From positions 372,001 through 436,000 of the forward strand of contig JAHLKG010000011.1 in NCBI GenBank assembly GCA_025526995.1: DNA of 64,000 nt, given 5' to 3'. Below, piece after piece: positions 1-64,000 of this stretch. The translations under genes and the position numbers were made by a program. Source of the stretch: Powellomyces hirtus (lineage: Eukaryota; Chytridiomycota; Chytridiomycetes; Spizellomycetales; Powellomycetaceae). Each line of letters opens with the position of its first letter. The stretch's first letter is position 1. The notes beneath the pieces were generated by a model, which saw nothing but the letters and a program-made list of their open reading frames with translations, did not search any database and was not told the origin of the DNA.

Positions 1-976
1 CACAGCGCCCACCTTCGAGTACTGTATGAGCTACAACTCATCGCTGGTAGATAAGGAGCAGTCCGCATCCTGCTTCGACATGGCCGCCGGCCAATGGCCG
101 TCCCTTGAGCGGAGTCGTGCACTGGTGAATGGGATCTGGATTTGCGCGATATAAACAGCAACATTATTGGAGGAAAGGACAGTGGTATCAGTGAGCTTTG
201 AATTGGACGCTGTCTACTTGTCAATGAGGGAAGTGTCTTGAAGTGCATTCTGTGGCTCTGGTCAAACGAACTGGTTTTGGAAAAAGCACCTTACTTCTCC
301 CGGATACTCGAGGGAGCGCAACATCCGATTTGCACTCTGCGTGTTACTGTGCCATCGCCGCGATCCCGCAGGAGGCGTTTCTGTTCTCCGAAACAGGCGG
401 TCCAACATGGATCACATTGAGCGACGACCACATTCTGGGTAGCTCATGGAGCCGCATCCATCATGTCGGTTTGACAGCTCTATAGAGCTGCTGAGAGCTC
501 TGATCAACAAGTGAACAGCTCCTATCAGGGAGCCAACTCCTGTCGATCGCGCGAGTTATCCTGTCTCATAGCAAAACCAGTTTCATATATTGCGCCTAGC
601 GCCAGTCTGGATGTGGGTTTAGATGGGGACATTCTGTCATGAAGGCAGACAGGATCCTTGTGCTTAACTACGGTCGAGTTTCAAAAGTACATTCTAAGGC
701 GTGGGTGGCCTAAGAAGGCCTGTTTTCTTCTGAACTCACTAAAAATTTGAAACAGCTCCGCTCCTCTGTTCACACCCTTCTCTCTTATGCCAGACGTTCA
801 CTAAGGACCAGAGAAAGGAAAGGAGAGGCTGGTCCCTACCTCTCTGATCAGCACGGCTGCGGAAACTACATCTTCGATAAATATAAGTTGTTCGTAACCA
901 AGTTAAAGTTCGAAGCGTGTGAGAAATCTGAGGTGTTGCTGCCTGGTGAGCAAGCCAAAAGGTAGCGCGCGCAAAA
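1..976. other. 5' flank, no confident gene
   Basis: No gene is recognised here. An open frame on the plus strand from position 2 to a TAA at 152-154 has coding-like composition and could be the 3' end of a gene that starts outside the window, but I do not recognise its 50 residues. Several short frames between 238 and 1,020 overlap on both strands, have no recognisable domain and look like chance. The stretch 540-960 is AT-rich and featureless apart from the tRNA terminator at its end. Confidence 0.4.
973..976 (-). terminator. Pol III terminator of tRNA-Lys
   Basis: A run of four T on the minus strand directly follows the 3' end of the tRNA-Lys gene. This is the minimal RNA polymerase III termination signal. 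Confidence 0.7.
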
Positions 977-1048
977 GCCCGATGCGGGTCTCGAACCCGC
1001 AGCCTTGAGGTTAAAAGCCTCACGCTCTGCCGATTGAGCTAACCGGGC
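977..1048 (-). tRNA. tRNA-Lys (UUU)
   Basis: Read on the minus strand, 72 nt fold into a complete cloverleaf. The acceptor is GCCCGGT against ATCGGGC with one G-T pair, the D-stem is GCTC/GAGC, the anticodon stem is TGAGG/CCTCA around the loop CTTTTAA (anticodon TTT), and the T-stem is GCGGG/CCCGC around TTCGAGA. There is no intron and no encoded CCA, as expected for a eukaryotic nuclear tRNA. Internal A and B boxes (around AGCTCAATCGGC and GGTTCGAGACCC) are intact and a T4 terminator follows immediately. It reads AAA lysine codons. It appears functional. Confidence 0.97.
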
Positions 1049-1602
1049 GATAGAGATAGAGCCACTTAGGCTCAATACGACAACGACCACTTTATTCAGC
1101 TCTGCTTCAAGAGTGCGTACCTTCATTTGAAGCCTCGCATCACTTGGTGATGTGCTTTCCGTCATGGTTTCCCAATGCCGAGACAAGAACAGTGAGTGGA
1201 GCAATTGACAAGGCCGAGGTCGTTCTAAAGTTAGAAGCCAGCTGTCTCAGAATGCATTCATACTAAATTTCCCAGTAACCTGCGACGAAGGTGGCCAAGG
1301 CGGGGGCAACAGATGAAAACGAGTTTTATGTTGACTGTAGGGTTCTGTTGCGCTCCGTCTGTGTATCTATCACTCGGGGCTTTTCTAGCTTTGTTCAGTT
1401 CTGCGCGTGTTTGGCGGAACAAGCTTGGTTTTTGTTCGGAATTGCGACGCGTCGAGGAAACGGCCGTTTTTGCAAGCCTCGCTCCGTTCGTTTCTTGTTC
1501 ATATCTGTTACTTTCTGCGCATTTAAGTTTGTTGTTCCCCGTGGTCCCACACCCTCCAATTCGGAACGAACATCCCACGCAACACGCCGCACTCACCATA
1601 CA
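1049..1602. other. intergenic, upstream region of VPS74
   Basis: This stretch lies between the divergently oriented tRNA gene and VPS74. It probably holds the VPS74 promoter and 5' UTR; pyrimidine-rich sequence and short A/C tracts precede the ATG. I see no canonical TATA box. An open frame runs into VPS74 from 1,291, but its upstream part is not conserved-looking, and the ATG at 1603 gives the expected N-terminus. Confidence 0.4.
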
Positions 1603-2773
1603 ATGTCGAGTGGGCTGACGCAACGTCGGAGGAACGCTGGCTCAGACAATGTCGAGGAACACGGCGACGGCGTCGGTGCGGGAGCACCCGGCACCCCAAA
1701 CACAGCGGACGCGCGGTCGCCCACCGAGCGACCAGACGCAGAAGACGATTACTACGACAGTGATGGCAAGGGTGGGAAGGGCGCGAACAACAAGCTGACT
1801 CTTCTCGAAGAGGTTCTGCTAATGGGACTCAAGGATGCACAGGGATACCTGTCGTTTTGGAACGATAACATTTCATACGTACGTTAGCTGATACCCGGAA
1901 GACTTTGCCGACACCGAGAGAAGGATGGGAACATTACACGCTTGTCTACTTGCGAAAGGCACGACGGACGCACGCAATTGGTCACTAAATCTGTTTATCT
2001 GTTTGCAGGTCCTGCGAGGCTGCATTCTCATAGAACTATCACTGCGCAGCCGCGTCAAAACGGTGATGGAGATTCGCAAAAGACCTTACCCGGAACGACT
2101 TATCGAGGTCATTGATGAGCGACCAACTGGCGAAGTCCTGCTGGACGAAGCTCTGAAGCTTATGAAGATTGACCAACAGAGCATCACAAACTGGATTGAT
2201 CTCTTGAGCGGTGAGTGCCCGCATTGAGCCGCAAGGCAACCGGCCCGGTTCATAACCGAACATTCCACAAATGTCTGTATTTTCTCTTGCATTCCCGCCT
2301 TCTCATCTCGATGCATGTTGGCAGGCGAAACATGGAACCTTCTGAAAATCAACTATCAGTTGAAGCAAGTTCGAGAACGAATCGCTAAAGGCCTCGTTGA
2401 CAAAGGCGTGCTGCGCACTGAAAAGCGGAACTTTGTTCTATTTGATATGGCCACGCACCCTGTGTCGGACCACAGCGTTAAAGAAGAACTCATTAAACGC
2501 ACAGTTGACTGTCTCCTCGGCCGCGGCCCGCAACCGCCAGATCGCAGAACCATCGCCATGGTCTGCGCTGCCTACGCCGCAAACGTTTTAGAAAACGCAC
2601 TCCTGCATCTGTCCCATGCGCAACGAGAAGCATGCTTCCAAAAAGTTGATGAGATGCTCCAGGAGCATGCCGCTTTGACCCAAAAGGCCATATCAGCCGG
2701 AACAACGGAAGTCATGGCTGGGTACGAATTTGACCCTTTACGCTTACTCCCTCGCGATCATCTTGTGTGCTAA
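1603..2773 (+). CDS. VPS74: Vps74/GOLPH3 (GPP34) Golgi PI4P-binding protein
   Basis: Three exons, 1603-1878, 2009-2210 and 2325-2773, join into a 308-residue protein. Introns are 1879-2008 (GTACGT...GCAG, phase 0) and 2211-2324 (GTGAGT...GCAG, phase 1). After a polar, acidic N-terminal tail of about 65 residues, the GPP34 domain begins at [14 protein letters not shown] and shows the family landmarks [19 protein letters not shown], the hairpin segment [35 protein letters not shown] and [11 protein letters not shown]. In yeast and animals the family binds phosphatidylinositol-4-phosphate on Golgi membranes and, as a COPI adaptor, retains glycosyltransferases by binding their cytosolic tails. 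The length is close to fungal Vps74 (about 345) and animal GOLPH3 (about 300). No breaks are seen. It is the only clear host protein gene in the window. Confidence 0.95.
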
Positions 2774-3376
2774 TGCATCATGTTCACTTTTGAATTGGCC
2801 CTTACTTACAGAGTATTGAGCGTGTACACGAAGATGGACAACATACTGTAAATTACGACATGGGAAATATTCCCCGAACATACAAAAGAAAATACTTCAA
2901 AAAACAGAGCTGATTTTCTCAGTATTGTAAGCTCCCCAATGCCGACGCGCGGAGAAAACCTTTGAGCTTGTAAATTGCAGATCAGAAGGCTGCGGAGCTG
3001 ATAGGAAGGGTCTCGACGGATGCCTTCCAATTTAGTCTTAAAAAACGAGTCACCCACTTGAACATCCCCTCTCTGATGCTATGTATTGGAATGTTGAGGA
3101 CTTTGACCTCAACGTATCTTCCCAACCTGACCGTAGATTTAGGGCCAATTGCGCCACCGGCTGTAGAGACTAGCCCTCAGCAACCTCCAAAAGAGATCAG
3201 GACGTTAAGACATAAATAAAGGCTCTCCATCTCATCATTGCTAGTTCATTGAGAGCAGCAGACAGAAAACTTTAGCCTCATTATGTGTTATACACTCCTT
3301 TAGCCTGGATCTTGAGATGTCTGTATTACAACAATGCTCATTTTTCATGACTCATGTAAGGTCTGAAGCTTAGCTT
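2774..3376. other. 3' flank of VPS74 with degraded LTR-like start
   Basis: No gene is seen. The first part is presumably VPS74 3' UTR; an AATAAA lies at 3215-3220, rather distant. At 3084 the sequence TATTGGAATGTTGAGG resembles the first bases of the Copia LTR family that fills the window, but similarity fades within about 40 bp, so this is either a very old LTR or a related family. Confidence 0.4.
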
Positions 3377-3381
3377 CCTCA

Positions 3382-3494
3382 TATTGGAATGTTGAGATTT
3401 GCGTACTCAACGTTTAGTCCTTACATTAGATCCTTACTTGGATTCTCTGACTAGAATGCGTGACCGTGATACCGGTAACGCTAAGAGCTGAATT
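3382..3494 (+). repeat. left part of split LTR S1
   Basis: These are the first 113 bp of a C1-family LTR, starting TATTGGAATGTTGAG and stopping after GAGCTGAATT. The remaining 253 bp lie 43 kb away at 46490-46742; together they make 366 bp, the normal LTR length of this family. The 5-bp sequence CCTCA precedes position 3382 (3377-3381) and follows position 46742 (46743-46747), a perfect target-site duplication. The last five bases, GAATT (3490-3494), are the TSD of the reverse LTR that interrupts it. Confidence 0.85.
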
Positions 3495-3779
3495 TATTGG
3501 AGATATTGGCACTTCCAGTACTTTATCGGAATTGCAGAGGATTGGCCAAATTCGATGTGGCCTCCAGTATACTTTGTAAGAGGGAGTTACAGAGCTCTTC
3601 TGTGATGCAGTTGACAATGTAACGTTGTCAGATGCACGGAGATGTAATGTATGTGAATGTATTTTATGTCTTAAAGTCTTATCGGTAATGTCTCGCTTCG
3701 AGTGTTCTAATCTACTTTTTCTCCAATCACGTGATCACACGTGATCCAATTCAGCTCTTAGCGTTACCGGTATGGTGGT
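3495..3779 (-). repeat. reverse-oriented C1-family LTR (R), left part
   Basis: A C1-family LTR in minus orientation starts exactly at its terminus (TATTGGAGATAT, complement of the usual TCCAATA end) and runs for 285 bp until C1-A begins at 3780. The matching terminus ends at 46484, followed by a repeat of GAATT (46485-46489). The 5 bp before C1-A are GTGGT. The inner part of this LTR is not continued after C1-A here. Confidence 0.8.
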
Positions 3780-4145
3780 TATTGGAATGTTGAGACTTGT
3801 GTACTCAACGTTTGGTCCGTACATTAGATCCTTACTTGGATTCTCCGACTAGAACGCGTGACCACCATACCGGTAACGCTAAGAGCTGAATTGGATCACG
3901 TGTGATCACGTGATTGGAGAAAAATTAGATTAGAACACTCGAAGCGAGACATTACCAATAAGACTTTAAAACATAAAATACATGCACATACATTACATCT
4001 CCGTGCATCTGACAACGCTACATCGTCAACTGCATCACAGAAGAGCTCTGTAACTCCCTCTTACGAAGTATACTGGAGGCCACATCGAATTTGGCCAATC
4101 CTCTGCAATTCCAAAAAAGTACTGGAAGTGCCGATATCTCCAATA
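3780..4145 (+). repeat. 5' LTR of C1-A
   Basis: A 366-bp LTR with 7-bp inverted termini TATTGGA...TCCAATA instead of TG...CA. About 120 bp in there are two CACGTG hexamers in near-palindromic context (GGATCACGTGTGATCACGTGAT). The first two-thirds differ from the other C1 LTRs, for example GACCACCATACC where others have GACCGCCATACC, which lets recombination junctions be traced. Confidence 0.9.
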
Positions 4146-4157
4146 GGTTATGAGCCC
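4146..4157 (+). promoter_or_regulatory. primer-binding site (initiator tRNA-Met half molecule)
   Basis: GGTTATGAGCCC directly follows the LTR and is the complement of GGGCTCATAACC, the anticodon stem-loop of eukaryotic initiator tRNA-Met (anticodon CAU). Priming from a tRNA cut in the anticodon loop is established for Drosophila copia and yeast Ty5. The same site follows the 5' LTRs at 13406, 22666 and 49872, and also those of the C2 family (45420-45431 and 63583-63594). Confidence 0.8.
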
Positions 4158-4260
4158 TGAGACCGGTCGAATTCAAATCATTCTCCCTTCGTAAAACCTG
4201 TAAACTACAAGTCTTCCGTCAAAATTCAAGTGCCAAGAAAGTATCAAGCACACTGTCAAG

Positions 4261-6254
4261 ATGCCTACTGCAAGATCTCCCATTCAAGAAGTGCAGACCC
4301 GCCACAAGCCCGTCAAGCCACACGAGAAGCCCAACGGGGTCCTGACGCTGAAGAAGACGTTAATATCAATGCCTCGATCTACCATGATTTCCACGACGCA
4401 GATGCCAATGTGGATGAGATGAATCATGGAGAAATTCATGCAGACTCGGCAATAGTACCGTCCAAAGTACCAACTAACATTGTCATGGAAATTCTGCAGA
4501 GGTTCAAAATGGAAATCGACGAAAAGCTCGACCATCGGATGGACAGGTTGGAGAGGACTTTATTGACTAGTTCAAACCCTCTCGCTACATCAACTTCCCA
4601 TCAACAATCCGAGAAGTACGAAAAGCCTCATATCAGTGGTCATCCTACGGCCGTTTCACCAATGAGAAGCCCAAAAGCGGTCCTTGAGTACCCTTTTCTA
4701 CATCAACACATTACTCACGGCGAAGTTGAAGCCCCAGTTGCCCCTCACTTTTGTCTGTCTTCCCCAACGGAAAGCACAACAACCACGAGCAGCAGAAAGA
4801 GCGATGATCGCGACGCACAACGTACATCATTCGCATACTTCAAATCTGCGATTGATGCAGTATCTACATTCGACGGGACGGGAAATCTCTCAAAACTTGC
4901 CGACTTTGTCGATCAACTTACTCTAGTCTTTTGCCTAAAACCTGTATCTGAAGAAGAACAACTCTCATTCATCTTCACGAAGATCTCTGGCGAAGCAAAA
5001 CAATGGTATCGTAATCACCAGAAAGATGCCGAACAAGGGATGGTGGAGCCCATCACGGATTGGGAATCCTTCAAGCCTCCTTTCCTCTCGCGTTACCAAT
5101 CAACCGATCACGAAGAAACTTTGCTCACTCAACGTGAAAGACTCCGACAAGGAAGTCATTCCATCTCGCAATACAATACCTCATTCACAAAGATCACAAG
5201 CCGAATCCCCTTGAAGGTGCCGTTCAAAATCTACAAGTGGTTTTACCTTCGCGGAATGAATGAACATCATGCAGAGCTTGTCAGAACTCAAAGTTTCAAG
5301 GATCTCCATGGCCTCATGGCAGCTGCCAAGCGTCTGGATAATGGAAGTAACAAGAGTAACCAAAACAACCGATTCGCCAAGAAGAGCGAAAACATTGCGC
5401 TCGAAGCCCAACCTTCAAAGAAAGACAGCTCAAGTCACAAGAAGACCAACGCAAAGAAGACCACAGACTCGAAGAAGAGACAGAACTTCCCCTGTTGGTT
5501 TTGCAATTCAAATGAACATACCCCATTCAATTGTCCCCTCAAAGCCAAGGCAGTCGAAGCCTTAAAACCCGCTGCTAATGCCAACAGTGCAGAAGCACAT
5601 AACGTCACTACATTGGCTTACCTGGATTCGGGCTGCTCACAGCACATGACGAATGACATTTCCATTCTCGAATCCTACGAAGAGCACTCAACACACGTCA
5701 GATTTGGAAATAACGCCTTTCTTGATGCCAAAGCGAAAGGGAACGCTATCTTGAAGCTTCCGGATGGGGATGTACCTCTCACTGATGTTCTCTATGTTCT
5801 GAAACTCGCCAAGACTCTCATCTCGGTCTCCGCACTCGCCAAAGATGGAAAGAGAGTCACCTTTGAAGATGAGAGCACTATCATTCAAGACTGCAATGGC
5901 ACTACAAATGACATCACCATACCTCTCGTTCGAGGAATGTATCACATCTCGCCAACTCCGATGGCTTTTGCTACTCAAACTTGCTCAAGGACAAACGCGT
6001 CCAATGTACTGACACACGCGTCAAAAAACACAGCTACCGAATTGACAAAATGGAAGAACGCGTCCAATGTACCGACACACGCGTTCGATACATTGATTCA
6101 AGCCACAAACCCGACCATTTCAGTGTCAGGGAACGTCAGCCCTAGCCACAACAGTGGCATGCCGGGGGAGGGGGGGGCCAACACGGCCACAATTGGGACA
6201 AGATCAGTCCCCCCCCACCCCCTTCCTGGGGGTGATCCCCCTCATCGAGCTTGA
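4261..6254 (+). pseudogene. C1-A Gag-protease (frameshifted)
   Basis: This encodes the Copia capsid precursor and aspartic protease. The start is taken at the ATG matching intact copy C1-C (MPTARSPIQ). One A is missing shortly after (CGCCACAAG for CGCCAACAAG), so that frame fails and the long open frame is entered only from an upstream non-ATG codon near 4230. Visible domains: an Ig-like acidic N-terminus, a gag capsid region with AKQWYRN and the SISQYNTSFTKI motif, basic linker, a CCHC zinc knuckle (CWFCNSNEHTPFNC), then a protease with LDSGCSQHMT. The frame ends at a TGA (6252-6254) inside a GC-rich segment, overlapping the next frame by about 100 nt. Confidence 0.85.
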
Positions 6255-7183
6255 CAAGGGGGAGGGCGCCCCCTCTGCAAGAGGCGCCCCTGCTTCGGCT
6301 GGTGCAATCGCGCCGGCCGAAGCAGGCAGGTTTAGCACTGCCTCTGCCGTTTCGACGGCTTCCTCTGGGGCTGGTTCTGGTCCCTTTTCTTCTGTCAACA
6401 AAGGAACGCTCTGGCATCACCGTTTGGGCCATCCCGGTACTCACATCATGAAGCAACTCAAGCTCCCAATGACCAACAAAGTCTGCAAAGGTTGCGAGTT
6501 TGGTAAGCACAAGCGCTCACCATTCAACAGTACAATGACACGGTCCAAGACGCCACCCGATCGCCTACATTTCGACCTAAACGGTCCGCACATACCCGCG
6601 GTTGGCGATGAGAAATATGCCCTCGTTGTGATCAATGACTATTCACGCTTCACATGGATCTTTTTCTTGAAGACGAAGAGCAAATCTACTGCAAAATTGA
6701 TTGAATTCATCAACTTCATCGAAAAACAGACCAACGAAAGGGTCAGACAACTTCATTCTGATCGAGGGGGGGAGTTTGTCAATCACGATCTGAAAGAATT
6801 CATTTCAAAAAAGGGCATCCTGCACGAACTCACCGCTGCAGATTCTCCACAGTCCAACAGTGTAGCTGAAAGGTTCAACCTCACCCTGTTTGACACCATT
6901 CGTTCATTGGAACACTCATCCGGCATTCCGAAACAACTCTGGACCGAGTTAGCGGCTACATCAGTCTACTTACGGAATCGCCTACCCCACAAGTCCAATA
7001 ACAACATTTCGCTGTACAAACGGCTCAACGGCGAAGAGCCCTCACTTTCTCACCTTCGTGTGATTTGGGCCGATGCCTTCGTGCATCTCGTCAAGAGAAA
7101 ACAAGTCTCAAAGTTGGCACCACGCGCCACACGTCTCAAACTCATTGGTTACGAATTTGATGGCGCTTACCGCTGTTGGGATG
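6154..7183 (+). pseudogene. C1-A integrase fragment
   Basis: This frame lies +1 relative to gag-protease. It encodes the GAG-pre-integrase zinc motif (WHHRLGHPG...CKGC) and the integrase core with D (HFDLNG), D (HSDRGGEF) and E (NSVAERFN), the last two 35 residues apart as in Copia DD35E enzymes. Integrase joins element cDNA to host DNA. Coding homology stops at CWD, where G2 begins; the following 27 residues to the stop at 7263 are translated LTR. C1-A carries an odd change, SLYKRLNGEEP, where C1-B and C1-C read SPYERLNG. Confidence 0.9.
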
Positions 7184-7456
7184 TAATAATACTAGGTCCG
7201 TTGCCAGAGTCTAGTCTTCTACTCAGGAATTCCCTATCTCTAATTCTACTGTTAGATCACTAAGTCTTGAATGTGCCCTTGTCGGAGCATTCCTTCTTTT
7301 CTTCTAGGCCGCGGAGCGGCCCTGGTCACGTGATGGCCATCCGTGGCCATCCCTGAGGTCTAGTACCCTTCGGGATGCTGACGCTAGCATCCATCTCGCA
7401 CGGGGCCCTTCCCGACGCGTGTCTAGGCTTAGGCTGGTGAGCCACGCCTCATTACA
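7182..7456 (-). repeat. 3' LTR of G2
   Basis: On the minus strand the repeat runs TGTAATGAGGCG...TATTATTACA, with TG...CA ends and inverted TGTAAT/ATTACA termini. A G-rich polypurine tract lies directly inside it (7457-7465), as expected for a 3' LTR. It contains one CACGTG (about 7325). No 5' LTR copy is found in the window, so its length rests on the termini and the clean junction with C1-A. Confidence 0.75.
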
Positions 7457-7914
7457 CCCCCCTTAGATTCGCGACTATCTCTTAGGCTCGAATCTCTTCA
7501 GCGAGGCAAAGCTTGCCTAAGCCGGGCGGCGGCGGGTTAACGGATGCTGACGTGGTTGTGGGAAGATGAGGCTGGGGGGGCAACCCTGGTGCGGGTCGCG
7601 TCGCGGTAGTCTCCGACGGGTAGTCTCCGCCCTTCGTGGTGCGCGAAGTCGTCGGAAAGTCTATTTCTCTCTTCGTAGGGGCCCTAGATGAATCACGAGT
7701 AGCTTCCTCCATACGGATTTCGATAAGTAACATCTGCTGCGCTCCGTAGGGGATGAAACACTAACACCTGAATTTCCGAGCGTTCCCAAGCAGGTCAAGC
7801 CTTTAAAAAGGTACTGCCCGTTGGATCTCCCCCTCTCGCTCTTCTTTTCTTTGTAGCTCGACGAACTCACACCACACACACACACATACGCACACACACG
7901 CACACACACACACC

Positions 7915-8666
7915 ATGGCTGACACCCCCAACAACTCTCCTCCCCCCTCCGACACCACCACCACCACCATGGGCAAGCGCCGGCCCGCCCAACAACTTGC
8001 GAAAGGCGCAACCAAGCGGGCCCAGCCCGCCCGGGTGAGTAGGGGTCGGTGCTGGTCCTCGGCTGTGGCAACTTGTCTCATGTTCCCCGTCTTCCCTTGT
8101 TGTCTACAGGACCCCTCGGTCCATGAAAAGTCCACCCCCGAGAGGTTGGCCGACTTGCCCTCTTGCTGGAAGTGCAACCAATTCCGCAAGAGCAAGATGT
8201 TGACATCGGAATGCCACCATTTGGTGTGCCGGCCCTGCATTGTGGCGGCGGCCAATGACACGGTATGTTCCCCCCCCCCCTTCGCTGAGAGGCGGCCTGA
8301 TGTCTTCCTAACGGTGTGGTTCCTTCGTTCCTTTGCTTTCCAGAACGACGGCCCTCAGGGCCAGTTGACGTGCGGCGCCCCCCACTGCGGCCGGGTTCTT
8401 TTCTTTGCGGCCATCCCCGCTGGGTGCCAGTTCGCTGGCTGCAACCATGTCGGAGCGGACCTCCGCATGTTTCCATGCAACCATCTCCACTGCATGGGCC
8501 ACGTCCGCGCGTAAGTAGTACTCTTCGGCCTGCTGCTGCCTTACCTGACTAACTCAGCTCTCTCCGCAGCGAGATGAACGTGGCAAATTACACCCCCCTC
8601 CGGTGCGGGTTGGGCGACCGGTGCCACGGCAACCGGTGCCAATTCTCCTTCACCAAGATTGGTTGA
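7915..8666 (+). CDS. RING-like cysteine-rich protein, antisense cargo of G2
   Basis: Four exons, 7915-8034, 8110-8262, 8344-8510 and 8570-8666, encode 178 residues. Introns are 75, 81 and 59 nt, all GT-AG; the last has a CTGACTAAC branch site. The ATG has a strong context (CACCATGGCT) after a CA-repeat leader, and TTTAAAAAG at about 7802 could be a TATA element. A Ser/Thr/Pro and basic N-terminus of about 40 residues precedes a cysteine-rich part: CWKC, 12 residues later ECHHLVCRPC (C-x-H-x2-C-x2-C, RING-like), then C-x4-C pairs, FPCNHLHCMGH (a second treble-clef-like half) and CGLGDRCHGNRC. RING proteins usually act as ubiquitin ligases; that role is inference here. It lies between pol and the 3' LTR of G2, on the opposite strand, so its introns survive in element RNA. 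The first two introns are open in frame, so unspliced RNA would also translate. Confidence 0.75.
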
Positions 8667-8934
8667 TTAGTTCTCCCCCCCCCTCCTTCTTGTACATCCT
8701 TTCACTTGTTGTCTGTTGCTCCTCCGGGGCCTGGCCTTCGGCCCGTATAATCAAATTCAGTACCACAATCTCATCGCTGTACTTGCCTTCTCATCGCTGT
8801 GCTCCCTTGAGCCTTATAGCATTTCGTATGCGTCCGCTGTGTCCAATGTCACTCGGCTTCCTCCCGGCTATGGTGCTCATGGTAGATGCCCTGCATCACA
8901 CTTCCCCGTTGGGAAGACCGCCCAACGGTTCCCT

Positions 8935-9722
8935 GGCCATCGTCCAACGATGCCGGTATCTCACCTAGTGAGGTCTACTGCCTCGCAGTCTTCGGCTCAT
9001 CGTCCAATGATTCCGGCATCTCACCCAGCGAGATATGCTGCCCAGCAGCCTTCGGCCATCGTCCAACAATGCCGGCATCTCACCTCGTGAGGTCTACTGC
9101 CTCGCAGTCTTCGGCCATCGTCCAACAATGCCGGCATCTCACCTCGTGAGGTCTACTGCCTTGCAGTCTTCGGCTCATCGCCCAGCGATCCCGGCATCTC
9201 GCCCAGCGAGGTATGTCGCCCAGCGACCTTCGGCCCATCGTCAAACAATGCCGGTATCCTGGCCGAAGCCCTTCTCTTCCCCTTCGCGTGGGTATGTACT
9301 ACGGACATGGTCCCCGCGGGTCTCGAGGTACGCTGCCATGCAAATCTGGTGCCGGTCACCTTGTATCGGCAGCCGGTCGATGCCCAGCATCACCCTTCTC
9401 ACCCAGTGAGGTATGCCGCCCAGCGGCCTTTGGCCCATCGTCAAACGATGCCGGTATCTTGGCCGAAGCCCTTCTCTTCCCCTTCGCGTAGGTATGTACC
9501 ACGGCCATGGTCCCCGCGGGTCTCGAGGTACGCTGCCATGCAAATCTGGTGCCGGTCACCTTGCATCGGCAAGCCGTCGGCTCATCGCCCAGCGATCCCG
9601 GCATCTCACCCAGTGAGGTATGCTGCCCAGCAGCCTTCGGCCATCGTCCAACGATGCCGGCATCTCGCCCAGCGAGGTATGCTGCCCAGCAGCCTTCGAC
9701 CATCGTCCAACGATGCCGAGAT
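8935..9722. repeat. degenerate ~59-bp tandem repeats in G2
   Basis: About eight units share the core CCATCGTCCAACGATGCCGG followed by CATCTCACC, a GTGAGGT box, CTGCC and CAGTCTTCGG. Two longer units (about 185 bp, at 9240-9420 and 9425-9600) insert a segment with CCCTTCTCTTCCCCTTCGCG. The core contains the palindromic half-sites CATCGT/ACGATG. It follows the RING-like gene and precedes the chromodomain end of pol. It may be a terminator, packaging or silencing region; no coding evidence. Confidence 0.75.
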
Positions 9723-9788
9723 CTCGCGCTATAATGTCCTCTACCTCAAGTAGCATATCTCTTGTTAATTTACGGTACAGCTCGCTAT

Positions 9789-10839
9789 CTAGGTTCTCTT
9801 ACGTCGCCTGGCTGCTAGCCTTTGGCCGCGGTCCTCTCCGGGGTGCTTCCGAAGCCATTCCTCCAGTGCGGTCGTCCCCTTCACATGTGCATACGGCTCC
9901 CACGTGTTCTGGGTGCTGTCGTAACCTGTCCACTTGACTAAGAACTGCTCGGTGTTCCTGTGCCATCTGGCGTTTAGGATCTTGTCCACTTGGTAGGTCT
10001 CCTGCCCGTCTTCGTCCTTCTCGGGCTCAGGCGGAGCGGTGACCTGTCTGTACGGGGTACCATCCGGGTCATGGTAACGTCTCAGAATGCTGACATGAAA
10101 GACTGGGTGCAACCCAGTGAACTCCTTGGGTAGTTCGAGCTTGTAGGTGTCAGGATGCGGGCCCTTGCCGTGTACTGTGAATGGCCCAATCCATTGTTCA
10201 GCCAGCTTTTTGTTCCTTGTGGTGACGCTGGTAATCGCGATACCCTCACGGTGAAGTAAGACCTTGTCACCCTCTTGGTATGCTTCCGTGTGCTTCTTGC
10301 GGTCGTAGTACTTTGCCTGCTGGTCCTGTGCGTCTCGGAGCCGTTGCTGCACGATGCGACTCACGTCGGCGAATTCCTTAATCCGTCTCTCCACAGCGGT
10401 TCGTGCCGATTGCCTTATCATCTCCCCGGGGTTAGGTGCTACCCATTGGTTCGGTACCCGGGGAACGCGGCCTAGGTCAATCTCGAAAGGGGATAGTCCC
10501 GTCAACGTCTGCGGCGTTCGGTTGTAGTTGTACTCGAGGGTGGGAAGTAAGCTCTTCCAGTTGGAGCCAGCATAGTCAAGGTAGGAGCCCATGATTCCCT
10601 TGATCGTCTTGATGGCGTTCTCCGCCTTGCCATCGGTCTGTTGGTGTCGTGCCGACGAGAGTTCCTGCTTGACGTCGAGTGCCCGCATAAGGTACCGCCA
10701 GAATTCTGATAGCCACTTGGGGTCCCGGTCGCTCACGATGGTGTGGGGCAACCCCGTGTGGCAAAATGCCTGTTCCAGAAAGAGTTGAGCCGTCTCCTGA
10801 GCTGTAGCGTGTAACGTCAAAGGAAGCTTTGATAGTTGG
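9789..10839 (-). pseudogene. G2 integrase (truncated) and chromodomain
   Basis: The frame is open to a TAG at 9789-9791. It starts inside the integrase core (LSKLPLTLHATAQ) and has the second catalytic Asp (IVSDRDPKW) and the Glu (TDGKAENAIK); the first Asp and the zinc domain are missing. Then come the GPF module (IGPFTVHGKG, HPVFHVSILRRY) and a chromodomain (YQVDKILNARW...FLVKWTGYDSTQNTWEP). Chromodomains steer chromovirus integration to marked chromatin. The open frame continues upstream to 10,940, but those residues come from the LTR of G1. Confidence 0.85.
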
Positions 10840-11087
10840 TAGTAATAAATAGTGTGTATTATCGTGTGTTGCAAGGTGACGAGCGGAGAAGGGCGACCAG
10901 CGGCTGACAGCTTTATATAATGCGTGTCAGGGTGGCGCAAAGTAATTTATCCGCGAGGCGCTTTATTGCCTATGAGTCAGGAGTCATGTGTATCACCAAT
11001 GAACGGGTGGCCAGCCCAAACAAAGGATTGCGTAAAACGTAATCAGAAAGTCACGGAAAAATATAAGAATATGAGGTTTCCCCGACA
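10840..11087 (-). repeat. 3' LTR of G1
   Basis: On the minus strand it begins TGTCGGGGAAACC directly after a polypurine tract, contains a TATATAA box (about 10,914-10,920) and an AATAAA, and ends where G2 integrase homology starts. The 3' boundary is set only by that homology and may be off by several bases, as no 5' LTR copy is present. Confidence 0.65.
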
Positions 11088-11368
11088 CCTCCCTCAGACC
11101 CTGAGGAAGCATCGTAGATGAATGTGAAGGGGATGAATAGAAAGGGAGAGCTCATGTTCATTTTAGACTGTTGACGCAGTGCTCAGTTTTTGCGTTGGCG
11201 CGCGATGTTTGTATATGCGACAGAGGCGTCCCTCGTGTCGAAGTGTTTGTGTGTATGCATGTGTGCATATAGGTCGGTTTTTGCGTTGCCGCGCGTGTGA
11301 TTGTATTTGTAGGTCGGTTCTTGCGTTGCCGCGCATGATGTAAGGAGAGACGAGGCGAAGCCGTTCCG
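11088..11368. other. G1 spacer with short repeats
   Basis: Between chromodomain end and polypurine tract, three copies of a TTGCGTTGCCGCGC-like motif (11,191-11,335) alternate with GTAGGTCGG. No coding sequence is recognised. Confidence 0.6.
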
Positions 11369-13038
11369 TCATGGTTGAGTAGTGATAAGGATTTTACCTT
11401 TTTCTACTAGTTGGCTGTATCGCCAAAGAGTTTGGATGTGCTCTGCCCCATTGTTCGTAGGCAGATGTTTCTTGGAGTTCAGACTCAGGTTCCCATGTAG
11501 GGTCGGCCCATCCTGTCCATTTGACCAGGAGGTTTTGCTTATGACGACGTTCATCGAGAATGTCTTCGACAACCCATTCTTGTTCTCCACGAACTTCGAC
11601 TGGTTCGGATGGTTGTTGGACTTCACGTTGTGGATATTGGTCTATTGCGTGAGGGCGTAGGATATCAACGTGAAAGACAGGCCAAATGCCACTAATCTTT
11701 GAAGGCGAAAGATCAAGTTCGTAGGTGTCAGGATGATCACCTTTGGTGATGACTTTGTAGGGTCCGATCCATATAGTAGAGAATCAAGGGCCTCTTCTTA
11801 TGTCAACCTCGAGGTCTATACCTTTGCGATTGAGGTCGACGAGATCTCCGATTATGTAAGCGATAGGAGTGCGGCCTTTGTCATGTTGTCGAGCATATTC
11901 ATCTTGTGCTCAACGTAGATTTTCGCGTATGATTTGGGCTATCTCTTCTTGTCCCTTATGGTATCTTTCGAGCTCGACCTTGTCGACTCCGCATAAACAA
12001 AGTTCTTGTCCTTCTAGGAGTGGATTCCATCCAGGTAAGATGATTGTACGACCAAGGTCTACTTCAAATGGTGTCAGGCCTTCATATTCGCTTCTAGGGG
12101 CAGTGTTGAAGGCAAACTCGACAAGCGGAAGTAGTTTCTTCCAGTTGCTTCTATCGTAGATGAGATACTGTTTGAAAATTCTTTTCAGTGTTTGGATGGC
12201 TCGTTCGACTTTTCCGTCGGTTTGTTGATGTCAAGCTGTGGCGAATTCATGCTTGACGCCGAGTAATATATCAAAAGCGAGGAAAAAATCTGAAAGTGCT
12301 CGAGGTTCGCGGTCCGTAACAAAGACTTTTGGAGTCCCGACGTATTTCCATACTCGATCCAGAAAAACGGCAGCAAGTTCTTTACCACCGATGTTTTTGT
12401 TGACAGCTGAAAGAATAGCACGTCCTGATAGATAATCGATGCAGGCGAGACATGCTTTGTCTCCGATGTAGAAAATATCAAATCCAATAGTATGCCATCT
12501 TCCCAATGGAACAGGAAGTGGTCGTAGAAATCCGTAACGGCGATGACCCGGTTTGAATTGTCGGCAGGATTTGCATGTTCCGACATACTTCATGACGTCT
12601 TGTCTAACGTTAGGCCAATAATAATCAACGAGAATTCGGGCGAGTGTTTTCTTAACGCCGAGATGACCTCCAGTAGCTAAATCATCGTGAAATTGTTGTA
12701 AGACTTTTGGGCGTAGGCTTTCAGGTACGTAAAGGCATCCTTCATGTCGAGCGATTCCATCTTGGAAAGTATATCGTCGTTCTCTTGCAGTCTTTTCGTG
12801 ATCAGGTTTCCGACAGATCTCTTCAAGATATTCAGAATAAGGGTCTGTAGCTAGAGCTTGTTTCCATTCTTTGGTAGAATATGTTGGCGTCGTGCAAAGA
12901 TCTACCGTTGTGCCGACTATAGCAGGAATGCCATCTATCATGTTGTTGATTTGAGTCTGCATATCGATACGTCTTTGACATTCGACACAACGTGGAGCGT
13001 AAATAGCACTTTGAGAAAGAATGTCCGCAATATGATTC
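11369..13038 (-). pseudogene. G1 RNase H end, integrase and chromodomain
   Basis: The frame begins with NHIADILSQS, the end of RNase H/connection that continues IPGRW at 28,023. Integrase has the HHCC finger (HDDLATGGHLG...CKSC), first Asp (GFDIFYIG), second Asp (FVTDREPRAL) and, after an in-frame TGA at 12,236-12,238, HQQTDGKVER with the Glu. The homologous site in G2 reads SSARHQQTDG, so the stop is probably a mutated CGA. Frameshifts follow before a chromodomain near 11,400-11,560 (WVVEDILDERR...LLVKWTGWADPTWEP). Not functional. Confidence 0.8.
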
Positions 13039-13405
13039 TATTGGAATGTTGAGACTTGCGTACTCAACGTTTGGTCCTTACATTAGATCCTTACTTGGAT
13101 TCTCCGACTAGAGCGCGTGACCGCCATACCGGTAATGCTAAGAGCTGAATTGGATCACGTGGGATCACGTGATTGAAGAAAAGGTAGATTAGAAACGCTC
13201 GAAGCGAGACATCACCGATAAGACTTTAAGACAAAAAATACATTCACATACATTACATCTCCGTGCATCTGACAACGCTACATCGTCAACTGCATCACAG
13301 AAGAGCTCTGTAACTCCCTCTTACGAAGTATACTGGAGGCCACATCGAATTTGGCCAATCCTCTGCAATTCCAAAAAAGTACTGGAAGTGCCGATATCTC
13401 CAATA
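13039..13405 (+). repeat. chimeric LTR at duplication junction
   Basis: A 367-bp LTR. Its first 206 bp match the C1-B 5' LTR at 22,299 (CACGTGGGATCACGTG, GAAACGCTCG, ACAAAAAATACATTC) and its last 130 bp match the C1-A LTR (GACAACGCTACATCG, CTCCCTCTTACG). It is followed by the same primer-binding site. Confidence 0.9.
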
Positions 13406-13520
13406 GGTTATGAGCCCTGAGACCGGTCGAATTCAAATCATTCTCCCTTCGTAAAACCTGTAAACTACAAGTCTTCCGTCAAAATTCAAGTGCCAAGAAA
13501 GTATCAAGCACACTGTCAAG

Positions 13521-15514
13521 ATGCCTACTGCAAGATCTCCCATTCAAGAAGTGCAGACCCGCCACAAGCCCGTCAAGCCACACGAGAAGCCCAACGGGGT
13601 CCTGACGCTGAAGAAGACGTTAATATCAATGCCTCGATCTACCATGATTTCCACGACGCAGATGCCAATGTGGATGAGATGAATCATGGAGAAATTCATG
13701 CAGACTCGGCAATAGTACCGTCCAAAGTACCAACTAACATTGTCATGGAAATTCTGCAGAGGTTCAAAATGGAAATCGACGAAAAGCTCGACCATCGGAT
13801 GGACAGGTTGGAGAGGACTTTATTGACTAGTTCAAACCCTCTCGCTACATCAACTTCCCATCAACAATCCGAGAAGTACGAAAAGCCTCATATCAGTGGT
13901 CATCCTACGGCCGTTTCACCAATGAGAAGCCCAAAAGCGGTCCTTGAGTACCCTTTTCTACATCAACACATTACTCACGGCGAAGTTGAAGCCCCAGTTG
14001 CCCCTCACTTTTGTCTGTCTTCCCCAACGGAAAGCACAACAACCACGAGCAGCAGAAAGAGCGATGATCGCGACGCACAACGTACATCATTCGCATACTT
14101 CAAATCTGCGATTGATGCAGTATCTACATTCGACGGGACGGGAAATCTCTCAAAACTTGCCGACTTTGTCGATCAACTTACTCTAGTCTTTTGCCTAAAA
14201 CCTGTATCTGAAGAAGAACAACTCTCATTCATCTTCACGAAGATCTCTGGCGAAGCAAAACAATGGTATCGTAATCACCAGAAAGATGCCGAACAAGGGA
14301 TGGTGGAGCCCATCACGGATTGGGAATCCTTCAAGCCTCCTTTCCTCTCGCGTTACCAATCAACCGATCACGAAGAAACTTTGCTCACTCAACGTGAAAG
14401 ACTCCGACAAGGAAGTCATTCCATCTCGCAATACAATACCTCATTCACAAAGATCACAAGCCGAATCCCCTTGAAGGTGCCGTTCAAAATCTACAAGTGG
14501 TTTTACCTTCGCGGAATGAATGAACATCATGCAGAGCTTGTCAGAACTCAAAGTTTCAAGGATCTCCATGGCCTCATGGCAGCTGCCAAGCGTCTGGATA
14601 ATGGAAGTAACAAGAGTAACCAAAACAACCGATTCGCCAAGAAGAGCGAAAACATTGCGCTCGAAGCCCAACCTTCAAAGAAAGACAGCTCAAGTCACAA
14701 GAAGACCAACGCAAAGAAGACCACAGACTCGAAGAAGAGACAGAACTTCCCCTGTTGGTTTTGCAATTCAAATGAACATACCCCATTCAATTGTCCCCTC
14801 AAAGCCAAGGCAGTCGAAGCCTTAAAACCCGCTGCTAATGCCAACAGTGCAGAAGCACATAACGTCACTACATTGGCTTACCTGGATTCGGGCTGCTCAC
14901 AGCACATGACGAATGACATTTCCATTCTCGAATCCTACGAAGAGCACTCAACACACGTCAGATTTGGAAATAACGCCTTTCTTGATGCCAAAGCGAAAGG
15001 GAACGCTATCTTGAAGCTTCCGGATGGGGATGTACCTCTCACTGATGTTCTCTATGTTCTGAAACTCGCCAAGACTCTCATCTCGGTCTCCGCACTCGCC
15101 AAAGATGGAAAGAGAGTCACCTTTGAAGATGAGAGCACTATCATTCAAGACTGCAATGGCACTACAAATGACATCACCATACCTCTCGTTCGAGGAATGT
15201 ATCACATCTCGCCAACTCCGATGGCTTTTGCTACTCAAACTTGCTCAAGGACAAACGCGTCCAATGTACTGACACACGCGTCAAAAAACACAGCTACCGA
15301 ATTGACAAAATGGAAGAACGCGTCCAATGTACCGACACACGCGTTCGATACATTGATTCAAGCCACAAACCCGACCATTTCAGTGTCAGGGAACGTCAGC
15401 CCTAGCCACAACAGTGGCATGCCGGGGGAGGGGGGGGCCAACACGGCCACAATTGGGACAAGATCAGTCCCCCCCCACCCCCTTCCTGGGGGTGATCCCC
15501 CTCATCGAGCTTGA
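13521..15514 (+). pseudogene. C1-A Gag-protease, second copy
   Basis: Identical by eye to 4261-6254, including the single-base deletion after the start and the protease motif LDSGCSQHMT. Confidence 0.85.
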
Positions 15515-16443
15515 CAAGGGGGAGGGCGCCCCCTCTGCAAGAGGCGCCCCTGCTTCGGCTGGTGCAATCGCGCCGGCCGAAGCAGGCAGGTTTAGCACTG
15601 CCTCTGCCGTTTCGACGGCTTCCTCTGGGGCTGGTTCTGGTCCCTTTTCTTCTGTCAACAAAGGAACGCTCTGGCATCACCGTTTGGGCCATCCCGGTAC
15701 TCACATCATGAAGCAACTCAAGCTCCCAATGACCAACAAAGTCTGCAAAGGTTGCGAGTTTGGTAAGCACAAGCGCTCACCATTCAACAGTACAATGACA
15801 CGGTCCAAGACGCCACCCGATCGCCTACATTTCGACCTAAACGGTCCGCACATACCCGCGGTTGGCGATGAGAAATATGCCCTCGTTGTGATCAATGACT
15901 ATTCACGCTTCACATGGATCTTTTTCTTGAAGACGAAGAGCAAATCTACTGCAAAATTGATTGAATTCATCAACTTCATCGAAAAACAGACCAACGAAAG
16001 GGTCAGACAACTTCATTCTGATCGAGGGGGGGAGTTTGTCAATCACGATCTGAAAGAATTCATTTCAAAAAAGGGCATCCTGCACGAACTCACCGCTGCA
16101 GATTCTCCACAGTCCAACAGTGTAGCTGAAAGGTTCAACCTCACCCTGTTTGACACCATTCGTTCATTGGAACACTCATCCGGCATTCCGAAACAACTCT
16201 GGACCGAGTTAGCGGCTACATCAGTCTACTTACGGAATCGCCTACCCCACAAGTCCAATAACAACATTTCGCTGTACAAACGGCTCAACGGCGAAGAGCC
16301 CTCACTTTCTCACCTTCGTGTGATTTGGGCCGATGCCTTCGTGCATCTCGTCAAGAGAAAACAAGTCTCAAAGTTGGCACCACGCGCCACACGTCTCAAA
16401 CTCATTGGTTACGAATTTGATGGCGCTTACCGCTGTTGGGATG
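15414..16443 (+). pseudogene. C1-A integrase fragment, second copy
   Basis: Identical by eye to 6154-7183; DD35E residues present, truncated at CWD by the G2 LTR. Confidence 0.9.
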
Positions 16444-17174
16444 TAATAATACTAGGTCCGTTGCCAGAGTCTAGTCTTCTACTCAGGAATTCCCTATCTC
16501 TAATTCTACTGTTAGATCACTAAGTCTTGAATGTGCCCTTGTCGGAGCATTCCTTCTTTTCTTCTAGGCCGCGGAGCGGCCCTGGTCACGTGATGGCCAT
16601 CCGTGGCCATCCCTGAGGTCTAGTACCCTTCGGGATGCTGACGCTAGCATCCATCTCGCACGGGGCCCTTCCCGACGCGTGTCTAGGCTTAGGCTGGTGA
16701 GCCACGCCTCATTACACCCCCCTTAGATTCGCGACTATCTCTTAGGCTCGAATCTCTTCAGCGAGGCAAAGCTTGCCTAAGCCGGGCGGCGGCGGGTTAA
16801 CGGATGCTGACGTGGTTGTGGGAAGATGAGGCTGGGGGGGCAACCCTGGTGCGGGTCGCGTCGCGGTAGTCTCCGACGGGTAGTCTCCGCCCTTCGTGGT
16901 GCGCGAAGTCGTCGGAAAGTCTATTTCTCTCTTCGTAGGGGCCCTAGATGAATCACGAGTAGCTTCCTCCATACGGATTTCGATAAGTAACATCTGCTGC
17001 GCTCCGTAGGGGATGAAACACTAACACCTGAATTTCCGAGCGTTCCCAAGCAGGTCAAGCCTTTAAAAAGGTACTGCCCGTTGGATCTCCCCCTCTCGCT
17101 CTTCTTTTCTTTGTAGCTCGACGAACTCACACCACACACACACACATACGCACACACACGCACACACACACACC

Positions 17175-17926
17175 ATGGCTGACACCCCCAACAACTCTCC
17201 TCCCCCCTCCGACACCACCACCACCACCATGGGCAAGCGCCGGCCCGCCCAACAACTTGCGAAAGGCGCAACCAAGCGGGCCCAGCCCGCCCGGGTGAGT
17301 AGGGGTCGGTGCTGGTCCTCGGCTGTGGCAACTTGTCTCATGTTCCCCGTCTTCCCTTGTTGTCTACAGGACCCCTCGGTCCATGAAAAGTCCACCCCCG
17401 AGAGGTTGGCCGACTTGCCCTCTTGCTGGAAGTGCAACCAATTCCGCAAGAGCAAGATGTTGACATCGGAATGCCACCATTTGGTGTGCCGGCCCTGCAT
17501 TGTGGCGGCGGCCAATGACACGGTATGTTCCCCCCCCCCCTTCGCTGAGAGGCGGCCTGATGTCTTCCTAACGGTGTGGTTCCTTCGTTCCTTTGCTTTC
17601 CAGAACGACGGCCCTCAGGGCCAGTTGACGTGCGGCGCCCCCCACTGCGGCCGGGTTCTTTTCTTTGCGGCCATCCCCGCTGGGTGCCAGTTCGCTGGCT
17701 GCAACCATGTCGGAGCGGACCTCCGCATGTTTCCATGCAACCATCTCCACTGCATGGGCCACGTCCGCGCGTAAGTAGTACTCTTCGGCCTGCTGCTGCC
17801 TTACCTGACTAACTCAGCTCTCTCCGCAGCGAGATGAACGTGGCAAATTACACCCCCCTCCGGTGCGGGTTGGGCGACCGGTGCCACGGCAACCGGTGCC
17901 AATTCTCCTTCACCAAGATTGGTTGA
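17175..17926 (+). CDS. RING-like cargo gene, second copy
   Basis: Exons 17175-17294, 17370-17522, 17604-17770 and 17830-17926, identical by eye to the first copy. The 178-residue product and all splice sites are intact, so the duplication doubled the dose of this gene. Confidence 0.75.
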
Positions 17927-18194
17927 TTAGTTCTCCCCCCCCCTCCTTCTTGTACATCCTTTCACTTGTTGTCTGTTGCTCCTCCGGGGCCTGGCCTTCG
18001 GCCCGTATAATCAAATTCAGTACCACAATCTCATCGCTGTACTTGCCTTCTCATCGCTGTGCTCCCTTGAGCCTTATAGCATTTCGTATGCGTCCGCTGT
18101 GTCCAATGTCACTCGGCTTCCTCCCGGCTATGGTGCTCATGGTAGATGCCCTGCATCACACTTCCCCGTTGGGAAGACCGCCCAACGGTTCCCT

Positions 18195-18982
18195 GGCCAT
18201 CGTCCAACGATGCCGGTATCTCACCTAGTGAGGTCTACTGCCTCGCAGTCTTCGGCTCATCGTCCAATGATTCCGGCATCTCACCCAGCGAGATATGCTG
18301 CCCAGCAGCCTTCGGCCATCGTCCAACAATGCCGGCATCTCACCTCGTGAGGTCTACTGCCTCGCAGTCTTCGGCCATCGTCCAACAATGCCGGCATCTC
18401 ACCTCGTGAGGTCTACTGCCTTGCAGTCTTCGGCTCATCGCCCAGCGATCCCGGCATCTCGCCCAGCGAGGTATGTCGCCCAGCGACCTTCGGCCCATCG
18501 TCAAACAATGCCGGTATCCTGGCCGAAGCCCTTCTCTTCCCCTTCGCGTGGGTATGTACTACGGACATGGTCCCCGCGGGTCTCGAGGTACGCTGCCATG
18601 CAAATCTGGTGCCGGTCACCTTGTATCGGCAGCCGGTCGATGCCCAGCATCACCCTTCTCACCCAGTGAGGTATGCCGCCCAGCGGCCTTTGGCCCATCG
18701 TCAAACGATGCCGGTATCTTGGCCGAAGCCCTTCTCTTCCCCTTCGCGTAGGTATGTACCACGGCCATGGTCCCCGCGGGTCTCGAGGTACGCTGCCATG
18801 CAAATCTGGTGCCGGTCACCTTGCATCGGCAAGCCGTCGGCTCATCGCCCAGCGATCCCGGCATCTCACCCAGTGAGGTATGCTGCCCAGCAGCCTTCGG
18901 CCATCGTCCAACGATGCCGGCATCTCGCCCAGCGAGGTATGCTGCCCAGCAGCCTTCGACCATCGTCCAACGATGCCGAGAT
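18195..18982. repeat. ~59-bp tandem repeats, second copy
   Basis: Same array as at 8935-9722, with the same unit order. Confidence 0.75.
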
Positions 18983-19048
18983 CTCGCGCTATAATGTCCT
19001 CTACCTCAAGTAGCATATCTCTTGTTAATTTACGGTACAGCTCGCTAT

Positions 19049-20099
19049 CTAGGTTCTCTTACGTCGCCTGGCTGCTAGCCTTTGGCCGCGGTCCTCTCCG
19101 GGGTGCTTCCGAAGCCATTCCTCCAGTGCGGTCGTCCCCTTCACATGTGCATACGGCTCCCACGTGTTCTGGGTGCTGTCGTAACCTGTCCACTTGACTA
19201 AGAACTGCTCGGTGTTCCTGTGCCATCTGGCGTTTAGGATCTTGTCCACTTGGTAGGTCTCCTGCCCGTCTTCGTCCTTCTCGGGCTCAGGCGGAGCGGT
19301 GACCTGTCTGTACGGGGTACCATCCGGGTCATGGTAACGTCTCAGAATGCTGACATGAAAGACTGGGTGCAACCCAGTGAACTCCTTGGGTAGTTCGAGC
19401 TTGTAGGTGTCAGGATGCGGGCCCTTGCCGTGTACTGTGAATGGCCCAATCCATTGTTCAGCCAGCTTTTTGTTCCTTGTGGTGACGCTGGTAATCGCGA
19501 TACCCTCACGGTGAAGTAAGACCTTGTCACCCTCTTGGTATGCTTCCGTGTGCTTCTTGCGGTCGTAGTACTTTGCCTGCTGGTCCTGTGCGTCTCGGAG
19601 CCGTTGCTGCACGATGCGACTCACGTCGGCGAATTCCTTAATCCGTCTCTCCACAGCGGTTCGTGCCGATTGCCTTATCATCTCCCCGGGGTTAGGTGCT
19701 ACCCATTGGTTCGGTACCCGGGGAACGCGGCCTAGGTCAATCTCGAAAGGGGATAGTCCCGTCAACGTCTGCGGCGTTCGGTTGTAGTTGTACTCGAGGG
19801 TGGGAAGTAAGCTCTTCCAGTTGGAGCCAGCATAGTCAAGGTAGGAGCCCATGATTCCCTTGATCGTCTTGATGGCGTTCTCCGCCTTGCCATCGGTCTG
19901 TTGGTGTCGTGCCGACGAGAGTTCCTGCTTGACGTCGAGTGCCCGCATAAGGTACCGCCAGAATTCTGATAGCCACTTGGGGTCCCGGTCGCTCACGATG
20001 GTGTGGGGCAACCCCGTGTGGCAAAATGCCTGTTCCAGAAAGAGTTGAGCCGTCTCCTGAGCTGTAGCGTGTAACGTCAAAGGAAGCTTTGATAGTTGG
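19049..20099 (-). pseudogene. G2 integrase-chromodomain, second copy
   Basis: Identical by eye to 9789-10839, with the same missing first catalytic Asp. Confidence 0.85.
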
Positions 20100-22298
20100 T
20101 AGTAATAAATAGTGTGTATTATCGTGTGTTGCAAGGTGACGAGCGGAGAAGGGCGACCAGCGGCTGACAGCTTTATATAATGCGTGTCAGGGTGGCGCAA
20201 AGTAATTTATCCGCGAGGCGCTTTATTGCCTATGAGTCAGGAGTCATGTGTATCACCAATGAACGGGTGGCCAGCCCAAACAAAGGATTGCGTAAAACGT
20301 AATCAGAAAGTCACGGAAAAATATAAGAATATGAGGTTTCCCCGACACCTCCCTCAGACCCTGAGGAAGCATCGTAGATGAATGTGAAGGGGATGAATAG
20401 AAAGGGAGAGCTCATGTTCATTTTAGACTGTTGACGCAGTGCTCAGTTTTTGCGTTGGCGCGCGATGTTTGTATATGCGACAGAGGCGTCCCTCGTGTCG
20501 AAGTGTTTGTGTGTATGCATGTGTGCATATAGGTCGGTTTTTGCGTTGCCGCGCGTGTGATTGTATTTGTAGGTCGGTTCTTGCGTTGCCGCGCATGATG
20601 TAAGGAGAGACGAGGCGAAGCCGTTCCGTCATGGTTGAGTAGTGATAAGGATTTTACCTTTTTCTACTAGTTGGCTGTATCGCCAAAGAGTTTGGATGTG
20701 CTCTGCCCCATTGTTCGTAGGCAGATGTTTCTTGGAGTTCAGACTCAGGTTCCCATGTAGGGTCGGCCCATCCTGTCCATTTGACCAGGAGGTTTTGCTT
20801 ATGACGACGTTCATCGAGAATGTCTTCGACAACCCATTCTTGTTCTCCACGAACTTCGACTGGTTCGGATGGTTGTTGGACTTCACGTTGTGGATATTGG
20901 TCTATTGCGTGAGGGCGTAGGATATCAACGTGAAAGACAGGCCAAATGCCACTAATCTTTGAAGGCGAAAGATCAAGTTCGTAGGTGTCAGGATGATCAC
21001 CTTTGGTGATGACTTTGTAGGGTCCGATCCATATAGTAGAGAATCAAGGGCCTCTTCTTATGTCAACCTCGAGGTCTATACCTTTGCGATTGAGGTCGAC
21101 GAGATCTCCGATTATGTAAGCGATAGGAGTGCGGCCTTTGTCATGTTGTCGAGCATATTCATCTTGTGCTCAACGTAGATTTTCGCGTATGATTTGGGCT
21201 ATCTCTTCTTGTCCCTTATGGTATCTTTCGAGCTCGACCTTGTCGACTCCGCATAAACAAAGTTCTTGTCCTTCTAGGAGTGGATTCCATCCAGGTAAGA
21301 TGATTGTACGACCAAGGTCTACTTCAAATGGTGTCAGGCCTTCATATTCGCTTCTAGGGGCAGTGTTGAAGGCAAACTCGACAAGCGGAAGTAGTTTCTT
21401 CCAGTTGCTTCTATCGTAGATGAGATACTGTTTGAAAATTCTTTTCAGTGTTTGGATGGCTCGTTCGACTTTTCCGTCGGTTTGTTGATGTCAAGCTGTG
21501 GCGAATTCATGCTTGACGCCGAGTAATATATCAAAAGCGAGGAAAAAATCTGAAAGTGCTCGAGGTTCGCGGTCCGTAACAAAGACTTTTGGAGTCCCGA
21601 CGTATTTCCATACTCGATCCAGAAAAACGGCAGCAAGTTCTTTACCACCGATGTTTTTGTTGACAGCTGAAAGAATAGCACGTCCTGATAGATAATCGAT
21701 GCAGGCGAGACATGCTTTGTCTCCGATGTAGAAAATATCAAATCCAATAGTATGCCATCTTCCCAATGGAACAGGAAGTGGTCGTAGAAATCCGTAACGG
21801 CGATGACCCGGTTTGAATTGTCGGCAGGATTTGCATGTTCCGACATACTTCATGACGTCTTGTCTAACGTTAGGCCAATAATAATCAACGAGAATTCGGG
21901 CGAGTGTTTTCTTAACGCCGAGATGACCTCCAGTAGCTAAATCATCGTGAAATTGTTGTAAGACTTTTGGGCGTAGGCTTTCAGGTACGTAAAGGCATCC
22001 TTCATGTCGAGCGATTCCATCTTGGAAAGTATATCGTCGTTCTCTTGCAGTCTTTTCGTGATCAGGTTTCCGACAGATCTCTTCAAGATATTCAGAATAA
22101 GGGTCTGTAGCTAGAGCTTGTTTCCATTCTTTGGTAGAATATGTTGGCGTCGTGCAAAGATCTACCGTTGTGCCGACTATAGCAGGAATGCCATCTATCA
22201 TGTTGTTGATTTGAGTCTGCATATCGATACGTCTTTGACATTCGACACAACGTGGAGCGTAAATAGCACTTTGAGAAAGAATGTCCGCAATATGATTC
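20100..22298 (-). mobile_element. Gypsy G1 3' half, second copy
   Basis: Duplicate of 10840-13038: 3' LTR (20,100-20,347), repeat spacer, and broken RNase H end/integrase/chromodomain frame (20,629-22,298) with the same TGA at 21,496-21,498. This copy is physically continuous with C1-B and the G1 5' half, so it marks the original arrangement. Confidence 0.8.
20629..22298 (-). pseudogene. G1 integrase-chromodomain, second copy
   Basis: Same frames and breaks as 11369-13038. It ends at the TSD GATTC (22,294-22,298) that flanks C1-B. Confidence 0.8.
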
Positions 22299-22665
22299 TA
22301 TTGGAATGTTGAGACTTGCGTACTCAACGTTTGGTCCTTACATTAGATCCTTACTTGGATTCTCCGACTAGAGCGCGTGACCGCCATACCGGTAATGCTA
22401 AGAGCTGAATTGGATCACGTGGGATCACGTGATTGAAGAAAAGGTAGATTAGAAACGCTCGAAGCGAGACATCACCGATAAGACTTTAAGACAAAAAATA
22501 CATTCACATACATTACATCTCCGTGCATCTGACAATGCTACACCGTCAACTGCATCTCAGAAGAGCTCTGTAAACCCCCTTTACGAAGTATACTGGAGGC
22601 CACATTGAATTCGGCCAATCCTCTGCAATTCCGATAAAGTACTGGAAGTGCTGATATCTCCAATA
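22299..22665 (+). repeat. 5' LTR of C1-B
   Basis: Starts TATTGGA, ends TCCAATA; has paired CACGTG motifs near 22,415-22,432 and is followed by GGTTATGAGCCC. It was one partner in the unequal exchange that made the LTR at 13,039. Confidence 0.95.
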
Positions 22666-22780
22666 GGTTATGAGCCCTGAGACCGGTCGAATTCGAATCA
22701 TTCTCCCTTCGTAAAACCTGTAAACCACAAGTCTTCCGTCGAAATTCAAGTGCCAAGAAAGTACCAAGCACACCGTCAAG

Positions 22781-24774
22781 ATGCCTACTGCAAGATCTCC
22801 CATTCAAGGAGTGCAGACCCGCCAACAAGCCCGTCAAGCCACACGAGAAGCCCAACGGGGTCCTGACGCTGAAGAAGACATTAATATCGATGCCTCGATC
22901 TACCATGATTCCCACGATGCAGATGCCGATGTGGATGAGATGAATCATGGAGAAATTCATGCAGACTCGGCGATAGTACCGTCCAAAGTACCGACTGACA
23001 TTGTCATGCAAATTCTGCAGAGGTTCAAGATGGAAATCGACGAAAAGCTCGACCATCAGATGGACAGGTTGGAGAGGACTTTATTGACTAGTTCAAACCC
23101 TCTCGCTACATCAACTTCCCATCAACAACCCGAGAATACGAAAAGCCTCATATTGGTGGTCATTCTACGGCCGTTTCACCGATGAGAAGCCCAAAAGCGG
23201 GCCTTGAGTACCCTTTTCTACATCAACACATTACTCACGGCGAAGTTGAAGCCCCAGTTGCCCCTCACTTTCGTCCGTCTTCCCCAACGGAGAGCACAAC
23301 AACTACGAGCAGCAGAAAGAGCGATGATCGGGACGCACAACGTACATCATTCGCATACTTCAAATCTGCAATCGATGCAGTATCTACATTTGACGGGACG
23401 GGAAATCTCTCAAAACTCGCCGACTTCGTTGATCAAATTGAAGTGGTCTTTCGTCTCAAATCTGTTCCTGGAGAAGAACAACTTGCATTTATCTTCACCA
23501 AGCTCTCTGGCGATGCAAAACAGTGGTATCGGAACTACTGCAAAGAGGCTGAAAAGGGGAATACTGACCCCATCACGAATTGGCAAACTTTCAAGCGACC
23601 ATTCCTCCGGCATTATCAACCAACCGATCACGAGGAAGTCCTACTCACTCAGCTGGAAAGACTACGACAAGGAAGCCATACCATCTCACAGTACAATACC
23701 TCGTTCACAAAGATTACCAGTCAACTCGTTTCGGACATCCCGTTTCGAGTCAACAAATGGTTCTACCTTTGAGGCATGAACGAACATCAAGCGGAGCTCA
23801 TCGAAACCCAAAGTTTCGATGATCTCGAAGGCCTACAAGCGGCTGCCAAACATTTGGACAATGGAAGTAACAAGAGTAACCAAAATAGCCGGTTCGCCAA
23901 GAAGAGCAAAAACATCACGCTTGAAGCCCAACCTTCAAAGAAAGACAGCTCAAGTCACAAGAAGACCGACGCGAAGAAGACCACAGACTCGAAGAAGAGA
24001 CAGAACTTCCCCTGTTGGTTATGCAATTCCAATGAACATACTCCATTCAATTGTCCTCTCAAAGCCAAGGCTGTTGAAGCCTTAATACCCGCTGCTAATG
24101 CCAACATTGCAGAAGCACACAACGCCACTACATTGGCTTACCTGGATTCAGGCTGCTCACAGCACATGACAAATGACATTTCCATTCTCGAATCCTACGA
24201 AGAGCACTCAACGTGCATCAGATTTGGAAATAACGCCTTTCTCAATGCCGAAGCGAAAGGGAACGCTATCTTGAAGCTTCCAGATGGAGATGTACCCCTC
24301 ACTGATGTTCTTTACGTTCCAAAACTTGCCAAAACTCTCATCTCGGTCTCCGCACTTGCCAAAGATGGAAAGAGAGTTACCTTTGAAGATGAGAGCGCCA
24401 TCATTCAAGACTGCAATGGCACTGTGAATGACATCACCATACCTCTCGTTCGAGGAATGTATCACATCTCGCCAACTCCGATGGCTTTTGCTACTCAAAC
24501 TCGCTCAAGGACAAACGCGTCCAATGTACTGACACACGCGTCAAAAAACACAGCTACCGAATTGACAAAATGGAAGAACGCGTCCAATGTACCGACACAC
24601 GCGTTTGATACATTGATTCAAGCCACAAACCCGACCATTTCAGTGTCAGGGAACGTCAGCCCTAGCCACAACAGTGGCATGCCGGGGGAGGGGGGGGCCA
24701 ACACGGCCACAATTGGGACAAGATCAGTCCCCCCCCACCCCCTTCCTGGGGGTGATCCCCCTCATCGAGCTTGA
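22781..24774 (+). pseudogene. C1-B Gag-protease
   Basis: The start ATG gives MPTARSPIQGVQTRQQAR. One G is lost near 23,147 (CCCGAGAATACG against CCCGAGAAGTACG in C1-C), shifting the frame. An in-frame TGA lies at 23,770-23,772 (TACCTTTGAGGC) where C1-C has CGA. Downstream are the zinc knuckle CWLCNSNEHTPFNC and protease LDSGCSQHMT. The frame ends at the TGA 24,772-24,774 in the GC-rich overlap. Confidence 0.9.
24674..24774 (+). promoter_or_regulatory. GC-rich frameshift overlap of C1 elements
   Basis: Frames gag-protease and integrase-RT overlap here in all four C1 copies (also 6154-6254, 15414-15514, 51881-51981). The overlap has a G5-A-G8 run, C-runs and, just downstream, inverted repeats such as CCTGCTTCGGC/GCCGAAGCAGG. 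A +1 recoding event or slippage on the G8 run would join the two frames. Confidence 0.5.
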
Positions 24775-27616
24775 CAAGGGGGAGGGCGCCCCCTCTGCAA
24801 GAGGCGCCCCTGCTTTGGCTGGTGCAATCGCGCCGGCCGAAGCAGGCAGGTTTAGCACTGCCTCTGCCGTTTCGACGGCTTCCTCTGGGGCTGGTTCTGG
24901 TCCCTTTTCTTCTGTCAACAAAGGAACGCTCTGGCATCACCGTTTGGGCCATCCCGGTACTCACATCATGAAGCAACTCAAGCTCCCAATGACCAACAAA
25001 GTCTGCAAAGGTTGCGAGTTTGGTAAGCACAAGCGCTCACCATTCAACAGTACAATGACACGGTCCAAGACGCCACTCGATCGCCTACATTTCGACCTAA
25101 ACGGTCCGCACATACCCGCGGTTGGTGATGAGAAATATGCCCTTGTTGTGATCGATGACTATTCCCGCTTCACATGGATCTTCTTCTTGAAGACGAAGAG
25201 CGAATCTACTGCAAAATTGATTGAATTCATCAATTTCATCGAAAAACAGACCAACGAAAGGGTCAGACGACTTCATTCCGATCGAGGGGGGGAGTTTGTC
25301 AATCACGATCTGAAAGAATTCATTTCGAAAAAGGGCATTCTGCACGAACTCACCGCTGCAGATTCCCCACAGTCCAACAGTGTAGCTGAAAGGTTCAACC
25401 TCACTCTGTTCGACACCATTCGTTCATTGGAACACTCATACGGCATCCCGAAACAACTCTGGACCGAGTTAGCGGCTACATCAGTCTACTTACGGAATCG
25501 CCTACCCCACAAGTCCAATAACAACATTTCGCCGTACGAACGGCTCAACGGCGAAGAGCCCTCACTCTCTCACCTTCGTGTGATTTGGGCCGATGCCTTC
25601 GTGCATCTCGTCAAGAGAAAACAAGTCTCAAAGTTGGCTCCGCGCGCCACACGTCTCAAACTCATCGGTTACAAATTTGACGGCGCTTACCGCTGTTGGG
25701 ATGACAACCGTCAAGAAATAGTCATTTCTCGCGATGTAACGTTCGACGAAACCTCAGCACTCGAACTAGCGAAAGACTACATCCCGCCCGAAGAACTCTA
25801 CGAAGTCGAAGAGATTCTCGACTCACGTGATGGCCCGGAAGGCCCCGAATTCCTCTGCAAATGGCTAGGATTCAAAGACGAAGATAATACATGGGAACCG
25901 CTCGAAAATGTCAACCATTTGATGGTCTTTGCTGACTACATCAGCGAGAAGACGGCGATCGCTCTTTCGGCTGCAAGTACCGAAGAACCCCAAACCTACA
26001 AACAAGCGCTCTCATCAGACGACGCGCCAAAATGGACCGAGGCCATAAATGCTGAATTGAAGTCCCTTCATACCAATGAGACATGGGAAGTCATTAACCC
26101 CAAATCTTTACCGCACAATCAACGGCCCATCTGCACTAAATGGGTATTCAAGATTAAGCGAGACCTGAATGGTCAACCCCAACAATACAAGGCCCGGCTT
26201 GTAGTGAAAGGCTTCGAACAACACTACGGCATCGACTACAACAAAACCTAAGCTCCGGTTGCCAAGATTGCTACCCAACGCGTCCTCCTCGCTCTCGCCG
26301 CCAGCCTAGGCTTGAAATGCCATCAAATGGATGTAGTAACCGCATTCCTGAATGGGATTGTTACCGAGACCATCCTAATCTATGCCCCTGAAGGCTCTGG
26401 CTTCCCGCCCGGGACCATCCTTCGACTCCGAAAGGCCCTTTACGGTCTGAAACAAGCCCCGCGCAAATGGTACTCCCTGCTTCACAAAGAACTGACTTCT
26501 TTGGGATTCAAGCACCTGGCAAATGACAATGCCGTCTACATCAAAACTCTACCTGAAAGTGACTCATCGCAGTACATCTCCGTCTACGTCGACGATCTTC
26601 TGATTTTCGCAAAGACCGAATCGGAAATCTTGTCAATCAAGACATCCCTGCACAACGAGTTCAACATGACAGACCTAGGCGAAGTCAGCCACTACCTAGG
26701 AATGAGAGTTTGACGCGACTACTCAAGGCACGTCATCTATCTCGATCAAGAGTCATATGTAAATGACATCCTCGAGCGCTTTGGTATGCAAGATTGCAAA
26801 CCCGTCAACACTCTGATGGACCAGACCAAGCTCGAACCCTACGAAGTCGAAAATACAAAGACTTCACCTAACCCGCAAGAAGGAGAATATTGCAAAATCG
26901 TTGGTTCTCTCATGTACCTGATGATATGCACGCGTCCTGACATCGCTGTCGCAGTCAGTATGCTTTGTCGCTTCGCAAGCAACCCTTCGCCTCAACATCT
27001 GCAAGCTGCAAGGCGCGTCCTTCGCTACCTACGGGGAACATCAGATTACAGCCTCTGCATCGGCGGAAACAACGTTACCCTTCACGGCTACAGCGATGCC
27101 GATTGGGGAAACAATATCATTGATCGACGGTCAATCACTGGCTACCTTTTCTACATTGGAAATGCGGGCCCCGTTACTTGGGCTTCGAAGCGCCAACCCA
27201 CCGTTGCTCTCTCATCTACCGAAGCTGAATCTATGGCACTTTCCTTCGCCACTCAAGAAACAATCTGGCTTCGCTCACTTCTGCAAGAACTCCAAATCCC
27301 CGAATATCTTGATGAAAATGCTCGACCCACAACAATCTACGAAGATAATCAGTCATGCATCTCGCTGGCAATGAATCCCGTGCATCACGCCCGTACCAAG
27401 CACATCAACATTCGACATCACTTCATTTGTGATCACATCGACAAGGAGATTCATCTGGAGTACTTACCCACCGCTGAAATGGTCGCCGACTCACTTACGA
27501 AGCCCTTACCGGCCCCGGCATTCAAGCACCATCGCGAAAACATGTGCATCAAGCACTACGATAACACCATCATGCCAATGACGAAAGCGTCCATGACGGA
27601 GCTCCCGAATGAGTAA
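24674..27616 (+). pseudogene. C1-B integrase-chromodomain-RT-RNase H
   Basis: A +1 frame relative to gag. Residues about 88-114 form the HHCC zinc motif; D141, D203 and E239 are the integrase triad. A chromodomain follows at about 376-425 (YEVEEILDSRDG...FLCKWLGFKDEDNTWEP), unusual for Copia. RT starts with the KWVFKIKRDLNG region, has an in-frame TAA at 26,249-26,251 where an aromatic codon is expected before APVAK, continues with QMDVVTAFLNG and YVDDLLIF, then a TGA at 26,711-26,713. RNase H shows SDADWG, STEAE (followed by S in place of Y) and EDNQSC...RTKHINIRHH. The final stop is TAA at 27,614-27,616. Confidence 0.9.
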
Positions 27617-27655
27617 AATCCCATCATCGCGGATCGATTGCTCGGACAGGGGGTG

Positions 27656-28022
27656 TATTGGAATGTTGAGACTTGTGTACTCAACGTTTGGTCCTTACAT
27701 TAGATCCTTACTTGGATTCTCTGACTAGAGCGCGTGACCGCCATACCGGTAATGCTAAGAGCTGAATTGGATCACGTGGGATCACGTGATTGAAGAAACG
27801 GTAGATTAGAAACGCTCGAAGCGAGACATCACCGATAAGACTTTAAGACAAAAAATACATTCACATACATTACATCTCCGTGCATCTGACAACGCTACAT
27901 TGTCAACTGCATCTCAGAAGAGCTCTGTAACCCCCCTTTACAAAGTATACTGGAGGCCACATCGAATTCGGCCAATCCTCTGCAATTCCGATAAAGTACT
28001 GGAAGTGCCGATATCTCCAATA
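27656..28022 (+). repeat. 3' LTR of C1-B
   Basis: 367 bp, preceded by the polypurine tract GGACAGGGGGTG and ending TCCAATA at the TSD GATTC. Confidence 0.95.
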
Positions 28023-29541
28023 GATTCCACCTCCCTGGAATGTACTGAATTGTAAAATTGTATTCTTGTAGAATTTCAACCCATCGAACTTGTCTTCGGC
28101 TAAGATGAGGTTGGGTTTGGATAAATTCTAAGCCTTTATGATTGCTGAAGCACCGAAACGGTCGTCCAACCAGGTATGGTCTATTGGCTACAAGCATCTT
28201 GACTAATGCGAGTAGTTCTTGTTCATGTGTCGGATACCGAGTCTCAGCGCCTTTCATCTTGCGAGAGTAGAAAACGACAGGTCGGAGGCGAGGTAATTGT
28301 TTCCATTCGCCGACAAGACGAGGAAGATTGGTTGGTATAGTCTCATCATCATATGGTTGTCCGATCCATCCAGCAATGGCGTAGCCAGACGAATTTGTGT
28401 AGACGTAGATAGGTTTACTTTCGTCGATTGTTGCTAAAGCTGGCGCGTTGATAAGTGCTTCCATCAGTTTCTGGAAGGCTTGCTCTTGATCAGCTTCCCA
28501 TTGGAACTTAACTTTCGCCGATTGAATGCTGGATAATGGAAGAGCAATGTTCGAATAATCTTCGACAAAATCGAGAAAGTAGTTGGCGAGACCAAGGAAT
28601 GACTGAACTCCTTTCGTAGATGTGGGTCTAGGCCAGTCCTTGATCACTTGGATCTTTGACGGGGCAATGCGAATTCCATTTCGGCCCAAGACGTGTCCAC
28701 ACCATTCGACTTCGGGCACGGCCCAGACGCATTTGGAAGGTTTGACATAAAGTCGATGTTCTTCAAGCTTCTTGAGAACTAGATCGACATGTTTCTGATG
28801 TTCTTTGAGTGTCTTTGAGAAAATGAGGATATCGTCGAGGTATGAGTTAACGAAGTCGTCGTAGTCTTTGTGGAAAATTTTGTTCATTAATCGTTGGAAA
28901 GCAGCAGGATCGTTGGTTAAGCCGAAAGGCATGACGAGGTATTCAAAATGACCAAATCTTGTACGTATAGCGGTCTTTTCCCAATCTTGCTTTCAGATGA
29001 GCAAGCGATGATAGGCTTCCTTAATATCAATGAGACTGAAGTATTTGCATCCTTGAATTCGGTCGCGCATTTCACGGATGTTTGGAAGAGGTGTTCGATC
29101 TTTCTTTGTGACGGAGTTGAGACCTCGATAGTCCCAGCAAATACGTAATCCTCCATCTTTCTTCTTAGCGAAAACGACACTAGCTCCCCATGGGCTTGAG
29201 GAGTGCTGTATCCATCCTTTCTCGAGCATCAGTTGAATTTGCTTTTTCAGTTCGGCTAATTCTTCCTTATTCATGTGGCGAAGAGGTTGCCAGACAGGTT
29301 CAGCGCCTTCGACGAGTTCAATTTGGAAATTATCTTCTCCCCGATCAGGTGGGAAGCCTTGCGGTTCCTTGAATAGAGTATCAACATACTTTTCCAGAGA
29401 ATCTTTCAAGAGTTCAGGGTTTCCCTTAAACCGTTCAGGATCCTCTGAAATTTCGTTGAGAGCCAGTCGGCATACAGTATTGTCATCGAATTTATTTCGT
29501 CGCCAGGCTTTGTTGAATCGCTTAGATGTAACTTCGATCAT
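28023..29541 (-). pseudogene. G1 reverse transcriptase-RNase H
   Basis: RT begins with EPVWQPLRHMNKEE, WIQHSSSPWGASVVFAKKKD and WDYRGLNSVTKKDRTPLPNI. After a break at about 28,930-28,995 it continues MPFGLTNDPAAFQRLM and the catalytic YLDD (NSYLDDILIFSK), then the RT thumb and connection. RNase H starts VYTNSSGYAIAGW, where the catalytic Asp of the usual TDAS is replaced by Asn, and ends at IPGRWN. The enzyme would copy element RNA into DNA; the break and the missing Asp make it inactive. Confidence 0.85.
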
Positions 29542-29652
29542 TTGGATATTGCGATGAGTAGAGGCTTTGGTGAACTCAGATTGTTTCGTAGATGGAATAG
29601 TATCAAAGTGCGAGAGACAATTCCGAGGGAGAAAGTCTAATGGTTGCCATTT

Positions 29653-30160
29653 TCATGATGTCCGTTCGCATTTGATGGTGACAGAGAGTGACGCGTTTGG
29701 TATCTGTGAATGGTTAGTAAAACAGAGAATAGGTTGTTTTTTGTGTAAGTATTGTTCAGCATGCGTAAAGAGATTCCAGAAAGGTGTTCCAATGATCGCA
29801 TCGTATATAAGATCGCTGACAAGCCATGGGATTTGTCCGACCATAAAGGGCAAACAAGATTCAATGTTCCAAAGTTCTAACGGTTCGGAGACAACGGTGT
29901 CTAGGAGGATTTGAGATTTTTTGTCGGCCAGAGTTATTTGTTGTGGTTTGGTAGACCTAGTTTCGAATTTATGTTTTTTGACGAAAGTCTTGTCGAGGAA
30001 CATTCCCGTTGCTCCGCTATCGAATAATACTCGGGCAAATTTGTTCCTAATACGGCCATGTGCAATCCATAATCCGGTGGCCAAAGGTTTCCATGCATCT
30101 TGAACGGTAGGTAGATATGGAGGCCGAACAGAGCTACCGATGGGCTCTAACGACCGTTGA
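29653..30160 (-). pseudogene. G1 protease region
   Basis: Open frame with the retropepsin active site ARVLFDSGATGMFLD and the following TLADKKSQI and AIIGTPFWNLF (ILG-like) segments. It is preceded by a short piece of the gag C-terminus or linker (PPYLPTVQDAWKPL). No zinc knuckle survives. A frame change separates it from RT. Confidence 0.75.
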
Positions 30161-30190
30161 GAAAACCCACTTGTCGTTGTTTGGCATTAG

Positions 30191-30429
30191 TGTTGGTCTG
30201 AGAGTATCTGAGTAGATAGTTGAGGAAGCTTTAGGGTAGTTGACTGAGCAGAACAACGAAGTAACTTAATCCCGCTCTACTGGAGAAAAAGAGAAAAGTC
30301 CCACCGATATATTAAGTATGGAAGGAAAACTACTTATATCGGAGTTGATCACGTGGGCTCACGTGATTGCATGATACGCCCTGCGATGGCGCAGTTATGA
30401 CTTGATGACAGAGTCTGTACGTGCTAACA
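30191..30429 (-). repeat. 3' LTR of C2
   Basis: 239 bp with TGTT/AACA ends, two CACGTG hexamers (GATCACGTGGGCTCACGTGAT) and TATATTAAG-like AT-rich core. CCCCCACTC next to it is the complement of the polypurine tract. Confidence 0.9.
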
Positions 30430-30611
30430 CCCCCACTCAGACCTGTCAGTCTGGCAGTGAGAGAGTTGCTCTATCTACTTTTACTACACAGCCCCGCGCA
30501 CACCCGCAAACACCCCCATTTATTACATTGTTAAGAATACGAGGAATGGCTAGGGTACGTCTATGAGATCCGCGCAAATGAGGCGTAAGCAATAACTATG
30601 TGCCGGTGTAG

Positions 30612-31234
30612 TTGTCAGGTTCAAGCAAGGCAAAGCAGACGGCGAGAAAGACCGGACCGCCGGTAACCGCTCCTGCAACGACCACAGCTCCTGCTGTGCC
30701 GTCGTCAGTGGTGCCCTCTGCGCCACAGGGAGGCGCACCCGCTGCGGGGTTGTCCCGAGCGGAGATTCGAATGATGTCGGCTGCGTATGCCCGACAGTTC
30801 CACCGCAAGGACCGTCAAGGGTCCTTGAACGTCACATTGAGCAGGCGAAAGACCGGGTGAAAGACCGGGCGAGGTCTGGTACGCCTCTTGGTCGCGCACG
30901 GGCGACCGGGACGCTTGATGGACTGAGGTCCATACTAGAGGACCGGCGGAGCCGGAAGCTGGCGGTTGGGAAGGGCAAGGATACAGCCCAGGCAAAGAAG
31001 AGGACTGCGGACAAGAAGTCTGCAGCGGAGGTGAAGAGGATGTGGGACATCCTGGAGCGTGAAGCTCCATATAATGATGAGGAAGAGGAGGAGGAGGAGG
31101 GGGCAGCCGAGGAGTTGGAGGGACCATCAGGTTCTTCAAGCCGACGCTCACCCTCAAGCGATGAGGATGATGGAGGAGGGGCAGGCCCGTCCTCCTTGGG
31201 AGGCATTGCTTCGGGTTCCGCAATTGCGGTGTAG
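30612..31234 (+). pseudogene. antisense acidic/basic reading frame downstream of C2 pol
   Basis: On the strand opposite C2 pol, between pol and the polypurine tract, an Ala/Pro/Thr-rich segment (GPPVTAPATTTAPAVP) leads to LSRAEIRMMSAAYARQFHRK. A 1-nt frame change near 30,815 leads to a Lys/Arg-rich helix region, KRMWDILEREAP, an eight-residue Glu run and a Ser/Asp-rich tail ending at the TAG 31,232-31,234. Composition suggests a disordered, nuclear-type protein; I do not recognise a family. There is no good ATG; splicing from the ATGGCTAGG/GTACGT near 30,546 to TTGTCAG (30,617) is possible but the phase does not fit. Position mirrors the antisense gene of G2. Confidence 0.4.
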
Positions 31235-31259
31235 ATGCCAAGGTAAGCCAGTGTTGTGA

Positions 31260-33077
31260 GTAATTCTCCTGACATTCAGCAAGTAACACTTGAGCTCGGT
31301 GTGCTTCCGTAGATGCGCCCTCATTGCGTATGCGTTCATCAAATATATGAGTCCCATTCGTAATCCTCAGGACAGTGTCCTTATGTTTCACAGTGGGAAA
31401 AGGCTTCGTAAAGATGTCCGCCAGTTGAACGTCCGTATTGGTGTCGATGATTTCGATAATTTGCTTCGCAAATGAATCGCGTATAGCGTGGTACCAAACG
31501 TCGATGTGTTTGGTGCGTTGGTTGATAGCCTTAGACTGAATCAAGGCCCCGGCGCTCTGATTATCGACATGGAGAGGGACTGGTCGAGATTTGTAATCCG
31601 GTTGGGGTCCCAAAACTTCCGCCAAGAGTTGGCGTAGCCATTTGGCTTTGTTGTGACCGGTACTCGCAGCTATATACTCCGCTTTGGTCGTACTTTGGGC
31701 GGTGCACTTCTGCTTGCTGCTTTTCCACAGAACAGGAAACCCATTGTAAAGGGCCAAAATGCCTGTAGTGGACGTCCGGTCGGTGAGTTCTCCTGCATAA
31801 TCCGCATCCGTGAATACGCGTAGGCCACGCGGATCATTTTGTTTGGATGTAAACTTGAGGGCATAATCGCGGGTACCCTTCAAATAGCAGAAAATGCGCT
31901 TAACATTGTTCCAGTCGGAGTTGGTAGGTGCAGCCACACGTCGCGCAAAGTAACCGACTGCAGTGGCGATATCCCATCGCCATGTGATGGAGGCCCAAGT
32001 GAGAACCCCCACTGCTTCCTGATACATTTTCAGATTCGTGAATGGGGTCGAATCCTCCGGTTGTTGGTTACGCGCTGACACGGCGTACGGAGTGGAGACA
32101 GGATGGCAGTTGCTCATGCCGAATTGTTCGAGAGCGTCGTCGATGTACTTGACATTTGAGATTTTGAGGGTACGAACAGCAGAGTCGAAGTCATATTTGT
32201 AGACGAGACCAAGGTGACTGGTTACGCGACCTTGTTCCGTAAACTTGAACTTCGAATGTAGCTCTTTCTTGCTGGTCGCCAGAATCTCCGGATCCTTCGC
32301 TGCAATGAGCAGATCGTCAACGAAGACAAGAATAAGGACCAAGTTATCGTTCGACGGAGGTGTACGGTCGTCTGTCGCGTACTTGAAAAAGATACACGGG
32401 CATACAGAAACCGCTTCGTAGCCGAGCTTCAACAGTGCAGTCTTCAAGGTCTCATACCAAAGAAGAGGTGATTGCTTCAGGCCGTAGAGAGCTTTCAGTA
32501 GCTTCAGGACCCAATTGCCTTTGGGGTGATCCGGATCTTCGAATCCCTCAAACTGCTCGATATAGATATCCTTATCAATATCACTGTTCAGGAAGGCAGT
32601 AACAGCGTCCATACTGTGGATGTCCAGCCCGTGCTGGACACAATACGCCAAGAAGAGGCGTAGCGCTGTGAATGGTAGCGTAGGTGAATATGTATCACCA
32701 AAGTCGCGACCGGGTTGTTGAGAGAAGCCTTGAGCTACTGCTCTGGCTTTGAACTTGTTAAAAGTGCCATCGGGATTGACCTTTGTTCGAAAGACCCATG
32801 TTGTGCCGATCACGCGCTTGTTACGTGGACGCTTCGTGGGTTCCCATGTGCCGTTGTCGACCAGGGATTGGTACTCAATGCGTGCAGCCTTGAGAAATTC
32901 CTCCTTCTGAGGTGTTTTCATTGCTTGCTTCCATGTCATGGTGTCTTCGTTGATCGTTGCTTGAGTCCGCGCGCGGGCGGCGTATGCAGCAATAGGGTCA
33001 TTTCGACGTGTGCCGACATTGTACGCGGCTACTTGATTCTCCCAGTCATCCAATGCGGTAGTATCGAGTAGTGAAAG
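31260..33077 (-). pseudogene. C2 reverse transcriptase-RNase H
   Basis: Same frame as the integrase-chromodomain part, separated only by a TGA (33,078-33,080). RT shows TWKQAMKTPQKEEFLKA, TTWVFRTKVNPDG, SMDAVTAFLNSDI, LYGLKQSP and the catalytic FVDDLLIA. RNase H shows TDADYAGELTDRTSTTG, KAEYIAAS and HVDNQSAGALI with QRTKHIDVWYH and LADIFTKP. The frame runs on to 30,705 as Pro-rich translation of the antisense ORF, which I regard as artefact; the true C-terminus is probably near 31,300-31,380. Confidence 0.85.
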
Positions 33078-33826
33078 TCAGGACTCCCACGTAGGTTCTT
33101 GATATCCCTCCCACTTAACCAAGTACTCTTTCGTGTGCACCTTACTGCGGCACTCGTCGATAATCGCCTCCACGGCGTATTCGTTGTCATCCTCCTGACT
33201 CTCCTCATCTAGGAGATCAAGATGTGCTGGATCCTGCTGATATTTGGGTTCGAGTCCCAAGTCTTCTTTGAAGATCACGTCTCGTGACACTTCGACCTTG
33301 TCAGTGACAGGATCCCATACCAAATACCCCTTGGTACCTGTGGGTTGAGCATAGCCTACCAAGTAAGCCTTCTTCGCTCGATTCCCCATTTTATCGCGTC
33401 CTTTGCTTGTTAGAACGGAATACGCCACGCAACCGATACGCCAAAGATGGGCGACATCAGGACGCCGGCCAAATAAGATCTCATGCGGTGTCTTCTTGTT
33501 GATGCGGTTGTACGTAAGGGAATAGATGTATCCAGCCGCTACCAGTAGAGCAGGCCAGAATCTTCGAGGTAGTTTCGTATCCGCAAAGGTGGCGCGGACC
33601 CTGTCCAGCGCCGTGCGATGCCATTGTTCGGCAATCCCGTTTTGCTGACTCGAATAGGCCGCGGACTCTTGGTGAGTGATACCATTCTTCAATAAGTACT
33701 CTAGAACCTTGCCAAAGTATTCGGTGCCTCGATCCGTACGTAGGATCTTGATTTGTCGGTCAGTCTGTTTCTCGATCCAAGCCTTGTAGATGAGAAACTT
33801 GTCGAGTATGACTGCTGAGTCCTTTG
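33078..33826 (-). pseudogene. C2 integrase second half and chromodomain
   Basis: Continues the integrase interrupted by G4: KDSAVILDKFLIYK, second Asp in ILRTDRGTEYF, and Glu in QNGIAEQWH. After VSRDVIFKED comes an acidic linker and a chromodomain at about 33,188-33,081 (YAVEAIIDEC...EYLVKWEGYQEPTWES), which ends at an in-frame TGA. With the TTTG target duplicate removed, the codons either side of G4 read straight through (FPIPS then KDSAV). Confidence 0.85.
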
Positions 33827-34260
33827 TCTGAAAGGGTCCTGGTCGGGTGGGGTTATAGACGCTGTATACGCTATACGGCGTCTTGAGTACCGACGTGGCT
33901 TTCGAGTGAGTTTGGCTATGTGCCGGGGTGTACTAGTATGCCCAGTGCTAAGGGCAAGAGTAGAAGTGCTGCTCTGTATGAATACCTCTATCCTTAGTAC
34001 TAGACTACACGCCTCTGCATATAGACCTAGGAGAATTGTCCTCCAGTGTACCGCAGTAGTGGGGTGTATACAACTCTGTTCTTTCTCCGGGAGGACCCTG
34101 GGGTTCACCTGTTTATATACTCATGCGTTGCCATAGCAGAGAATGCGGCACCTGCCGTCCAGTCTCCGTACATCTGGCGTCACACACGAGAGTGATACAA
34201 AACACGTGTACTAAACTAACTAACTCTACTAAAGGACCCTTAAATACCGTCCCTTTCACA
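33827..34260 (-). repeat. 3' LTR of G4
   Basis: 434 bp; contains long pyrimidine/purine segments and a TATATA near 34,113. A C/T-rich stretch CATCCTCCCCCCTTTTT lies just inside, the complement of a polypurine tract. Confidence 0.9.
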
Positions 34261-34346
34261 TCCTCCCCCCTTTTTGACCTTCCTGCAACTAAGTCTCACG
34301 TCCAGTCCCGTAAGAACCTCGTCAGCCGTAGTTTTTTAGCGCAGAT

Positions 34347-35156
34347 CTAAAAACGTTTCTTTCCACGTCTAGCTCTTCCAATTGCGGGCCGCTCCGTCAA
34401 TTCCATTTCCTCAGGCTCGGGCCTAGGAGGAAAGATGGTACTCCGGTTGATTTTGTGCGTCTTGGGGACGGGCTTTGGAAGTTGCATCGAGCCATCAGCT
34501 GCCGGAGTCTGGAGGCCACCGATGGGCCCATAACGTTCGAGGTCCTTCCATTGCCGGAGGCGGTACCCGGTGTCATGGGCTTTGTAAAACGTCTCTTGCT
34601 CGGATACGACTTGAGTGTACCGTTCCTCCCGGAGCAATTCCAACCGAGTTACTTCATGCCGCATTCGTTCGAACCGGGCGATGACTAGGTCGCCAGGACG
34701 GGTACGCACCCTAATCTCTTGGTCGGGGAGAATGAGGTCGCCACCACGTCCGGGAGTGAAGTTACCGTGGACCGCCATGATAGCCCACTTGTGGTTGTTA
34801 ACATCAAAGTGGGAGCCTGATATTGCATTGAAGTTGATCGTCATTAGGTTTCTGGGTGCGTTGGGGGTGAGCATGGCATCGCGGATTTGTTTGGGAGCAT
34901 CGGCAATCCGGCGTCGCCAGTTCGTACCCTGCACGTTGTCTTTGATAGCTGCCATGCGTGCGTAGAAGCCACATTGCTCGTTCGCCATCTTGGCGTGGTC
35001 CCATAGGAAGAATCCGGCTGCTGCATTGTTGGGAATGACGGGCAAGCGTGACATTGAGCCTTGCATGACCCAGGCTCCACCGTGGAGGATGGCTCCCGTT
35101 TTAGTGTCGCGGGCATTCTGGATCGTTCTAGACCATTCTGGACCATTCCAGACCAT
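34347..35156 (-). CDS. 2OG-Fe(II) dioxygenase-like (TET/JBP-type) cargo of G4
   Basis: An intact frame of 269 residues from the ATG at 35,156 (open upstream to 35,294). Its core has the double-stranded beta-helix dioxygenase layout: H116-x-D118 in NAISGSHFDVNNHKW, then AVHGNFTPGRGGDLILPD, a PGDLVIARF turn, the distal His167 in MRHEVTR, and an Arg in REERYTQVV that could hold 2-oxoglutarate. H-x-D...H binds Fe(II) in this superfamily. The GGDLILPD...PGD pattern resembles TET/JBP-like enzymes that oxidise 5-methylcytosine or thymine and are expanded in mushrooms; substrate here is inference. It follows the chromodomain and precedes the 3' LTR, the usual place for accessory genes. The C-terminal 100 residues are basic. 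It is less damaged than gag-pol beside it. Other 2OG oxygenases remain possible. Confidence 0.65.
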   Translation of the reverse strand: MVWNGPEWSRTIQNARDTKTGAILHGGAWVMQGSMSRLPVIPNNAAAGFFLWDHAKMANEQCGFYARMAAIKDNVQGTNWRRRIADAPKQIRDAMLTPNAPRNLMTINFNAISGSHFDVNNHKWAIMAVHGNFTPGRGGDLILPDQEIRVRTRPGDLVIARFERMRHEVTRLELLREERYTQVVSEQETFYKAHDTGYRLRQWKDLERYGPIGGLQTPAADGSMQLPKPVPKTHKINRSTIFPPRPEPEEMELTERPAIGRARRGKKRF

Positions 35157-35197
35157 TCTAGACACAAGTGGATGTCCTCCCACATGTCCCGTATGCT

Positions 35198-35424
35198 CTA
35201 AGTCCTCCCAGAGGCACCCACAGGTAGATTCCAACAGCGTCGTAGGTTCTCCCGTGTTTCCCAGGTGTTGTGCTTTGCCGGCCAGTATTTCCACTTGACA
35301 AGAAACTCCCGACCATTGTTGGTGTCGCGGTGGTTGACAGTCTTCTCAACCTCATAAGTGTCTTCCTCCTCAATTCCGTCAATTTCATGGTCGGAATTTT
35401 CGTCTGGGTCAATTCCCCGTCGGG
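35198..35424 (-). pseudogene. G4 chromodomain
   Basis: YEVEKTVNHRDTNNGREFLVKW-type chromodomain ending HNTWETRENLR. It lies in a different frame from integrase (frame change near 35,450) and its frame ends at 35,198 within the start of the dioxygenase frame. It would target integration to histone-marked chromatin. Confidence 0.75.
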
Positions 35425-36225
35425 TTAGTTCTTGCAAAGTTCCATATGCTTTGGCCTGAATGGTTTGCGGGTTAGCTTGTTGGCTGTCTCTGCGAGTTTG
35501 AGTTCCTCCTCGAGTGTTTCCTGCTGTGTTAGTGAGGGGATTTCGTCGGAATCGACAGGTCGCCTTTCGGTCCAGTACCGCAGTCGGCGCACGTGGGCTT
35601 GGCGTAGGATGACTTCTGTAGGGCTGAGGGTTTCCAGTAGTTTGAAGGTGGGTCCGTTGCAGGATATAATGCGGTGAGGACCGGTCCATTTAACTGCCAT
35701 TTTTTCCACCGCTGTTTTGTTTTCTTTCCGAGCGGACTTGGTAAATTGGGGTACGGCCAGCCAGACCTTGTCTCCAATGCGGAAACCGTAGTCCTTCATA
35801 TGAGAGACCCTGTCATACCAGGTCTTCTGTGTCTTCTGGGCGCTCCTAATGTTTTCCCTTGCTAGCGCCCAGGCTTTTTGTAGTCGGAGTTGTGTCTCCG
35901 CTCTGTAGTCACGCATCTCAAGGACCATTGGTGCTTCATCCAGGTTGTCAGTGGGCGTGTTTGTTTGATGTAGTAAGTCCTTTGGCAGCCGAGGGTCTCG
36001 TCCAAACATGAGGAAGAAAGGGGACTCATGTGTGGATTGGTGCATTGCCGTGCGGTAAGCAAGCAAGTTGTATGGCAATTGCGTGTCCCAATCGTCGTGT
36101 GAGTACTTGTTCACGTACGTTTGCAGCATTCTTACCAGGGTGCCATTGAACCTTTCTGTTAAGCCGTCAGCCTCTGGGTGGTACGGCGAGGTGAAAGCGG
36201 GGTGCGTCCCAAGCAAACTCAGGAT
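35425..36225 (-). pseudogene. G4 integrase C-terminal half
   Basis: Same frame as the upstream pol, separated by the TGA 36,226-36,228. It starts ILSLLGTHPAFTSPYHPEAD with the catalytic Glu in DGLTERFNGTLV, then the typical LPYNLLAYRTAMHQST, ESPFFLMFGRDPRLP, and a C-terminal beta-barrel (FRIGDKVWLAVP, KWTGPHRIISCNG, QAHVRRLRYW). Confidence 0.85.
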
Positions 36226-39200
36226 TCAACGTTGCAAGTCACTGATAAAGGGTTGCCCTCTGTCGGTGACAATACTTCCTGGTATGCCGAAGCGACAGAA
36301 TACATCCTCTACAAGCCGTCTTGACACGCGGTTTGCTGTGATGTCGGGGACTGCAAACGCTTCGACCCATTTAGTCATGTAGTCCGTCAGTACGATGATG
36401 TAGTTGTTGCCTCTTGCTGTTGTTGGCAACTTCCCAACGATGTCGATACCGATCTTCTCCCATGGGTCGTTGACGGCAATTGGTGTTAATGGTCCGACTC
36501 GGTTCTTTGGTAATGGTTTGTGTTCTGAGCATTCTGCACATGACTTGACGTGGTTGACTACGTCTGAGTGCCAACCTGGCCACCAATAAGACTCTTGCAC
36601 TTTCTGAAGAGTTCTGTCTCTCCCTAGGTGCCCGGCTAGTAAGTCATCGTGGCATGACTCAATCGCTTTACGTCGTAGGCCGTCTGGGACCAGTAATTGT
36701 TGAAAGATGCGTGGTCGGAATCCTGTTTTGTCGAATCGGTGAATTCGGTAGAGTATGTCTTCAAGTAGGATAAGGCGGTGTGCTGTCTTCCTGATGTTGT
36801 CCTGCTGTTCCTTGGTACCGTCGAGTGTTCCATCAACAAGGAAATGGTAGGCTGCAGCAAAGTCTTTGTCTTTTTGCTGCTGTTGCGGGATGTCATCAGC
36901 AAGCTTCTGGACTAACGGAACACTTGTCGTCAGAAACGCTTCCTTGTCTGGCTCCTCTTTGTTGTAGGATATGACTTCTACCCCACTCGCGGTTTCAAAA
37001 GCGGTCTGCTCGGTTTGAGTGGAAATCGTACGGGATTTCGGTGGGTCATTGTGAAGACGTGACAAAAAGTCCGGCGTCCTATGAGCCAGGGATTTTCCAG
37101 GTTTGTGCACCATTTTGAAGTCGCAATCGGCTAAGGCATAGCTCCAGCAGGCCCATTTCCCTGATAAGTCGCCGTTCTTTCGTAGCGGCAGCAGAGGCGA
37201 GTGATCACTTTCCACTGTGAAGTTGTTGCCCCATAGGTAAGAGTCGAGGGTTTGAATAGCCCAGACGACTGCTAATCCTTCTCGTTCTGTGTTAGAGTAG
37301 CGAGTCTCGGGGTCTGTCAGGGACTTACTCAAAAATGCCATTGGAATTCTCGCATTGTCTTTAATCTTATACAGCGCTGCTCCTAGTCCTCGCTTGCTTG
37401 CATCGACGGAGAGTATCATGGGTATGTCCTTCTCAGGGAACTCCAGTATAGCTGCCTCTTTTATTGCCGTCTTCAGTTCGTCGAAAGCGCTTTGCTCTTC
37501 AGCCGTCCATCGCCATTGGACATCATGTTTCGTCAATTCATACAACGGCCGCGCGATGGTACCATAGTTTTCAATGTGTTTGTGATGGAAGACGCACATA
37601 CCCAAAAAGGTTTGTACATCTGATACGGTTTTCGGAACGCCGATGGCTTGTATCCCGTCGACTTTTGCTGGGTCTACTGCTACGCCGCGGCCATTGACAA
37701 TCTTCCCCAGGAACTTCAATTCACCCTGTGCAAAGTGGCATTTCTCCAGCTTAATCCTCAGTCCAGCGTCGACTATCCGTTCTAACACACGACTTATGTG
37801 TGCCATGTGTTCCTCGAATGTGTCAGAGTATATGATGATGTCGTCCACATAGACCAGGCAGAATTGGTATTTCAGGCCCGCTAACACGGCATCCATAACT
37901 CGTTGAAATGTCGGAGGGGAGTTCTTCAAGCCGAAGGGAAGTTTGTTGTATTCAAATAGGCTGTGCGGCGTGCAGAATGCCGTGTAGTGCTTGTGTTCTT
38001 CCTTGATGGGAATTTGCCAGAATCCCCAGCGTAGGTCCATTGTTGTGAAGTATCGTTTCCCCGCCAGGTAGTCGATAGTGGAGTCGACTCGGGGTAGCGG
38101 ATACCTGTCTGGAATGGTGTGTTCGTTTAATTCTCGATAGTCTGTGACGAACCGTAGCCCTCCCCCTGGTTTCTTGACTAATGAAACCGGGGCTGCCCAT
38201 GGCGATCGGGATGGTCGGATGACGTTGTCCTTCAGCATGGTGTTCATGTGGTCTCTGAGTAGTTCCTCTTTTACCATTCCAGCTCTCCTTGGGGGGTAAC
38301 TGATTGGCCGGGTTCCTTCCATGATGGCCATGTGGTGTTTGTATGGAATGTTTGGTTTTGCGGGGATTCTAGGGTCAAATGCTTCGGCATGGCGCATTAA
38401 TGTTTGCTTGAGCATGGCTTGTTTGGTTGGGTCGAGGTGGGGTAGTTCCAATGCCTCTAGTACTTCCTTTCCTGATGTGTGAGCCCGTTCGTAAGACTGT
38501 CCATCTTCTGATGGGGTGGCCGGTTCGGGAAGGCTGTCGGTGGCATGTAGGCCTTCTTGTGCATCTTTTCCCCATGCAGCTAATTCCCCAATCTCTTCTT
38601 GCCCTAAACCTTCTCCTTGGCCGGTGTCCTTGTAAGGTTTCTTCTGGTTTGGTCGTATGGGTTCGTTGTACCTGGTTTTGTGGGTTTCCTCCTCTGCGTT
38701 GACGATGAACACCGTTTTCCGGGTCGTCTTCTCCTTTGGGTGTGGTGGAGAGCAGCTTGTAGGTCGTGGTAGTCTTTGTTGGGAAGTTTCTGGTAGTAGG
38801 TCCTGTTGCATCAGCCAGTCATTCACACCGTTGGGTTCCGTGAGATGCACTTCCGGTACTCTCTCAATGGCGAAGTCACGGTCTTCAGAATCGACCCATC
38901 CAAGTAATTGTCCTTTCCTTAGCTTCCTTCCATGACTTGTAAGGTTGGCGACCGGGGTGAGCCATGTACCGTCCCAGTGTGGTTTTACAAGCTGGTTGGG
39001 GCACCAAATACCGTTGCTCTGCCTGCTCTTACTGCCGGTGACCAGGTAGCATTCATTGGGGCTCAACTCTTGCTCAGGTCTAGCGGCGACATGCGTGACG
39101 TGGTGGGCGGGCAGATGTACTTCTTCCTCGGCGACGTATACGGGAACGCGAATGCTACCGTAGTGGCGGCTCCCGTCTGTCGTGTATTGCCCAAATGCAG

Positions 39201-39560
39201 TTTTCATGGGTGTCTTTTTCCGTGGTCCGTCTGGTTTACTTTCATATTCCAATTGGTCGAACTCGAGGTCCAGTTTGGTTTTGTATTCCTTCAGGCCTGG
39301 TATCCCTATGAGTACTGGTCGGCCGAGGCCTGGGACAATGCTGAATCTCATGTTCCGTGGTTGGGTTCCGTGAACGCCAATTTCGAGGTCAAGGTAAAGC
39401 CAATTCCAGTCAGGTTGCTTGTATGCTGCCACACGTGCACCCTGGTTCTTGCTTGGAGTACCTTCAGGAAGCTGTCTGATATGCAGTTGATGGTGGCGGC
39501 CGTGTCTGCAATTAGACCGTCCATTTCGACTCCGTTGATTTTGCCATAGATCTGTGCCAC
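36226..39560 (-). pseudogene. G4 protease-RT-RNase H-integrase
   Basis: Protease lies at about 39,560-39,440 (MDGLIADTAATINCISD; active site D-T-A). A 1-nt frame change then leads to a 1,068-residue open frame. In that frame: RT about 400-590 with WAAPVSLVKKPGGG, TMDLRWGFWQI and YVDD at 528-531; RNase H starts SVDASKRGLGAALY near 676 with the ESDH motif near 741; integrase zinc residues H928, H935, C965, C968; catalytic D997 and D1057. It stops at a TGA after SDLQR, in the middle of the integrase core. Confidence 0.9.
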
Positions 39561-39606
39561 AGTGAACATTGCATGTTTGAGGTCGTCTTCTGCATGGGCG
39601 GGTGTC

Positions 39607-40019
39607 TCATTTTCCCTTGTCTGCCTTGGCAACGTATGCTTCAGCTGAGGCTTGCCCTTTGTTTGTTGTGTCTGCTTGTGCGGAAGCCTTCTCGACTTCC
39701 ACAATCCATGTAGTTTCGTTGTACCGTTTGTGCCATCCGTGTGGGCGGTGGCCGAATAATTCTCTTCGTCCATTCTCATATGCTAGTGACCGGTTGAGGA
39801 AGCTTCCCGTGACAGGAGTGTCATCCAATTCGGTATAGAATAATGAAGTCAGTGGTAGCTCATCAGTTCCTCTGAGTCGCCATGCTGCTTGGGGAATTCC
39901 GTCTCTGTCTGTTGGGCATGCCCGGGGCTTCGGCGCGTCGAAACCAATCTTCTTGCTGTTTCTTGGTTGTGTAACTGCTTCTGCAGCAGCACTCTCCCCC
40001 CTTTTTGTGGTGGGTTGTG
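39607..40019 (-). other. G4 pol linker, frames disrupted
   Basis: Between the Dam-like frame stop and protease. One frame (39,828-39,607) encodes GSFLNRSLAYENGRRELFGH followed by a Lys/Ala-rich stretch, without a known domain. Frame changes on both sides suggest small indels in an originally continuous pol. Confidence 0.4.
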
Positions 40020-41030
40020 CTAGGATTGCATCGGGGGCAAACGTGGGAGAAGGTGTACAGTTCGTGAGAACACCTCCGCTGTGTTGGCCGGGGTTGTATC
40101 TCGAATTTCGATGATCTCATTGAAGGGGATGCGCATTCCTTGAGTTATTCCTGCGTAGCGGTCCTCTGGTGGTATGTGAGGAATGGTGCGTGGTCCATGA
40201 CGGTTTTCGGACCACGCACGCTTGAGTTCAGTAATGAACCGTTGTTGAGTTTTGACTTCGCCAGATATTCGCCACGCGGCGGTGTATGGCCATGGTGGTT
40301 CGTTGACGATGCCGGAGCCATCAGCTCGGGCACCTTGTCGGGCGAAAAGTTCACGGGAATGCTTGAGCAATTTTGGGTAATCGACGCACATTCCGAGTAG
40401 TTGTTGATACCAGAGGGAGTTTTTCCATACTGGTGTAATGAGTGTCATGGTGGCTCCGTCGGCACTGACTTTGGCGAGGACCTGCAGTATGAGCTCCCAC
40501 AGTGGGTTAGCCCAGCAATTCTCGGTACTCCAGTCATGCGTAAACGCATTTCGGCATACTGCTGAGGGGTCAGCGTATGCAATTGTGCAATAGCGGTAGA
40601 TCAGACGGTTCTGTTTTGTGGCAAACAGATCAATCGTATGGCCTTGAGGTCCTCCCCACCGTCCCATGTTGAGTTGGGCAAAAACGTCAGGATGTAATTG
40701 CCAGTCGTTTCGGTCGTAGGAGGCGATGTAAACTTCAGACTTAGGGAACTTGTTCTCGGAACACGCCGTGTTTGTTTTTTCGGTTGTTAACTCAGGCGCC
40801 AGGTACTTGTTCTCCTCAGGCATCGTGTTTGGATTTTCTATTTTTTTCGTTGTTTTGTCAGTGGTTAGTGTGTCGACAGACACAGGGTGGAGCGTGGGCG
40901 GCGTAGGAGTGTGACGGCATTCGGGTGTCCCAATGTCGTCATTCTCGAATGCGGCATCGTTCTGAATGTCGTCTGACCATTTCGCCGCCGGACCCAGGCG
41001 GTCCACTAGGTCCGGGGAGCAAAATCCTTC
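40020..41030 (-). CDS. Dam-like methyltransferase-type domain of G4 pol
   Basis: An open frame of about 330 residues overlapping the end of gag. After a 95-residue polar linker, residues about 99-205 read DWQLHPDVFAQLN, GHTIDLFATKQNR, a NAFTHDW segment, WANPLWELILQVL and DGATMTLITPVWKNSLWY. This matches the pattern of the Dam-like region of DIRS/Ngaro retrotransposons and phage-type N6-adenine methyltransferases: W-x-L-P near the start, DLFA (SAM-loop position), N-P-[PL]-[YFW] catalytic motif and a terminal P-x-W...WY. The motif here is NPLW rather than NPPY/NPPF, so activity is doubtful. Placement upstream of protease in a Gypsy element is unusual. The frame is -1 to gag; the GGATTTTG stretch near 41,025 is a possible slip site. 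Confidence 0.55.
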   Translation of the reverse strand, partial: EGFCSPDLVDRLGPAAKWSDDIQNDAAFENDDIGTPECRHTPTPPTLHPVSVDTLTTDKTTKKIENPNTMPEENKYLAPELTTEKTNTACSENKFPKSEVYIASYDRNDWQLHPDVFAQLNMGRWGGPQGHTIDLFATKQNRLIYRYCTIAYADPSAVCRNAFTHDWSTENCWANPLWELILQVLAKVSADGATMTLITPVWKNSLWYQQLLGMCVDYPKLLKHSRELFARQGARADGSGIVNEPPWPYTAAWRISGEVKTQQRFITELKRAWSENRHGPRTIPHIPPEDRYAGITQGMRIPFNEIIEIRDTTPANTAEVFSRTVHLLPRLPPMQS

Positions 41031-42670
41031 CGTGGGTGCGGGCAGCTTTGAACGAAGTGCCCCGTATCACCGCAGTTGTAGCATTTGCCAGCGGAGTTCG
41101 TTACCCCATTCGGTTCGGCGGGAGCTGCAATCTGAGGCAGAGTAGGGGTTGTCAAAGGCTTTTGCACTTGCAACAATTGACCCAGTAAGGCTGTCATCTG
41201 CTGCAAGGTTTCTTCCATGGACGGTTTCGGCTGTTGGTGCTGGTGGCTGTTGCGATGTGGCGGTTGCGCAGTGGCAGTGTACGGTTGAGTTTGGGGTCTG
41301 CTCCATGCTCCTCCTTGGTGCCAGGCGTCCTCCCTCCGGTATGGTTGTTCCTCGCGGCGATAGGGCTGCTGGGTCCGCCGTCTGTCCATGAGAAACACCT
41401 CTATGTCTTCGTGTTCCTCCTGCGTCAATGCCATTGCTGACTCACCATCTTCTGCAAGGAAGATTCTTTTGCCGGGATTCTTACGGCTGGCGCTGGTTAG
41501 GCGGAGTTCCTGTTTAATCGAGGCCAATTCCTTCCCTAGGGATGCTGTCGTCTCTTGCGCGGCTGACCGAGCTGCTTCTTCGGCAATCTTCTTGAGGTCT
41601 GATTCTTGGATGCGTCCGCGAGAAGACGAATCTCCGTCATCCATTCCTTGTTCATACCGTTCATAGACCTTGTCGACTAGGTCGTCAAACGTGACGGTAG
41701 CATCGTCCCAGCGTTTGCCGTTAAATAGGATGGACTTCATGGACGGTTTCTAATGACCTTCTAGGAAAGCGTACTTCTTTTCTTGGTCACTCAATTGCGA
41801 TACTGTGGGTAGTGCTTTGTTCAAGGACCGGAGCCGAATGGCGAAAGCTCTAGATGTTTCCCGCGGTTTCTTTTTGAGCGTAAGTACTGCCATGCGTCGG
41901 TCCATGCTTGTCAGCTTGGTGCCGAACCATGCAATGAGTGCTTCGAGGAATTCGTCAAATGTTTCGTAGCGGTCAACTTCCGAATAGAGCCAGGTGAGGG
42001 CAGTGCCAGTGAATTGCTTGTTAGAGAGGTACTTGAGAGCATTGTCCCGATTGGTAAGGTGGCCTTGGCACACTGCCATTTCTACTTCTCCCCGCCGGCG
42101 GGAGCAGAATTCTTGTACATCCACATCTTTGCCGTCCAGTTTCTTGTTGTCCGGTAATTCTAGTGTCCAGAGGGCTTGGGAGAGATCTCTCATGAAGCTC
42201 TGGTTGTGTACGGGTTGTGCCATACTGATGGACTCGGTGTAGAAGACGAACTGCTCGTTTACGTCGTTTTTCGGGAATTCGAGATGTCGGGCGGGTGTGT
42301 GGAAGGTTTCGGTTTCTTCCTCGTTGGTTGCGGTCTGTCTAGCGGGCGTGCTAGGAGGTTGGTTCGGCTGCTCTTGAGCCGGGAAGTCTCCGGGTAATTT
42401 GTGGTGCGTTGTCGGCCGTTCGGTGGCCGATGATCTTGCTTTGCGCTGCAATTCAGATGCGGCAGTAGGTAGGCCCTTTTTGGGCTTCCGTGGTGCTCTG
42501 GTAAGAGCGTCTGAGGTCTTGGCTTGTGTAGATGCTCGTAGAGAGCGGGTAAATGCTGAATGCTCCAGATTGGAGTCAGGCCGCAATTGAAGCGGGATGG
42601 TGTGTACGTTTCCAGAGATGCCGTTGGCCTCCTGCTTAAGACGTCTTCTCTTTAACGTGTGAGTCTGCAC
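41006..42670 (-). pseudogene. G4 Gag
   Basis: Capsid region with TALTWLYSEVDRYETFDEFL, a conserved WFGTKLTS and the RLRSLNKALP segment, interrupted by an in-frame TAG (near 41,748) between FLEGH and KPSMKSILF, where a sense codon is expected. The C-terminal part has a CCHC zinc knuckle (CYNCGDTGHFVQSC) and ends at a TAG at 41,006-41,008. No convincing ATG is seen near the 5' LTR; the frame is open from about 42,670. Confidence 0.85.
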
Positions 42671-42678
42671 TTCTTCTC

Positions 42679-42693
42679 GGCTGAGCCACCAAA
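42679..42693 (-). promoter_or_regulatory. G4 primer-binding site
   Basis: Directly after the 5' LTR on the minus strand comes TTTGGTGGCTCAGCC; TGGTGGCTCAGCC could pair with a tRNA 3' end of the form GGCTGAGCCACCA. The tRNA was not identified. This differs from the half-tRNA site of the Copia elements. Confidence 0.5.
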
Positions 42694-43127
42694 TGTGAAA
42701 GGGTCCTGGTTGGGTGGGGTTATAGACGCTGTATACGCTATACGGCGTCTTGAGTACCGACGTGGCTTTCGAGTGAGTTCGGCTATGTGCCGGGGTGTAC
42801 TAGTATGCCCAGTGCTAAGGGCAAGAGTAGAAGTGCTGCTCTGTATGAATACCTCTATCCTTAGTACTAGACTACACGCCTCTGCATATAGACCTAGGAG
42901 AATTGTCCTCCAGTGTACCGCAGTAGTGGGGTGTATACAACTCTGTTCTTTCTCCAGGAGGACCCTGGGGTCCACCTGTTTATATACTCATGCGTTGCCA
43001 TAGCAGAGAATGTGGCACCTGCCGTCCAGTCTCCATACATCTGGCGTCACACACGAGAGTGATACAAAACACGTGTACTAAACTAACTAACTCTACTAAA
43101 GGACCCTTAAATACCGTCCCTTTCACA
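42694..43127 (-). repeat. 5' LTR of G4
   Basis: 434 bp, nearly identical to 33,827-34,260, with intact TGTGAAAGGG and CCCTTTCACA ends. Confidence 0.95.
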
Positions 43128-45427
43128 TTTGAAGGAATAGGGAAAACAGTCACGTATCTGGATGCGTGTTCAATGAACTCCAGCGAATAGCGTGATCCTT
43201 CGTAACCAGGGATGCGAAATGGTCCTTGTAGGTCTGAATGAATCAGCTCACAGATCTCCCTGGCTTCAACATTACGATGGGAGAATGGAAGACGAGCGGC
43301 TTTTCCTAGCACACAGGCTTCACAATCTTTGAAGTCACTGAGATCCCCCACTACGGACCAACCGTCCGTAACCGATGCCATCTTCTCCAGGACGTGTTTG
43401 CCAACGTGTCCAAGACGAGCATGAGCGAGTGTAGGAGAGACTTCAACAGTGCATGCTTCTGAATCCGTCCACAGACTTTCAGACAGCAGTGTACCTTGCA
43501 GGTAATACGCATTGTTGCGGCGTACGCCTTTGGCGATTTCTTTGCCGTCTCGCGTGAAAATGACGTCTCCATTCGACTTGAAGAGCACGTCAACGTCTTG
43601 ATCGTTGCATTTCGCTACCGATACGAAATCTTGTTGTAGTCCTGGCACATGCAAGACTCCGCCCAACTCGAGCGGATTCGGATAGTCGTTAACTTCTACT
43701 CGTACCGTACTTCAAACTGTAGAGGGGAGTGATGTTTTGTCAGCAAGCATAACAGCTCTGACATCACTGTATACGGTTGAGTGATCCAAGGTCGCTTTGT
43801 GAGGTGTCATGTGGTCCGTAGCGCCAGAGTCGATGAGGGCTTCATACGGTTGTTCTTGGCGGACCCAAACGTGTAATGCTTCCACAGCATTTGTGCTAAC
43901 AGCACCATCAGACGACTGCTTCGTCTTGTTCTTCTCCATCTCGGATTTGAACTTCTTTAACACTTCGCACTCCTGTGTTCGGTGTTTAGGGTCTCCACAG
44001 GCCCAACAACCCGACTTTTGGGTTTGGCCTTTGTTTGATGGAGTAGATTCCTTGTCCTTCTTGCCGTTCGTTGACTTCTCCCCGTGGTTCTTGCTACCCT
44101 TTTGTTTCTTAGAGGCGTCAGTGTGTGCGGCACCTGGTCGCGTATCCGTTGAGGTCCCGCTAGGTTTCTTAGCCATGTTGGCGGCGATCCTGGATGCAGC
44201 GGCCTGTAAACTGCTCAAATCAGTTATGTTTTCTTCATTAGCCTGAACCAAGGCCGCGAGTTCTGGTGTTAGCGCGTTGATGAAGTAATCCTGAAGGACG
44301 TAATCCGGTGTCTTCGGCAGAGAAAATGCCAGCATGTCGAACAAAGTGATGTATTCATCCATGCGGCCTTTGGGACGCAATTCCCGTAATTTCTGCAGCA
44401 AATCCATAGTGTGGTTTCGTGGCGCGAACCGCGCCAGAAGGGCGGACCTGAGACCGGTGTTGGTTCTGCCTAAATCAACGTCTTCAAAGTCATGCCACGT
44501 CGTAATTTTGTTCCTTTTATTTGGTGAGAGCGACTGCCACCAAGTGTATGCCCATCCTGTGAGTTTTGTAGCCACAAAATCCACGTGAAACTCGGGCGGA
44601 ACCATTTCGTACTTCACAACCGTCTCAATCTTGTCGATGAACGTTTGAAGTTTGACCATATTGGCTTCCCCATTGTAAGATCCAATATCTTTCAGCGTTC
44701 TATCCACGAAAGCCTTCGCACCTCGACTGTCGACGATTTTGGTCGTCACGCTGTGTATGCTCGATGTCGGTGATGTGGGGCGGCGTTCGAATGGAGAACG
44801 TTGGTGTTCCTGTTGAGCTCCAATCTCCTGATTGTACTCTGTCCACGGTGCAGCGAACCCGTCGTTGCGAGTGGGTGATGGTGTGCGTACGCGCCGTTGC
44901 GCCGTACGTACCTGAGGGTTGACCGGGATGTTCGTATCCTGATCCATGCGCCATTTCATTTGGAGCATTTCCGTTAGTTGGGCTAGAGAATTCTCAAGCC
45001 TATCTATCCTATCCACGTCCGCCTCACGCAGGCGGACATGCACGGTGTTCGCTGATTCCCCACTTGGGAATGCCGCTGGAGTACTGTAGTTGATCGTTCT
45101 GTGATCATCTGTACTGCTTGATAGGGGACGGGTATCGACCTTGCCATCGCGTCGGTCGACGTTTCAGGTACGCCCTTCCAATGCGTCGTCGCCCTCGTTG
45201 GCGTTGACGCTCAAAGGCGTTGGCTCTGCCGGTGTATCGTTACCGGCAGATTTCCCTCCATTGTCTGGTGATGTCCATTCACCAGGCACTCGTGCGCTCT
45301 TCTTAGCGGCACGTTCTACGGCTTGTTGTAGCGTATTGGACCCTGGGGTCTGCCGACCCGTTAGGCGTCTTAACATACTACGAGTGTACCGGGGGCTCGT
45401 TTCGTTGCCTACCATTTCAGGGCTCAT
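43128..45427 (-). pseudogene. C2 Gag-protease-integrase first half
   Basis: The first frame starts at an ATG lying inside the primer-binding site (45,427). In-frame TGA codons occur at 45,164-45,166 and 43,712-43,714, with no frameshift between. Gag shows FVDRTLKDIGSYNGEANMV, LTGWAYTWWQSL and a zinc knuckle CWACGDPKHRTQEC; protease has ALIDSGATDHMT. After the second stop come GGVLHVPGLQQDFVSVAK, the zinc motif ARLGHVGKHV...CEACVLGK and the first integrase Asp in LIHSDLQGPF, ending at FPIPS where G4 begins. If the first TGA is genuine, translation could start at the ATG at 45,030 (MHVRLREADVDR). Confidence 0.85.
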
Positions 45428-45431
45428 AACC

Positions 45432-45671
45432 TGTTGGTCTGAGAGTATCTGAGTAGATGATTGAGGACGCTTTAGGGTAGTTGACTGAGCAGAACAACGA
45501 AGTAACTTAATCCCGCTCTTATTGGAGAAAAAGAGAAAAGTCCCACCAATATATTAAGTATGGAAGGAAAACTACTTATATCGGAGTTGATCACGTGGGC
45601 TCACGTGATCGCGTGATACGCCCTGCGATGGCGCAGTTGTGACTCGATGACAGAGTCTGTACGTGCTAACA
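45432..45671 (-). repeat. 5' LTR of C2
   Basis: 240 bp, TGTTAGCACG...GACCAACA on the minus strand, with paired CACGTG motifs. GGTTATGAGCCC (45,431-45,420) follows as primer-binding site. Confidence 0.95.
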
Positions 45672-45838
45672 GGATTGTCATCGCAGCATCACTGATGACC
45701 GGGCGCATTCTGAATGACCACAACACGGCACCATATTTTGGGCCGGTGCGGTACAATGTGAGGGAAAAAACCAAGAATGGCTCCTCGTCCAGAAATGGCA
45801 ACGGCACCGTGTCGCAGATCATTGAGCTGGACGACTGA
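45672..45838 (+). pseudogene. 3' end of unknown gene X
   Basis: An open frame (IVIAASLMTGRILNDHNTAP..., ending GTVSQIIELDD, TGA at 45,836-45,838) is cut at its 5' side by the C2 LTR. Family unknown. It lies beside the terminal region of the DNA transposon, so it may be an element gene. The same fragment is at 63,176-63,342 on the other strand. Confidence 0.5.
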
Positions 45839-46091
45839 CAGTGGCCCGTTTGAAAAAAGAAGGCGCTTGGTGGAAACCGTAAGCGCTTGGTTGGAAAGTG
45901 TTTGGCGCTTGTTTGTTTACATTGAACTTAAATTAAAAAAGGTCTAGTGAGCACTTGTTTGTTTACAATTAAATAATGGTCGAAAAACTAGGGAGCGCGT
46001 CCACCTCCCGGTTTTCGTGCCGGGCCTTCCCCAATTTCACCTTTCCCATATTTCCGGATCGCGGCGGCTGTGATTGATGGGACTGTGATTG
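45839..46091. repeat. DNA-transposon end fragment (copy of 62,923-63,175)
   Basis: Several AAGCGCTTGG/GGCGCTTG motifs, then AT-rich sequence and the last codons of the dioxygenase-like gene (KPGGGR...KYGKGEIGEG) on the minus strand. It ends at 46,091, where a Copia C3 fragment begins. Confidence 0.8.
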
Positions 46092-46135
46092 GGCTGGCTG
46101 CCCAGACTCCATGTGCTCCACCACTGGCTTTGTTC

Positions 46136-46484
46136 CCAGTACTTGATCGGAATTGCAGAGGAATGGCTGAATTCAGGGACACTCTGCTTGTATTGCCTTT
46201 GTAGGGGGTTGAAGAGCTCTTGTGTGATGCAGATGACAGTGTAGCATAGTCAGATGCATGGAGATGCAATGTATGTGAATGTATTTTAATGTCTCAAGTC
46301 TTATTGGTAACATTTCGCTTGTCGAGCGTTCTAATCTACTTTTTCTCCAATCACGTGATCACACGTGATGCAATTCAGCTCTTAGCGTTACCGGTATGGT
46401 GGTCACGTGTTCTAGTCGGAGAATCCAAGTAAGGATCTAATGTACGGACCAAACGTTGAGTACGCAAGTCTCAACATTCCAATA
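46136..46484 (-). repeat. reverse C1-family LTR (R), right part, chimeric
   Basis: Nearly full LTR in minus orientation ending CCAATA at 46,484 with GAATT after it. Its outer half has C1-A-type markers (GTCCGTACATT, GACCACCATACC), while its inner half and the adjoining C3 piece (46,092-46,135) match 47,620-48,015 in inverted orientation. It is therefore a recombinant LTR. Confidence 0.75.
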
Positions 46485-46489
46485 GAATT

Positions 46490-46742
46490 GGATCACGTGT
46501 GATCACGTGATTGGAGAAAAAGTAGATTAGAACGCTCGGAGCGAGACATTACCGATAAGACTTAAGACATAATATATATTCACATACATTACATCTCCGT
46601 GCATCTGACAACGCTACACCGTCAACTGCATCACAGAAGAGCTCTGTAAACCCCCTACGAAGGCAATACAAGCAGACTGCCTCGAATTCGTCCAATCTTC
46701 TGCATTTCCGATAAAGTACTGGAAACGCCGATCTCTCCAATA
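46490..46742 (+). repeat. right part of split LTR S1
   Basis: Continues S1 from GGATCACGTG to TCCAATA; then TSD CCTCA (46,743-46,747). Confidence 0.85.
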
Positions 46743-46788
46743 CCTCATATGGACTGGACGGCATGTGCCACATTCTCCACTATGGTAT

Positions 46789-47340
46789 TATTGGAATATT
46801 GAGGACTTCACACTCAATGTTAGTACTTACAACAGATTCTAACTCTGGATCTCTGCTTGTGATGTGTTGCCAAAATACCGTTAACCCAGTGATCTGAACT
46901 GCATCACATAATTGAAGAAAAGCAATAGATGTGCTCGTTCAATGAACTTTCATATTTGAGACTCAAGAACTTGAATATATTGACATGCATTACATCTCTG
47001 TGCATTTACTGACAGCTACATTACTGTCTGCATTTAGAAGAATACTGTAACCTCCAACAAAGGTCACACAGATAGTCTAGTTGAGTTACAATCATTCCTT
47101 CTGCAACTGTCAAATTTATTCACAACAACACTGATATTTCAAGTAGATAGCACATAGATCTATAAGGGCGCAGACCCCAGGATACCCATAGAGAAGAACA
47201 GAGCTGTTTATACTGTTGAAGATATCAGCGTTTTCAGTACTTCATTGGAAATGCAGAGGATTGGCCAAATTCCAGACCCACTGCTTGTATGGCCTTCGTA
47301 AAAGGGCTACAGAACTCTTCTGTAATGCAGATGACAGTGT
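46789..47340. repeat. old diverged LTR and reverse LTR fragment
   Basis: From 46,789 (TATTGGAATATTGAGG) to about 47,145 the layout of a C1-like LTR is recognisable (ATTGAAGAAAAGC, CATTACATCTCTGTGCAT) but heavily diverged. From about 47,219 to 47,340 lies the end of a reverse-oriented LTR. No gene. Confidence 0.6.
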
Positions 47341-47968
47341 TATTGAAATGTTGAGCTTTGCGTACTCAACGTTAGTCCTTACATTAGATCCTAACTTGAA
47401 ATCTCCAGTCGGAATGTGTGACCGTTATGCCGGTAACGCTAAGAGCTGAATTGGATCACGTGTTATCATGTGATTGAAGAAAACGTAGATAAGACCGCTT
47501 GACAAGCGAGACATTACCGATAGGACTAAGACATAGAAATGTATTCTCATACATACATCTCTGTGCATCTGACAACGTTATGCTGTCATCTGCGTCACAG
47601 AAGAGCTCTGTAACCCCTGTATTGGAATGTTGAGACTTGCATACTCAACGATTAGTCCTTACATTAGATCCTCACTTGGATTCTCTGACTAGAATGCGTG
47701 ACCGTGATACTGGTAACACTAAGAGCTGATTTGGATTGCGTGTGATCACGTGATTGGAGAAAAAGTAGATTAGAACTCTCGACAAGCGAAACGTTACCAA
47801 TAAGACTTGAGACATTAAAATACATTCACATACATTGCATCTCCATGCATCTGACAATGCTACACTGTCATCTGCATCACAGAAGAGCTCTTCAACCCCC
47901 TACAAAGGCAATACAAGCAGAGTGTCCCTGAATTCAGCCATTCCTCTGCAATTCCGATCAAGTACTGG
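47341..47968 (+). repeat. two successive C1-type LTR pieces
   Basis: 47,341-47,619 is an LTR (TATTGAAATG...) cut before its end by a second LTR at 47,620-47,968, which itself stops at AAGTACTGG where C3 begins. The second is the partner of the chimeric LTR at 46,136-46,484. Confidence 0.75.
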
Positions 47969-49168
47969 GAACAAAGCCAGTGGTGGAGCACATGGAGTCT
48001 GGGCAGCCAGCCCAGTCAGAGTCAGAGTACCCTTCCAGGTCTGATGCCATGCTGAAGGATCCACCCAGCTCAAGAACAGCATCCAGGGTGCCTGACACAT
48101 AGCGCAGAATGTGCTTGACAGCTTGCCAGTGTCCAGGCCCAGGGTTGGCCATGAACTGGTTCACACCATCCACAAAGGCTGCAAGATCGAGCCTAGTGCC
48201 AAGCATGCCATAGATCAGGCTGCCAGCAGTACTTCAGTAGGGTGTGCTTGCCATTTAGACCCTCTCCTCATTGCTTTGGGGCTCCATGGTCTTGGTCAAG
48301 CAAGTGGAGGTCTCCATTGGTGTGCTGACTGGTTTGCAGTTGTCCATGCCAAAGCTCGCAAGGACCTTCTGGAGATAGTGCTTCTGAGAGAGCCAGAGGC
48401 GACGGCCCGGGCGGTCCCTGGTAATCTCAACTCCGAGAAACAGGCCCAGAGCACCCATGTCTGTCATCTTGAACTGCTTGGACAGCTCAGTCTTGATTTG
48501 GTTGACCTGCACCATGGACTTCGATGCCAGAATCATGTTGTCCACCCAGACCAGCAGATACAGGGTGCTCTTGGGGTCTTGAGCATGCAGGGTGTAGTTG
48601 CAATTGTCAGCATTGCTCTGCACAAAGCCCAGCTGCTTGAGGCAGGCATCGAGAAGCTGATTCCAGTTGCGCAATGACTGCTTGAGACTGTACAGGCTGT
48701 GACAAAGTCTTCAAACCAGCTGCTCCTGCCCAGCAACAGCAGAGCCCTCAGGCTGCTCCACATAGATCTCCTCCTCAATGTCGGGGTTGAGAAATGCTGT
48801 CACAGCATCCATCTGCTCCAGTTCCATGTCTTCAATGGCTGCAATAGCCAGCACCATCCTGACAGAGCCAAACTTGGCCACAGGGGCAAAGGTTTTGCCA
48901 TAATCAACTCCCTCTCATTGAGAGAAGCCTTTGGCAAGTAGGCAAGCCTGGTAGGGCTGGAGCAAGCTGTCTGCTGCTCTCTTGATCTTGAAGACCCACT
49001 TGCACTTGATGGCTGACACCCTGCAGGCATGGGAACGAGATCCCAGGTGTGGTTGGCATGCAGGCTGTTTAGTTAGGTTTGAGCTGCTTGCTCCCACTGC
49101 CTTGCATCAGACATTCTAAGAGCAGCCTTGAAGGAGGCAGGTTTGTCCTCTCCAGGCATAATAGCCTC
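47969..49168 (-). pseudogene. Copia C3 RT-RNase H fragment
   Basis: Minus strand, a third Copia lineage: CKWVFKIKRAADSLLQPYQA, FAPVAKFGSVRMVLA, QMDAVTAFLN, then LLVWVDNMILASKS, where the catalytic YVDD is WVDN, FKMTDMGALGLFLGVEI and GYSDSDWAGCPDS of RNase H. Several stops. Only pol is present and both ends are bounded by LTR pieces of the C1 type. Dead fragment. Confidence 0.8.
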
Positions 49169-49298
49169 CGTGATCACACATGATCTTATTCAGCTCTTAG
49201 CGTTACCGGTATAGCGGTCATGCATTCTGACTGGAGTTTCCAAGTTAGGATCCAATGTAAGGACTAACGTTGCATACCCAATGCCCAACATTCCAATA
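49169..49298 (-). repeat. reverse LTR fragment
   Basis: Reverse-oriented C1-type LTR, first third only, ending CCAATA at 49,298. Confidence 0.75.
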
Positions 49299-49497
49299 CT
49301 AACGACGTCCACAAGATGAGTCTTAAAGTAGATTTATCCAAAAATACAAAGAAAAGTTAAGACACAACAAAAGAGTGCCACAGTGGGTGGGTAGTGAAGA
49401 TCTAGACTTAAGGTTGTAGACCATAGAGACCATATTTCATATGCTAATGCCATCTACACCTTTGGTCTTGTGCATAAGGCAGTTGAAAGTTTGTCAA
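49299..49497. other. AT-rich stretch, nothing recognised
   Basis: About 200 bp between an LTR fragment and C1-C; no coding or repeat structure seen. Confidence 0.4.
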
Positions 49498-49502
49498 ACA
49501 AA

Positions 49503-49871
49503 TATTGGAATGTTGAGACTTGCGTACTCAACGTTTAGTCCTTACATTAGATCCTTACTTGGACTCTCCGGTTAGAACGCGTGACCGTGATACCGGTAAC
49601 GCTAAGAGCTGAATTGGATCACGTGTGATCACGTGATTGGAAGAAAAAGTAAATTAGAACGCTCGACAAGCGAAACATTACCGATAAGACTCTAAGACAT
49701 AAAATACATTCACATACATTACATCTCCGTGCATCTGACAACGCTACATCGTCAACTGCATCACAGAAGAGCTCTGTAACTCCCTCTTACAAAGTATACT
49801 GGAGGCCACATCGAATTCGGCCAATCCTCTGCAATTCCAAAAAAGTACTGGAAGTGCCGATATCTCCAATA
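49503..49871 (+). repeat. 5' LTR of C1-C
   Basis: TATTGGA...TCCAATA, paired CACGTG motifs at about 49,620-49,636, followed by GGTTATGAGCCC. Confidence 0.95.
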
Positions 49872-49986
49872 GGTTATGAGCCCTGAGACCGGTCAAATTC
49901 AAATCATTCTCCCTTCGTAAAACCTGTAAACTACAAGTCTTCCGTCGAAATTCAAGTGCCAAGAAAGTACCGAGCACACCGTCAAG

Positions 49987-51981
49987 ATGCCTACTGCAAG
50001 ATCTCCCATTCAAGGAGTGCAGACCCGCCAACAAGCCCGTCAAGCCACACGAGAAGCCCAACGGGGTCCTGACGCTGAAGAAGACGTTAATATTGGTGCC
50101 TCGATCTACCATGATTCCCACGACGCAGATGCCGATGTGGATGAGATGAATCATGGAGAAATTCATGCAGACTCGGCGATAGTACCGTCCAAAGTACCGA
50201 CTGACATTGTCATGCAAATTCTGCAGAGGTTCAAGATGGAAATCGACAAAAAGCTCGACCATCGGATGGACAGGTTGGAGAGGACTTTATTGACTAGTTC
50301 AAACCCTCTCGCTACATCAACTTCCCATCAACAACCCGAGAAGTACGAAAAGCCTCATATTGGTGGTCATTCTACGGCCGTTTCACCGATGAGAAGCCCA
50401 AAAGCTGGCCTTGAGTACCCTTTTCTACATCAACACATTACTCACGGCGAAGTTGGAGCCCCAGTTGCCCCGCACTTTTGTCCGTCTTCCCCAACGGAAA
50501 GCACAACAACCACGAGCAGCAGAAAGAGCGATGATCGCGACGCACAACGTACATCATTCGCATACTTCAAATCAGCAATCAATGCAGTCATCACATTCGA
50601 CGGAACGGGAAATCTCTCAAAACTCGTCGACTTCGTTGATCAAATTGAAGTGGTCTTTCGTCTCAAATCTGTTCCTGGAGAAGAACAACTTGCATTTATC
50701 TTCACCAAGCTCTCTGGCGATGCAAAACAGTGGTATCGGAACTACTGCAAAGAGGCTGAAAAGGGGAATACTGACCCCATCACGAATTGGCAAACTTTCA
50801 AGCGACCATTCCTCCGGCATTATCAACCAACCGATCACGAGGAAGTCCTACTCACTCAGCTGGAAAGACTACGACAAGGAAGCCATACCATCTCACAGTA
50901 CAATACCTCGTTCACAAAGATTACCAGTCAACTCGTTTCGGACATCCCGTTTCGAGTCAACAAATGGTTCTACCTTCGAGGCATGAACGAACATCAAGCG
51001 GAGCTCATCGAAACCCAAAGTTTCGATGATCTCGAAGGCCTACAAGCGGCTGCCAAACATTTGGACAATGGAAGTAACAAGAGTAACCAAAATAGCCGGT
51101 TCGCCAAGAAGAGCAAAAACATCACGCTCGAAGCCCAACCTTCAAAGAAAGACAGCTCAAGTCACAAGAAGACCGAGGCGAAGAAGACCACAGACTCGAA
51201 GAAGAGACAGAACTTCCCCTGTTGGTTATGCAATTCCAATGAACATACTCCATTCAATTGTCCTCTCAAAGCCAAGGCTGTTGAAGCCTTAAAACCCGCT
51301 GCTAATGCCAACATTGCAGAAGCACACAACGCCACTACATTGGCTTACCTGGATTCAGGCTGCTCACAGCACATGACAAATGACATTTCCATTCTCGAAT
51401 CCTACGAAGAGCACTCAACGTGCGTCAGATTTGGAAATAACGCCTTTCTCAATGCCGAAGCGAAAGGGAACGCTATCTTGCAGCTTCCAGATGGAGATGT
51501 ACCCCTCACTGATGTTCTTTACGTTCCAAAACTTGCCAAAACTCTCATCTCGGTCTCTGCACTTGCCAAAGATGGAAAGAGAGTTACCTTTGAAGATGAG
51601 AGCGCCATCATTCAAGACTGCAATGGCACTGTGAATGACATCACCATACCTCTCGTTCGAGGAATGTATCACATCTCGCCAACTCCGATGGCTTTTGCTA
51701 CTCAAACTCGCTCAAGGACAAACGCGTCCAATGTACTGACACACGCGTCAAAAAACACAGCTACCGAATTGACAAAATGGAAGAACGCGTCCAATGTACC
51801 GACACACGCGTTTGATACATTGATTCAAGCCACAAACCCGACCATTTCAGTGTCAGGGAACGTCAGCCCTAGCCACAACAGTGGCATGCCGGGGGAGGGG
51901 GGGGCCAACACGGCCACAATTGGGACAAGATCAGTCCCCCCCCACCCCCTTCCTGGGGGTGATCCCCCTCATCGAGCTTGA
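49987..51981 (+). CDS. C1-C Gag-protease (intact)
   Basis: 664 residues from an ATG 115 bp after the LTR. It is the best copy of this protein here. Order: polar N-terminus with acidic DAEEDVN segment, coiled-coil-like ILQRFKMEIDKKLDHRMDRL, capsid region with FDGTGNLSKLVDFVDQ and GDAKQWYRNY, basic linker, zinc knuckle CWLCNSNEHTPFNC, protease LDSGCSQHMT and the LPLVRGMYHI-type end of the protease domain. The C-terminus reads into the GC-rich overlap. Gag forms the virus-like particle and protease processes the polyprotein. A short upstream frame starts at the ATG in the primer-binding site. Confidence 0.92.
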   Translation: MPTARSPIQGVQTRQQARQATREAQRGPDAEEDVNIGASIYHDSHDADADVDEMNHGEIHADSAIVPSKVPTDIVMQILQRFKMEIDKKLDHRMDRLERTLLTSSNPLATSTSHQQPEKYEKPHIGGHSTAVSPMRSPKAGLEYPFLHQHITHGEVGAPVAPHFCPSSPTESTTTTSSRKSDDRDAQRTSFAYFKSAINAVITFDGTGNLSKLVDFVDQIEVVFRLKSVPGEEQLAFIFTKLSGDAKQWYRNYCKEAEKGNTDPITNWQTFKRPFLRHYQPTDHEEVLLTQLERLRQGSHTISQYNTSFTKITSQLVSDIPFRVNKWFYLRGMNEHQAELIETQSFDDLEGLQAAAKHLDNGSNKSNQNSRFAKKSKNITLEAQPSKKDSSSHKKTEAKKTTDSKKRQNFPCWLCNSNEHTPFNCPLKAKAVEALKPAANANIAEAHNATTLAYLDSGCSQHMTNDISILESYEEHSTCVRFGNNAFLNAEAKGNAILQLPDGDVPLTDVLYVPKLAKTLISVSALAKDGKRVTFEDESAIIQDCNGTVNDITIPLVRGMYHISPTPMAFATQTRSRTNASNVLTHASKNTATELTKWKNASNVPTHAFDTLIQATNPTISVSGNVSPSHNSGMPGEGGANTATIGTRSVPPHPLPGGDPPHRA

Positions 51982-54823
51982 CAAGGGGGAGGGCGCCCCC
52001 TCTGCAAGAGGCGCCCCTGCTTCGGCTGGTGCAATCGCGCCGGCCGAAGCAGGCAGGTTTAGCACTGCCTCTGCCGTTTCGACGGCTTCCTCTGGGGCTG
52101 GTTCTGGTCCCTTTTCTTCTGTCAACAAAGGAACGCTCTGGCATCACCGTTTGGGCCATCCCGGTACTCACATCATGAAGCAACTCAAGCTCCCAATGAC
52201 CAACAAAGTCTGCAAAGGTTGCGAGTTTGGTAAGCACAAGCGCTCACCATTCAACAGTACAATGACACGGTCCAAGACGCCACTCGATCGCCTACATTTC
52301 GACCTAAACGGTCCGCACATACCCGCGGTTGGCGATGAGAAATATGCCCTCGTTGTGATCGATGACTATTCACGCTTCACATGGATCTTCTTCTTGAAGA
52401 CAAAGAGCGAATCTACCGCAAAATTGATTGAATTCATCAGTTTCATCGAAAATCAGACCAACGAACGGGTCAGACAACCTCATTCCAATTGAGGGGGGGC
52501 GTTTGTCAATCACAATCTGAAAAAATTCATTTCAAAAAAGGGCATCCTGCACGAACTCACCGCTGCAGATTCCCCACAGTCCAACAGTGTTGCAGAAAGG
52601 TTCAACCTCACCCTGTTCGACACCATACGTTCTTTGGAACACTCATACGGCATCCTGAAACAACTCTGGACCGAGTTAGCGGCTACATCAGTCTACTTAC
52701 GGAATCGCCTACCCCACAAGTCCAATAACAACATCTCACCGTACGAAAGGCTTAACGGCAAAGAGCCCTCACTTTCTCATCTTTGTGTGATTTGGGCCGA
52801 TGCCTTCGTGCATCTCGTCAAGAGAAAACAAGCCTCGAAGTTGGCACCGTGCGCCACACGTCTCAACCTCATCGGTTACGAATTTGACAGCGCTTACCGC
52901 TGTTGGGATGACATCTGTCAAGAAATAGTCATTTCTCGCGATGTAACGTTTGACGAAACCTCAGCACTCGAACTAGCGAAAGACTACATCCCGTCCGAAG
53001 AACTCTACGAAGTCAAAGGGATTCTCGACTCACATGATGGCCCGGAAGGCCCCGAATTCCTCTGCAAATGGCTAGGATTCAAAGACGAAGATAATACATG
53101 GGAACCGCTCGAAAATGTCAACCATTTGATGGTCTTTGCTGACTACATCAGCGAGAAGACGGCGATTGCTCTTTCGGCTGCAAGTACCGAAGAACCCCAA
53201 ACCTACAAACAAGCGCTCTCATCAGACGACGCGCCAAAATGGACCGAGGCCATAAATGCTGAATTGAAGTCCCTTCATACCAATGAGACATGGGAAGTCA
53301 TTAACCCCAAATCTTTACCGCACAATCAACGGCCCATCTGCACTAAATGGGTATTCAAGATTAAGCGAGACCTGAATGGTCAACCCCAACAATACAAGGC
53401 CCGGCTTGTAGTGAAAGGCTTCGAACAACACTACGGCATCGACTACAACAAAACCTAAGCTCCGGTTGCCAAGATTGCTACCCAACGCGTCCTCCTCGCT
53501 CTCGCCGCCAGCCTAGGCTTGAAATGCCATCAAATGGATGTAGTAACCGCATTCCTGAATGGGATTGTTACCGAGACCATCCTAATCTATGCCCCTGAAG
53601 GCTCTGGCTTCCCGCCCGGGACCATCCTTCGACTCCGAAAGGCCCTTTACGGTCTGAAACAAGCCCCGCGCAAATGGTACTCCCTGCTTCACAAAGAACT
53701 GACTTCTTTGGGATTCAAGCACCTGGCAAATGACAATGCCGTCTACATCAAAACTCTACCTGAAAGTGACTCATCGCAGTACATCTCCGTCTACGTCGAC
53801 GATCTTCTGATTTTCGCAAAGACCGAATCGGAAATCTCGTCAATCAAGACATCCCTGCACAACGAGTTCAACATGACAGACCTAGGCGAAGTCAGCCACT
53901 ACCTAGGAATGAGAGTTTGACGCGACTACTCAAGGCACGTCATCTATCTCGATCAAGAGTCATATGTAAATGACATCCTCGAGCGCTTTGGTATGCAAGA
54001 TTGCAAACCCGTCAACACTCTGATGGACCAGACCAAGCTCGAACCCTACGAAGTCGAAAATACAAAGACTTCACCTAACCCGCAAGAAGGAGAATATTGC
54101 AAAATCGTTGGTTCTCTCATGTACCTGATGATATGCACGCGTCCTGACATCGCTGTCGCAGTCAGTATGCTTTCTCGCTTCGCAAGCAACCCTTCGCCTC
54201 AACATCTGCAAGCTGCAAGGCGCGTCCTTCGCTACCTACGGGGAACATCAGATTACAGCCTCTGCATCGGCGGAAACAACGTTACCCTTCACGGCTACAG
54301 CGATGCCGATTGGGGAATCAACATCCTCGACCGACGGTCGATCACTGGCTACCTTTTCTACATTGGAAATGCGGGCCCCGTTACTTGGGCTTTGAAGCGC
54401 CAACCCACCGTTGCTCTCTCATCTACCGAAGCTGAATACATGGCACTTTCCTTCGCCACTCAAGAGACAATTTGGCTTTGCTCACTTTTGCAAGAACTCC
54501 AAATCCCCGAATATCTCGATGAAAATGCTCGACCTACAACGATCTACGAAGACAATCAGTCATGCATCTCGTTAGCAATGAATCCCGTGCATCACGCCCG
54601 TACCAAGCACATCGACATTCGACATCACTTCATTTGTGATCACATCGACAAGGAGATTCATCTGGAGTACTTACCCACCGCTGAAATGGTCGCCGACTCA
54701 CTTACAAAGCCTTTACCGGCCCCAGCATTTAAATACCATCGCAAAAGCATGTGCATCAAGCACTACGACAACACCATTACGCCAATGACGAAAGCGTCCA
54801 TGACGGAGCTCCCAAATGAGTAA
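51881..54823 (+). pseudogene. C1-C integrase-chromodomain-RT-RNase H
   Basis: Integrase starts as in C1-B, but the second catalytic site HSDRGGEF has become HSN-stop-GGAF (TGA at 52,490-52,492): two CpG changes give both the Asp-to-Asn and the stop. Then the catalytic Glu in VAERFN, chromodomain (GPEFLCKWLGFKDEDNTWEP), RT with a TAA at 53,456-53,458, YVDDLLIF, a TGA at 53,918-53,920, and RNase H with STEAEYMALS and EDNQSC. Ends TAA at 54,821-54,823. Confidence 0.9.
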
Positions 54824-54862
54824 AATCCCTTCATCGCGGATCGATTGCTCGGACAGGGAGTG

Positions 54863-55231
54863 TATTGGAATGTTGAGACTTGCGTACTCAACGTTTAGTC
54901 CTTAAATTAGATCCTTACTTGGACTCTCCGGTTAGAACGCGTGACCGTGATACCGGTAACACTAAGAGCTGAATTGGATCACGTGTGATCACGTGATCGG
55001 AGAAAAAGTAAATTAGAACGCTTGACAAGCGAAACATTACTGATAAGACTCAAGACATAAAATATATTCACATACATTACATCTCCGTGCATCTGACAAC
55101 GCTACACCGTCAACTGCATCACAGAAGAGCTCTGTAAACCCTCTTTACGAAGTTTACTGGAGGCTGCCTTGGATTCGGCCAATCCTCTGCAATTCTGATA
55201 AAGTGCCGGAAACGCCGTGATATCTCCTACA
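54863..55231 (+). repeat. 3' LTR of C1-C
   Basis: 369 bp, preceded by the polypurine tract GGACAGGGAGTG. Confidence 0.93.
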
Positions 55232-55236
55232 ACAAA

Positions 55237-55929
55237 AACCAGTATGTTGTATCCATTAAAGTCATAATGGAAGCTTATGAATGCTTGTGATGTCTGTATC
55301 TCTTTTTGGAGGCTCTACTGGATTGTATAGCAACTGAGGCTTGTAGCTAGTGACAGTATTAAACGTTGGTACTGTGCAGAATGCACAATGTACACCGTGA
55401 ACCCCTGCAGCGACCAATCCACGTGCTTTTTTGACGTTGGACACACGAAAGAATTTGCGTGTGTACATGTCCCACTTTTGACGCAAACCCATTAAAAAAG
55501 GTCACCACTATGTCGACGTGTTTCCACGTTTGAGAGGAGATATGGGTCAACCACTGCCCGGCAAACGCTCGTCAGATGGAAGTTTAGACGCCAGTTTCAG
55601 ACAAAACCAATGTGACAAAGCCGGACACACCACAGCGGGTTCACCATGTTTCGGATACAAATCCAACACCAGCATTCTGTTCCAAATGTGAGTGGAACAG
55701 CGCTTTTCCCCATCTTCTTTCCAACGTTATTTGGCGACAATCTTGGCCGGTGATTCACCTGAATTCCACTTCTCCCTTTCGGGAATTTGGCACTCGAGGC
55801 ACGTTCCTGTCCTTGATTTTTTGCATCGATGTGGCGGCACGGCCATCGATTGTCAAAAACGTCCATTAAACCCGAGGACAAACAGCGGAAATAGTTCACA
55901 TTTTGTTGCGGAGCATATGTGATTTTATT
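55237..55929. other. no gene recognised
   Basis: Short frames on both strands without domain. It may be the outer part of the DNA transposon or unrelated DNA; no terminal inverted repeat could be found by eye. Confidence 0.4.
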
Positions 55930-56023
55930 GCAAAAAAGGTTTAATTGAGCGCTTATAGGCTGCTAATTGAGCGCTGATGGCAGCTAATCGAGCGCTTATG
56001 GACTCCCACAAGCGCCAAACGGA

Positions 56024-57472
56024 TCAATCCAATTGTGTAAGGGAGTCGTTGGTTAATGCTTGACTGGGAAAGATCCCTGAGTCCTGGATATTGGTAGAAT
56101 GTGCAAACTGGCCTGGGAACCCGCTATCCACGGTGAAAGAGTTGCCATAGGTTAAGGGCGGAGCAGAGTTGGCGGGACCTGCGAACGCCGAGATTGGGGG
56201 GAGATGATCGACTTCATCGTCAGAATCCTCGTCCTCTGGCAGGATTGGGCTAGGCTCCATTCTGAAATTGGCTTTGGAATTGGCCATGGACTGGCGCCGG
56301 CAAGTGTCTTCATCTTCGCCCTCATCCGAGTCTGGCGCCGCACCTTTCCAGAGCGCCAGATCCTGAGAGACAACCGTGCTTAGGAATGTCACCTGTTCCG
56401 AGGGTGGACACTTGAAGATAGCCGCTAAATAATCCTCCACAGTCGACCACAGAAGCTCGCTCTTCTGGTCTGGTGTTTTTCCCTTCTTCTCAAGTGCTTC
56501 AACTACATGACGCTGTCGACATAATGGTGAACACACATGTCATTCAACAATATCAGGCGCCAGTTCCGACTTCTCACCAAGAGCGCAGCGCGTGCCATTT
56601 GGTCACTTGTGGGTGAGGATCGAATGACGAACAGTCGCTTGGTAAAAGTGGGAAGATCATATCGGTTGATTTGGCGCCTCGCCGATCCTAGGAGCTGAGA
56701 AGCGCTTGCTCAAATGAGTTTGGCGCTTAAATTGGCGCCAAAAGAGACTTACATCTGCTTTCCGCGCTGCTTTCCATTGAGAGATGCAATAACTGATGTG
56801 CTTTTGAACGTTGGTCTTGACGTGATCTTTTCGGGTAAGAGAACGGGGAAACGTCTCTGCTTCCACCATCTGTTTCCAGATCTCGTCTGAGATGCCATGA
56901 CCGCGGTTGTTATAACTGGGAAGGTCTGGCCAACTCATGTGCTTTCCAACTTTGGCTCGAATCACTGACTAGAAATGAAGACGCCATAAGTATGTTGTGA
57001 GAGTCAACAGGCGCCGCAACTGAATGCATACCATATCACTGGCGCTTAAGGAGAAGCTAGCCGCCAACTGACCCTGAAGTTTTGTCATTTCTGCCATTAG
57101 ACGGATGACAACCCCCAGTATCACAAGTTCTCCTTGTGACATAGAGCCCATCCCCGCTAAAGCTGGGACGTGAACAAAGAGTTATGGCGTTTCATCCATG
57201 TGGGGGTTAATCAAGCGCCACCCACCCACCATTTCTCCAGTTATCTGTTTCACATGCGCTTGTGCTTGTGCCAGGAGAGAGGACTGGTTGGCAACCCCAG
57301 ATGAGGGCCAGATATCTGAGCCCGCATTTGAGCTTGTGGGTGTTGGACTTTCGGCGGGTTGCAGGGCACTCCACATGAGCTGCCTGTGGCTGTTACTCGA
57401 TGTTCGTCGTCTCTTTGCTGCTGGTGTGTCAAATGGATTGGGGGAGTACTCTGGATGTGTCGGATGGGTCAT
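56024..57472 (-). pseudogene. accessory protein of the DNA transposon
   Basis: From the ATG at 57,472 (MTHPTHPEYSPNPF) a Ser/Pro-rich segment with a KRRR cluster leads to a TAA near 57,180. The frame continues through LVILGVVIRLMAEMTKLQGQ to an intron (GTATGC...TTTCTAG, about 57,029-56,967), an exon with KVGKHMSWPDLPSYNN and WKAARKAD, and a GTAAGT donor (about 56,749). The last part (56,536-56,024) is acidic and ends SLTQLD. Domain unknown. It lies directly downstream of the transposase on the same strand, as the second gene of two-gene DNA transposons often does. Confidence 0.45.
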
Positions 57473-57481
57473 GAAAGACAA

Positions 57482-60400
57482 TTAAGGGTTCAGGGTGTGA
57501 GTGAGAAGGAAAAAAGGGTCCAACGGAGGAGGCCAAGATTTTATATTCGGTGTGGTAGACAGAAGGTGTAGACTTAAGCGCTGTTGCTTTGGCACCAATG
57601 TGGAGCTCTCGGCGCCTTCCTCCTCTTCATTGGCGCTTGAGGCGCCGTCCACTAGCGCCCGTGACCGACCGGGGAGTGTTGGCGCCTGTGTCCATTTGGC
57701 GCTTGACCATGTTTGGCTCAGGGTCTCCTTCAATCTGGCAGCATTTTCCTCCCGATCTAGTTTTGGAACCATTGTCCGAAGCGCTTGGGCTGTTTTAATG
57801 CAATGTAGGTTCACTACAAACTGTTGGAGAGGCCCATGCAAAATAGACCGCCTCATTATGGTGGTTTCACGACGCTCCAAACGCTTCCGTCCTGTCACAG
57901 CGATGGCGCATCCTGCGGCCGCACAGTGGTGCTGGAAACTCAGAATTGCCTTCACATCGGCAGGTGAGACCGAGCGCCTATGTGGTGTTTCCTCAACAAT
58001 GGGCAGTCCATGAAAGACAACATCAGGGACGAGCCGGAGAAGGTCGACCTCGAGCTCAGCCTTAGTTTGAACTGCAATCCGAGCTAAGCGCCGGTCTTGG
58101 AGATGGACAAACATTCCTTTTTGCAGGACAAACGCTGATGCCTTCAGTTGGATGCCAAAGAGCGCCTGTACGGCGGGGTCACCTGCAAGACAAGTTATCG
58201 CCTCGGACGCATGAATCAGCCACAACGGGGCTTCAGGCTCTGCTGGCGCTCGCAGAATGCCTCCCGAGACAATATGGCGCATAGTGGCGAGAAGAGAGAA
58301 ACCGCTTGCAATGTCCAATGATGGCGCCTGTCTGTTGCTATGTACGGACTGACTGCGTATTGCATGGTTGAACCTCTCAGATGTTTCGGTATGGTAGTGG
58401 CGAGGAAGTCCAAAACGACAAACGTCCTGAACTAGATGACGAAAGATGTGATATTTTGTCTTTTTGAAAAGTCGAATGGAGAAGCTGGCAACTGCAGCGA
58501 AGAAAGCGTCTGTTGCAGCTTCCAATTGATCACAGTATGCATCAAGTTTCGAGATTCGGTTTTCATAAACCAACACGGAAAGCACGGCCAGTTTTTCCCA
58601 CATGGCCATCACATCATCAGCAATGAGCCCATGAAAAATGAAGACCCCGGCTTGAATGAAAGCTTTGAAGTCCCTTCCAATGAGAGATCCAACATAGGTT
58701 ACAAATGTGGACCCCCGCATTGGTCCTCGATCTGTGCCGTTAGCATCAAACGAGTCAATCCTGGCGATGACTGTTGCCTTGTTTGTCGCTCGGTTGGCGC
58801 CTGTCACAAGGCCATATTTGATTGTTTGATTGCCAACATATTTGACAAACCCAAGCAGCACAGTGTGGAGGACTTCGACCGGGGTATCCAAATGCCCATG
58901 AAACCCCGGCAATTGAAGGAGGGGATTGCGTCTCTGCAGTAAGGAAGGGAGACCCTCTCTGATGAAATCGGCTGGGAAATCTCCACTTTGGGCGCCCATC
59001 TGGAATGTTTATGAAAAGACATGATGTTAAGCGCCAACCGCCAGTTGCAAGCGCCAATATGAATGGAGGGGACTCACCTTGTCAATGACCTTTTGAGCAA
59101 GGATGCATTTGATGCCCGTTGCAGTCTGAAGCTCCCAGATTTTTGTTTTGGTGCGTCTCTCAAATAACAGCTGCAGTTGTTGAGCAATGATGGCCGCCAT
59201 TGTTTGCCAGTTCCGTTGTGTTGTGGGCGTTGAGACAAGTTCAATAAGGCCAGCGGCGTCTGTCAGCTTGCGGCTCACTTCACAACGACGACAACATTTC
59301 AAGGACATTAACCCACTGTGGCAGCAAAACTTGCTCGACTGGGGGTTGTCGCCCAGCAGACATAGCAGTCCTCCAATCACAAGCAATGGCTCATGGGAGA
59401 CGCCATGAACACATGAGATGCCCTCGGTGAGCTGCTTCAATTGGGCGACAATGGCGCTTGTCATTTCCATCCCATCAAGTCCGTTGCTTGTGCAAACAAA
59501 GTGCTGATGGTAATCTGAGCTTCGTTGGTCAAATGGAAGACCGGCCAACGTGAATATCCAAGTGTCATGATTGTTCCATTGTTTTGATATGTTGCCAGAA
59601 GAACCATCACAGAACATCACAAGAGGAACAACAAGAATCCGACGACCATTGGCAGTTTGGCGCCAATGATTCACAGGCGCTTGGATGTTCAAGATGGCTC
59701 CATCGGCTTCCTGTTTGACAACCATTGTTATTGAGGCGCTTTGTAACAGATCTTCTACGGGCCTTGTAATGGAGGATAATGGATTTCGTGCAAGGGCAAA
59801 CAATTGTCCAACCGGAGTCTCTGGAAGTGCGGGCAGTTCCGTCAATATTGTCCCCAAAAAGGACAGTTTCCCTTTGACTTTGAAGAATTTCATGATTCTG
59901 ATAAGTGTTCCATCACCAGTCATCGCCGTTTCCCCGGTATAGAAATCAAGACCGTTACCCTGACCATAGGCGCTTGCAGAATGGGTTCCTCATGCCACTT
60001 CACACCATGCCACAGTTCTGAAGGCCGTGTAGTCTCTTCAGGATATGTTTCCAACAGCCCCACAACCACAGGATTTGATATCTCCCGCCGAATAGTGTCC
60101 AAAAGGGAATTTTGAAAGAAAGGGCGCCCAGAGACCGCGTTTTCTTCATATGTGTGGCATCCTGCTACATTGCGGGCGGCATGCATCTCCTTTTGAATAG
60201 ACTTGAGGGATGGAAGACGGAGCCCCAAACTACGCGCCCACCACCAAATCCATTTCCGCACTCGAACTGACAGGCGCTGGCGTGTCCCACTGAACAAAAG
60301 AGCTGAGAAGAAATGCTCCTTCGTTGAAAATGGCCAATATTTGGACCGCATGGACCTCATGAAGACATCGGGTGATGCAGTGACTGACCGATCAGGCAAC

Positions 60401-60840
60401 TCTGGAGACGCCAAATCTGGCGCTTGTTCGGAATTGTCGCCATCAAAACTTTCAAGGGAGACAAGGTCATCAAAGTCGCATGTAGTAATGGCATGGCTGG
60501 ACAGGTCAGAGTTGGGACTAATGTCATCCAAGTTGTCATCTTCAGGCTCTGGGATGCCAGGAACATGCCCCTCGATGTCATCCTGTCCGCTTTCAAACTC
60601 CAGATGTGCAATGCGCCGTTGGTGTCTTCGGGTTGCAAGATGTCGCTGCCGACGACTTTCTCTCAGCGTTCTGGACGAGCCGAGCCGAGAGTTACAAAGT
60701 CGGCATTCCCAGAACTTGACCCCATCCGGCCCTTTCCGGCGACAAAAGAAGGAGCTCAGTCCCGTGGTGTGTCGATCCATCAGATGAGACTCCGAATTGA
60801 GTTGGAATTGAGATGGAGGCCCTTCATTTGCGGACCTCAT
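57482..60840 (-). pseudogene. transposase (CACTA/CMC-like, mushroom type)
   Basis: The start is taken at the ATG at 60,840 (MRSANEGPP). Near the N-terminus FWECRLCNSRLG...HLATRRH looks like a zinc finger, for DNA binding. Exon 1 is followed by a frameshift near 59,960 (after APMVRV) into LDFYTGETAMTGDGTLIR. The core has VPLVMFCDGSSGNISKQWNN, WIFTLAGLPFDQRSS, LCLLGDNPQSSKFCCHSG and CCRRC. An intron at 59,077-59,000 (GTGAGT...CCAG) joins DK to MGAQSGDFPADF. Exon 3 has a DTPVEVLHTVLLGFVKYV segment, a FGLPRHYHTETSERFNHAIR segment and ends TLNP (TAA 57,484-57,482). This set of motifs occurs in a family expanded in Agaricomycetes that I associate with CACTA/CMC transposases; the assignment is from memory. 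The frameshift probably inactivates it. Confidence 0.65.
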
Positions 60841-61189
60841 GATTTTCCAGCTCAAGCGCTTGTCGAAATCCGTTGTTGGCGCCTCATTGGCTTCATGGTT
60901 CGAATCAGCGACTCACAAGGCGCTTCCGATGTTCAAAGATTGGCGCCTGTGTGGATTCGAATCTGCCATTCCGGTTTGAACCAGTGGTTCGAAAGATGGA
61001 ATTTCGTCACAACTTTCATGTCAACCTCAACTCCCAAGTGATGAACTCCCGTAGTCACCTCTCAGGCAAAACTCTCACGTCAATTCTGGCACATCTTCCA
61101 CGGCATTTCAACCCCTCTACAACCCCCCCCCCCCCTCCCCTCAAATGCTGGTGAGTGTTCTGGCCTTGTTCGCTTTGTCGCTGGCGCTC

Positions 61190-61565
61190 CTGTGGTGGGA
61201 CCATGAAAATGAAAGGCCCGACGGGTCAGACAATCGACAACCTTGGCGCCAGCTCGAGAACGTGGCGCCGTGAGAATGGAAGGTCTTGCGGGCCCAACAA
61301 CCTCGGCACCCGTTCTGTTCCGCTCGTGCTTTCATTGGAGTTGTTTTTGGATTGCGGCGCCATGAGAATGAAAGGCCTTGCAGGCCCAACAACCTTGGCG
61401 CCTCTTCCGTTCCGCTCGGGCTTTTCGTTGGAGTTGTTTTCGGATTGCGGCGCCATGAGAATGAAAGGCCTTGCGGGCCCAACAACCTTGGCGCCTGCTC
61501 AGGAACATGGCACCGTGAGAATGAAAGGCCTTGTGGGCCCAACAACCATGGCGCCCTTCCTAACC
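61190..61565 (+). repeat. ~80-bp tandem repeats upstream of dioxygenase-like gene
   Basis: Five imperfect copies of a unit containing GAGAATGAAAGGCCTTGCGG, GCCCAACAACC and TTGGCGCC. They read through in frame into the downstream gene but look like a promoter or transposase-binding array; each unit carries a GGCGCC site. Confidence 0.7.
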
Positions 61566-61688
61566 CCTCTTTTGAAAGATGAAAAATGGTGCCCCTTCTT
61601 CAATCGAGCGCCTCATCATTCTTCAATCAAGCGCCTAATCATTCCTTTTCTCCTTCAGAAAAAAGCCTTTCTAGAAGCGAATGCCGAA

Positions 61689-63026
61689 ATGCATGCGCCG
61701 GTTGTTCATATTCTCCGGGAAATGTCTTCAGAACAGTGCCGCGCCACGTTTTCAGATGTCAACAATGGCCTCATCCCACTCCTTCAAGGATTTGAACTTG
61801 TTGACGAAGGTGACCCACCGGCCGCAGTTTCCCGCATCATCAAGCATCTGGAATATGACCACCCTGACCTGCATGAGGACTGGCGCCTCCGTGGGAAGCT
61901 TGGGTGTGTCGAGCACCGTCGAAAAAAGTTCCGTCAAGAGGACCTCAAGCAGCGAGTAGCGGATGTTCTTGATGGCACCATAACAGCGACTACATATCGC
62001 GAGGATGGCCCAAGCGCTTCCGGTTCTGGTGCTCCCGGCCGACGCCCTCATTGCCGCATCACCATCAAGACGCCACCCACGGCCCAACTCGCTGAATTCA
62101 AAGGGCGATATATTGACGCTGGTTTTGGCGACAAGCTGCCGAATTCCCGGAACCTCGAGGGTCTGCAACGCATCAAGCCCAGTCCTGGAACGGACTTCTG
62201 GTTCTACGACGAAGGTGGCGAGCTCATCGGCACAATCTGTTACAATTCCAATGGGCAGAAAGAACATGACAGGCGCTTGGCCATTTTGAAGACATCTTGC
62301 AGCGCCCGCCCTCCAGTCACTCGAGGCGCCATCCGGAAGGCGACTGGCATCATGGTAGGCGCCGGACTCCGCCGGGGGTCTTCGAGGTGTGTATATGACA
62401 AAACCGTCTCGAAGTTCCCCCTGCAGCACAACATCTCAGCTTCTGACGCCAGGTTCCTTGTTGCAATGGAACACTCGTTTGCAAAAGAGCTTCTAGCGGA
62501 AGCCTCCTTGCGCCATCCAGAATGTGCCAGCTACCTCCTCCTTGCCGCTGACCAGGCGCTTGCTGAATTTGAGGAAATTGTTCCACCCATGTTTGCAACG
62601 GAGGACTACGTGGCTGTTTGTCATACAGATGACCTTGATGACGGGCTTTGTGGCGAGATCTTGAGGGCAACTGGAAAGCCAATGGGAATGACACCTCCCG
62701 ATGACTTGCTTGACCCGACGGAAACCAAGCGCAAGCTGGAAGCGCGTTGGGCCTTGGGTTATTGTGCTGCTGGACCTGAAACCAAAGGTGATTGGGTCTT
62801 CGTATACCCAGAGGAAGGCTTTTACATCCTCCTGGAGCCGGATTGCTTCTGGACGTGGCAATCTGGCCGATTTCATTGCACGGCCCAACTGGACATATCA
62901 GGTGGCCCGCGTTACACAACATCAATCACAGTCCCATCAATCACAGCCGCCGCGATCCGGAAATATGGGAAAGGTGAAATTGGGGAAGGCCCGGCACGAA
63001 AACCGGGAGGTGGACGCGCTCGCTAG
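61689..63026 (+). CDS. putative TET/JBP-like 2OG-Fe(II) dioxygenase
   Basis: 445 residues from the ATG at 61,689; the frame is open upstream, but a CTCCTTCAG acceptor at about 61,646 suggests a spliced leader exon. The C-terminal half has the spacing of a 2OG dioxygenase: GIMVGAGLRRG with an Asn/Ser-rich loop, PPMFATEDYVAVCHTDDLDD with H312-x-D314 as iron ligands, VYPEEGFYILLEPDCF (beta turn in place of the usual PGD) and H396 in GRFHCTAQ. Fungal TET/JBP enzymes, which oxidise methylcytosine, have been described as hitch-hiking on DNA transposons. The substrate and even the fold are inference here, as the motifs are short. It is divergent from the transposase, with which it shares a repeat-rich promoter region. 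The end of this gene is duplicated at 45,988-46,091. Confidence 0.5.
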   Translation: MHAPVVHILREMSSEQCRATFSDVNNGLIPLLQGFELVDEGDPPAAVSRIIKHLEYDHPDLHEDWRLRGKLGCVEHRRKKFRQEDLKQRVADVLDGTITATTYREDGPSASGSGAPGRRPHCRITIKTPPTAQLAEFKGRYIDAGFGDKLPNSRNLEGLQRIKPSPGTDFWFYDEGGELIGTICYNSNGQKEHDRRLAILKTSCSARPPVTRGAIRKATGIMVGAGLRRGSSRCVYDKTVSKFPLQHNISASDARFLVAMEHSFAKELLAEASLRHPECASYLLLAADQALAEFEEIVPPMFATEDYVAVCHTDDLDDGLCGEILRATGKPMGMTPPDDLLDPTETKRKLEARWALGYCAAGPETKGDWVFVYPEEGFYILLEPDCFWTWQSGRFHCTAQLDISGGPRYTTSITVPSITAAAIRKYGKGEIGEGPARKPGGGRAR

Positions 63027-63175
63027 TTTTTCGACCATTATTTAATTGTAAACAAACAAGTGCTCACTAGACCTTTTTTAATTTAAGTTCAATGTAAACA
63101 AACAAGCGCCAAACACTTTCCAACCAAGCGCTTACGGTTTCCACCAAGCGCCTTCTTTTTTCAAACGGGCCACTG

Positions 63176-63342
63176 TCAGTCGTCCAGCTCAATGATCTGC
63201 GACACGGTGCCGTTGCCATTTCTGGACGAGGAGCCATTCTTGGTTTTTTCCATCACATTGTACCGCACCGGCCCAAAATATGGTGCCGTGTTGTGGTCAT
63301 TCAGAATGCGCCCGGTCATCAGTGATGCTGCGATGACAATCC
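63176..63342 (-). pseudogene. 3' end of gene X, second copy
   Basis: Same 55-residue C-terminal fragment as at 45,672-45,838 with one residue changed (NVMEKT for NVREKT), cut by the C2 LTR at the same base. Confidence 0.5.
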
Positions 63343-64000
63343 TGTTAGCACGTACAGACTCTGTCATTGAGTCACAACTGCGCCATCGCAGGGCGTATCA
63401 CGCGATCACGTGAGCCCACGTGATCAACTCCAATATAAGTAGTTTTCCTTCCATACTTAATATATCGGTGGGACTTTTCTCTTTTTCCCCAATAAGAGCG
63501 GGATTAAGTTACTTCGTTGTTCTGCTCAGTCAACTACCCTAAAGCTTCCTCAATCATCTACTCAGATACTCTCAGACCAACAGGTTATGAGCCCTGAAAT
63601 GGTAGGCATCGAAACGAGCCCCCAGTACACTCGTAGTATGTTAAGATGCCTAACGGGTCGGCAGACCCCAGGGTCCAATACGCTACAACGAGCCGTAGAA
63701 CGTGCCGCTAAGAAGAGTGCACAAGTGCCTTGTGAATGGACATCACCAGACAATGGAGGGAAATCTGCCGGTAACGATACACCGGCAGAGCCAACGCCTT
63801 TGAGCGTCAACGCCAACGAGGGCGACGACGCATTGGAAGGGCGTACCTGAAACGTCGACCGACGCGATGGCAAGGTCGATACCCGTCCCCTATCAAGCAG
63901 TACAGATGATCACAGAACGATCAACTACAGTACTCCAGCGGCATTCCCAAGTGGGGAATCAGCGAACACCGTGCATGTCCGCCTGCGTGAGGCGGACGTG
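63343..64000 (+). mobile_element. second C2 copy, 5' end
   Basis: 5' LTR at 63,343-63,582, primer-binding site 63,583-63,594, gag start ATG at 63,587 inside it, and an in-frame TGA at 63,848-63,850 as in the other copy. The element runs off the window edge. Confidence 0.9.
63587..64000 (+). pseudogene. C2 Gag N-terminus, second copy
   Basis: MSPEMVGIETSPQYTR... to TGA at 63,848-63,850, then open in the same frame to the window end (TVHVRLREADV). Ser/Ala-rich with basic patches; no capsid domain yet. Confidence 0.7.

Follow-up and report, generated by a model that had tools for sequence, protein, structure and literature searches.

A Ty3/Gypsy chromovirus lineage of Powellomyces hirtus with a Dam-like domain and a TET/JBP-like dioxygenase

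Organization of the element and its copies

A Ty3/Gypsy element with a chromodomain was found at positions 33827-43127 on the minus strand of the window, the 64-kb stretch of DNA analyzed in this study. It is flanked by the target site duplication TTTG, with the left copy (33823-33826) read directly and the right copy at 43128-43131. Two minus-strand LTRs of 434 nt each, a 5' LTR of the form TG...CA (42694-43127) and a 3' LTR (33827-34260), differ from one another at 7 of the 434 aligned positions. The LTRs, the order of protease, reverse transcriptase, RNase H and integrase, the chromodomain located 3' of the integrase and the short duplication identify the element as a Ty3/Gypsy chromovirus. 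A prior sequence-only reading had described it as a Gypsy element with a chromodomain; the LTRs and the Gypsy-type pol with its chromodomain are confirmed. The insertion lies within a Copia element (30191-45671, minus strand; LTRs at 30191-30429 and 45432-45671), whose integrase ORF also contains a chromodomain.

All of the coding parts lie on the minus strand. The gag region consists of a capsid part (41750-42670) with weak matches to PNMA (E 0.013) and Ty3_capsid (E 0.095) and a C-terminal part (41006-41740) with a CCHC zinc knuckle (PF00098, E 2.5e-5), the two ORFs being separated by an in-frame stop. These are followed by a Dam-like methyltransferase domain (40020-41006) in a frame different from that of gag, at least one stop, and a retroviral-type protease (39348-39779) with a weak match to gag-asp_proteas (E 0.053). 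The main pol ORF (36226-39432) encodes the reverse transcriptase, the RNase H and the zinc-binding domain and core of the integrase, with matches to RVT_1 (E 1.5e-35), RT_RNaseH_2 (E 9.4e-29) and Integrase_H2C2 (E 4.7e-21) as well as a match to rve (E 4.3e-6) whose 27.4 bits are below the cut-off of 32.6. Another in-frame stop inside the integrase sets its C-terminal part (35425-36216) apart from this ORF. Next come the chromodomain ORF (35198-35689; PF00385, E 1.8e-13), a dispersed-repeat segment of 117 bp (35120-35236) and the retained part of a TET/JBP-like dioxygenase (34347-35119), which contains HxD, GGDLILPD, PGD, the distal His and an Arg.

Within its lineage, the copy in the window is defective and has lost the PHD finger. 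The dioxygenase ORF had been read as intact, and its HxD, GGDLILPD, PGD and distal His do lie downstream of the chromodomain in the open frame 34347-35294, yet this frame is truncated and begins with a foreign N-terminus. In the window, the 117 bp dispersed repeat replaces 1,390 bp of the sister copy C1 (L021 3384-4773) that encode an ING-type PHD finger and the N-terminal dioxygenase region. The first ~56 residues of the listed ORF are foreign to the dioxygenase, as most of them derive from the repeat and the rest from chromodomain-side sequence in another frame; since these residues are foreign and the 1,390 bp are missing, the GTG at 35294 is not the original start. About 108 of the 127 matches to the listed ORF fall within residues 6-63, that is, in the repeat-encoded part and its surroundings, and were set aside as they are not dioxygenases.

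The suggested search for further copies with the same gene order succeeded: both domains occur in the same order and on the same strand in three genome copies, namely the window copy (C11), C1 and C15.

The Dam-like domain and the PHD-dioxygenase

The N-terminus of pol, between the zinc knuckle and the protease, carries a Dam-like domain, similar to N6-adenine methyltransferases. The segments DLFAT, WANPLW and TPVW..WY, previously noticed upstream of the protease, were confirmed in the ORF at 40020-41006, which matches PF05869 with an E-value of 6e-4. All of the scores obtained are below the PF05869 cut-off of 28.1 bits (window, 20.0; C1, 24.8; P0001, a 62% identical homologue from another record, 22.6). 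The catalytic motif of N6-adenine methyltransferases is (D/N/S)PP(Y/F/W), NPPW being the form expected here. NPPW was found in C1, two C4 copies, C17 and P0001, and the motif is altered in four of the eight genome copies read (NPLW in the window copy, NLPW in C10, NLPR in C15 and TLSW in C6). The DIRS-type relative P0002, in which the methyltransferase is positioned after the reverse transcriptase and RNase H, reads FPPF. An AlphaFold prediction from a two-row alignment of the window domain and P0001 reached a pLDDT of 39, with no usable fold to compare with the Rossmann fold of methyltransferases.

The third ORF of the lineage, which lies between pol and the 3' LTR, codes for an ING-type PHD finger fused to a 2-oxoglutarate/Fe(II) dioxygenase that is TET/JBP-like by its motifs and profile similarity. 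This ORF is open over 563 aa in C1. The PHD finger of C1 is similar to png2 (E 2.7e-10) and ING4 (E 2.1e-8) and matches PF00628 (E 1.5e-5), and the C4HC3 pattern together with the ING similarity was observed both in C1 and in P0003, a protein from another dataset that was recovered with the C1 ORF, with 47% identity over 99% of the searched region and the same layout of PHD finger and dioxygenase. The PHD finger had been missed earlier, being invisible in the window copy, from which it is deleted, and seen in the fuller copies.

The dioxygenase keeps the HxD...H...R layout of metal ligands and downstream arginine. HxD is present in seven of the eight genome copies read, the distal His in ten of ten and the Arg in eight of ten; these counts cover one of the six C8/C28 places and include the near-identical copies C4 and C35. 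P0003 has all of these residues. An hhalign comparison with Tet_JBP-like proteins of the same genome gave a score of 41.5 over 187 columns (E 5.6e-5), higher than all of 200 column shuffles (best shuffle, 33.4). The scores against AlkB (18.3), YbiX (23.4, slightly above the 21.0 of the best of its 60 shuffles) and TauD (16.7) are far lower, these controls being single sequences and the Tet_JBP-like side a five-row profile. Among dioxygenase families, Pfam returned only Tet_JBP for these proteins, and only weakly (P0003, E 0.064); P0003 scores 12.9 bits against a PF12851 cut-off of 34.9, and neither the C1 ORF nor the window ORF has a match. Neither domain reached its curated Pfam cut-off. AlkB and other 2-oxoglutarate dioxygenase families are disfavoured by the Pfam and hhalign results.

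The Tet_JBP-like reference proteins of the genome are themselves below the Pfam cut-off and have no TET match in the PDB. The same family search that identified these proteins gave a match below the cut-off in one of 14 control genomes (E. coli) as well. Sequence searches of the PDB returned PHD fingers and chance matches and no dioxygenase, and the dioxygenase alignment, run as a profile against the PDB, gave zero matches. A two-row AlphaFold alignment of P0003 and the window dioxygenase reached a pLDDT of 31, with no usable fold to compare with a double-stranded beta-helix. When the truncated dioxygenase of the window was used by itself as a protein query, it gave no match, probably because full-length relatives lie beyond the length limits of that search, and no relatives of the dioxygenase or the Dam-like protein were found in the viral contigs searched. 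The HxE of PE-type TET/JBP proteins is absent, as HxD is read here. By a gapless count from HxD, Asn and Met occupy the positions of Gly331 and Asp337 of the AG-type CcTET, which are given as its substrate-choice residues in the available text of Kojima 2025 (PMC12730594).

Selection, CpG decay and possible roles

Both domains have evolved under purifying selection, with a constraint about equal to that on the reverse transcriptase and integrase. For the dioxygenase, dN/dS is 0.25 between the window copy and C1 (258 codons of 34350-35126) and 0.19-0.22 between C1 and four further places, of which three are nearly the same; for the Dam-like domain it is 0.22, and 0.15 over three other places, two of which are near-identical. 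The corresponding values are 0.23 for the reverse transcriptase, 0.18 for RNase H-integrase and 0.14 for the integrase C-terminal part. For the PHD-containing N-terminal part, comparison with C4 and C35 gives a dN/dS of 0.21, and its PHD region is less constrained in C15 (0.29-0.47). The ratios stay low up to a dS of about 1; they are lowered by CpG decay, which inflates dS. The idea of one Gypsy lineage with both a Dam-like and a TET/JBP-like domain is upheld by the purifying selection and by the C1 and C15 copies, with the reservation that neither enzyme is intact in the window copy.

C-to-T changes at CpG are 1.8-4.5 times those at other cytosines in all 14 copy comparisons, some of which are between near-identical copies. 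The observed/expected CpG ratio is 1.0 in the dioxygenase segments of the window copy and C1, 0.79 in a C4 copy and 0.34-0.43 in three old segments. The genome contains 14 matches to C5 DNA methylase at nine places, all above the curated cut-off. The fastest decay at CpG in old copies is, from this pattern, the apparent footprint of cytosine methylation. An earlier suggestion, that the element may act on its own silencing, agrees with this CpG bias in the decay of old copies and with the presence of C5 DNA methylase matches in the genome.

Four other explanations have to be weighed. The PHD-dioxygenase and Dam-like segment might be passengers, pieces of host or viral genes caught by chance in one or a few copies, as both domains were found in consistent order in only three genome copies, the window copy has lost its PHD finger together with some of the dioxygenase region, and the PHD region of C15 is less constrained. 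We consider this very improbable because dN/dS is low up to a dS of about 1; homologues also exist elsewhere (62% identity for the Dam-like domain in P0001, 47% for the PHD finger and dioxygenase in P0003) and the gene order is common to divergent copies. The co-occurrence of both domains in this lineage is not a matter of chance. We are nearly evenly divided, leaning slightly against, on whether the Dam-like domain is a non-catalytic relic with a nucleic-acid-binding or structural role in Gag-Pol. Its weak Dam scores, the motif changes in half of the genome copies read and in P0002, and its position next to the nucleocapsid zinc knuckle favour a relic, whereas the retention of NPPW in C1, two C4 copies, C17 and P0001 argues for catalysis, as does the dN/dS of 0.15-0.22, although a structural role would fit the latter too.

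The remaining two explanations concern the substrate of the dioxygenase. It may strip methyl marks off the RNA that the element itself produces, an action like that of the AlkB-type ORF in orchid Gypsy elements in vitro; the available text of PMC9289625 puts on record such a Gypsy element whose extra 2-oxoglutarate dioxygenase ORF demethylates m6A RNA, and a location between pol and the LTR cannot separate a DNA from an RNA substrate. An RNA substrate is unlikely, as the C1 ORF and P0003 have no Pfam match to AlkB (PF13532) at E-values up to 10, the hhalign score of E. coli AlkB is at the level of chance (shuffles reach 22.1) and the PHD finger suggests chromatin rather than RNA. Alternatively, the PHD-dioxygenase may serve target choice, steering integration together with the integrase chromodomain while the oxygenase acts on a protein or histone. 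The presence of two chromatin-reader modules and the location of the C8, C28, C17 and C6 copies among clustered 122-bp repeat copies are in line with such targeting, which is nevertheless improbable given the TET/JBP-like profile similarity and the activity of known TET/JBP proteins on bases (PMC12730594, available text).

The most likely reading is that the lineage has captured a putative reader-eraser that counters silencing, alongside a Dam-like domain of putative activity. In such a scheme, CpG sites of the element would be methylated by the host. Through its PHD finger, the PHD-dioxygenase would be brought to copies that are new or expressed and lie in active chromatin with histone H3K4 methylation; the dioxygenase would oxidise methylated bases there, which would delay both silencing and CpG decay. 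The Dam-like domain would travel in the gag-pol particle and either methylate the adenine of new cDNA or merely bind the cDNA. The observed anatomy taken together with this delay of silencing is the best explanation we can offer, and we hold it with slightly more confidence than doubt. The joint presence of methyl-writer-like and chromatin-reading, methyl-eraser-like domains suggests that the element may shape its own silencing. A more elaborate version is doubtful: a complete self-epigenetics kit with an adenine-methyl writer in the particle, two histone-mark readers (the chromodomain and the ING-type PHD finger) and a methyl-base eraser, by which fresh cDNA would receive 6mA and active copies would lose 5mC and thereby evade both silencing by the host and decay at CpG. 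If real, the PHD fusion would allow the enzyme to be aimed at active chromatin, and the Dam-like domain in the same element would provide a natural test of whether a retrotransposon can write one base mark and erase another.

Comparison with known elements

TET/JBP expansions in fungi are reportedly the subject of a 2014 PNAS paper. Our literature search, covering titles and the starts of abstracts among the best matches listed, gave no LTR retrotransposon with TET/JBP and no Gypsy element with both kinds of enzyme. As in DIRS elements, a Dam-like (PF05869) domain is found here in a retrotransposon pol, but DIRS elements have a tyrosine recombinase and are without a protease and DDE integrase, according to the available part of PMC3783388, whereas the present element has a DDE integrase. 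A DIRS identity was ruled out by the LTRs, the DDE integrase and the position of the methyltransferase, which is upstream of the protease here and after the reverse transcriptase and RNase H in the DIRS-type P0002.

In KnitGypsy-Dnmt3 of the charophyte K. nitens, the Gypsy pol likewise includes a DNA methyltransferase domain, which is maintained by purifying selection (its Ka/Ks < 0.2; PMC5890265, available text). Its domain is a C5 cytosine methyltransferase while the present one is Dam-like, and the words TET and demethyl- are absent from that text. The orchid Ty3/Gypsy element likewise has a 2OG/Fe(II) dioxygenase as an extra ORF; unlike ours, that enzyme belongs to the AlkB family and acts on m6A RNA, and the available text mentions neither a PHD finger nor a Dam-like domain (PMC9289625). 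Identity with an AlkB-carrying Gypsy is disfavoured by the absence of a PF13532/AlkB match.

Another parallel is found in fungal TET+ DNA transposons (Kyakuja, Zisupton, Plavaka, EnSpm, hAT, Helitron and others), mobile elements with a TET/JBP-type gene that is thought to act against methylation, and the available part of the 2025 survey that describes them reports no retrotransposon encoding TET/JBP (Kojima 2025, PMC12730594). In contrast to those DNA transposons and Helitrons, the present element is an LTR retrotransposon, and an ING-type PHD finger is fused to its enzyme. If a Gypsy lineage keeps a TET/JBP-like enzyme under selection, retrotransposons would no longer be the exception among the carriers of TET/JBP.

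Structure and genomic copies of the element

The element occupies positions 33827-43127 of the window on the minus strand and is bounded by two LTRs of 434 nt each (33827-34260 and 42694-43127, minus strand). An alignment of the two over 434 positions shows 7 differences, and the element is flanked by TTTG at each end. It is assigned to the Ty3/Gypsy chromoviruses because its Pfam domains include a chromodomain (E 1.8e-13), RVT_1 (E 1.5e-35), RNase H and both the zinc-binding domain and the core of integrase; a CCHC knuckle was also found, and the protease is matched only weakly (E 0.053). The insertion splits a surrounding Copia element (LTRs at 30191-30429 and 45432-45671), whose integrase ORF (33078-33932) ends in a chromodomain (PF00385, E 9.9e-7), a domain unusual for Copia.

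The sequence-only reading had placed a Dam-like domain and a TET/JBP-like dioxygenase in one Gypsy element. In the genome (29.3 Mb, 60 contigs), both domains were found in the same order in the window copy and in two further copies, on contigs C1 and C15, while the remaining places found have one domain only or are rearranged. The C1 copy (LTRs at C1:1828595-1829024 and 1838710-1839141) has its own duplication, GTAG, and its flanking sequence is similar to the LTR of the Copia element that surrounds the window copy. Gag and pol are interrupted in both the window and C1 copies.

Elsewhere in the window, the long ORFs of 4161-13037 recur 9,260 bases on, at 13421-22297, a direct duplication containing fragments of Copia and Gypsy elements. 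A 623-aa open frame (61155-63026, plus strand) adjoins long minus-strand ORFs (57482-60912) that look like a DNA transposase; neither has a Pfam match.

The Dam-like domain

The Dam-like ORF (40020-41006, minus strand) follows the zinc knuckle and precedes the protease, in a frame different from that of gag, and the DLFAT, WANPLW and TPVW..WY motifs previously noticed in it are indeed present. Matches to PF05869 Dam were all under the curated cut-off of 28.1 bits: 20.0 bits (E 6e-4) for the window ORF, 24.8 bits (E 1.9e-5) for the C1 copy and 22.6 bits (E 9.1e-5) for P0001, a homologue from outside this genome. The best PHROG match is a DNA methyltransferase family for the window ORF (E 0.0024) and P0001 (E 0.027), and a family of unknown function for the C1 frame (E 0.0035). 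In the C1 copy a single 566-aa open frame spans the Dam-like domain and the protease region. The AlphaFold model, from a two-row alignment, has a pLDDT of 39.

The proline motif reads NPPW in four of the eight genome copies read (C1, both C4 copies and C17) and in P0001, with variants in the window (NPLW), C10 (NLPW), C15 (NLPR) and C6 (TLSW). Because of this distribution, the domain looks catalytically impaired in the window copy, while a plausible active site persists in the lineage.

A second Dam-like protein is encoded elsewhere in the genome by an intron-free 698-aa ORF (L047:814-2910, plus strand; contig C30, ~120128-122224), in which a C5 cytosine DNA methylase (PF00145, E 3e-36) is fused with a Dam-like domain (PF05869, E 5e-5, a match below the cut-off).

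The PHD-dioxygenase frame and its likeness to TET/JBP

The dioxygenase ORF had been described as intact; its frame is open (34347-35294, minus strand), but its listed N-terminus is not original. Aligned with the C1 copy, the window copy lacks 1,390 bp that are present in C1 (3384-4773 of the C1 stretch L021), in place of which stand 117 bp of a dispersed repeat (35120-35236). This ~122-bp repeat (35117-35240) contains four 10-bp units such as TTCTAGACCA and has at least 41 matches on at least 16 contigs, including C3, C1, C8, C2, C17 and C28 (40 of 345 candidates scored). Where a contig has several of the listed matches, they cluster (C3, 1075-1104 kb; C1, 1169-1214 kb; C8, 384-445 kb; C17, 76-111 kb), as would be expected of centromere-linked repeats.

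The C1 ORF is 563 aa long. Its residues ~95-153 form an ING-type PHD finger (E 2.7e-10 to png2, 2.1e-8 to ING4), which retains the residues at what we take to be the methyl-lysine cage positions of ING2, with Phe replacing Tyr. The PHD-containing part was also found in two C4 copies, in C35 and in C15. The same PHD + dioxygenase layout occurs in P0003, a 469-aa protein of another dataset from a 2-kb contig, which is 47% identical across 99% of the region searched. The catalytic half of P0003 has a Tet_JBP match at E 0.064; with hits up to E 10 considered, Pfam reported no other dioxygenase family for either P0003 or the C1 ORF. Of the genome copies read at these positions, seven of eight retain HxD, all ten the distal His and eight of ten Arg. 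The AlphaFold model, again from a two-row alignment, has a pLDDT of 31.

Five places in the genome, the multi-copy genes L041-L044 among them, match Tet_JBP weakly (E 0.0017-0.019, all short of the cut-off), in a search that also gave a match under cut-off in one of 14 control genomes (E. coli). For two of the five proteins scanned alone, Tet_JBP was the sole match (E 9.2e-4 and 6.9e-4). The dioxygenase profile aligned with the profile of these five proteins over 187 columns (score 41.5, E 5.6e-5), which brought HxD, the PGD-turn glycine, the distal His and Arg into register. Column shuffles (200) reached at most 33.4, and the reversed profile scored 13.3. Scores were 18.3 against E. coli AlkB, 23.4 against YbiX and 16.7 against TauD (best of 60 shuffles each: 22.1, 21.0 and 19.1), so that YbiX, itself a 2OG enzyme, is slightly above chance while AlkB and TauD are not. 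HemB, Mqo and OmpC gave 17.9, 14.8 and 16.7; all six controls are single sequences, whereas the Tet_JBP-like side is a profile of five, and the comparison is therefore only partly fair. By the definitions of TET/JBP types in PMC12730594, the dioxygenase does not belong to the AG type, judged by two CcTET residues, nor to the PE type, which has HxE in place of HxD.

The four genes of L041-L044 (contigs C23, C6, C1 and C26) are near-identical (92-97% relative to the first) and may have been spread by a DNA transposon that carries them; related ORFs lie beside three of them (L041, L042 and L044), and the one tested has no Pfam match.

Selection, possible silencing and known systems

Both additional domains, in their shared order, are conserved and under selection. 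Between the window and C1 copies, dN/dS is 0.22 for the Dam-like domain and 0.25 for the dioxygenase, compared with 0.23 for RT, 0.18 for RNase H-IN and 0.14 for the C-terminal part of integrase, so that the two domains are constrained to much the same degree as the enzymes of replication. The segment before RT gave 0.26 and the C-terminal part of gag 0.75, the latter based on only 18 changes. Against older places, the C1 dioxygenase gave 0.19-0.22 (C4 twice, C35 and C8; dS 0.36-0.94) and the Dam-like domain 0.15 (C4 twice and C10; dS 0.58-1.05). The PHD-containing part gave 0.21 against C4 and C35, but in the comparison with C15, a decayed copy, the value was 0.29-0.47. Because C4 and C35 carry near-identical copies, these comparisons are not independent; CpG decay may inflate dS, though this would hold for every segment.

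Where the window and C1 copies share a C, the fraction of T per copy comparison is 0.15-0.39 at CpG and 0.04-0.17 at other C. The CpG excess was observed in all 14 comparisons (eight dioxygenase, six Dam-like), which include near-identical copies and are not 14 independent events. The window and C1 segments have a CpG observed/expected of ~1.0, whereas seven of nine older segments lie at 0.34-0.55; a C4 copy of the dioxygenase (0.79) and the Dam-like segment of C10 (0.93) are the exceptions. Since the genome also has 14 C5 DNA methylase matches at nine places, the CpG-biased changes and CpG loss make cytosine methylation of old copies likely. Decayed copies of the element's 3' part also lie in ~6,639-bp tandem units (L026-L029, contigs C28 and C8), with CpG observed/expected of 0.32 in L026 and L028.

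The most likely reading, for which we infer the dioxygenase substrate, the aiming by the PHD finger and the effect on silencing, is that a PHD-guided TET/JBP-like eraser would delay the silencing of active copies, while the Dam-like domain would travel in the particle.

No element with this domain combination was found among the papers, mostly the best matches, listed in searches of an open-licence library. A 2025 survey (Kojima 2025, PMC12730594) reported no TET/JBP gene in any retrotransposon. Gypsy elements with an extra enzyme are on record, the enzyme there being an AlkB RNA demethylase (PMC9289625), as are Gypsy elements with a methyltransferase in pol, which is Dnmt3 there and Dam-like here (PMC5890265). 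Dam-like domains are likewise on record in DIRS (PMC3783388).
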